A stretch of 25,593 nucleotides of DNA from a virus. The stretch lies in IMG/VR virus record IMGVR_UViG_3300021959_004739, positions 1 through 25,593 of that record, one strand, 5' to 3'. This document shows positions 1-25,593 of this stretch, one piece after another (positions within the stretch are counted from its first letter, which is position 1; every line of letters begins with the position of its first letter). The notes under the pieces are model-generated. The model did not search any database. It had not been told where the DNA came from and saw only the letters and a list, made by a program, of their open reading frames with translations. Both the position numbers and the translations under genes were made by a program.

Positions 1-57
1 CCTTTGCTTTATTAATTATAGTAATACTATAGCACCTTTAGAAGCAAAGGTCAAGAA

Positions 58-91
58 AAAAGGTGCCAAAATGTTGGAATTGGCACCTTTT
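58..91 (-). terminator. Rho-independent terminator after the outer-membrane protein gene
   Basis: Read on the minus strand, a 12-bp stem (AAAAGGTGCCAA paired with its complement, positions 91-80 and 69-58) closes a 10-base loop and is followed by a T-rich run. It begins 11 bases past the stop codon of the gene at 103-726 and is correctly oriented to end that transcript. Confidence 0.85.
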
Positions 92-102
92 GGGTAGTTT
101 TA

Positions 103-726
103 TTAGAAGTTTACGTTAAATGTTAACGCAAATTCTCTATCAACTGAATTCAAGTCTGAATCTAAATCTTGCATTAAAGCAACTTGTACAGATGCTTTAT
201 CGCTTACTGGAACTGCAACGCCTAGTTCTGCATATGCGTCTTTTCTAGAAAAATCAAACAAGTCACCTTCTAATGATGAAATGTCATATCCTAGTTCTGC
301 ATAAGGAACTACTAATCCTGCATCAAATGCAGCACCAACGTATGGACTAATTCTTAACTCGTCTTTAGTAAAAGAATCGCCTACAGTATAATGTACTTCT
401 GGAGCAGCATAAAAGGTTACACGTGGTGCTTCACCTGTTACTGAATCTGCTACAGCAGTTGTAAAAAGTTTACCGATAGTGAAACGATAGTCATCAGTTG
501 CATCGTCGTCAATAAACTGAACTTGGCCATAAACAGTGCCAAAGTCGTGTTTGATGCCATATACATTTGCTGTATCAGCAAAGTCATAACTAGCACCAGT
601 GCCTGCAGATAAAGTAGTTTTATCTGATGTTATGTTAATGTTCATACTGGCATCATCGAAATTGTCAGCATAAGCAATTGGTGCAATCGCCAAAGCGAAA
701 GCAAGTGATAGTATTAGTTTTTTCAT
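103..726 (-). CDS. Phage-encoded outer-membrane beta-barrel protein
   Basis: The 207-residue product starts with a clear Sec signal peptide: MKK, then a hydrophobic run to about residue 18, and a likely cleavage after AYA at residue 20. The mature part alternates polar and hydrophobic residues as beta-barrel strands do, and the protein ends FNVNF. A C-terminal aromatic residue is the usual recognition signal for the BAM outer-membrane insertase. No enzyme motif is visible. It resembles small Opa/OmpA-type barrels in size and style, but I do not recognise the exact family. An AGGAA ribosome site precedes the ATG. The gene is followed by a strong terminator and lies downstream of the peroxiredoxin gene on the same strand. 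A role in altering the infected cell surface, such as excluding other phages or aiding uptake, is inference only. Confidence 0.75.
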   Translation of the reverse strand: MKKLILSLAFALAIAPIAYADNFDDASMNINITSDKTTLSAGTGASYDFADTANVYGIKHDFGTVYGQVQFIDDDATDDYRFTIGKLFTTAVADSVTGEAPRVTFYAAPEVHYTVGDSFTKDELRISPYVGAAFDAGLVVPYAELGYDISSLEGDLFDFSRKDAYAELGVAVPVSDKASVQVALMQDLDSDLNSVDREFALTFNVNF

Positions 727-822
727 TTTTATTATTTCCTATAATTTTAAAGAACGCAAAATGCGCCCCCTTGTCCAACACTGATTTTATTTAAAGAATA
801 CATAGATAAACTTATATGCTAT

Positions 823-1401
823 TTAAACTTCAGTGCCTTTAATGTCTTTAATAAAGGTGAACTTTTCAGTCTGACTGCTTAGATATTCAATAACTTTCTC
901 AGGTGCTGTTTCACCATAAGGGTCGCTATCGGCGCCATCGCAGTTTTTGCCTGGCTCTTCAAACCATGCTTCGACTACACCGTCATTAATGACAGCCGCA
1001 TATCGCCATGAACGTTGCCCAAAACCTAAATGCCGTTTGTCAACTAGCATTCCCATCATTTGTGTAAACAGTGCATTGCCATCTGGAATGACCTTTACCC
1101 TTTCTACACATTGGTCTTTGGCCCATTTGTTCATAACAAATGCGTCATTAACAGAAATGCAGTAAATTTCATCTACTCCCATTTCTTTAATCTTGTTGTA
1201 ATTCTCTTCAAATCCTGGTAGCTGATATGTACTACATGTTGGTGTAAACGCTCCTGGTAAGCTGAATAATACTACTCTTTTTCCAGCAAAGTATTCGCTG
1301 CCGTCGACATCTTGCCAACGATAAGGGTTTGGTCCTTCGATGGATTCATCTCGAACTCTGGTTTTAAAAACCACGTTAGGTATTTGTACACCTTCTCTCA
1401 T
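823..1401 (-). CDS. Peroxiredoxin (Prx5-like, AhpC/TSA superfamily)
   Basis: The 192-residue protein carries the peroxiredoxin active-site motif PGAFTPTC at residues 49-56, with Cys56 as the peroxidatic cysteine. The arginine that usually activates it probably lies in the WRYAAV segment. The FTPTC form and the length point to the Prx5/hybrid type, which reduces hydrogen peroxide and organic peroxides using glutathione/glutaredoxin or thioredoxin. Other cysteines (in YCISV, DQCVE, KNCDG) could resolve the disulfide, but I cannot say which does. An AAAGGAAC ribosome site lies upstream of the ATG. A glutaredoxin is encoded at 4370-4624 and could be its reductant (inference). Such a protein would protect infected cells from oxidative stress, which is relevant here because porphyrin intermediates made by the hem operon are photo-oxidants. 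Confidence 0.92.
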   Translation of the reverse strand: MREGVQIPNVVFKTRVRDESIEGPNPYRWQDVDGSEYFAGKRVVLFSLPGAFTPTCSTYQLPGFEENYNKIKEMGVDEIYCISVNDAFVMNKWAKDQCVERVKVIPDGNALFTQMMGMLVDKRHLGFGQRSWRYAAVINDGVVEAWFEEPGKNCDGADSDPYGETAPEKVIEYLSSQTEKFTFIKDIKGTEV

Positions 1402-1512
1402 AGTGTGTTAGTTCCTTTAATAATATAAATTGTATTACAGATAGTATTTAATTTATTTCAATACCCTGTCTGCTAGATCTGAGTGCATTTTTAATAATAT
1501 GGAAAAATTTAT

Positions 1513-1586
1513 TGGCAGGCAAACAAGGAATCGAACCTCAGTTTACAGTTTTGGAGACTGTCGTGTTACCACTACACCATTCACCC
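1513..1586 (-). tRNA. tRNA-Trp (anticodon CCA)
   Basis: The minus strand from 1586 to 1513 folds as a full cloverleaf. The 7-bp acceptor stem is GGGTGAA with TTTGCCT and contains three G-U wobbles. The D stem is GTGT/ACAC. The anticodon stem ACAGT/ACTGT closes the loop CTCCAAA, giving anticodon CCA. The T stem TGAGG/CCTTG, with a loop TTCGATT, contains two wobbles. The discriminator is G, as bacterial tRNA-Trp requires, and the 3' CCA is encoded. The gene begins roughly ten bases after the probable end of the tmRNA coding piece, with no terminator between them, so both RNAs are probably cut from one precursor. The wobble-rich acceptor stem is unusual but leaves no mismatch. Confidence 0.9.
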
Positions 1587-1649
1587 TTTGTCAATAAAGT
1601 GCAACTTTTCTGTTGCCAGGTAAGTTGCCAACCCCGTTACCTAGTTAGA

Positions 1650-1679
1650 CTAGGCAGCAAGAGCAAAATTATTGTTTGC
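1650..1679 (-). other. tmRNA tag-peptide reading frame (resume codon to stop)
   Basis: On the minus strand the resume codon GCA at 1679-1677 opens a frame encoding ANNNFALAA followed by TAG. With the alanine carried by tmRNA itself, the full tag would be AANNNFALAA. The ALAA end is the typical protease degron recognised by ClpXP-type proteases. The sequence ATAGAC just before the resume codon resembles the conserved TAGTC element that sets the reading frame in bacterial tmRNA. Confidence 0.9.
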
Positions 1680-1763
1680 GTCTATAAAGTTGCTTGATTT
1701 ACGGTCATCGCCTACCGGTAACTCCACGTTCTCTCATACATCAGTCGATCCTAGTTCGCCCCC

Positions 1764-1831
1764 ATCATAAACACATTGGGATTGTATTGTTCCACGGACG
1801 GTCTTGATACAAACATCGTCCAATGTGCTTA
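1764..1831 (-). other. Excised spacer of the permuted tmRNA precursor
   Basis: This 68-base segment lies between the CCA of the acceptor piece and the first G of the coding piece. Its ends are complementary (1831-1820 with 1779-1768, one G-U), and they extend the acceptor stem into one nearly continuous 23-bp helix broken only by one C-A opposition. An inner GGACG/CGTCC hairpin caps it. In known two-piece tmRNAs this segment is removed to give two separate RNAs held together by base pairing. Confidence 0.8.
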
Positions 1832-1897
1832 TGGTGGAGGCGCGGGGTACCGCCCCCCGGTCCTGTCTGTCGTTGATTGGCTTCAACGTTACAGTTA

Positions 1898-1928
1898 TAT
1901 TTATACTATCATATTATTGGTTTGTCAA
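1898..1928 (-). promoter_or_regulatory. tmRNA promoter: TTGACA-N17-TATAAA overlapping a TATAAATA late motif
   Basis: On the minus strand TTGACA (1928-1923) is followed after exactly 17 bases by TATAAA (1905-1900). The -10 box is also the first six bases of TATAAATA (1905-1898), the T4-type late promoter octamer. The start would fall about 1891, immediately before the acceptor piece. The overlap could allow both early and late transcription. Confidence 0.8.
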
Positions 1929-1930
1929 CC

Positions 1931-1958
1931 AAAAAAATAGGCCCCGAAGGACCTATTT
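1931..1958 (-). terminator. UUCG-loop terminator after the cold-shock gene
   Basis: On the minus strand AAATAGGTCC pairs with GGGCCTATTT (one G-U) around a TTCG tetraloop and runs into seven T's. It lies 17 bases past the stop of the cold-shock gene and just upstream of the tmRNA promoter, so it separates the two units. Confidence 0.92.
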
Positions 1959-1974
1959 TCTAAAAATATTCTAC

Positions 1975-2178
1975 TTATGAAGGTCGAATATCTGATGCTT
2001 GAGGACCTTTAGGTCCCTCTGCCATTTCGTAAGTAACGGCTTGATTCTCTTGTAGAGATTTATATCCGTCGCCTGAAATAGCTGAGAAATGAGCGAATAC
2101 ATCTTTTCCGCCGTCGTCTGGAGTAATGAAGCCAAAACCTTTGTCTGCATTAAACCATTTTACTTTTCCTGTTGCCAT
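1975..2178 (-). CDS. Cold-shock domain protein (CspA family)
   Basis: A 67-residue single cold-shock domain, the normal length for this family. Both RNA-binding motifs are intact: RNP1 in KGFGFI (about residues 14-19) and RNP2 in DVFAHF (about 26-31). The start GKVKWFN is typical. These proteins bind single-stranded RNA or DNA and loosen mRNA structure or act as antiterminators. The AAGGAAATAAAATG start context is good. It is the last gene of the unit driven from the promoter at 2957-2985 and is followed by a strong terminator. A role in remodelling host or phage mRNA during infection is inferred. Confidence 0.95.
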
Positions 2179-2198
2179 TTTATTTCCTTAGTTATTAA

Positions 2199-2516
2199 TT
2201 ATGCCGCCTGTCTTTCTACTTCTTTGTCTTTCACGACATGGGTAGCTGACTTCTTGCCTGTTTCTGGTCGGATAGGCTCCAACCATGAGTCCGCTATGTA
2301 TGCTTTAGGTGAATCTCCAAACTGATTTTTTAATCCAGTTGCTTCAATCCACCAGTAATGATCTGTCACAGGACACATGCATGAGACACCTCTGAAATCA
2401 AAAGTATCATTCTGCTTGTACTTTCCAATGTATTCTTTCACAAGGACGATCTTGCCAATATTCTCAGGTCTAACTGAGTGTATTACTTTTGCTAAATCAC
2501 CTTGATCACACTTCAT
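2199..2516 (-). CDS. Hypothetical protein, 105 aa
   Basis: I do not recognise the family. The product is soluble-looking and has an N-terminal MKCDQGDLAKVIHS segment, a central CMCPVTDHYWWIEA segment and a lysine/glutamate-rich tail. The N-terminal half, with GKIVLVKEYIG and the downstream WW pair, resembles small beta-rich SH3-like folds, but this is only an impression. Its start codon directly follows the stop of the DUF454 gene and it sits 20 bases upstream of the cold-shock gene, so the three are probably one operon. Confidence 0.75.
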   Translation of the reverse strand: MKCDQGDLAKVIHSVRPENIGKIVLVKEYIGKYKQNDTFDFRGVSCMCPVTDHYWWIEATGLKNQFGDSPKAYIADSWLEPIRPETGKKSATHVVKDKEVERQAA

Positions 2517-2517
2517 A

Positions 2518-2937
2518 TTACTTTAACCAAGCTACTCGCTTTCCTTCTTTAACACGTCGAGCGTGTTCCTTTTCTGAGCCAGGATATCGCCAAGCCCAGA
2601 TTGCTACTAGCACCATTGCACCACCACTCCACATAACTGCTTTCAGATTCTCTGTAGCAAACCATGTAAAGATAATAGTTGATGCCATTACCAATATCAT
2701 TAAGTACTTCCCCTTTGTAGGGAAAACACGTTTTTTATTCCAATTTGTTAAGAACTTACCAAACCAAGGATGATTATATAACCATGCCTCCATTTTAGGT
2801 GAACTCTTAGCAAAGGCCCATGCAGCAATTACTAAAAATATGCTGAATGGAATACCTGGAGTAACGATTCCAATGTAGGCTAAACCTACACAAAGGAAAC
2901 CAATACCCATGTACATATATCTTTTTATTTGATTCAT
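2518..2937 (-). CDS. DUF454 (YbaN-like) inner-membrane protein
   Basis: The 139-residue protein matches the DUF454 layout. It has an N-terminal membrane hairpin with the motif GIVTPGIPFSIFLVIAAWAFAKSSP (residues about 23-47), then the conserved YNHPWFGKFLTNW segment, a basic stretch, and two more hydrophobic helices (about 79-115). The charged tail ends in KRVAWLK. The family is widespread in bacterial inner membranes and its function is unknown. A well-placed AAGGTGG ribosome site precedes the ATG, and a consensus promoter lies about 20 bases further upstream. As the first gene of an apparently early unit it may alter the host membrane, which is inference. Confidence 0.88.
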   Translation of the reverse strand: MNQIKRYMYMGIGFLCVGLAYIGIVTPGIPFSIFLVIAAWAFAKSSPKMEAWLYNHPWFGKFLTNWNKKRVFPTKGKYLMILVMASTIIFTWFATENLKAVMWSGGAMVLVAIWAWRYPGSEKEHARRVKEGKRVAWLK

Positions 2938-2956
2938 TAATATACCACCTTGTTAT

Positions 2957-2985
2957 ATTATATAGTGTGCAATGCTTTTTGTCAA
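2957..2985 (-). promoter_or_regulatory. Consensus sigma70-type promoter for the DUF454-cold-shock unit
   Basis: On the minus strand TTGACA (2985-2980), a spacer of exactly 17 bases, then TATAAT (2962-2957). Both boxes match the consensus completely. It begins right at the stop codon of the PAAR gene and points at the gene starting at 2937. It should be read by unmodified host RNA polymerase and therefore be active early. Confidence 0.9.
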
Positions 2986-4059
2986 CTAGGATCTGACTGG
3001 ACGGAATATACCTGTCACACGTCCTCGAGACTGTGTCCATCCGCCTTTCCAGCTATTAGTAATCGTTCCACCCGATGGATTGTTATTAGTGGCACTCGCT
3101 TTATCACTTTGGTTACCGCCAACAAAAGAATAAACTCCTGGCGACGGAACAGTGTATATAAAGTTAACGTGACTGTAGTCCCAGACTACAATGTCACCCG
3201 GTTGACCATCTGATAGTGGTATAGGAACACCACCATATAAACTTGTTTTATCTCTAAAGTCATATGCTCTAGCACTTTGCATATATTTGTAACCTGTACG
3301 TTTTAGTACCCAATTACAAAATCCTGCACACCAAGGTGTTTGATCGTCTTGCCAATATGCCGTAGCCGGAAAGCCTAACTCTGACCATAAATTAAGAATA
3401 TTAGGATTTTTCCCTACAACTGCTGGCCTTGGATCTCCTCTAGGAGGAGTAAATCCTAATTCATCCCATTGATTATTATTAGCTTCTGCTAGTACTTGAC
3501 TTAAGAATCCTGGAATACCATCTGCTGCCGCTGTTGAATTTGCTGCACTTGCATCAACCAAGGCTTGTTCGTTTGTTCCTAAATCATCAACACCTGCTGC
3601 TGGAGCACCTTCATACCTTACTGGTACCTGATTCTCTGCAATAGTTCCGTTGGCTTGTCCACCACCTGTTGCACCTACATCCGGTGGGTTTTCAATTGCT
3701 TCTTGTATAACTGCATTGATTGCTGCTGCCTGTGCCGGCGAAAGTATAATAGGTGGTACATATCCTTCGTTGGCCCAAACATTGGGTGATCCTGTTTCTG
3801 CTGCATTAGCGACCCAACTTCCGTGTCCGCCAGTTGCATCGTTCTTACGATGAACAGGAATATTATTAATCCAAACACTTAATGAGCCGCCTGTAGCAGG
3901 GTCACCACATTTGGTGGTATCGCCTATACGTACAGTTTGTTCGTTATTAGTAAACACATCTGGAGAACCAACTGCGTATGGTTCTTGATGAAATGGATTG
4001 GGCGTAGGACTTGCATGTCCTTTGTGCTTGTCTACATTTGTTCTTACTACTTCTGGCAT
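2986..4059 (-). CDS. PAAR spike-tip protein fused to a CHAP-type peptidoglycan hydrolase
   Basis: The 357-residue protein has two parts. Residues 1 to about 100 form a PAAR-like domain (DUF4150 style) with GSP.VFTN, VRIGDTTKC and a repeated GSPNVWANEG block. PAAR cones sharpen the tip of phage and type VI secretion spikes. After a low-complexity linker rich in A, G and N, residues about 200-357 match the TIGR02594/CHAP amidase type. The catalytic Cys is in TPWCAGFCNW (Cys244), His in DYSHVNF (His297), and a polar GGNQ follows. The likely job is to pierce the outer membrane and cut peptidoglycan during DNA injection, replacing the lysozyme of T4 gp5. No Shine-Dalgarno sequence is visible; instead the octamer GATAAGTA sits five bases before the ATG. 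It lies downstream of the nrd genes on the same strand. Confidence 0.88.
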   Translation of the reverse strand: MPEVVRTNVDKHKGHASPTPNPFHQEPYAVGSPDVFTNNEQTVRIGDTTKCGDPATGGSLSVWINNIPVHRKNDATGGHGSWVANAAETGSPNVWANEGYVPPIILSPAQAAAINAVIQEAIENPPDVGATGGGQANGTIAENQVPVRYEGAPAAGVDDLGTNEQALVDASAANSTAAADGIPGFLSQVLAEANNNQWDELGFTPPRGDPRPAVVGKNPNILNLWSELGFPATAYWQDDQTPWCAGFCNWVLKRTGYKYMQSARAYDFRDKTSLYGGVPIPLSDGQPGDIVVWDYSHVNFIYTVPSPGVYSFVGGNQSDKASATNNNPSGGTITNSWKGGWTQSRGRVTGIFRPVRS

Positions 4060-4071
4060 GCTAGTACTTAT

Positions 4072-4365
4072 CTAATTTGATAGTGCTATACCTGTTGTAG
4101 TCTGTGTATATTGTTTACTAATGTTATCTTCTGTTTTAGCAACACAACTTACTGCGTTTGCTTTAAGCATAAATTTGCCATCTGGTGATACACTAAACAT
4201 AAATGGTGCAAGACCTAATCCTTTTTGTTGTGCAATAAGTACCATTGGCTTGTGCAATGTATAATGTGTATCAGTTTCTTCTTCTAGACGTCCTACAATT
4301 TCTTCGCCTGACGCAAGTTTAAAGGAGACATTATCGCCTACTTTGTATGGTGTTTCAATTAACAT
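4072..4365 (-). CDS. Hypothetical protein, 97 aa, Sm-like/beta-barrel impression
   Basis: I do not firmly recognise this protein. The N-terminal half reads KVGDNVSFKLASGEEIVGRLEEE followed by YTLHKP, a pattern seen in small Sm-like or Tudor-like barrels that bend around an xGEEIxGRL strand. The C-terminal quarter is rich in S, T and N. The gene starts four bases after the glutaredoxin stop codon with a short AGGAT before it, and its own stop is 12 bases from the PAAR gene, so it is embedded in the same operon. Function unknown. Confidence 0.75.
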   Translation of the reverse strand: MLIETPYKVGDNVSFKLASGEEIVGRLEEETDTHYTLHKPMVLIAQQKGLGLAPFMFSVSPDGKFMLKANAVSCVAKTEDNISKQYTQTTTGIALSN

Positions 4366-4369
4366 ATTA

Positions 4370-4624
4370 TTATCCTAGTGAGTGTCCAGTACCGTTATAA
4401 CCTGTGTCTTCAACGTATTTGATTAATTCGTTGTAACCACCGATCTTTTCTCCGCGTACTGTGATTTGAGGGAATGTTCGTGCTGTTGGGAACTTTTCAA
4501 AGAGTTGCTCACGAGTAAAGTCTTCGTCTAATTGTTTGTAGACAAATTCAAACTGGTTCGATTCACAAAACTTCTTAGCCCTATCACAGTACGGACATGC
4601 TGGTTTTCCGTATATTTCTATCAT
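4370..4624 (-). CDS. Glutaredoxin
   Basis: An 84-residue glutaredoxin with the dithiol active site CPYC at residues 10-13, the cis-proline region TFPQITV near residue 50 and the glutathione-binding GGYNEL following it. The fold is complete at the normal short length. In T4-like phages such proteins return electrons to the phage class I ribonucleotide reductase, and this one lies downstream of nrdA and nrdB in the same direction. It could also recycle the peroxiredoxin at 823-1401 (inference). Confidence 0.95.
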   Translation of the reverse strand: MIEIYGKPACPYCDRAKKFCESNQFEFVYKQLDEDFTREQLFEKFPTARTFPQITVRGEKIGGYNELIKYVEDTGYNGTGHSLG

Positions 4625-4627
4625 GTT

Positions 4628-4795
4628 TTATCCTACGTAAATAGTTTCTTTCTTTTTATTAATTACCTTAACCATGATAGCACCAGCGTTCTTCTTGGAT
4701 ATTGCCGCATTGATAGCTGTGGCTTCAGTACCGTAAGTACCGTAAGTTGTCCACACTTCGAAAGGGGAATGTCTTCTAAATTGAACTCTGAACAT
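4628..4795 (-). CDS. Small basic protein, 55 aa
   Basis: A short reading frame between nrdB and the glutaredoxin gene. The product starts MFRVQFRRHSPFEVW, contains TTYGTYGTEATAINAAISKK and ends KKKETIYVG. It is basic with no membrane segment. The alternating pattern and the repeated TYG suggest a compact beta-alpha unit, but I do not recognise a family. It fills the gap between two real genes on their strand, with stop and start three bases from the glutaredoxin ATG, which supports it as a real gene. GATAAGTA lies exactly five bases before the ATG. Confidence 0.7.
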   Translation of the reverse strand: MFRVQFRRHSPFEVWTTYGTYGTEATAINAAISKKNAGAIMVKVINKKKETIYVG

Positions 4796-4807
4796 ACTAT
4801 TACTTAT

Positions 4808-5911
4808 CTAAAGTTGGAAACCTTCGAATGTCTTATCATCAACATCTTGCTTAACTCCGCCAATAATATAACTCTCGATTTCAGTCTCTTGTGGAGCAAC
4901 TTGTAGCCCTGAGCTACTTAACCAATGTTGTGTCCATGGTAGAGGATTTTGTGTAATAGGACGATCATAGATTGTTTCAAGCCCTAATGCTTTAAGTCTC
5001 TTGTTAGCAATAAACTCTACGTATGCATGTAACAAGTTTGCATTAAGTCCTACAATAGAACCTTTTTCAAACAAGTAGTCTGCCCAACGCTTCTCTTCTT
5101 CAACACAAGTGCGCCACATCTCATATGTATCTTGTTCACACTCTTTTGCAATCTTAATAAAGTCTGGGTCATCGTCACCTTTAGCCCAATGCTTTAAAAT
5201 GTGTGTTGATAAGTTTAAGTGAGTTGCTTCGTCACGAGCAATAAGTGAAATAATCTTTGCTGATCCTTCCATCTTCTTTAACTCGCCAAATGCAAACGTA
5301 CATGCAAATGAAACATAAAAACGTAAACCTTCTAAAATGTTTACAGTCATCATCGCTTTGTACAATTGCTTCTTAACTTCGTATTCGGTACCTTTACCTT
5401 TATAGAAAAAGTTTGTTGCCATTTCGTGAAACTTGTCGTACTCACGTGAAACACTTTCTGCTCTTGCAATAATTTCTTCGTCGTCTAAGATAGTATCAAA
5501 TACTTCTGCTGGATCAGAATAAACATTTTTTACAATGTGTGTATATGAACGACTGTGAATAGTTTCTTGGAAGTCCCATGCTACAATACAACTTTCTAAT
5601 TCTGGATTAGAACAGTAAGGCAAAAAGTTTAAACAAGGTCCACGTCCTTGCACACTGTCAAGCAGTGTCTGATACTTTAAGTTTGAAGTGAAGATATGCT
5701 TTTGTGCTTCTGTAAATTCTGCATAGTCTCCTCGATCTTTTTGTAGTGATACTTCTTCTGGTCTCCAAAAATAGCCAAGCATGGTTTGATTGAGTTTGTC
5801 ATATTCCGGGTAACGGAATACGTCATAACGTTGTGTGTTTTGATCTTCACCAAAGAACATGTACTGCTTTGTGAAGTCTACTTTATTTCTATTAAAAACT
5901 GTCTTTGCCAC
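4808..5911 (-). CDS. nrdB: Ribonucleoside-diphosphate reductase class Ia, beta subunit
   Basis: The 367-residue protein is the radical-generating small subunit. The tyrosyl-radical segment HSRSYTHIV places the radical Tyr at residue 123, equivalent to E. coli Tyr122. Diiron ligands are recognisable in WDFQETIH and in the later ARDEATHL helix, and the C-terminal tail FEGFQL is the peptide that docks onto NrdA. Length is near the E. coli protein. With NrdA it reduces ribonucleotides to deoxyribonucleotides for phage DNA synthesis and needs oxygen to form its cofactor. It starts 14 bases after the nrdA stop and is followed by genes for a 55-residue protein and glutaredoxin. Confidence 0.97.
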   Translation of the reverse strand: MAKTVFNRNKVDFTKQYMFFGEDQNTQRYDVFRYPEYDKLNQTMLGYFWRPEEVSLQKDRGDYAEFTEAQKHIFTSNLKYQTLLDSVQGRGPCLNFLPYCSNPELESCIVAWDFQETIHSRSYTHIVKNVYSDPAEVFDTILDDEEIIARAESVSREYDKFHEMATNFFYKGKGTEYEVKKQLYKAMMTVNILEGLRFYVSFACTFAFGELKKMEGSAKIISLIARDEATHLNLSTHILKHWAKGDDDPDFIKIAKECEQDTYEMWRTCVEEEKRWADYLFEKGSIVGLNANLLHAYVEFIANKRLKALGLETIYDRPITQNPLPWTQHWLSSSGLQVAPQETEIESYIIGGVKQDVDDKTFEGFQL

Positions 5912-5925
5912 TGTGTGTGTTTCCT

Positions 5926-8250
5926 CTATATGTTACACGCTTCGCATTCTTCACCTTCAAGTTCTTCTACTGGTTGTAGATCACCGTTCATGTGTGAATG
6001 ACCATTCATTTCTACTTCTGGTTCTTTAACTTCATCGTCACCTTTGAAGTCATATGTATTTTGATAATAGCTTGTTTTCCAACCTAACTTGTAAGTTGTT
6101 AACATGTCTTTCATCATTACGCTTAATGGAACTTCATTGTTCTCAAACTGCGTAGGGTTATATGACCAATTACCACTAATGGATTGATCAAAGAATTTTT
6201 GCATTACTGCTACAATGTTGATATAGCCATCGTTGTTTGGCATATCCCAAAGTAAAGTATAGAAATTCTTTAACTGACTATACTGCGGAACAACCTGTTT
6301 AAGAGGCCCCTTCTTGGACTTCTTAACGGACAAGTATCCTCTAGGTGGTTCAATACCGTTTGTGGCATTTGACACAACGGAACTGCTCTCTGATGGCATC
6401 TGTGCGGACAATGTTGAGTGCCGTAAGCCGTGCCTTTGTATATCTTTGCGTAGAGAAGCCCAGTCATATTGTAGTTTTGTTTTTACAACTCCATCAATAT
6501 CTTTTTTGTATGTGTCAATTGGTAATATACCGTCCGCATATTTAGTACGATCAAAGTATTTACATGCACCACGTTCTTCAGCAAGTTCGTTACTTGCGAC
6601 TAACAGATAGTATTGAAATGCTTCTGTAAGTTCATGCACAAGTTGCCATGCTTTAGGATCATCATACTTAACTTTATTCTTTGCAAGATAGTGTGCAAGT
6701 CCAATATAACCAATGCCCAGTGAACGTCTTGCTTTAGTGCTAACCTCTGCTGCTTTAACAGGATAACCTTGATAGTCAATAATTTCTTCTAATGCTCTTA
6801 CTGCTAGTTCACATAGCGGCTCAAGTTCTTCTAGTTTGTTAATTAAGCCTACGTTAATAGCACTAAGAATACATAATGCAATTTCGCCTTCTTCATCATC
6901 AATGTGTTGAATTGGTTTAGTTGGCAATGTAATTTCTTGACACAAGTTACTCATGTATACAGGGTCTTTGAATGAACTGTGTGTGTTACAGTGATCAACA
7001 TTCATAATGTAGATACGTCCTGTTTCAGCACGTTCTTTTAACATGTTACCAAACAGTTCTTTTGCACTTATTGTTTTCTTTCTAATAGATGTTTTACGCT
7101 CTGCTTTCTCATACACATCTTTGAACAATTCGTTATCGCCTGAGTAGAAAGCGTCATAAACTTCTGGGACTTCATGTGGCGAGAAAAGAGTAATGTCTTG
7201 ATTAGATAATAATCTTTCGTAAAACAATTTGTTAATTTGAATAGAATAATCTAATCTACGTACACGATTATCTTCAGTACCTTTATTATTTTTTAGTACA
7301 AGGATGTCATCAATTTCATAATGCCAAATAGGAAAATGAGTTGTTGCTGACCCGCCACGTACACCGTTCTGTGTACAGCTTCTTACTGTAGATTCATAAA
7401 CTTTTAGAAATGGGATAACACCAGTGTGTGCTACTTCCCCGCCTCTGATCTTCGAGTTAATCGCTCTTGTACGACCCGAATTGATTCCGATACCTGCTCG
7501 CTGAGCGATATAATAACCAATAGCGGAATTGCTACTAAAAATACTAGGCAAAGTATCGTCAACATCAACCAATACACAACTAGCAAACTGACGGATTGGA
7601 GTACGAACTCCAGCCATGACCGGGGTTGGTATGTTGATTTTAAAAAGCGAGGTCGCGTCATAATATTTCTTTACATAACTTAATCTGGTTTCTTTAGGAT
7701 AGTCTGCAAACAACGTTGCCGCAATCATCATATACATAAACTGAGGAGTTTCGTAGATGTCGCCGTTGCTTCTATCCTGACACAAATACTTATCTACAAC
7801 TTGACGTAACCCTGCATAAGTAAATTCTTCGTTACGATCATGCTTTAACCAAGTATTCATTTTCTTTAATTCTACATCTGAATATTTTTCTTTGATTGCA
7901 GAATCATACACACCTCGTTCAATGTTACGATCAATTATAGTAATGAGAGAATCATGTTCGTATTTTGTATAAACTTTTTTGTGTAATCCGTACAACAACA
8001 ATCTTGCTGCTGCATATTGATAATTAGGATTTTCTAACGATATAAGATCGTTTGCGCTCTTAATTAGAATCTCTTGAATTTCGTCTGATGTCATGCCGTC
8101 ATAAAACTGTAAATCAGCGTTCATCTCGATCTGTGAACTACTCACTCCAGCAAGACCAGCACAAGCTTCTTCAACAACAAAGTGCATTTTATCTAAATCT
8201 AAAAGCTCTCTGCTACCGTTTCTTTTTGTGATGTGTATATCTTTGCTCAT
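5926..8250 (-). CDS. nrdA: Ribonucleoside-diphosphate reductase class Ia, alpha subunit
   Basis: The 774-residue catalytic subunit is complete. An ATP-cone regulatory domain covers residues about 5-95. Active-site residues sit in NLCQEI (Asn435, Cys437, Glu439). A redox cysteine lies in FASCVLVD (Cys225), its partner is probably the later conserved cysteine of the barrel, and the radical-transfer tyrosines are near the C-terminus in KTSYYQNTY. The C-terminal tail ends CEACNI, the CxxC that accepts electrons from glutaredoxin or thioredoxin. It is the first gene of the nrd unit, with a promoter-like sequence 95 to 120 bases upstream. The phage therefore appears able to make its own dNTPs when joined with NrdB and the glutaredoxin encoded downstream. 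Confidence 0.98.
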   Translation of the reverse strand: MSKDIHITKRNGSRELLDLDKMHFVVEEACAGLAGVSSSQIEMNADLQFYDGMTSDEIQEILIKSANDLISLENPNYQYAAARLLLYGLHKKVYTKYEHDSLITIIDRNIERGVYDSAIKEKYSDVELKKMNTWLKHDRNEEFTYAGLRQVVDKYLCQDRSNGDIYETPQFMYMMIAATLFADYPKETRLSYVKKYYDATSLFKINIPTPVMAGVRTPIRQFASCVLVDVDDTLPSIFSSNSAIGYYIAQRAGIGINSGRTRAINSKIRGGEVAHTGVIPFLKVYESTVRSCTQNGVRGGSATTHFPIWHYEIDDILVLKNNKGTEDNRVRRLDYSIQINKLFYERLLSNQDITLFSPHEVPEVYDAFYSGDNELFKDVYEKAERKTSIRKKTISAKELFGNMLKERAETGRIYIMNVDHCNTHSSFKDPVYMSNLCQEITLPTKPIQHIDDEEGEIALCILSAINVGLINKLEELEPLCELAVRALEEIIDYQGYPVKAAEVSTKARRSLGIGYIGLAHYLAKNKVKYDDPKAWQLVHELTEAFQYYLLVASNELAEERGACKYFDRTKYADGILPIDTYKKDIDGVVKTKLQYDWASLRKDIQRHGLRHSTLSAQMPSESSSVVSNATNGIEPPRGYLSVKKSKKGPLKQVVPQYSQLKNFYTLLWDMPNNDGYINIVAVMQKFFDQSISGNWSYNPTQFENNEVPLSVMMKDMLTTYKLGWKTSYYQNTYDFKGDDEVKEPEVEMNGHSHMNGDLQPVEELEGEECEACNI

Positions 8251-8324
8251 GTCTCTCTCATTTTAATTTTGTGTACAGAGGTATTTAGTTTTAGTTCCTG
8301 CGAATGCAGGATCTTAGTGGCTAA

Positions 8325-8373
8325 AATTTATACCGGTGAACGTTTTATAGTATTTGTTTAATTGTACAGTCAG
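8325..8373 (-). promoter_or_regulatory. Probable nrdA promoter region
   Basis: Two signals point toward nrdA on the minus strand: CTGACT (8373-8368), an 18-base spacer and TATAAA (8349-8344), a fair sigma70-type match; and TATAAATT (8332-8325), one base off the late octamer. A 6-bp hairpin (TCCTGC/GCAGGA) lies between them and the start codon. Upstream at 8386-8412 a long imperfect A/T hairpin may end the tail-fibre transcript, but it lacks a clean T tail. Confidence 0.5.
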
Positions 8374-8421
8374 AACGTGTGTTGAGCAAGAAGAAAATAA
8401 CTTTTTCTTTGCCATTTCTAA

Positions 8422-9993
8422 CTAAACTCCGTACTGTATGTCGAACGACAGAGATCCTGTAGCACCTGTAGCAATAGGATTCTTGTAAGACAACACCACG
8501 GTATCGGTACCACTGTCTGTGTCGTTATCACGCAGAGCAGCGGAAAATTCAAACCCTGTCATAATTACACCACCCGGAGATGTTGTAGTTGTGTCGGAGT
8601 ATTCGTAATTATCTGATAAAGATAATTTCGAGACGTCATCACCGATTGTGATATTAACTGAACCTCTACGAATATGGTTTGCAAGTCTTAGTGTGTAATT
8701 AACTTTCATAAATGCGTTAAGTGCTGAAAACACTGCAACAGGTCTAAAACTGTCAGTTGTATAAATTTCTGAATAGTTTTTGTCTGTAAAACTAGCAAAG
8801 TCACTACCTTGCACTTCTGCAATGGCTGCTACAGTCTCTGTGTTTACGACTCCTGCGTCTTGTTGTCTATCACTCGTACACTCACGAACTACATTGTTTC
8901 TACTTTCTCCAAACTCAACAATCGTTGAAGTTGGGTTTGCAGATGATCCTGTATTGTTACCACAACTTACAAAATCACATCTACTAATTTTTGTACCGTA
9001 TCCATAGTTTGCATTAAATGCTTGTTTGGCAATCTCAGTAAAGTTACAGTCATTGATAATCCAATTGTTACCTTGCCCTGTTACTCCTGCAATGTAAATT
9101 GATGTATCATTAACATTAAAGTCACTGTGAATGATTTCAACTTTAGTTGCTGTGTTTACTGTTTGGTTGCACTTTATACTGATGGAGTTGTTTTTGAACT
9201 TACAATGTCTAATTTTGATGTCGTCTACTTTAAGACCTGCCAACTCGTTGTTCCATAATACAGATGCACTCTCTGTAGCATAGTTTGTAACTGGTGCACC
9301 TAAGCTATATTCTCCATCGAATATAATTCTTTCTAGCTCTACATCTTTAGCACCCGTAAGAACAAGTGAGCCCGAAGAACGTTTAATAGTAAGGTTACTA
9401 ATATGTATGTTCGTTGGTCTGTCGCTACTTGTAAATGATGCAAGTGTAGTTCCTTGTGAACTAATGAGCTGTATGTTTCTCGTATCTAAGTTTAGTATTG
9501 CGCCTTCTGCTGTTTCACCTCTAATGATTGCATTGCTAGGAATCTCAAGTTCTCCTGTAAACAAATATTCACCATTAGGTACAGTTAGTACTTTTTTAAA
9601 GTCAGGGTCTGCGTTTCTAAACAGTTGCGTAAAAGCATTTTCAAATGCTGCAACGTTGTCTGTTGAACCGTCACCTATTGCTCCAAAGTCTGCAACACTG
9701 ACTGCCATTTCATCAATCTTACCTAATAGTGTGCGTGATTGACTTTGTGTAATAGATGGATTATCAGATGCAAATTTGTAACTAGATGCTAGTTCTAAAA
9801 TATTATCATGTTCGGTTAATACTTTTGTATTACCTACGTAGGGAGCACCTTCTGTAGTTGAACCATTACCAATATACAGTTCTTGTGTGTCTACTGCCCA
9901 TGCTAATTCTGCTGAACTTAATTGAGGTACACCACTAGAAGAGTTCTTTTTACCTCTACGGATTTGAATCTTTGATATTTGAACTACAGCCAC
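8422..9993 (-). CDS. Tail fibre/tailspike with pectate-lyase-like beta-helix
   Basis: The 523-residue product starts with GTG (residues then read AVVQISKIQIRRG). Residues 1-70 resemble the N-terminal module of phage tail fibres and tropism proteins, with IQIRRG, SAELAWAVDTQELYIGNGS. Residues about 95-180 carry the pectate-lyase superfamily entry motif VADFGAIGDGSTDNVAAFENAF and PNGEYLFTGELEIPSNAIIRGE. The next 200 residues are repetitive N/S/T-rich strands of a right-handed beta-helix, and a beta-sandwich-like C-terminus follows. The protein probably binds or trims host surface glycans. A perfect late octamer TATAAATA lies at 10027-10020 and the ribosome site is CAGGAG. It is a late structural gene. 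Confidence 0.88.
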   Translation of the reverse strand: MAVVQISKIQIRRGKKNSSSGVPQLSSAELAWAVDTQELYIGNGSTTEGAPYVGNTKVLTEHDNILELASSYKFASDNPSITQSQSRTLLGKIDEMAVSVADFGAIGDGSTDNVAAFENAFTQLFRNADPDFKKVLTVPNGEYLFTGELEIPSNAIIRGETAEGAILNLDTRNIQLISSQGTTLASFTSSDRPTNIHISNLTIKRSSGSLVLTGAKDVELERIIFDGEYSLGAPVTNYATESASVLWNNELAGLKVDDIKIRHCKFKNNSISIKCNQTVNTATKVEIIHSDFNVNDTSIYIAGVTGQGNNWIINDCNFTEIAKQAFNANYGYGTKISRCDFVSCGNNTGSSANPTSTIVEFGESRNNVVRECTSDRQQDAGVVNTETVAAIAEVQGSDFASFTDKNYSEIYTTDSFRPVAVFSALNAFMKVNYTLRLANHIRRGSVNITIGDDVSKLSLSDNYEYSDTTTTSPGGVIMTGFEFSAALRDNDTDSGTDTVVLSYKNPIATGATGSLSFDIQYGV

Positions 9994-10019
9994 TTATTTG
10001 CTCCTGAAATTGTTATTAG

Positions 10020-10027
10020 TATTTATA
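10020..10027 (-). promoter_or_regulatory. Late promoter TATAAATA for the tail-fibre gene
   Basis: A perfect T4-type late octamer on the minus strand, 26 bases upstream of the GTG start of the tail-fibre gene, with CAGGAG between them. It abuts the stop codon of the upstream gene, as expected where a new late unit begins in a packed genome. Confidence 0.8.
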
Positions 10028-11161
10028 TCAATTGTCTTTCAACTCAGCGAACGCTCGGTTCATTTGTTGGATTTGTTTGCGGTTTATTTTATGTAGTACT
10101 CTGTAGTTGTGATCTACTATCTCTTGTATCTCTTCTGGGTACAATTTAACCATTTCACGGAGTTTATTAGCAGCTTCTACTGTTGCTCTAACGTTACCTT
10201 GATAGTTTTCTTTAATAAACTTTTCAAATGTATGAAATCCTTTAGTTTTAAGGTCATGCAATATACCATTAGTACCTTGTATAACAAACGGACTTCTATT
10301 AAGTATTGCTCTATAAGTCTTTTCTGTAATAAATGTATGCTGCATAGGCTGTGTATACTCCCATGTTTCGCATATGTAACTTACACAAGAGTTGTTATAG
10401 ATTTTATAAGTGTCATTAGAATACCCTTGAGATGTACTAGGATCGTAATCAGGAACACTTACGCTATCAGCAGGACCCCAATGCGGTTCAATTGCTTCTA
10501 AGAATAGTTTTTCTATAGTTTCAGGCAAAGATTTGTTAAAAGCTAGATCGCTGGAAGAGCCTAATAACCCCATAACCGAATTGTCTAGAAGCTGTTGCTT
10601 CCAAAATTCATAAAGAACTTCTGTTCTTTTGTTCTTTCCTACTCTACCTAGCAGTAAATTAATATTAGGCTCTCGTTCAACAACAGGCATAGTACACACA
10701 GGCATACCATTTAGTTCTCGTTGTACTGCTGATATTGCAAATAAATCTATATACTGCGTTTTGTGACGGAACTTAGTTGAGCCTTTGTCCTGATTCTGTG
10801 CTGAAGAGTTTAGTAATACAAGTTTTCGTTCTTGAGGGACAAGTCTAGTTATTTTAAGCAACCTATCAAAATCAGTTTGGCTAATGCCGTCTTCATATGT
10901 AAAGTTGAATACAACATAAGTTTTATTTGATTCGCGCCGTCTAAATTTAATAACCTTTCGTATTTTATCTAGATAGGTCAAATCCGAAGCTGTTGCTAGA
11001 TTTATAAAAACAAAGTATGGACACTTAGAAAGCTGTAATCGTGCATCTAAATAAGGATCTGTTGTGTTTTGATCCTTAGGAAGATAGCTTGTTAATTCAT
11101 TTAGATTATGAGTTGTTGGATCAAAGAATAATGACTTCTCACCAATAGACAACTGTTCCAT
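10028..11161 (-). CDS. Putative glycosyltransferase-like protein, 377 aa
   Basis: The family is not certain. The most telling segment is at residues about 277-316, FITEKTYRAILNRSPFVIQGTNGILHDLKTKGFHTFEKFI. A TEKT..AI...PFV..G....L...GF.TF pattern of this kind recurs in marine phage proteins annotated as glycosyltransferases and resembles the nucleotide-sugar site of fucosyltransferase-like enzymes. The N-terminal half contains alternating hydrophobic strands (YFVFINLA, TYVVFNFTY, KLVLLNSS), consistent with a Rossmann-like GT-B half. No signal or membrane segment is seen. The start codon lies four bases past the stop of the nuclease gene, so the two are cotranscribed. It may decorate phage DNA, virion proteins or host glycans. 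Confidence 0.6.
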   Translation of the reverse strand: MEQLSIGEKSLFFDPTTHNLNELTSYLPKDQNTTDPYLDARLQLSKCPYFVFINLATASDLTYLDKIRKVIKFRRRESNKTYVVFNFTYEDGISQTDFDRLLKITRLVPQERKLVLLNSSAQNQDKGSTKFRHKTQYIDLFAISAVQRELNGMPVCTMPVVEREPNINLLLGRVGKNKRTEVLYEFWKQQLLDNSVMGLLGSSSDLAFNKSLPETIEKLFLEAIEPHWGPADSVSVPDYDPSTSQGYSNDTYKIYNNSCVSYICETWEYTQPMQHTFITEKTYRAILNRSPFVIQGTNGILHDLKTKGFHTFEKFIKENYQGNVRATVEAANKLREMVKLYPEEIQEIVDHNYRVLHKINRKQIQQMNRAFAELKDN

Positions 11162-11164
11162 TGC

Positions 11165-11875
11165 CTAACTCTTTAGTGCGTAGTATTCTTCTACTTTAGA
11201 AAGCCATTTATCTTGATATTCGTTCCAAGTATCTGGCGTAACACTAAACTGTTGATATTGTAGGTCTCTGCTACACATAAAGATATGACCTTCCTTAATG
11301 TCAGTACCATATACTTCATTGTGTGCCATAGCATAGGCCACTAATTGTAGATAATAATCTTCAACCCACTCTGCTTTCTTAGGTTTATTGGTTTGCTTAT
11401 GGTCCATAATCGCAGGTTGTCCTTTGTACACACCACACAAGTCAGTTGTACCTGAATACAAACCTGGAAAATACAATGCTTGTTCTATTGACCATATTTC
11501 ATCTACATGTTTCAAACCGTTTTCGATAATAACATCTGCCATCTTGTTTGCTTGTACATGCACAGGATTGTTACCCGGCTGTCTTTTTTCGCCTACAACA
11601 AATCTTTCTAAGTTGTTGTGCATTGCTGTACCAACACCTGCTGCTTCAGTTGTAATACGTTTAGCATTTTCTTCGCCAACTCGTTTACGCCATTCAATAA
11701 GGTGAGTCATATCTTTAGTTGAACTAAGGATAGTTGTTACACTTGGTAACTTCTCATCATCTGGTGTTAGGTAAACACGTTTACGTGTTACAGGGTCATT
11801 GATCTGTTTTAATGATTTATACTCAAAACGTTCAACAAATGGCGGCGGTGTTATCTCTAAGATTTGATCAGTCAT
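11165..11875 (-). CDS. PD-(D/E)XK superfamily nuclease
   Basis: The 236-residue protein has the layout of Cas4/RecB-type PD-(D/E)XK nucleases: GTAMHNNLE with His86 and Glu90; then GTTDLCGVY with Asp145; then AIMDHKQTNK with Asp158 and Lys160 as the D-x-K pair; and the helix YLQLVAYA that supplies the Q...Y motif. No iron-sulfur cysteines are present. Such exonucleases act in phage recombination, DNA degradation or end processing. A sigma70-type promoter (11883-11911) ends about seven bases before the ATG, so the mRNA could be leaderless. The glycosyltransferase-like gene follows four bases after the stop. Confidence 0.85.
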   Translation of the reverse strand: MTDQILEITPPPFVERFEYKSLKQINDPVTRKRVYLTPDDEKLPSVTTILSSTKDMTHLIEWRKRVGEENAKRITTEAAGVGTAMHNNLERFVVGEKRQPGNNPVHVQANKMADVIIENGLKHVDEIWSIEQALYFPGLYSGTTDLCGVYKGQPAIMDHKQTNKPKKAEWVEDYYLQLVAYAMAHNEVYGTDIKEGHIFMCSRDLQYQQFSVTPDTWNEYQDKWLSKVEEYYALKS

Positions 11876-11882
11876 ACTGTAT

Positions 11883-11911
11883 ATAGTACTACCTTTCTAG
11901 TAGTTTGTCAA
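11883..11911 (-). promoter_or_regulatory. Sigma70-type promoter of the nuclease gene
   Basis: On the minus strand TTGACA (11911-11906), a 17-base spacer and TACTAT (11888-11883). Only seven bases separate the -10 box from the ATG, so the predicted start is at or next to the start codon. An ACTAC/GTAGT inverted repeat lies in the spacer and could be an operator. Confidence 0.75.
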
Positions 11912-11918
11912 GAGTGAA

Positions 11919-12287
11919 TTATGTTTCTTGGGATAATTGTTGAGGTGCTGCACTTGCTGCTGTTTGATCTACAGCATCTTGGCTGCTTTGATCACTCTGT
12001 GGAGATTGGGGATCTGCATCAGGTGCTCCTGGAACTTCCAATTCAACGCCATCGGCATTAAAGTTTTTTACAAGACTTTGGATTGCAGGACTGCTATCGT
12101 AAATTGCTTTAAACGTTTCGTAGTCTGCTGCTAGTTGGATTTTATTTTTTAATGCTAAGTTTGAAAGTCCTGCCCAATTCAATTTAGCAGGAGACTTTTT
12201 CATTTCTGCACGACCGATAATATTTTTTAACAAGATTACATACTTGTCAATAGTTTCATCAGTGCCTGTGAATTCAAAGAACCTCAT
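11919..12287 (-). CDS. Hypothetical phage protein, 122 aa, possible virion component
   Basis: I do not recognise a family. The N-terminus MRFFEFTG resembles the M(K/R)xxEF starts of two other proteins here (12290-12631 and 15589-16701). The middle is helical and basic, and the last 45 residues are a low-complexity Q/S/A/D/P tail. It starts two bases after the stop of the 113-residue gene and belongs to the 13435-to-11919 cluster of structural-looking genes. Head-associated location is an inference from context and the N-terminus. Confidence 0.7.
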   Translation of the reverse strand: MRFFEFTGTDETIDKYVILLKNIIGRAEMKKSPAKLNWAGLSNLALKNKIQLAADYETFKAIYDSSPAIQSLVKNFNADGVELEVPGAPDADPQSPQSDQSSQDAVDQTAASAAPQQLSQET

Positions 12288-12289
12288 GG

Positions 12290-12631
12290 TTAAACCTCTG
12301 ACTGTGCTTTTCTAAGTTCTCTAACCTGTGCTTCGAGTTCTTGTATTTTGTCTGCAAGTTCTTTTCTTTCGGCTGCTTGTTGTGCAGGATCTTTTTCTGT
12401 GTTTGCCAGAGCCTTTTGTACTGCACCTGTGCCTTTGTCCGCTGGGGTCTTCATAGCTGCTGCAACTCCTGGTTCACCCATTGCACCTGCCATTGAACCT
12501 ATTGCACTAGTTGCACCTGATACAGCTCTTGCTCCAAGTTTTGCAGCACCGCCGATACCTCTGGCTACTGCACCTATAAGTTCAGTAACTTCTTTATCGT
12601 CTGCATCTTTAATGAACTCATGCAGTTTCAT
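12290..12631 (-). CDS. Hypothetical phage protein, 113 aa, Gly/Ala-rich with coiled-coil tail
   Basis: Starts MKLHEFIKDADDKE, which resembles the capsid-targeting starts of T4 internal head proteins (MKTYQEFIAEA type) but lacks the glutamate at the usual cleavage point. Residues about 20-60 are Gly/Ala/Met-rich and weakly hydrophobic. Residues about 85-110 form a coiled coil (ERKELADKIQELEAQVRELRK). It starts three bases past the stop of the upstream acidic protein. Family not recognised; a virion or assembly role is inferred from neighbours. Confidence 0.72.
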   Translation of the reverse strand: MKLHEFIKDADDKEVTELIGAVARGIGGAAKLGARAVSGATSAIGSMAGAMGEPGVAAAMKTPADKGTGAVQKALANTEKDPAQQAAERKELADKIQELEAQVRELRKAQSEV

Positions 12632-12634
12632 GTA

Positions 12635-13435
12635 TTATCCTGCTAGTGTTTTAAGTAGTCTTGATTCAAAGTTAATTGATTCACGCTTTTCACGGCCTGC
12701 TGTTTCCATTCCACCTGCTGCTGGTTCTGCTGTTGCAAAATCATCTGCTGGTTCTTCAGCTGGTGCCTCAGCGTCTGCTGGTGCTGCCATGTCGTCCATT
12801 CCACCTTCTTCTGGTTCTGCACCTAACATACCTGTTTGTGCTTCTTCGCCAGTAAGTTGTCTAATAGAACTTGCTAGTGTTTCACGTGTTGTTTTAAGAT
12901 TTTCTAATGCTTGTTGAATTGCTGGAGCCGATGCTTCAATAAATGCTTTTGATTGCTCTTGGCCCATCTCATCTCTAATTGAATCGCCAAGTTGAAGAAG
13001 TGTTTCGTTTTCCATTCCGGAAAGTTCTTCAATCCAACGTCCAACTCTGTCTACCATAGTTTTAGCAGTTACAATTGCACTTGCTTGTTGGATCTCACCT
13101 TCGTTTACTTTCATCTCATCTCCTGCTTCTGTTGCTTCAGCTTGGGGAGCCTCTGTTGCAACTTCTAACGAATCAATTGCTGCTTCTTCACGTTCTAGAA
13201 TCTCTGTGTTAATAACATCAAGCATAGCTTGTGCTGTTTGCAATGTGTCATCATTCAAATCTTCATTAAATTTTGAATTTGATTTTGCATCATGGATTTG
13301 TGTACGTAACTTATTACGTGCATCTTCTAGTTTAGCTACATCAAATGCTTCAAGGTTTAGTTTTTTACCAAACATCTTGTGCATAGATTCGTTCAGCTTC
13401 GCAGCCTTTGTTCTAAATAATTCGTTATGTTTCAT
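12635..13435 (-). CDS. Acidic, Ala/Glu-rich phage protein, 266 aa (possible head core or structural protein)
   Basis: The start is placed at the ATG at 13435, which has GGGGA nine bases upstream; a TTG three codons earlier is less likely. The protein is mostly helical with a long low-complexity acidic tract (residues about 210-240, rich in A, E, P and D) and ends RLLKTLAG. The composition resembles scaffold or prohead-core proteins, which are helical, acidic and proteolysed, but I cannot name a family. AATAAATA at 13472-13465 could be its late promoter. It leads a three-gene cluster with gaps of two to three bases. Confidence 0.75.
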   Translation of the reverse strand: MKHNELFRTKAAKLNESMHKMFGKKLNLEAFDVAKLEDARNKLRTQIHDAKSNSKFNEDLNDDTLQTAQAMLDVINTEILEREEAAIDSLEVATEAPQAEATEAGDEMKVNEGEIQQASAIVTAKTMVDRVGRWIEELSGMENETLLQLGDSIRDEMGQEQSKAFIEASAPAIQQALENLKTTRETLASSIRQLTGEEAQTGMLGAEPEEGGMDDMAAPADAEAPAEEPADDFATAEPAAGGMETAGREKRESINFESRLLKTLAG

Positions 13436-13464
13436 TTTATACAATCCCCAAAAGTTGTTATATG

Positions 13465-13472
13465 TATTTATT
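13465..13472 (-). promoter_or_regulatory. Late-type octamer AATAAATA
   Basis: Matches the relaxed marine T4-like late consensus NATAAATA on the minus strand, 29 bases upstream of the ATG at 13435. It overlaps the end of the upstream gene. Confidence 0.55.
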
Positions 13473-13912
13473 CAAAAGGCGGCCAAATGCTCTGCTTCCG
13501 ACTTAGCATTTATTGCTCTAAATTTAGCATCTTCATACCTAGTCCACATAATTTCAGCTTTTAGCTCATCTTTCGCATTACAAGCTCTATGATATCTATC
13601 TAAAAATATATTACTATCTGTATAAAAACGGCTATAATATACGTCTGCTGCAAATAACTTATCTTGTAGTGCTTTATTTTCGTTCCATGCTAACAGGTTT
13701 GCTATGCGTATTGCTACAGCATTCAAACTTATGTTCTCATATATTAATTTATCCTTTTTTATGATATTTTTGAAAGGACCATCTGATTGTATCAAAACAT
13801 CACCAACATGTATGCCTTTATCTGACTTGGTTGGAAGTATGGTTCCTTGGTCAAGAAACTTCCTGTAAGTCTTAGTTACTAACTGTTCAAAACGTTTAGA
13901 AATATTCGTCAT
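13472..13912 (-). CDS. Hypothetical phage protein, 146 aa
   Basis: Basic, mostly helical protein, family not recognised. The first part (SKRFEQLVTKTYRKFLDQGT, then LPTKSDKGIHVGDVLIQSDG) is followed by YENISLNAVAIRIANLLAWNENK, which looks like a structured helix. The remainder has many aromatic and charged residues (YYSRFYTDSNIFLDRYHRACNAKDE). Its ATG lies at the edge of the terminator of the upstream gene, so it needs either readthrough or its own promoter, which I do not see. Confidence 0.7.
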   Translation of the reverse strand: MTNISKRFEQLVTKTYRKFLDQGTILPTKSDKGIHVGDVLIQSDGPFKNIIKKDKLIYENISLNAVAIRIANLLAWNENKALQDKLFAADVYYSRFYTDSNIFLDRYHRACNAKDELKAEIMWTRYEDAKFRAINAKSEAEHLAAF

Positions 13913-13934
13913 AAAAAAAAGGACCTTTCGTCCT
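13913..13934 (-). terminator. Terminator after the holin-like gene
   Basis: On the minus strand AGGAC pairs with GTCCT around GAAAG and is followed by eight T's. It ends directly at the start codon of the next gene. Confidence 0.85.
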
Positions 13935-13964
13935 GTGTATTTACAACTTAATTAATTTGGTGGG

Positions 13965-14192
13965 CTACATCTTGATTAGTATAGTAACTACTATGGAAAG
14001 AACTGCTGCAATAATTGTACCAGCTGTGCCAACTATAACTTTGGTTAAGCTCTTTTGACCGTCTGTGATGTCTCTATGAATATGCTCTACTTTCTTTTCT
14101 AGATTGTCGAGGCGACTTTCTAATTGCTCATACCTTTCTTGGCACAAGTCAACGTGGGCTTCTAAATTTTTCTTTTCTAGGCTAGTTGCCAT
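13965..14192 (-). CDS. XhlA-like holin candidate, 75 aa
   Basis: The protein has an N-terminal coiled coil (residues about 5-45, with heptads such as LESRLDNLEKKVEHIHRDI) and a single C-terminal membrane helix (VIVGTAGTIIAAVLSIVVTILIK). This is the architecture of the XhlA haemolysin/holin family used in phage lysis. No lysin gene is next to it, though a second small membrane protein is just upstream. GGAG precedes the ATG. It has its own terminator and a GATAAATA late octamer at 14322-14315, consistent with late expression. A structural or superinfection role cannot be excluded. Confidence 0.75.
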   Translation of the reverse strand: MATSLEKKNLEAHVDLCQERYEQLESRLDNLEKKVEHIHRDITDGQKSLTKVIVGTAGTIIAAVLSIVVTILIKM

Positions 14193-14314
14193 TTTACATT
14201 CTCTCCGAATACCGTTAATTTAATAACTCTCTGGGTATTGCCTTTTGAATGTGCCTTGTATTAGCTGTTATCTGTCCTATGCTTTTAGTGTTTGCCTTTT
14301 ACTTTCAACAAAAG

Positions 14315-14322
14315 TATTTATC
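14315..14322 (-). promoter_or_regulatory. Late-type octamer GATAAATA upstream of the holin-like gene
   Basis: Minus-strand NATAAATA match at the 3' end of the upstream gene. It leaves a leader of about 115 bases before the holin-like ATG, in which I find no convincing reading frame or strong hairpin. Confidence 0.55.
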
Positions 14323-14605
14323 ATTTTCCTCTAGAAGTTAGGGCTCTAATCATCTTTTTTATAAGCCCTAATTCGTCTTTTACCTCGTATAAACTGTCTT
14401 GTGCTTTAAGATTTTGTACTAGCATATTTTTTATTACTAACATAACCCAAAACCACCAAGTAAAGCACACTGAGGACATTATAACTAACCCTATGTAAGC
14501 AAAATGGTCTTTGTCTAAATAAACTCCAAGGAGTGCCAATAAGAAGCCTACGAACATGAAGAAGCTCGTACCAAACATTATTATATTCCAATGGTTATCT
14601 CTCAT
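14321..14605 (-). CDS. Small two-helix membrane protein, 94 aa
   Basis: Two hydrophobic helices at residues about 8-29 and 36-60 are separated by a short charged turn (VYLDKDHF). A basic amphipathic tail follows (VQNLKAQDSLYEVKDELGLIKKMIRALTSRGK). Family not recognised. Its position just upstream of the holin-like gene suggests a lysis partner or antiholin, but this is inference. There is no Shine-Dalgarno sequence; AGTAAATA ends five bases before the ATG, as in several other genes here. Confidence 0.72.
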   Translation of the reverse strand: MRDNHWNIIMFGTSFFMFVGFLLALLGVYLDKDHFAYIGLVIMSSVCFTWWFWVMLVIKNMLVQNLKAQDSLYEVKDELGLIKKMIRALTSRGK

Positions 14606-14647
14606 ACTACTATTTACTCGCTGTTCTGCTGAGAATTCAGTCTACAC

Positions 14648-15025
14648 TTAATCGGCTGTGTTAAGCCAAATGTTACAATCAGTTCCACTTGTTACAAAGC
14701 AGTTTTGTCTAAATTTAACATTATTATTTAGGTTACCGATAATTGGAATGCTTTGCAAATCATCTTTAAGCAATCCAACTTGATCATCACCTTTTAAAAA
14801 TACGTCTTGCCTTTCTACATAAAATGACCAGTACCATTTAGTATCAACATCTTTGTACTCTATCATAATAGGATCTTCTTCCCAAGTACATAAAGCTCTT
14901 AGTTCTATTCCTTGCACCAGTGCGTTGAAGTTTGATTGCTGGGCGTGTCGCAGAGAGCTCATGTCATCTCTATCTGGATTTGACCGAGTAATGTCTACAG
15001 TTGTTTCTACTTTATATCTGATCAT
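14648..15025 (-). CDS. Hypothetical phage protein, 125 aa
   Basis: Family not recognised. The sequence alternates short strands (IRYKVETTVDI, WYWSFYVERQDVFL, KFRQNCFVTSG) with polar segments, suggesting a beta-rich soluble protein, possibly a virion component. It follows the strongly terminated 124-residue gene. ACTAAATA ends six bases before the ATG and there is no Shine-Dalgarno sequence. Confidence 0.7.
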   Translation of the reverse strand: MIRYKVETTVDITRSNPDRDDMSSLRHAQQSNFNALVQGIELRALCTWEEDPIMIEYKDVDTKWYWSFYVERQDVFLKGDDQVGLLKDDLQSIPIIGNLNNNVKFRQNCFVTSGTDCNIWLNTAD

Positions 15026-15044
15026 TACTCATATTTAGTAGCCA

Positions 15045-15078
15045 TAAAAAAAGGGTGCCAGCGAACTGACACCCTTTT
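15045..15078 (-). terminator. UUCG-loop terminator after the 124-residue gene
   Basis: On the minus strand AAAAGGGTGTCAG pairs with CTGGCACCCTTTT (one G-U) around TTCG and runs into T's. It is the longest terminator stem in the window and ends a single-gene unit. Confidence 0.93.
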
Positions 15079-15095
15079 AAATAGTTTAAAAACTA

Positions 15096-15470
15096 TTAGC
15101 CAGAAATGCCTGGGATTGTAGCTTCAATTGACATAGTAACACCAGTTGAACCAATACCGTAGTCAGCACCTGCTGTCATTACGCCTGTACCTTGTACAAC
15201 TACGAATGCATCGTTAGTGTTTTTGTCAAGACCAACAACTGTGTTTGCGTCGTTAGTTCCTTTAACATCACCAGCTTGGATGTAGTCTAAAGCTGTTTGG
15301 ATTTCTGCATCTGAAATAGATGTTTTAGCTAATTTGATAACTCTAGTTAAACCTGCAATACCGTTAGTATCACCGTTTGCTGGTAATTTGTTATCACCTA
15401 GTTCTGCAACACCTGTTCCGGCGTTGTTATAAGTTTGGAAGACTCCGCTTCCGTTTGATAGATCTGCCAT
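15096..15470 (-). CDS. Probable abundant virion protein, 124 aa
   Basis: Soluble, acidic, glycine- and threonine-rich protein starting MADLSNGSGVFQTYNNAG and ending ATIPGISG. It has almost no lysine/arginine clusters, and its strand-rich, low-charge composition resembles decoration or tail proteins made in many copies. Family not recognised. The transcript design supports high expression: its own late octamer GATAAATA (15539-15532), a leader with a 6-bp GC-rich hairpin, a strong GAGGAG ribosome site, and a long terminator directly after the gene. Function as a major structural or decoration protein is inferred from this punctuation. Confidence 0.75.
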   Translation of the reverse strand: MADLSNGSGVFQTYNNAGTGVAELGDNKLPANGDTNGIAGLTRVIKLAKTSISDAEIQTALDYIQAGDVKGTNDANTVVGLDKNTNDAFVVVQGTGVMTAGADYGIGSTGVTMSIEATIPGISG

Positions 15471-15531
15471 AATATTATCTCCTCGATTATTAAATGATCC
15501 CGCTCAGGGACCGGCTTTTTTCTTACACTCT

Positions 15532-15539
15532 TATTTATC
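15532..15539 (-). promoter_or_regulatory. Late promoter octamer GATAAATA for the 124-residue gene
   Basis: NATAAATA match on the minus strand, 61 bases before the ATG. Downstream, GGTCCC/GGGATC forms a leader hairpin that could stabilise the mRNA, followed by GAGGAG. Confidence 0.7.
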
Positions 15540-15588
15540 TTTTGGGTAAAAACTTATGGGTTTTGGGGGGATTTTTGACTAAAAACGC

Positions 15589-16701
15589 TTAATCTGCTCT
15601 AAAAGGCGTCCATCTATCACGTGGAACTAACTTAACTTTGTCTCTAGTCTTAACAAAGCCTTCGCCTCCTGGCTTGCCACCTGTTGTAGCAACTACATCA
15701 CCTTCTGCTTTATCAAGCTCTGCAATTACTTCATTCTTGGCTTTCATAAGCTCTGTAACAAGGAAAAATATGTTTGTTGCAGTTTGCTTACTACTGTCTA
15801 TAATACTTATAATCTTTGCCTGTTTATTGGCGGAAACCTTTGAATTTTGAAGCCAATTGAGGAAACTGTCTACTCTTAGGTCGTCTAGCTTTTTAGCTCT
15901 GCTCATTTGATTTACAAATGTGTACATGATGTCACTGATATCACCTAGCCCAGGACGCTTCTCAAAAAACTTAGCAATGTTTGCTTGTTCTTTATTTGCT
16001 ACCTTTTCTATGTTACCTAAGTTGTCTGCATTTACTGGCGGCGCTTTGCTTACATACTGTTGTCCTAATACTAAAAGATCTGCTGTGCCATTAAATTGTT
16101 TTACATCTTCGATAGGTGTGCCTGACTTATCGCCAAAATATTCATATGCTGAATGGGCTGCAACACCAACTTTACTTTTGCCCACTTTGCGTCCAATGTC
16201 ACTTTGTGCTTTAACATTGTATGTAGTTTGATTAGGAGTAAAACTTATTGCTCCGTCACTGCCTTGATATGGTTTACCTGGATGGTATAGCAAGTCGCCA
16301 TACATGTAACCTCTGAAGTCCGGTGGAGTCGCTGCTTCAAATATTGGCCATAGGCTTGCCATATCTTTTGCAAACTTAGGTCTCCATTCTTCGCCCTTAC
16401 CTCTACTATTGATAAACTTTTCTAAGTCATCAGCTGAGTTAGACTTACCTTCTTCCTTACCCCAATTATTTTTTCCAACTAATCTAAACTGGCCGTCATC
16501 TTCACGTCCCCAATACACTGTTGGATTACCGTCCCATTTAACTGCAACATCACTAGCATCTTGCTCCATGCTCTTTAAGATATCAACTGCACGTTTAGCA
16601 CCATCAGATGGATTAGTAAACACTAGGTCTTCTAAGTGATTAAACTCTCTACCTACGGCTTCTACTAATACAGCTTCTGTTAAAAATTCAAATGCTCTCA
16701 T
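15589..16701 (-). CDS. Capsid-targeted protein with ligase/capping-like KxDG nucleotidyltransferase motifs
   Basis: The 370-residue protein starts MRAFEFLTEAVLVEA, which matches the capsid-targeting start of T4 internal proteins; FLTE followed by A fits the (L/I)xE cleavage rule of the T4 prohead protease gp21. The body carries a set resembling covalent nucleotidyltransferases (DNA/RNA ligases and capping enzymes): KWDG at residues 55-58 (motif I, nucleophile Lys55), GYMYGDLLY at 131-139 (motif III style), GAISFTPN at 150-157 (motif IV style) and NVKA with Lys164 (motif V style). No C-terminal OB fold is obvious. It belongs to a conserved but uncharacterised marine phage protein type, as far as I can tell. 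Its start overlaps the upstream 48-residue gene by ATGA, tying it to a Pol-beta-like nucleotidyltransferase. Activity and packaging are inference. Confidence 0.75.
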   Translation of the reverse strand: MRAFEFLTEAVLVEAVGREFNHLEDLVFTNPSDGAKRAVDILKSMEQDASDVAVKWDGNPTVYWGREDDGQFRLVGKNNWGKEEGKSNSADDLEKFINSRGKGEEWRPKFAKDMASLWPIFEAATPPDFRGYMYGDLLYHPGKPYQGSDGAISFTPNQTTYNVKAQSDIGRKVGKSKVGVAAHSAYEYFGDKSGTPIEDVKQFNGTADLLVLGQQYVSKAPPVNADNLGNIEKVANKEQANIAKFFEKRPGLGDISDIMYTFVNQMSRAKKLDDLRVDSFLNWLQNSKVSANKQAKIISIIDSSKQTATNIFFLVTELMKAKNEVIAELDKAEGDVVATTGGKPGGEGFVKTRDKVKLVPRDRWTPFRAD

Positions 16702-16844
16702 GCTTTTTTCTTCTTAGTTTTATCTACGTATGTTGCGTGTGGCACATTCAAGTTCTTTTTGCCATACACAGGACCTACTTTATGCATCTTAGAAAGTTTG
16801 TCAGCTATCGAATAGCGTATGTCTACAACCTCGCTTATTTTCAT
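16698..16844 (-). CDS. Small basic protein, 48 aa, between two nucleotidyltransferase-like genes
   Basis: The product begins MKISEVVDIRYSIADKLSKMHKVG and ends YVDKTKKKKA. It is very basic with a predicted N-terminal helix. Family not recognised. It overlaps both neighbours by ATGA: its ATG overlaps the stop of the Pol-beta-like gene and its stop overlaps the start of the ligase-like gene. This perfect coupling is good evidence that it is translated. A role as an adaptor for the two enzymes or for nucleic acid is a guess. Confidence 0.8.
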   Translation of the reverse strand: MKISEVVDIRYSIADKLSKMHKVGPVYGKKNLNVPHATYVDKTKKKKA

Positions 16845-17617
16845 TTTACGATGTCTATCATTTTACGCATCCAAGCATTGTGATCTGCTTGGTAAGTTTC
16901 GACTTGCTTGTTGTCCGGTAGTTCTAAACCGTCTCTTGCAAAGGCTTCAACAGCGTCAGCAACAAGTTCATCGTAGTTTGGTAACTTTTTAATAAAGTTA
17001 ACAATTGACTCTACTGATTCAAGTGTTGATGGTGTTGCCGTTTGACCTAATAGGACTTTAGCGATTTGGTTGGGGTCTTGTGATACCAATTCGTTAGTTT
17101 CTCTATCTTTTAGCCCTTCATTTGCTGACCATTTCATACCCTTGGTTTTTGCTATGCTGGAAAGGAGGATGTGTCGATGCATACCTTTATAAGGTGAGTT
17201 TGGTCCACTTCCCTGCAGGCTGAACTTCATCCAATCTGGATCACCAAACATAAAGTCTGTTTGCACAAAGCCGTTTGAATCATCCCCTTTGATTGGAGTT
17301 TTAAAGTGTACGTTAATGCCTGACTTACGTATCCACTCTTTAGCGTTTACCTCGCCGCCGATGTTATCTTGTACCCAAGCAAGAAGCGTAGCCTCTAAGT
17401 CTGCTTTTGTTGTACTTGAAACATCTACTGCAAGATCTAAATCGCCACTGGTATCTTTCTTACCAGTTGTACCTAACATATTGTCTGTGAGTTCTAAGTT
17501 TGTTATTCCTTCTAACCATTGTACAGTAGGTAGTACATCGCTCTTTGCAACCCTTACGGTTACTGGCTTACCTTCTGCATCTTTAAATATGTTGCCACCT
17601 TCTAAAAGTAGTGTCAT
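16841..17617 (-). CDS. Pol-beta-type nucleotidyltransferase-like protein, 258 aa
   Basis: The start is set at the ATG at 17617, one base after the stop of the upstream gene; a TTG nine codons earlier is less plausible. Residues 49-65 (GTTGKKDTSGDLDLAVD) form the nucleotidyltransferase signature with catalytic Asp59 and Asp61, and QTDFMFGD supplies the third acidic residue, Asp121. This is the minimal Pol-beta fold that moves NMP groups to RNA, proteins or small molecules. The N-terminus MTLLLEGGN contains LLE followed by G, which also fits a gp21-type cleavage site. The gene is coupled by overlap to a 48-residue protein and through it to the ligase-like gene. Substrate unknown. Confidence 0.78.
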   Translation of the reverse strand: MTLLLEGGNIFKDAEGKPVTVRVAKSDVLPTVQWLEGITNLELTDNMLGTTGKKDTSGDLDLAVDVSSTTKADLEATLLAWVQDNIGGEVNAKEWIRKSGINVHFKTPIKGDDSNGFVQTDFMFGDPDWMKFSLQGSGPNSPYKGMHRHILLSSIAKTKGMKWSANEGLKDRETNELVSQDPNQIAKVLLGQTATPSTLESVESIVNFIKKLPNYDELVADAVEAFARDGLELPDNKQVETYQADHNAWMRKMIDIVK

Positions 17618-17618
17618 G

Positions 17619-17879
17619 TTAGCGTTCTCGTTTCTTTGATTCAACGACCCGTTTGATTCCTCTATCGAATTTAGAAGAATCCGCGCCTTTTATAGAATTG
17701 ATAAATCTACGCTCCAGCTCAATGGCTGTTGTTTGATCATAATGTTTATGCATAGATTCAATCAAATGAATTGCTGAGTTAATAATATTAGTTGCACGGC
17801 TTTGGATCAGAGATTCTGTGTCTCTGCGATCTGCAATTTCGTTTAGCTCTTGTAAAATCGACCTTGTTTTAATTTTCAT
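17619..17879 (-). CDS. Hypothetical phage protein, 86 aa
   Basis: Small, charged, wholly helical protein (MKIKTRSILQELNEIADRR, then SRATNIINSAIHLIESMHKHYD, then a basic tail ending KKRER). Family not recognised. It is the first gene of the nucleotidyltransferase-like unit. A consensus sigma70-type promoter lies 48 to 76 bases upstream, with GTAAATAC between them. The next start codon is one base beyond its stop, giving translational coupling. Confidence 0.72.
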   Translation of the reverse strand: MKIKTRSILQELNEIADRRDTESLIQSRATNIINSAIHLIESMHKHYDQTTAIELERRFINSIKGADSSKFDRGIKRVVESKKRER

Positions 17880-17926
17880 CGTGTTTTCCTAAAATTACTA
17901 ACTGTATTTACCCTTTTATGTAACAA

Positions 17927-17955
17927 ATTATACAACAATGATTTACGACTGTCAA
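17927..17955 (-). promoter_or_regulatory. Perfect sigma70-type promoter at the divergence point
   Basis: On the minus strand TTGACA (17955-17950), exactly 17 bases, then TATAAT (17932-17927), a full consensus match. It drives the 86-residue gene and the nucleotidyltransferase-like genes downstream. With 2957-2985 it is one of two perfect matches in the window. Confidence 0.88.
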
Positions 17956-18058
17956 GAACTTTAATCCGTCAATTTATTTGCGGCGGACTGTTGCAAAAAT
18001 AGCATGACAGCCTTGCGCAAAAAACCGCTCTATTTAGGGCAGTAATGCTGTACTATTA

Positions 18059-18066
18059 TATAAATA
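18059..18066 (+). promoter_or_regulatory. Plus-strand late promoter TATAAATA
   Basis: A perfect late octamer, the only exact plus-strand copy found by eye. It directs transcription through the hairpin-rich leader and the microprotein operon that starts at 18263. Confidence 0.75.
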
Positions 18067-18069
18067 CAG

Positions 18070-18248
18070 GTGACAAAAGCGCAGGGTGGCGATCGAAACC
18101 CTCAAAGTTGTCAAAATATACATACAGACACCAGGAAAGACTGGGGCATTGTCCATGCCTTAAAAGTGATTGACGGGGACCAAAGGTTCACGCACCGCCG
18201 GGGAAGTTCCGGGGTATTGCTTTCCTCAAGCATCATTGAAAACTTAAC
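18070..18248 (+). ncRNA. Candidate structured leader RNA of the microprotein operon
   Basis: About 180 bases between the late octamer and the first ribosome site are more GC-rich than their surroundings and fold locally into a row of hairpins: GACAA/TTGTC enclosing AGGGT/ACCCT; CCAG/CTGG; GGCAT/ATGCC; GGACC/GGTTC; CCGGGG/TTCCGG; and TGCTT/AAGCA. No known riboswitch or self-splicing intron class is recognised. An open frame starting GTG runs through it, but its product lacks protein-like character. It could be a regulatory leader or a free small RNA. Confidence is modest because it rests on hand folding. Confidence 0.4.
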
Positions 18249-18262
18249 CAAGGAGAAGTAAA

Positions 18263-18442
18263 ATGGCAACTATGCTATTCAACGGCCTTGTGAGTTTACT
18301 TGGACACCCAAGCCCAACTAGGGCTTTCGAAAAAGAGATGCTCACTTACGCCAAAACAGAGTACGGAAACGATTGGCAATATGCCTATCACTACATGATC
18401 ACCCACAACGGTCGAGGACCACGCATGGGAGTGAATGCCTAA
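18263..18442 (+). CDS. Microprotein, 59 aa, first gene of the DUF1127-type operon
   Basis: Starts at an ATG with AAGGAG seven bases upstream, the best ribosome site in this operon. The product reads MATMLFNGLVSLLGHPSP, then EKEMLTYAKTEYGNDWQYAYHYM, and ends GRGPRMGVNA. The aromatic-rich central helix suggests a small folded protein. Family not recognised. The stop codon overlaps the next start (TAATG), so translation is coupled. Confidence 0.78.
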   Translation: MATMLFNGLVSLLGHPSPTRAFEKEMLTYAKTEYGNDWQYAYHYMITHNGRGPRMGVNA

Positions 18443-18654
18443 TGACTGTAGCAACATTATCACACACAACATGGAACTACACATGTAAAATTTGTAGTAT
18501 ATTAAGAAAAGCATTCTACCTAGCATTCGTAGGATTAATTGCATTCGGCGAGAGTGCAGGAAGAGCAAGAGCCGCAAACGAACTTGCACGTCAAGGATAC
18601 TACAAAGAAGCGAAAGCATTAATGTTAGACCATCCATGGAGGGACGAAAAATGA
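18442..18654 (+). CDS. Microprotein, 70 aa, with hydrophobic helix and GYYKEA motif
   Basis: The start at 18442 is chosen because it overlaps the previous stop. The product has CxxC (CKIC) at residues 15-18, a hydrophobic stretch (AFYLAFVGLIAFG) and a tail RARAANELARQGYYKEAKALMLD. The last element closely parallels AIRELRAHGYYKKAAEI in the 44-residue protein two genes downstream, so the two tails are probably related. Similar tails occur in small alphaproteobacterial proteins near DUF1127 genes, which is my recollection rather than a search result. It overlaps the next gene by ATGA. Confidence 0.78.
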   Translation: MTVATLSHTTWNYTCKICSILRKAFYLAFVGLIAFGESAGRARAANELARQGYYKEAKALMLDHPWRDEK

Positions 18655-18893
18655 TCAGTTTTAAAAGATTATTTGGAATGACTCCAGAACAAAAACTTGC
18701 TAAACGTACTATGAAAGAACTTAGTGCGTTATCAGATTACGAACTAAATGACATTGGCGTAAGCCGTGGAGAAATCTATTGGATTGCAAGTGAACCTGTT
18801 CGTGAACTTGTTAAAAGAGAAAACTATGAAGCAGGCGATCATTACCTTAGAGGTAAGTCTCATGCTACATGGAAGGGCAAGGCACATGCTTAA
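18651..18893 (+). CDS. DUF1127 domain protein, 80 aa
   Basis: The start at 18651 overlaps the preceding stop (ATGA). The central segment KRTMKELSALSDYELNDIGVSRGEIYWIA matches the DUF1127 core, whose hallmark is LSDxELxDIGVSRxxI. Small alphaproteobacterial DUF1127 proteins, such as CcaF1 of Rhodobacter, bind RNA and affect RNA maturation and turnover; others affect phosphate and carbon metabolism. Here the core is followed by about 30 extra charged residues ending KGKAHA. A phage copy could bias RNA metabolism in the infected cell (inference). It overlaps the next gene by eight bases. Confidence 0.85.
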   Translation: MISFKRLFGMTPEQKLAKRTMKELSALSDYELNDIGVSRGEIYWIASEPVRELVKRENYEAGDHYLRGKSHATWKGKAHA

Positions 18894-19020
18894 AAGATTT
18901 ATTAAAGCAATGGAATACAGAAGTTACTGTATGGCAATTCGCGAACTAAGAGCTCATGGCTATTATAAAAAAGCCGCAGAGATTACTGAGTTCAAGAACA
19001 ACATGTATCCGAGTTACTGA
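18886..19020 (+). CDS. Microprotein, 44 aa, with GYYKKA motif
   Basis: MLKRFIKAMEYRSYCMAIRELRAHGYYKKAAEITEFKNNMYPSY. The frame opens inside the end of the DUF1127 gene and is basic and helical. The AxRELxxHGYYKKA element repeats that of the 70-residue protein upstream, suggesting duplication of a small RNA- or protein-binding helix pair. Coupling by overlap supports translation. Function unknown. Confidence 0.72.
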   Translation: MLKRFIKAMEYRSYCMAIRELRAHGYYKKAAEITEFKNNMYPSY

Positions 19021-19021
19021 T

Positions 19022-19069
19022 ATGTGGCCTTACACCGAAGACGAACAAGATTGGGTTTCAGGAAAGTAA
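19022..19069 (+). CDS. Possible 15-residue peptide
   Basis: An ATG one base after the preceding stop encodes MWPYTEDEQDWVSGK and then a stop, ahead of the operon terminator. The acidic, tryptophan-rich sequence looks selected rather than random, and the position continues the coupled series, but so short a frame cannot be proved from sequence. Confidence 0.45.
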   Translation: MWPYTEDEQDWVSGK

Positions 19070-19080
19070 ATTGAAAATGA

Positions 19081-19106
19081 CAGAGCTGTCCGCCAAGACG
19101 GCTCTG
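19081..19106 (+). terminator. Bidirectional hairpin between convergent genes
   Basis: CAGAGCTGTC pairs with GACGGCTCTG (one G-U) around CGCCAA. It lies between the ends of the microprotein operon (plus) and the membrane protein gene (minus). The plus side lacks a T run and the minus side has only a short one (ATTTTC), so it may serve both transcripts imperfectly. Confidence 0.6.
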
Positions 19107-19131
19107 CCATAACTTAATGTGTTATAATATT

Positions 19132-19365
19132 TTACTTGCGATTATAGATATGATATAACACCCAAACAGCAACTAGACCAACTAAGCCCTGTGCAGATAA
19201 CGCTGTTATCATTCCAGTGATGTTGTCTACTACGCTGATGTTTGGCCAGAACGGAATGTTCTGTCCATTGAATAAGACTTCAAGCACGATACCTAAAGCG
19301 ATGAATGATACACCCACTTCAGTAATTGCAGCGGCCCAGCCTTTTACTTTATTTAAGATTTCCAT
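19132..19365 (-). CDS. Small membrane protein, 77 aa
   Basis: The start at 19365 is preceded by AAAGGAG nine bases away; a start twelve codons earlier lacks such support. The product has two membrane helices (about residues 10-31, around EVGVSFIALGIVLEVLF, and about 50-72, around SAQGLVGLVAVWVLYHIY) joined by the loop PFWPNISVVDNITG. I recall similar proteins in T4-like marine phages but cannot name a function. It is transcribed away from the 89-residue gene at 19584. Confidence 0.78.
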   Translation of the reverse strand: MEILNKVKGWAAAITEVGVSFIALGIVLEVLFNGQNIPFWPNISVVDNITGMITALSAQGLVGLVAVWVLYHIYNRK

Positions 19366-19512
19366 GTTGGTTATCTCCTTTTGTTTACTCACTCCACTCA
19401 AGCGTTGAAGTCAGTGTAATATTTAGGTGCATGGAGATAAGAGTAAAAACACCATAAATGGTTTGCGGCGCCTGTAACGCTGATCTTTGGCAAAGAAAAA
19501 TTATTAAATGCG

Positions 19513-19541
19513 TTGACAGAGATAAATAATAGTGTTACATT
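19513..19541 (+). promoter_or_regulatory. Promoter region of the 89-residue gene, with overlapping late octamer
   Basis: TTGACA (19513-19518), a 17-base spacer and TACATT (19536-19541) form a sigma70-type promoter, while GATAAATA (19521-19528) lies inside the spacer. A TCTTTG/CAAAGA inverted repeat about 20 bases upstream could be an operator. Confidence 0.65.
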
Positions 19542-19583
19542 ACTAATGTAGCATAACACACAAACACACAAGGAGAAAGACAA

Positions 19584-19853
19584 ATGTCATTAGACAAAAT
19601 CAAAGATGCACTACCTAAAGTGCAATTCAATAAAAACGGTTACGAAATTCGCACAGAAGTGTTAGATATGGCCAAACAATTTACAGAGTTTGAATACTCA
19701 CAGAAGTTTGTTGGTTGGGAAATCAGCGCAAAGCGAGACAAGGAAACTGGCCAAGTTGTTACCAAAGTTGATATGCCAGAAATCCCAGGTGCTAAAGAAG
19801 TCTTAGACACAGCCGAAGAGTTCTACAAGTTCGTAACAGGGACTTCAAAATAG
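19584..19853 (+). CDS. Hypothetical phage protein, 89 aa
   Basis: Starts MSLDKIKDALPKVQFNKNGYEIRTEVL with AAGGAG upstream. The protein is soluble, charged and helical with a central aromatic segment (FTEFEYSQKFVGWEISAKRD) and an acidic tail (AKEVLDTAEEFYKFVTG). I recall similar small proteins in marine T4-like phages without assigned function. It is followed by a terminator that lies just before hemF. Confidence 0.75.
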   Translation: MSLDKIKDALPKVQFNKNGYEIRTEVLDMAKQFTEFEYSQKFVGWEISAKRDKETGQVVTKVDMPEIPGAKEVLDTAEEFYKFVTGTSK

Positions 19854-19955
19854 AAAATTAATACACACAACAGAATAATTTCCTAATTACGGGATGAAGA
19901 TTATATAGAGAACGGCATAGCCTCAGATAATAGGAACATTACATTTGAAGTGGAG

Positions 19956-19986
19956 AAAGGGTAGCCAGGTTGCTACCTTTTCTTTT
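19956..19986 (+). terminator. Terminator or attenuator just upstream of hemF
   Basis: A 10-bp stem (GGTAGC/GCTACC flanked by A/T and G-T pairs) closes a six-base loop and is followed by TTTTCTTTT. It lies 21 bases before the hemF start codon, so it either ends the 89-residue gene or gates transcription into the hem operon. Confidence 0.85.
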
Positions 19987-20007
19987 GAGTACAACTTAAA
20001 TACTTCC

Positions 20008-20826
20008 ATGAACACAATGTATACTGAATGGTTTGCACAACTAGCACAGATCATAGAAGATAACATAAATGAAGTAGAAGCAAGATTCGCACCTAAGGAT
20101 CCTATTAAAATGGATGAAGGTGGACATTCTAGCAGAGAAGGCTGGATACAAACACACAAAGTTATACGTGGAAATGTATTCGAAAAAGGTACAGTAAATT
20201 ACTCTTGTGTAACAGGAGAGTTTGATCCTAGATTTGCAAAAGAGATTCCAGGTACAACTGATAACAATAGACAGTATTATGCCACAGGTATAAGTGTAGT
20301 ATTACACCCTACTAATCCTTGGGTGCCTGCAATGCATTTTAACACACGATATCTTAAAACACATGAGAAAGAATGGTTCGGCGGTGGTATGGATTTAACA
20401 CCTTGCTTGGATAATGAAACATTCAAGATTGGATATCATAGAGAGCTTAAAAAGGTCTGTGATTTGTATGATGCAACTTGGTACGACAAGTTTAGTAAAG
20501 CCTGTGATGAATATTTTTATTTGCCTCATAGAAAAGAAACAAGAGGCATAGGAGGATTGTTCTTTGAGTATTACGATCCTAAAGACATGGACTTTAAATT
20601 TGTAGAATGCCTGGGTATAAAATTTGCAGATGTAATGAGAACAACTGCAATCAATTATATGAACAACAACTACACAGATGAACATAAAGATATACAAAAG
20701 ATCAAACGTGGACGATATGTAGAGTTCAACTTATTATATGACCGTGGAACTAAGTTTGGTTTTAAAACAGGCGGCAACATGGAAGCAATATTAATGAGTT
20801 TACCGCCAGATGTGAGGTGGCCATGA
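20008..20826 (+). CDS. hemF: Coproporphyrinogen III oxidase, oxygen-dependent
   Basis: HemF converts coproporphyrinogen III to protoporphyrinogen IX using oxygen. From the ATG at 20008 the protein is 272 residues. This start puts the GNVFEKGTVNYS block at the usual distance from the N-terminus, whereas a TTG at 19945 would place the terminator hairpin inside the gene. Family motifs are intact: HPTNPWVPAMHFNTRY (His100, His110), WFGGGMDLTP (Asp129), HRKETRGIGGLFFEYYD and GRYVEFNLLYDRGTKFGFKTGG. It stops right after SLPPDVRWP, so it lacks about 25 C-terminal residues found in E. coli HemF, and that part is not encoded elsewhere nearby. There is no Shine-Dalgarno; CTTAAATA ends five bases before the ATG. 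It overlaps the next gene by ATGA. Confidence 0.95.
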   Translation: MNTMYTEWFAQLAQIIEDNINEVEARFAPKDPIKMDEGGHSSREGWIQTHKVIRGNVFEKGTVNYSCVTGEFDPRFAKEIPGTTDNNRQYYATGISVVLHPTNPWVPAMHFNTRYLKTHEKEWFGGGMDLTPCLDNETFKIGYHRELKKVCDLYDATWYDKFSKACDEYFYLPHRKETRGIGGLFFEYYDPKDMDFKFVECLGIKFADVMRTTAINYMNNNYTDEHKDIQKIKRGRYVEFNLLYDRGTKFGFKTGGNMEAILMSLPPDVRWP

Positions 20827-20900
20827 ACACTGGGATAGGCGCTTTAACTGCTGCTATCTTAGCATTCATTGCTTGGGTCATAAGGAAGGTTAGAAAATGA
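20823..20900 (+). CDS. 25-residue single-pass membrane peptide inside the hem operon
   Basis: MNTGIGALTAAILAFIAWVIRKVRK: a short polar start, a hydrophobic helix and a basic end that predicts an N-out, C-in orientation by the positive-inside rule. Its ATG overlaps the hemF stop and its stop overlaps the hemC start, both as ATGA, which argues strongly for translation. Function unknown; anchoring or regulating the heme enzymes at the membrane is a guess. Confidence 0.75.
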   Translation: MNTGIGALTAAILAFIAWVIRKVRK

Positions 20901-21718
20901 AGATAGGTGTCAGGGGAAGTAAACTAGCATTGGAGTACGCAAGTAGAGCAGCAGCTCTAATTAACAATGCTGAGATAGTTACAGTAACAACTGAAGCAGA
21001 AATTAATCCAGACACTCCTATATTAGAAATGGGTGGTAAGGGAGTATTCTGTAAAGCCATCGAACAAAAGTTAATAGACAAAGAAATTGATATTGCTGTT
21101 CACAGTTTAAAAGACTTGCCAAGAGACTCGGACGATATACTAGAAATATCAGCAGTGTTAAAACGTAACGATCCTAGAGATTGTGTAATTGGTAATCCTG
21201 ATAAGCCAGGAGCAAAGATAGGAACAGGTAGTCCTCGTAGAATTGCACAACTAAAAAAATTATATCCACAAGCAGAAATTATTCCTATTAGAGGAAATAT
21301 TGATACTCGCATTGCTAAAGTAGAAAGCGGACAGTATGATGCTATTGTACTTGCTGTTGCAGGTCTTGAAGCATTAAATTTACAAGACAAGATAACAAAA
21401 ACATTTTCAATTAAAGAAATGTTTCCAGCTGTTGGACAAGGAGTTATTGCATTACAAACAAGAAAGAAAAGTTCTGCAAGTAATTTATTATCAACATCTT
21501 CAGACCCAGATACATACAAGTGTGCAATGGCCGAACGCAAGATGCTAGAAGTCATAAACGGTGACTGCCATACTGCTGTTGGTTGCATATCTAGTATCGT
21601 TGGAGATTACTTAATGATGGAAGCTCACAACTTTGAAACTGATAAGTATAGTGAAGTAATAGGTAAAAAAGAAAAATACCTAGAACTAGGTGAGCAACTA
21701 GGAATAAAACTTATATGA
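20897..21718 (+). CDS. hemC: Porphobilinogen deaminase (hydroxymethylbilane synthase)
   Basis: HemC joins four porphobilinogens into hydroxymethylbilane. The 273-residue protein keeps the key residues: Asp73 in HSLKDLP (E. coli Asp84), the arginines of GSPRR and RGNIDTR, GQG in PAVGQGVIALQ, and the dipyrromethane-attachment cysteine in NGDCHTAVG (Cys224, aligned with E. coli Cys242). It is about 40 residues shorter than the bacterial norm, mostly at the C-terminal domain. It overlaps both neighbours by four bases. No HemD (uroporphyrinogen III synthase) is fused or adjacent, so host HemD must close the ring, or the product would cyclise to the unproductive I isomer. Confidence 0.96.
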   Translation: MKIGVRGSKLALEYASRAAALINNAEIVTVTTEAEINPDTPILEMGGKGVFCKAIEQKLIDKEIDIAVHSLKDLPRDSDDILEISAVLKRNDPRDCVIGNPDKPGAKIGTGSPRRIAQLKKLYPQAEIIPIRGNIDTRIAKVESGQYDAIVLAVAGLEALNLQDKITKTFSIKEMFPAVGQGVIALQTRKKSSASNLLSTSSDPDTYKCAMAERKMLEVINGDCHTAVGCISSIVGDYLMMEAHNFETDKYSEVIGKKEKYLELGEQLGIKLI

Positions 21719-22692
21719 ATGAAAAATTTAAGAATGCCTGCAATAGGGTAGAACAGTCTTGTCCTCCAATATGGATGATGAGACAGGCAGGAAGATATCA
21801 GCAACCTTATATGGAGATGAAAGAGCGTTTCACATTTGAGCAGATGTGTAAACTTCCAAGGGTAGCAGCTGATGTAGCAATGCTTCCAATTGATCAATTT
21901 GACTTTGATATTGCAATACTGTTTAGCGACATACTATTTCCTATTGAAGGATTAGGTGTGCCTTTAAAATTTGCACCAGGTCCACAGTTTGATTATTATA
22001 TCAATGAGGAAAACTATAGAGAACATAAAGATATTTCACGTGCAGTAGAACACATGGAGTTTCAAAAGGTTGCGGTTGCTGCAACTAGAGAGAAACTGCA
22101 TAAATCAAAAAGTCTAATAGGCTTTGTTGGTGGACCGTGGACATTATTAAACTACGCTACAGGTAAGAAGCCTAACATGGATTTAAAATGGAAGGCAGCG
22201 TATATGGAAGAAGTTATTGTTCCTGTGTTAACACGCAACATACATCTACAACTAGAAGCAGGTGCAGAGAAAGTTATGATACTTGACAGTGGTGTAGGTG
22301 ATATGAGCGAATCATTCTTTAAAACACATTACGTTAATATATTACAGCCACTAATACAAACTGATACAGGATATTACACACAGCATTTAAATTCAAGATG
22401 CTTACCTTCTTTGTATAGAATGGGATGGGCAGGAATAGGTATTGATAGTACTGTTGATATACATAGAACATTTAAAAAATATAAAGACGGATTTATCCAA
22501 GGTAACTTTGATGAGAAACTTATGATGTTGCCTAGACAGTATTTAAAAACAGAAATTAACGAATGGCTTGATGGTATGGAGCATGTTGATAGAACTGGTT
22601 GGGTATGTGGACTAGGACATGGCATACATAAAGAAACTCCAGAAGAAAATGTAAAATTGTTTGTGGATATGGTTAGGGAAAGATATTCATGA
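21715..22692 (+). CDS. hemE: Uroporphyrinogen decarboxylase
   Basis: HemE removes four carboxyl groups from uroporphyrinogen III to give coproporphyrinogen III. The 325-residue protein shows the full signature: PPIWMMRQAGRYQQPY (Arg23 and Arg27), FSDILFP (Asp72, the catalytic aspartate), GFVGGPWTLLNY and, near the end, GLGHGIHKETPEENV with the conserved His. Length is slightly below the usual 340-355. It overlaps hemC and hemB by ATGA. Together with host HemD it links the HemC product to HemF, so the operon runs the route toward heme or chlorophyll rather than siroheme or cobalamin, which branch before HemE. Confidence 0.97.
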   Translation: MNEKFKNACNRVEQSCPPIWMMRQAGRYQQPYMEMKERFTFEQMCKLPRVAADVAMLPIDQFDFDIAILFSDILFPIEGLGVPLKFAPGPQFDYYINEENYREHKDISRAVEHMEFQKVAVAATREKLHKSKSLIGFVGGPWTLLNYATGKKPNMDLKWKAAYMEEVIVPVLTRNIHLQLEAGAEKVMILDSGVGDMSESFFKTHYVNILQPLIQTDTGYYTQHLNSRCLPSLYRMGWAGIGIDSTVDIHRTFKKYKDGFIQGNFDEKLMMLPRQYLKTEINEWLDGMEHVDRTGWVCGLGHGIHKETPEENVKLFVDMVRERYS

Positions 22693-23543
22693 AACTAATA
22701 CAACCATACTTTATTAGTAATCAAGGTAACGGAGATGATTGGGTACTTGCATCTAAACAGTCTGTCCTTGGTAACGACAATCACCCGTGGTCAGTTAAGG
22801 GCGCAATAGATACTATCGGTAGAGATATTGCTCTTGGGGTTAAAGATATTTTAGTATTTGTTATGCCTGAAAGATCTGAAATGCCAGATTGGGATTTGAA
22901 TAAACGTGTTGTTAGCGAAATTAAAGCAGCATACGGAGATAAAGTAAACCTGCATGTTGATATATGTTTGTGTTCTACTACACTAGATGGACACTGTTGT
23001 TATCCTACTGATGCCGCAAAGACAGACGAACAACTATTCGAACAAGCAAGTGTTGTATATGAAGCCGGAGCAGATGTACTTGCACCTAGTGATTGTCAAG
23101 ATAATACTGTAAAAAATATTAAAGAACATATTAATAAAGTAGATGTAATGAGCTATTCAACTAAGTTTAGATCACAATTCTATGATGGCTTTAGACAAAC
23201 TATTGGAGTTGAAAAAGGTATACATAGAAGTTATCAATTAGATGTAAATGATAGAGAACTTGCTATTGCTAGAAGTGTAAAGTATTTTAATGACGGTGCT
23301 ACTAGTTTAATGGTTAAGCCTGGCATGACCAGCATTGATCTTATTATGCCTATTAAAGAAGCAACCAAGTATCAAGCACCTGTCGGTGTATATCAAACAA
23401 GCGGCGAATACATTGGCTTACAAAGAAACAGTTGGCTAGTTCCACAGATGTTAAAAGAAACGCATGATGTTTTTAAACGTGCTGGTGCTGACTTTATGAT
23501 TACTTACGGTGCTAGGGAATTATATAAACAGGCTGCTAACTGA
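22689..23543 (+). CDS. hemB: Delta-aminolevulinate dehydratase (porphobilinogen synthase)
   Basis: HemB condenses two 5-aminolevulinates to porphobilinogen. In the 284-residue product the metal site is the cysteine type: DICLC...GHCC gives Cys93, Cys95 and Cys103, the same spacing as the zinc cysteines of E. coli. Both substrate lysines are present: Lys159 in MSYSTKF and Lys210 in LMVKPGM, plus YQTSGEY. The protein is about 40 residues shorter than usual, chiefly at the N-terminal arm that helps octamer assembly. It is the last gene of the operon although it catalyses the first of the four steps. Its final 24 bases overlap the convergent prs gene. Confidence 0.95.
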   Translation: MKLIQPYFISNQGNGDDWVLASKQSVLGNDNHPWSVKGAIDTIGRDIALGVKDILVFVMPERSEMPDWDLNKRVVSEIKAAYGDKVNLHVDICLCSTTLDGHCCYPTDAAKTDEQLFEQASVVYEAGADVLAPSDCQDNTVKNIKEHINKVDVMSYSTKFRSQFYDGFRQTIGVEKGIHRSYQLDVNDRELAIARSVKYFNDGATSLMVKPGMTSIDLIMPIKEATKYQAPVGVYQTSGEYIGLQRNSWLVPQMLKETHDVFKRAGADFMITYGARELYKQAAN

Positions 23544-24473
23544 TTCTTCGTTAGTTATTCTACGCATTGCTTCACCGAACAAAGGTGCTACACTTACTTG
23601 ACGTGTTTTCTTACAGTTCTTAGGACAACGATTAGCAATAGTATCTGTAACAACTAATTCATCAAGCACACTTTTTTCAATCTTTAAACAAGCATCACCT
23701 GACAATACTCCATGTGTAATATAAGCACGAACTGACAATGCACCGGCATCCATAATTGCTTTGGCTGCATTACAAAGTGTTCCGCCACTATCAATAATAT
23801 CATCTACTAGGATAGCATGTCGTCCTTTAACATCACCAATCAAGTTCATTACTTCTGACTTGCCTGCTTCAGGACGCATTTTATCTACAATAGCAATGTC
23901 ACCTGTAAACATGTCAGCAAACTTACGAGCTCTTACTGCTCCACCTGCATCTGGAGATACAAACACTGTACCTTGTTGATTAACTTCAGGATCATCAATA
24001 ATACCTATTGTACGTTTAATGTCTTTAGCAAATGCAATTCTACTTGTTAAGTCATCAACAGGAATATCAAAGAAGCCTTGTATCTGTCCTGCATGTAGAT
24101 CCATAGTTAAGATTCTATCTGCACCAGATGTTGTTAATAAGTTAGCAACTAGTTTTGCTGTGATAGGTGTACGACTTGCACTCTTACGATCTTGTCTTGC
24201 ATACCCATAATAAGGAATAACTGCTGTAATACGACTAGCACTTGATCTACGTGCCGCATCAATCATTACCATTAGTTCCATAAGACTGTCATTAACTGGT
24301 TGACTTGTGCTTTGGATAATAAAAACATCTTCGCCTCTAACGTTTTCTAAAAACTCTACGCTAGATTCTCCATCTGCAAATGTGGAAACGTTAGCCGGAA
24401 CAAGATCACTAAAACAATGTTCAGCGATCTCTTGTGCTAATTTAGGATTAGCATTTCCTGTAATGATTTTCAT
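23520..24473 (-). CDS. prs: Ribose-phosphate pyrophosphokinase (PRPP synthetase)
   Basis: Prs makes PRPP from ribose 5-phosphate and ATP for nucleotide and NAD synthesis. The 317-residue protein has the flexible ATP loop (PYYGYARQDRK), the DLHAGQIQGFFDIP segment and the PRPP-binding loop ILVDDIIDSGGTLCNAA. Length is normal. The ATG at 24473 matches the family start (MKIITGNANPKLA), but a TTG two codons earlier sits better behind AGGAAGGA and could be the true start. T4-like phages often carry Prs, sometimes with a nicotinamide phosphoribosyltransferase that refills NAD; none is seen here. Its end overlaps hemB. Confidence 0.96.
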   Translation of the reverse strand: MKIITGNANPKLAQEIAEHCFSDLVPANVSTFADGESSVEFLENVRGEDVFIIQSTSQPVNDSLMELMVMIDAARRSSASRITAVIPYYGYARQDRKSASRTPITAKLVANLLTTSGADRILTMDLHAGQIQGFFDIPVDDLTSRIAFAKDIKRTIGIIDDPEVNQQGTVFVSPDAGGAVRARKFADMFTGDIAIVDKMRPEAGKSEVMNLIGDVKGRHAILVDDIIDSGGTLCNAAKAIMDAGALSVRAYITHGVLSGDACLKIEKSVLDELVVTDTIANRCPKNCKKTRQVSVAPLFGEAMRRITNEESVSSLFI

Positions 24474-24575
24474 CTTCAAATGTAGTCCTTCCTTTGTGTG
24501 ATGTTGTACTTATACAATAACATGTATTTTCTTTAAGATCAAGAAAAATAAAGTCAACTCGTGATCTTTTTTCTC

Positions 24576-24583
24576 CATTTATA
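24576..24583 (-). promoter_or_regulatory. Late-like octamer TATAAATG upstream of prs
   Basis: One base from TATAAATA on the minus strand, about 100 bases before the prs start. The 117-base gap also holds an AAGATCA/TGATCTT inverted repeat and weak sigma70-like boxes; no clear terminator follows the upstream gene. Confidence 0.35.
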
Positions 24584-24596
24584 TACGTAGATTATT

Positions 24597-25547
24597 CTAA
24601 CAATAAGGATTAACTAAATTGTAAGGATATAAGGATTTTAGATGTTGCCAGGGCAAGCCTTGTGCTATCTCTTTTGTATTCCATTGACAATAAGCAAGAT
24701 TATTTAACCATTGAGTACGATCATACATCTGTGGTTGTTCTAACCTACTTAAACTTGTATTACTAACAGGCCAGGCCATTGAGCTTGGACATATACTAAA
24801 TGTTGGGATTCCTTCGCACACACTTTCTGTCAACGCATTTGAATTAAATCCTACTACTGCCCAAGCCCTATTTAAGTCTTCATACAGTCCTGGGCCGCCG
24901 TGTAATACTCCCGAATCTTGATGATTTCCACTTATTTCATAATTTGTAATACCGCTATCTTTAATAATCTTTAATTGGGAATGTATTTTGTTAGGATGCG
25001 GTCTTAAAATTATTTTCCTATCTGTATACTTTCTTATCTCTTTTATAGTAGCTACTAGGAATTTTTCATAGTTACCATACTTAGCCATTAGATTTTTTAA
25101 ACTACTATCTCCGGGACGTTGTAATAATACAAGTATTGCATCTCCGGGGCTTCGCCAATCTTTTATTTCTATGTTTTGTTCTTTTTGAATATGTTCCCAT
25201 CTATCTGATGGACAGTTGCTTATATTATAATCACCCTCGTCTTGAAAATAACTCCACCAACTAAACCTATAATATGCACTAGGACTAGGATACTCAGCAC
25301 AGTTTTTTCTAAATACAGCAGACTCTGCACAAATATAAGGTTTACCACTGTAACGTATAAATTTATAAATGTGTCCAAGTTTTCTTTGACGTTTTTGTTC
25401 TAGTATATTACTTTGTAAAAATATATCTGCTTTGTTTATAAGGTCTTTATCTTCCCATTCGGCTACTACAACATTGTCTCCACCTATAATAGGATGATTT
25501 CTGTATGCTGGTTTGATTGCAACAATTAATGGTTCAGAGTTTTTCAT
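24597..25547 (-). CDS. Glycosyltransferase-like protein (capsule polysaccharide type)
   Basis: The 316-residue protein contains ILVLLQRPGDSSL, KIILRPHPNKIHSQ (a strand then RPHP) and AVVGFNSNALTESVCEGIPTFSI. This trio is typical of KpsS/KpsC-like and related GT-B transferases, in which RPHP and the following NSxALTEA-type loop line the nucleotide-sugar site. The N-terminal part (PAYRNHPIIGGDNVVV, then FLQSNILEQKR) fits the acceptor half. No signal peptide is seen. Substrate and target are unknown; modification of phage DNA, virion or host surface glycans are all possible. It is transcribed toward prs. Confidence 0.7.
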   Translation of the reverse strand: MKNSEPLIVAIKPAYRNHPIIGGDNVVVAEWEDKDLINKADIFLQSNILEQKRQRKLGHIYKFIRYSGKPYICAESAVFRKNCAEYPSPSAYYRFSWWSYFQDEGDYNISNCPSDRWEHIQKEQNIEIKDWRSPGDAILVLLQRPGDSSLKNLMAKYGNYEKFLVATIKEIRKYTDRKIILRPHPNKIHSQLKIIKDSGITNYEISGNHQDSGVLHGGPGLYEDLNRAWAVVGFNSNALTESVCEGIPTFSICPSSMAWPVSNTSLSRLEQPQMYDRTQWLNNLAYCQWNTKEIAQGLPWQHLKSLYPYNLVNPYC

Positions 25548-25570
25548 TTACAAAATACATTCCGGTCTTT

Positions 25571-25593
25571 TCTAAGAAACGATGTTTCTTTTT
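25571..25593 (+). terminator. Hairpin at the window edge
   Basis: AAGAAAC and GTTTCTT pair around a three-base loop and T's follow on the plus strand. The only nearby gene points away on the minus strand, so its role is unclear from this window alone. Confidence 0.4.

Follow-up and report, generated by a model that had tools for sequence, protein, structure and literature searches.

What is a string of five very short, overlapping reading frames doing in a viral genome, and is it a set of genes at all? We asked this of positions 18263-19069 of the window, a 25,593-base IMG/VR virus record analysed over its full length. A preliminary description had seen here an operon of coupled microproteins including a DUF1127 member, taken as host-derived regulators re-used by the phage under a late-type promoter. 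From the comparisons below we judge that first observation right but understated, as the gene set and its coding status hold and a leader RNA, which had been missed, is the strongest feature of the locus. Uncultured marine phages appear to share a real operon in which coupled genes encode proteins some 15-90 residues long, one of them DUF1127, behind a conserved folded leader and a late-type promoter. The five-frame chain (59, 70, 80, 44 and 15 codons, joined by overlaps or one base) was confirmed by direct reading:

18250..18255, + strand: Shine-Dalgarno sequence AAGGAG of P1, read in the sequence
18263..18442, + strand: P1, 59 residues; family motif EKEMLTYAKTEYGNDWQYAYxYM; three predicted helices
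18442..18654, + strand: P2, 70 residues; family motif AFGESAGRARAAxELxRxGYHxEAKALM; hydrophobic stretch and a long predicted helix
18651..18893, + strand: P3, 80 residues; DUF1127, with the C-terminal tail YEAGDHYxRGKxxATWKGKAHA
18886..19020, + strand: P4, 44 residues; family motif MFKRFIKAMEYRSYCMAIRELRxxGYYKxAxEISEFKHxMY
19022..19069, + strand: Pa, 15 residues, MWPYTEDEQDWVSGK; microprotein with the motif MWPYT[DEQN][DE]E

P1 and P2 meet at TAATG with an overlap of 1 base, P2 and P3 overlap by 4 bases at ATGA, P3 and P4 by 8 bases, and P4 is separated from Pa by 1 base. Among 404 junctions between successive open reading frames in the related loci, 226 were of the -1 type, 56 of the -8 type and 28 of the -4 type, counts that lean towards short gaps because the chaining rewarded them; the P3-P2 junction, taken from genes called with protein-family HMMs and hence free of that bias, was -1 in 46 cases. 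TAATG starts are common (36 of 49 for Pa), which is consistent with termination-reinitiation. Directly 3' of Pa lies a GC-rich inverted repeat (19078-19110) that resembles, by eye, the end of a small frame in another contig (L057) and may be a candidate end of the operon. Intrinsic terminators and sigma-70 sites occur in the cassette region at about the number expected by chance.

Frames this short, read in a single contig, could be chance open frames in an intergenic region, and this is the first alternative to be weighed. The preliminary description would have taken a lack of conservation in related phages as refutation; the frames are present there, so that this objection fails. Median dN/dS was 0.38 for P1, 0.46 for P2, 0.54 for P3 and 0.30 for P4 (60 sampled pairs per family, restricted to pairs with a synonymous difference of 0.1-0.6). 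The Pa frame, known in 49 distinct DNA versions of 14-23 codons, varies almost exclusively at third codon positions, with an entropy of 0.30, 0.00 and 1.30 bits at positions 1, 2 and 3 of codons 6, 7, 8 and 10, none of which belongs to the motif by which these frames were found. Family conservation, dN/dS values under 1, stereotyped junctions and, in a frame of only 15 codons, variation at third positions together rule out chance frames, a reading we regard as practically untenable. It is well supported by these comparisons that P1-P4 and Pa are real genes under purifying selection.

The third frame had been assigned to DUF1127, and P3 matches PF06568 above threshold (E 1.5e-10; 41.1 bits against a gathering cut-off of 23.3; profile positions 11-37 of 37). 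P1, P2 and P4 have no match in Pfam or NCBIfam at E 1, and in PHROGs none but one weak match (P1, E 0.05), in searches that took in P1-P4, Pa being too short for them. The GYYK(E/K)A element said to be shared by the second and fourth frames is present as GYYKEA in P2 and GYYKKA in P4, and comparison of the two family profiles (probability 70%, E 4e-5, 26 columns) suggests more than a coincidence, short of proof of homology. The possibility that P2 or P4 is itself a divergent DUF1127 protein was considered and rejected, given no Pfam match at E 1 and hhalign probabilities of 0.6% (P2-P3) and 0.25% (P3-P4); the only resemblance seen, by eye, is an N-terminal YYCxFCD stretch in P2 and some DUF1127 proteins. 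The P1 family comprises 41 distinct proteins (model pLDDT 70.6) and the P4 family 37, with 9 invariant columns in 16 sequences; the model of P2 (pLDDT 76.8) places helices at residues 3-50 and 54-62. Comparison with solved structures gave no significant match for the P1, P2 or P3 families, and a fold search with the P2 model among viral predicted structures was uninformative (best E 0.37).

How widely this gene set is shared was examined in IMG/VR, where a DUF1127 query returned 42 viral loci with a P2 relative adjoining in 41 (in the exception, L035, the contig stops shortly past P3), and a P2 query returned 157 relatives from viral contigs (80 of them were retained); both counts include contigs recovered twice. 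Gene order varies, the commonest being P1-P3-P2-P4, and in some loci P2 is flanked on both sides by a DUF1127 gene. In 111 non-redundant loci whose frames were chained downstream of P1, slot 2 holds either a DUF1127 protein with the tail NxNLKGWV or a DUF3563-like protein (36 loci; Pfam E 4.2e-6 for one member). The position after P2 holds a DUF1127 protein with the tail YEAGDHYxRGKxVATWKGKAH, another small protein with the same tail, or neither, and the next slot is taken by P4 in 37 loci and by a hydrophobic peptide of 34 residues in 35. Tiny frames close the string, Pa in 65 loci, and in contigs other than the window another such frame, M[LI]DP[DN]H[TS]Y..EKKKGGK, some 20 codons long, lies 3' of P4. 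Single-helix peptides are among the exchangeable contents, and the same two C-terminal tails are found on small proteins that otherwise differ. These comparisons clearly point to a mosaic operon downstream of the leader, in which modules and tails are exchanged between frames.

The region upstream of P1 contains the following features:

18059..18066, + strand: T4-late-type box TATAAATA, read in the sequence
18071..18113, + strand: leader hairpin H0, as folded from the window leader, at what is presumably the 5' end of the mRNA
18125..18241, + strand: conserved leader RNA, model R1, whose training rows left this leader out (cmsearch, 120.6 bits, E 1.6e-24)
18131-18144, + strand: hairpin H1 of the R1 model
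18145-18159, + strand: hairpin H2 of the R1 model
18174-18192, + strand: hairpin H3 of the R1 model
18194-18215, + strand: hairpin H4 of the R1 model
18218-18232, + strand: hairpin H5 of the R1 model

The late-type promoter box that had been proposed upstream of the cassette is thus present as TATAAATA, and ATAAAT is conserved in the leaders of relatives: 66 of 71 in the non-redundant set have it 20-130 nt ahead of their first hairpin, as against 5.7% of random windows. With such a box upstream, the cassette has the mark of T4-type late genes, and its late transcription is putative. The leader, about 190 nt long, consists of the 5' hairpin H0, which in most leaders directly follows the box, and the five hairpins H1-H5. 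One result speaks against such a structure: the whole window leader folds no better than its own shuffles (z -0.30). For the H0 segment, z was -2.99 in the window, with a median of -2.23 over 65 leaders and 41 of the 65 below -2.

Support for the five-hairpin part comes from covariation. In a MAFFT alignment of 22 leaders without that of the window, picked for good alignment so that divergent leaders are excluded, the structure is paired in 96.8% of cells and 10 of 30 pairs have changed on both sides, with none of 500 shuffles reaching any measure. In a wider alignment of 74 matches (65 distinct), which is fitted to R1 and so leans towards its structure, compensatory changes occur in 24 of 30 pairs, no shuffle among 500 reaches any of five covariation measures, and sliding the pair partners by 1-3 columns lowers pairing from 97.6% to 32-41%. 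H3 is absent from some leaders. Purine-rich loops of GAWAGA type cap H1 and, in divergent leaders, H4. We discarded a kissing interaction between loops H4 and H5, judged by eye, as divergent leaders seem not to keep the complement. By its compensatory changes and its fixed place before a gene, the leader has the marks of a structured cis-regulatory RNA. Rfam gave no match near the cassette (window 17600-20100, E 5) and none touching the leader in five further loci (E 1). Among cultured phages, neither blastn with the leader of a relative (L059; E up to 1) nor a comparison of the whole 2.5-kb region returned a match.

The leader is also tightly linked to this gene set. Across the 87 of 124 sources covered, the R1 search gave 56 matches at E<0.01, one per source and directly upstream of the first cassette gene, and four further, weak matches up to E 1. 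Of 18 whole records, mostly chosen for length, 15 contain exactly one match and none elsewhere, and three contain zero. A DNA pattern drawn from the leader only recovered at least 119 contigs; among the matches listed, P1 follows the leader in 110 of 119 and P2 in 94, and the contigs without them stop within 119 nt (9 contigs, for P1) or within 543 nt (25 contigs, for P2). Among the sequences compared, then, the leader appears tied to this operon alone. No R1 match was found in G007, G008 and G010, whose loci show only the DUF1127-P2 pair, and phages of this kind indicate that the DUF1127 protein is not dependent on the leader.

A compact multi-hairpin leader whose loops and linkers are near-invariant could also suggest a metabolite riboswitch before an accessory operon. 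Riboswitch classes usually serve several genes; this leader stands before one operon only, as a rule with no transporter or pathway gene downstream, and it matches no known class in Rfam (the window and five further loci). We consider a metabolite riboswitch very improbable, although a glutamine riboswitch has been reported in the phage Melnitz (PMC9004378).

While the gene set, its coding status and the leader RNA are well supported by comparison, for the mechanism of the operon we can offer a hypothesis. We hypothesize that this is a late phage operon making small proteins by translational coupling from one mRNA, with a cis-regulatory leader and host-directed products, a reading we favor tentatively and hold at somewhat less than an even chance. 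The polycistron is probably regulated at its own leader. The position of H0 right after the late-type box suggests that, at the 5' end of the mRNA, it could protect an abundant late message. The H4/H5 region may pair with the ribosome-binding site of P1 and so set P1 translation; given the coupling of the frames, whatever limits initiation at P1 would then set the output of them all. The stretch that best complements the P1 Shine-Dalgarno sequence falls in this region, 30-69 nt 5' of the ATG, in 38 of 60 leaders; our own estimate, which uses only the length scanned, would put the expected share at about a quarter. In the other 22 it lies elsewhere, and Shine-Dalgarno sequences pair with many pyrimidine stretches; both points count against this pairing.

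The ligand of the leader would most likely be a product of its own operon, as we found no other gene behind this RNA, and the DUF1127 module is the first candidate because proteins of this group can bind RNA: CcaF1 binds RNA and aids the maturation of RNAs encoded alongside it (PMC12501420, PMC10253847). The leader is kept in contigs whose DUF1127 slot holds a DUF3563-like protein, which argues against DUF1127 as the sole ligand. Sensor kinases are also reported partners of DUF1127 proteins (PMC12501420), and membrane association as well as sensor-kinase contacts have been described for YjiS from Salmonella and E. coli (PMC11707872, PMC12501420), which suggests that the cassette proteins may act elsewhere than on RNA. 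The other microproteins, several of which have a hydrophobic or amphipathic N-terminal stretch, might target membrane or regulatory complexes of the host at a late stage of infection (RNA turnover, sensor kinases, respiration). RNA turnover as the target of the cassette, to which the preliminary description had linked the DUF1127 member, is possible and only partly supported.

A bolder proposal, which we rate as distinctly unlikely, would make the leader RNA and the interchangeable microproteins a single ribonucleoprotein switch and a new class of phage regulatory module. Here the GAWAGA hexaloops would be candidate binding sites for the operon's own products, the slots would swap DUF1127, DUF3563, P2-type proteins and single helices, the two shared tails would bring each to the same late-infection target, and the 15-residue protein would be a regular member.

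The genes that accompany the cassette raise another possibility, namely that the microproteins are membrane- or cofactor-linked partners by which the host keeps respiring and making ATP late in infection, with a leader that only serves high and stable expression. Elsewhere, genes of this kind lie in the operon or end it. A plastocyanin/azurin-family copper protein occurs in or at the end of the string (15 loci; PF00127 E 5.7e-16), a DoxX protein in 8 loci (E 3.9e-6) and a COX4-like peptide in 16, whose COX4_pro_2 match is weak and below cut-off (E 0.026); an ATP synthase subunit c gene is found once within a cassette:

L051 4580-5011: copper protein, apparently with a signal peptide, inside or behind the cassette (the copy that was scanned)
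L092 4532-4951: copper protein, apparently with a signal peptide, inside or behind the cassette
L113 4198-4419: ATP synthase subunit c gene, between P2 and P4 (PF00137 E 1.8e-12)

P2 itself has a hydrophobic stretch (median best 17-residue hydropathy value 1.73), and hemF, hemC, hemE and hemB stand in a row downstream in the window (20020-23543, + strand; Pfam E 3e-80 to 3e-51). These heme genes are, however, set apart from the cassette by an opposite-strand gene and one further gene, and most of the 111 chained loci lack the copper protein, DoxX, COX4-like and ATP synthase subunit c genes. Moreover, P1, P3 and P4 are not clearly membrane spanning, and a plain stabilizer would not require such conserved loops and linkers. 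Given its energy-themed neighbors, we treat a respiratory role as a serious rival, if on balance an unlikely one. Tetrapyrrole genes have been described in phages and connected with respiration in the infected cell (PMC11480375). In another contig (L032), a probable 5-aminolevulinate synthase gene, with PF00155 as its only Pfam match, lies near the cassette.

The late-type box and the recurrence of NxNLKGWV and YEAGDHYxRGKxVATWKGKAH on otherwise different small proteins would also suit late virion or assembly proteins, small particle parts whose shared tails serve as docking or packaging tags, and a virion structural protein gene (phrog_11854, E 7e-18) adjoins the cassette on the opposite strand. 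No member matches a structural family, however, and cassette content differs strongly between related phages, which leaves a role in the particle quite improbable. Directed towards the virion gene and divergent from the cassette is a 12-of-12 sigma-70-type site (TTGACA, 17, TATAAT; window 17927-17955, - strand).

The favored reading, a late, leader-regulated and host-directed operon, can be set against several known systems. In CcaF1-CcsR (CIN1) loci of Alphaproteobacteria, a small DUF1127 protein likewise shares a transcript with conserved RNAs (PMC10253847, PMC12501420). The RNAs there lie downstream of the DUF1127 gene and are released as sRNAs, whereas the phage RNA is an upstream 5' leader with no Rfam match, in an operon with other microproteins; the cassette is accordingly not a CIN1/CcsR-type locus. 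In Sinorhizobium meliloti, a DUF1127 gene is controlled through its mRNA leader, with modelled pairing between the ribosome-binding site and C-rich codons; that control is reported to need translation of an upstream frame and premature termination (PMC12218461), whereas the phage leader is a hairpin array in which informal inspection noticed no conserved upstream frame. YjiS is a chromosomal DUF1127 microprotein, and the available portions of the cited accounts mention no such operon or leader RNA (PMC11707872, PMC12501420).

A close cultured counterpart is in Methylophilales phage Melnitz (MZ577097), whose gp44-gp45-gp46 show the same order of P1-like, P2 and DUF1127 genes, with TATAAATA upstream and a terminal hairpin (by eye) as in the window. 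Melnitz gp45 is 46% identical to the window P2, while the match of gp44 to P1 is marginal (E 0.035), no R1 leader match was obtained, and neither P4 nor Pa was found in the 12 kb examined; all three genes are annotated as hypothetical, save for DUF1127. Among 50,697 phage records searched at E up to 1, P2 occurs only in four Melnitz isolates, beside a DUF1127 gene. The DUF1127 domain is also found in phages of Alphaproteobacteria, namely those of Sinorhizobium, Agrobacterium, Roseobacter and Celeribacter, and in six regions examined around such solitary genes P1, P2 and P4 do not adjoin.

The claim that the set is host-derived fits the DUF1127 part only and is unsupported as written for P1, P2 and P4, which belong to no Pfam or NCBIfam family; the DUF1127 domain, with DUF3563 in slot 2 of other contigs, accounts for the known families of the cassette, and DUF1127 is a family of bacteria. 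The search of bacterial genomes covered P2. In the GTDB species collection, a scan with one degenerate P2 pattern, which distant relatives could escape, found a single locus, beside DUF1127 and a family-B DNA polymerase. Of 244 genomes in the order of that match, one, the same bin, contains P2, in four copies, three of them adjoining DUF1127. The second copy lies on a contig with DnaB- and T4 UvsX-type genes and the third on one with a glycosyltransferase gene, so that two of the three DUF1127-adjoining contigs carry phage replication genes. The fourth stands alone:

L259 2839-3012: P2 copy between HxlR, citrate-transporter and EamA genes, a chromosomal-type context

P2 thus appears to be mainly viral in the sets searched, with one bacterial-type case. 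As to the phages themselves, genes neighboring the cassette in the window match jumbo myophages (such as PA5oct and Phosso), cyanophages and pelagiphages. T4-type capsid and portal genes occur in G008 and G010, which have no leader match, and in G002, which has the leader; the Gp23 and T4 portal families were each found in 3 of 18 records, the others being fragments or too divergent.

A literature search, with most subscription journals outside its scope, found no paper tying phages to a DUF1127 operon, none with the MWPYT motif in a small-gene context, and nothing on structured leader RNAs in marine phages. If our reading is correct, it would contribute a structured RNA family that is new and bound to a fixed operon, several families of microproteins with no counterpart in Pfam, NCBIfam or, apart from one weak match, PHROGs, and comparative evidence that viruses maintain a gene of 15 codons. 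It would also provide a system in which to ask whether DUF1127 acts on RNA or on proteins, as the domain sits behind a conserved RNA that is a possible target. More generally, the slot mosaic and shared tails suggest how phages might build late host-control kits from very small parts.

Three further features of the window were observed. An 89-residue protein (19584-19853, + strand) with no Pfam match above cut-off belongs to a family that recurs in 50 loci, at most 5 kb past the cassette. A permuted tmRNA with the tag ANNNFALAA (1513-1926, - strand) overlaps a tRNA-Trp prediction. Finally, a PAAR-motif protein is encoded at 2986-4059 (- strand), its C-terminal part giving a CHAP-like match just under the cut-off.

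Follow-up and report, generated by a model that had tools for sequence, protein, structure and literature searches.

Four heme-pathway genes, hemF, hemC, hemE and hemB, arranged as an operon in phage DNA

Introduction

Why would a phage carry several core enzymes of heme biosynthesis in a row? The question is raised by a viral stretch of 25,593 nucleotides (positions 1 to 25,593 of IMG/VR record IMGVR_UViG_3300021959_004739; hereafter the window), in which hemF, hemC, hemE and hemB lie on the plus strand with open reading frames (Table 1). Heme oxygenase and bilin reductases are a puzzle in phages of apparently non-photosynthetic hosts, one that becomes testable once the same genomes are seen to encode upstream heme steps: either bilin use in the infected cell repays the heme cost, or heme supply limits infection. 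The reading that we favor, with a probability of about 0.55, is that the operon encodes functional, phage-owned heme-pathway enzymes that would raise tetrapyrrole flux during infection, partly for a phage bilin route.

Some heme genes have been described in phages before: single enzymes, alaS, and hemO-pcyX are all published. Wegner et al. 2024 (PMC11480375) report phage alaS and hemO-pcyA/pcyX cassettes from marine and freshwater environments, propose support of respiration as the role of phage alaS, and call the co-occurrence of bilin genes with alaS "still enigmatic". Their cassettes resemble the present system in combining alaS with heme oxygenase and bilin reductase, since siblings of the window carry AlaS and the same bilin genes, but they cover alaS and heme breakdown, whereas the loci described here also include the steps from 5-aminolevulinate (ALA) to protoporphyrinogen IX, except HemD; a word search of the main text of PMC11480375 finds no hemB, hemC, or hemF (hemE being indistinguishable from "heme"). 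Zaragoza-Solas et al. 2020 (PMC7029224) name a coproporphyrinogen oxidase and a porphobilinogen deaminase in pelagimyophage PMP-MAVG-4, along with a formate dehydrogenase and a GMP reductase, the last of which also occurs in our longest sibling contig, G009. That comparison is by description only, as the enzymes are named there in one sentence, without HemE, HemB, or an operon. Ferrochelatases of pelagiphages (PMC9599517) are likewise heme-pathway enzymes of marine alphaproteobacterial phages, but they catalyze a different, terminal step that was not found in the 33 viral records searched here. PMC9301287, PMC9636769, and PMC8115048 hold nothing on point concerning heme or porphyrins.

The first-pass annotation knew of no described phage operon for the core pathway, and we found no description of a hemFCEB phage operon in the open-access literature searched. 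Its generalization that places phage tetrapyrrole genes after heme in the pathway is outdated in light of phage alaS (PMC11480375) and the pelagimyophage enzymes (PMC7029224).

Occurrence of the operon in phage contigs

The four genes were originally annotated as one coupled operon in phage DNA, and this is borne out by their coordinates, by Pfam scores well above cut-off for each protein (HemF, HemC, HemE, and HemB: 269.7, 215.9, 212.6, and 175.1 bits), and by other contigs. A search of viral contigs, suggested in the same annotation, showed that 11 other IMG/VR contigs, from 11 metagenome ids, have all four genes in the same order and place (counted per contig, with several overlapping loci of one contig counted once). 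Profile searches identify ribonucleotide reductase, exonuclease, and virion families as phage neighbors at the locus. The window and the 11 contigs share the same neighbors, the window is collinear with the 107-kb G009, and its core is collinear with a 280-kb viral record (G060), in which 16 of the 38 window ORFs have matches, 15 of them in order; the genes thus lie among phage genes and outside a host chromosome. Because the same order occurs at the same site in 11 other contigs, with identical junctions, we rule out contamination or a chimeric assembly of bacterial chromosome and phage DNA, the artifact against which the first-pass annotation had cautioned. The closest cell proteins found are, moreover, only ~39–52% identical, and we give the chimera practically no weight.

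Not every phage retains the hem steps as one pathway, as there are contigs with only one of them. HemE occurs without HemB, HemC, or HemF in 20 contigs of other phages (within the contig sequence examined), the 9.5-kb contig L006 contains hemB without hemF, hemC, or hemE, and hemC is the sole hem gene in the sequence examined of L083 and L084, both of which stop just past it.

In an annotated phage collection, the four proteins match 9, 10, 2, and 12 records at 25–39% identity. We attributed these matches to bacterial sequence filed under phage names (Salmonella, Listeria, Acinetobacter, Staphylococcus, Escherichia) and left them out of the count of phage relatives. The judgement is less clear for five of them, "Bacteriophage sp." records of faecal origin.

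Table 1. Features of the hemFCEB locus and its edges, in window coordinates
Feature	Position	Strand	Description	Support
Conserved phage ORF	19584..19853	+	Cassette left edge	In 11/11 other four-gene contigs
Terminator-like hairpin, then T-rich tail	19959..19986	+	3' of ORF 19584-19853	
CTTAAATA, candidate late promoter	19995..20002	+	13 nt upstream of hemF start	
hemF	20008..20826	+	Oxygen-dependent coproporphyrinogen III oxidase, 272 aa	PF01218 269.7 bits
25-codon ORF, MNTGIGALTAAILAFIAWVIRKVRK	20823..20900	+	Between hemF and hemC; overlaps hemF stop and hemC start	
hemC	20897..21718	+	Hydroxymethylbilane synthase, 273 aa	TIGR00212 267.6 bits, cut-off 164
hemE	21715..22692	+	Uroporphyrinogen decarboxylase, 325 aa	PF01208 212.6 bits
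hemB	22689..23543	+	Porphobilinogen synthase, 284 aa	PF00490 175.1 bits from profile position 26
prs, ribose-phosphate pyrophosphokinase	23520..24479	-	Convergent, cassette right edge	NF002320 456.1 bits

Conservation of the predicted enzymes

Only HemC passes its NCBIfam equivalog cut-off (TIGR00212; 267.6 versus 164 bits). HemF falls short by 1.4 bits (295.6 versus 297), while HemE (TIGR01464; 212.5 versus 302.95 bits) and HemB (166.9 versus 297 bits) miss widely, although both meet the Pfam cut-off. Catalytic residues are nevertheless present as initially annotated, with K159 and K210 of HemB, D73 and C224 of HemC, and D72 of HemE falling in columns invariant among the cell homologues used. 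HemF retains 76 of the 85 columns invariant in 20 cell homologues, so that its conserved core is present, and HemC keeps both its cofactor cysteine (C224) and its catalytic aspartate (D73). HemE retains 51 of 54 invariant columns, including R23, R27, D72, Y147, and H302, which we take to be the active-site arginines, aspartate, tyrosine, and histidine. These counts exclude L254 and L284, which are copies of G449 genes (L284 was also excluded from the HemE tree), and the cell set excludes G449 and, for HemC, two HIMB59-type rows. Since dN/dS is 0.06–0.31 in 41 of 41 gene pairs tested and the catalytic residues are intact, the sequences indicate that the four phage enzymes are likely functional.

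HemB is a HemB-family protein by its Pfam match, not filed as an equivalog. The Schiff-base lysines K159 and K210 are present, and the metal site is predicted to be a zinc-type cysteine triad, as read from an alignment of 17 sequences. HemB keeps 36 of 59 invariant cell columns and departs in 23. The N-terminal arm, which holds the octamer together, is missing: all three phage sequences used have gaps at five arginine columns and one glutamate column that do not vary among 43 cell sequences. Phage HemB thus appears to be an unusual natural armless form whose assembly and activity are uncertain. An AlphaFold model from five phage sequences had a mean pLDDT of 50.7 and was left unused.

Additional pathway genes in related contigs

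The first-pass annotation assumed that the host supplies both ALA and HemD. The ALA part appears incomplete, as siblings that extend far enough carry ALA synthase, and ALA therefore need not come from the host alone: alaS scores 571–578 bits in 3 of 33 records, all three of them hemFCEB contigs, in which it lies 7.0, 7.6, and 7.7 kb past hemB. Of the 11 contigs, no others reach beyond 7.5 kb on the far side of hemB; the 25.6-kb window contig, which contains no bilin genes, stops short of alaS. G009, the longest sibling, encodes a heme oxygenase and a bilin reductase in addition to hemFCEB and alaS, and a 57.5-kb cousin (G035) combines hemFCE, alaS, heme oxygenase, and bilin reductase. Bilin reductase occurs in 9 of 40 records, including G009, G035, and G036, the last of which contains hemC and alaS. 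The phage of the window presumably has alaS and bilin genes beyond the end of its contig.

The assumption regarding HemD is supported, as searches of 33 and of 39 viral records detected no HemD; ferrochelatase was found in none of the 33, most of these records being fragments. Because HemF acts on the type III isomer, some HemD should be available. It is found in all seven genomes taken as SAR11 but was not detected in the three genomes taken as HIMB59-type; if HIMB59-type cells were the hosts, their HemD must therefore be divergent or fused. The consistent gap at HemD predicts a host enzyme that must stay working during infection. Because the siblings and the cousin add alaS, heme oxygenase, and bilin reductase, their gene content suggests that, between glycine plus succinyl-CoA and bilin, a single lineage of uncultured marine phages supplies most steps itself, with HemD, protoporphyrinogen oxidase, and ferrochelatase left to the host.

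Phage lineage and cellular relatives

A T4-like pelagimyophage identity was first suggested by the window nrdA, which is 72% like that of pelagimyophage Mosig, but has been weakened. Mosig matches only 5 of the 38 ORFs in the window and 18 of the 158 in G009 (median identities 34.5% and 32.7%), although core structural genes are scarce in both contigs. By gene content, the window flanks are nearer to the 280-kb phage record G060 than to Mosig. The flanks are phage, as originally annotated, but "T4-like" only in a loose sense. The jumbo myophage lineage of G060 and G029 is a candidate affiliation for the window. The G060 terminase is 59% like that of G029, whose nearest annotated relatives are in Pseudomonas phages of ~285–288 kb; the G029 terminase has no match in G009 or G035. 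We retain the pelagimyophage reading in this weakened form because the alaS contigs were placed with pelagimyophages by gp13 (PMC11480375), and because the bilin reductase is nearest to that of Mosig.

No recent transfer from a known host was found, the best cell identities being ~49% over the full length for HemF, 45% for HemC, 48% for HemE, 39–43% for HemB, and 58% for AlaS; HemF is also 56% identical to L187 over a partial match of 219 residues. The cell sample comprised 398 Pseudomonadota genomes for HemB, HemC, and HemE, 385 genomes from the class of a SAR11 genome for AlaS, and the best 80 of 258 from a pattern-driven scan for HemF. Among the cell proteins found, the closest to phage HemE (46–48%) is encoded in the hem operon of the HIMB59-type alphaproteobacteria L345 and L346, hemC-hemE-hemH-hemF-hemJ (hemH and hemJ named by eye). 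Like the phage cassette, this operon unites hemC, hemE, and hemF and adjoins an alaS-like gene; unlike it, the cluster has hemH and hemJ and no hemB. Furthermore, the HIMB59-type HemC is 502 aa long and only ~30% like phage HemC, and the HIMB59-type HemB is of the DVALDP...GHDG type, in contrast to the zinc-type cysteine triad of the phage protein.

Proposed role and alternatives

In the pathway that we favor, ALA would come from the host and, in siblings, also from phage AlaS; HemB and HemC would convert it to hydroxymethylbilane, a host HemD would close the ring to the type III isomer, and HemE and HemF would continue the route as far as protoporphyrinogen IX. The host's oxidase and ferrochelatase would complete heme, part of it destined for phage heme oxygenase and bilin reductase, so that the cassette would serve as an assisted bilin route and a heme supply during host gene shut-down. 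From these sequences we infer enzyme activity, expression of the operon, use of host HemD, and the product. A role in supplying bacteriochlorophyll precursors, raised by the first-pass annotation, finds no support in this analysis.

The cassette could instead replenish heme alone, sustaining host cytochrome respiration after shut-off with no special tie to phage bilin genes. HemB and HemC are upstream of every tetrapyrrole, the window contig has no bilin gene, respiration support has been proposed for phage alaS (PMC11480375), and ferrochelatases occur in pelagiphages (PMC9599517) and in the Mosig annotation. However, G009 and G035 combine hem genes with alaS, heme oxygenase, and bilin reductase, and the heme oxygenase would drain heme; we regard replenishment alone as a serious but rather unlikely explanation. 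Diversion or sabotage, in which the enzymes would draw ALA and porphyrinogens away from host heme control or from siroheme and cobalamin, or would make photosensitising porphyrins late in infection, is less probable still. By consuming uroporphyrinogen III, HemE keeps it from the branch to siroheme and cobalamin, and the 20 contigs that keep HemE alone would fit such a withdrawal, but a lone HemE may just relieve a single slow step, and HemF and HemB of the four-gene cassette contribute nothing to it.

The drift of HemE and HemB from known families, with both far under their equivalog cut-offs and HemB armless and changed in 23 of its 59 invariant columns, could also point to other substrates or structural roles. 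Retained catalytic residues, purifying selection, the grouping of multiple steps from a single pathway into an operon, and the proximity of phage HemE to its counterpart in a cellular hem operon make this very improbable. Under the favored reading of raised tetrapyrrole flux, a bolder and more tentative picture, which we consider possible though doubtful, is that of an uncultured jumbo-type lineage with AlaS, HemB, HemC, HemE, HemF, heme oxygenase, and bilin reductase that would borrow only HemD, protoporphyrinogen oxidase, and ferrochelatase, running its own bilin pathway in non-photosynthetic marine bacteria with an armless, zinc-type HemB that escapes assembly control.

Short ORF, candidate control elements, and cassette edges

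The predicted product of the 25-codon ORF is hydrophobic with a basic end. This ORF is open in all 12 four-gene contigs, starting with ATG in the window and GTG in the 11 others, and has 25 codons in six and 29 in the other six, which lack one base and have NEDRR as the terminal residues; it is absent from L079, which has a second operon type. The candidate promoter CTTAAATA is likewise present in 12 of 12 four-gene contigs and absent from L079. A sigma-70 promoter scan (17 sites versus 22.7 expected) did not flag this site. In this phage group, NATAAATA occurs before ORFs above expectation, as does NTTAAATA, more weakly; the count omits the hemF motif of the window itself (0/10 NTTAAATA) because the mechanically called ORF begins at 19945.

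A terminator consensus scan (4 sites versus 2.7 expected) did not flag the hairpin 5' of hemF, which in folding of the window had a z of -2.83, with 2 of 200 shuffles equally stable; visual inspection shows a hairpin with a T-rich tail ahead of hemF in 13 of 13 contigs compared. The ORF at the left edge has matches in G009 (85%), G035 (52%), and the 280-kb G060 (54%). At the right edge, prs follows hemB in each of the 11 other contigs with all four genes; the two overlap in most of these, and prs is also found near hemE in contigs without hemB.

A Phage Operon of Four Heme Biosynthesis Genes

The phage operon of hemF, hemC, hemE, and hemB claimed by the first-pass annotation is real, conserved, and under selection, and the family identity of each of the four genes is nearly certain. 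HemC is the only one of the four to pass the NCBIfam equivalog cut-off, which is stricter than that of Pfam; HemF falls 1.4 bits short of it, while HemE and HemB miss it by a wide margin. No PHROGs family was found for HemF, HemC, HemE, or HemB at E 0.001. In the window, an IMG/VR virus record of 25,593 bases, hemC/hemE and hemE/hemB each overlap by four bases, and a short ORF, coupled to both of its neighbors, lies between hemF and hemC. This ORF is open in all 12 four-gene contigs (the window and 11 other IMG/VR contigs), with 25 codons in six and 29 in six, the longer version missing one base and thus differing in its last residues; its candidate product might anchor the enzymes to the membrane.

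Positions of the hem genes and other features named in the text
Feature	Sequence	Positions	Strand	Remark
hemF	window	20008-20826	+	Pfam far above cut-off
Short ORF	window	20823-20900	+	predicted hydrophobic peptide
hemC	window	20897-21718	+	Pfam far above cut-off; NCBIfam equivalog cut-off passed
hemE	window	21715-22692	+	Pfam far above cut-off
hemB	window	22689-23543	+	Pfam far above cut-off
Left-edge ORF	window	19584-19853
Second ORF to the left	window	19132-19401
377-aa protein	window	10028-11161	-
tmRNA	window	1559-1926	-	permuted
tRNA-Trp	window	1513-1586	-	overlaps tmRNA
tmRNA	L057	5441-5892 (in G009)	-
Ring-hydroxylating oxygenase-like	G009 (L057)	5963-7069	-	L057 numbering
Desaturase/hydroxylase family	G009 (L058)	91383-92447 (11383-12447)	-
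hemE, no other hem gene	G029 (L050)	27310-28287		likewise L032, L034-L047, L049, L051-L053
TonB-dependent receptor look-alike	G029 (L061)	22013-23749 (2013-3749)	-	by eye
hem cluster of G449	L344	6342-13315
HemC, ~500 aa	L344	7700-9178
HemC, ~500 aa	L345	12044-13552
HemC, ~500 aa	L346	5818-7326

All 41 gene pairs from the window and five relatives have dN/dS between 0.06 and 0.31, consistent with the pattern that functional enzymes show. Among positions that never vary in the available cell homologues, the window retains 76 of 85 in HemF, 34 of 42 in HemC, 51 of 54 in HemE, and 36 of 59 in HemB, and all of the HemB, HemC, and HemE residues singled out earlier are among those retained. Phage HemB carries a zinc-type cysteine triad (DICLC...GHC), shared with the cellular genome G449, whereas the aligned SAR11 and HIMB59-type HemBs have DVALDP...GHDG instead. 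It also lacks the N-terminal arm and its conserved arginines. This arm governs assembly in known HemB enzymes; because the phage protein is without it, it may be free of assembly control, or it may be less active. The AlphaFold model of phage HemB was of too low quality to inform on this.

Phage Context and Recurrence

The operon sits in phage DNA. The genes to its left encode a ribonucleotide reductase pair, an exonuclease, a peroxiredoxin, a PAAR/baseplate-like protein, and members of appendage-like and virion-protein families. The hemF-hemC-hemE-hemB order is common to the 11 other contigs, with prs (ribose-phosphate pyrophosphokinase) converging from the right, the left-edge ORF present in 11/11, and the second ORF to the left in 8/11. 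By identity to the window these contigs form about five groups, so there are fewer than 12 independent populations. Non-exhaustive IMG/VR scans with short peptide patterns found HemB in at least 5, HemC in at least 11, HemF in at least 11, and HemE in at least 31 contigs.

The setting had been described as T4-like, and an nrdA approximately 72% identical to those of cyanophages and the pelagimyophage Mosig suggests a T4-like pelagimyophage. Gene content points in another direction: Mosig matches only 5 of the 38 window ORFs versus 16 (15 in order) for the 280-kb phage record G060; the 107-kb sibling G009 matches 30. G029, a contig with hemE only, has 54 of its 110 ORFs in common with G060 and matches only two of the 38 window ORFs. 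Terminase identity between G029 and G060 is 59%, and the nearest annotated terminases are from Pseudomonas phages of about 285–288 kb. Based on gene content and these terminases, the window may well derive from a jumbo-type myophage. Counting against a jumbo-type origin, the G029 terminase has no match in G009 or in the 57.5-kb cousin G035, and PMC11480375 places its own alaS contigs with pelagimyophages in a gp13 tree.

The window also encodes a permuted tmRNA overlapping a tRNA-Trp, with the tag ANNNFALAA (ANDNFALAA in G009). A 377-aa protein is 99% identical in G035 and has no match in the closer relative G009, perhaps reflecting recent exchange between phages.

A Wider Tetrapyrrole Cassette

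ALA synthase was found in 3 of 33 viral records searched (571–578 bits versus a cut-off of 338.55). All three are hemFCEB contigs (G001, G006, and G009), with alaS 7.0, 7.6, and 7.7 kb beyond hemB; sequence past hemB extends less than 7.5 kb in the other eight and less than 2.1 kb in the window. G009, the longest, additionally encodes heme oxygenase and ferredoxin-dependent bilin reductase, the latter sharing 51% identity with its Mosig counterpart; bilin reductase occurs in 9 of 40 records examined. Among the best 80 of 497 IMG/VR relatives of the phage AlaS, three contigs (L077-L079) have another type of operon, hemF-hemC-hemE with hemB missing (61, 61–62, and 70% identity), again adjoining prs, while L083 and L084 have hemC near a contig end and no second hem gene in the sequence covered. 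The largest second-type contig, G035, contains hemFCE, alaS, heme oxygenase, and bilin reductase.

HemD was detected in 0/33 and 0/39 viral records by a search positive in 12 of 14 control genomes, and ferrochelatase in 0/33 (8 of 14 controls positive); because most viral records are fragments, neither absence is proof.

Between prs and alaS, G009 also encodes a PF00487 membrane desaturase/hydroxylase-family protein (100.5 bits, AlkB-like by eye). Another G009 protein resembles a ring-hydroxylating oxygenase alpha subunit (weak match to PF00848, 26.8 bits).

Proposed Pathway and the HemD Step

Together, AlaS, HemB, and HemC would form hydroxymethylbilane from central metabolites. When HemD is missing, ring closure of hydroxymethylbilane gives the type I isomer, which is a dead end, and the substrate of HemF must be the type III isomer. 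HemF is sensible only with HemD, and host HemD is therefore the predicted partner supplying that isomer. From there, HemE and HemF would carry the pathway to protoporphyrinogen IX, and host enzymes would complete heme, which the phage heme oxygenase and bilin reductase of G009 and G035 would consume. Consumption of heme to bilin would make the combination with heme-making genes sensible, as a phage burning heme into bilin would also bring the means to replace it. We consider this pathway reading of the operon likely.

HemD is present in all seven genomes treated as SAR11, with one match partial and located where a contig ends, and in 2/2 other alphaproteobacteria; it was detected in none of three HIMB59-type genomes, nor in G449. 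Because HemC is approximately 500 aa long in the latter genomes examined, their HemD may be divergent or fused, as an extra C-terminal part of HemC.

Origin of the Enzymes and Possible Hosts

Among the cells sampled, the nearest HemE to that of the phages (46–48%) comes from single cells of marine alphaproteobacteria. AG-337-I02, one of this set, is assigned to the order HIMB59 in PMC8692485 and to SAR11 clade V in PMC12965618; we infer from similarity and gene order that the others group with it. The phage sequences form one clade in the HemE tree (100/99), next to HIMB59-type cells (87/71, not firm, with a long-branch warning). For HemC, the phage sequences join the only SAR11 sequence included (97; quick method, long-branch warning), and phage HemF has a separate branch next to alphaproteobacteria. 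Phage HemB is nearest, among cells sampled, to that of the 1.2-Mb genome G449, which has a hemC-hemB-hemE-hemH-hemF-hemJ cluster (hemH and hemJ identified by eye) adjoining alaS. The best AlaS match in 385 Alphaproteobacteria is 58% identical, and by identity none of the phage genes resembles a recent copy from the cells sampled. At most indirectly, these sequence comparisons suggest SAR11 and HIMB59-type cells as plausible hosts.

Candidate Promoter

The T4 late promoter motif is TATAAATA. A T4-type-late-promoter-like NATAAATA is enriched before ORFs in G009, G035, G029, and G060. It lies 8–45 bases before a mechanically called ORF in 12/27 cases in G009 (0.8 expected) and 25/49 in G060 (1.2 expected); for NTTAAATA at the same spacing, the counts are 4/35 (1.0 expected) and 14/51 (1.2 expected). 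All 12 four-gene contigs have CTTAAATA 13 bases upstream of the hemF start, after a terminator-like hairpin; the motif is absent upstream of the second operon type. Since this late-promoter-like motif and the hairpin precede hemF, they point to putative late expression of the operon as its own unit.

Relation to Known Phage Genes and Proposed Modular History

The four-gene operon is a much fuller version of known phage tetrapyrrole gene sets. PMC11480375 reports phage alaS, one shown to be active, and a hemO-pcyX pair; PMC9599517 reports ferrochelatases in phages, and PMC13184970 lists heme biosynthesis as a category of viral genes. One sentence of PMC7029224 places coproporphyrinogen oxidase, porphobilinogen deaminase, GMP reductase, and formate dehydrogenase in the pelagimyophage PMP-MAVG-4, which may be a relative because G009 likewise encodes GMP reductase, as well as curli CsgG. 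Among the open-access matches listed, none describes a phage operon of hemFCEB or reports that it is linked to alaS and bilin genes.

One 9.5-kb contig (L006) contains hemB without hemFCE, and three contain hemFCE without hemB. In 20 contigs, hemE is the sole hem gene of the sequence covered, beside kdsA and/or kdsB in 19; these are phages unlike the window's type, and their hemE is conserved. G060 encodes alaS and both bilin genes, and its stretch from the left-edge ORF to alaS lacks hem genes and prs. A natural reading, drawn from few genomes, would make alaS and the bilin genes the older component, with hemFCE, hemB, and prs inserted between them in one branch.

In nearly all of the hemE-only contigs, the decarboxylase gene sits in a KDO gene cluster, and G029 encodes a look-alike of a TonB-dependent outer-membrane receptor.
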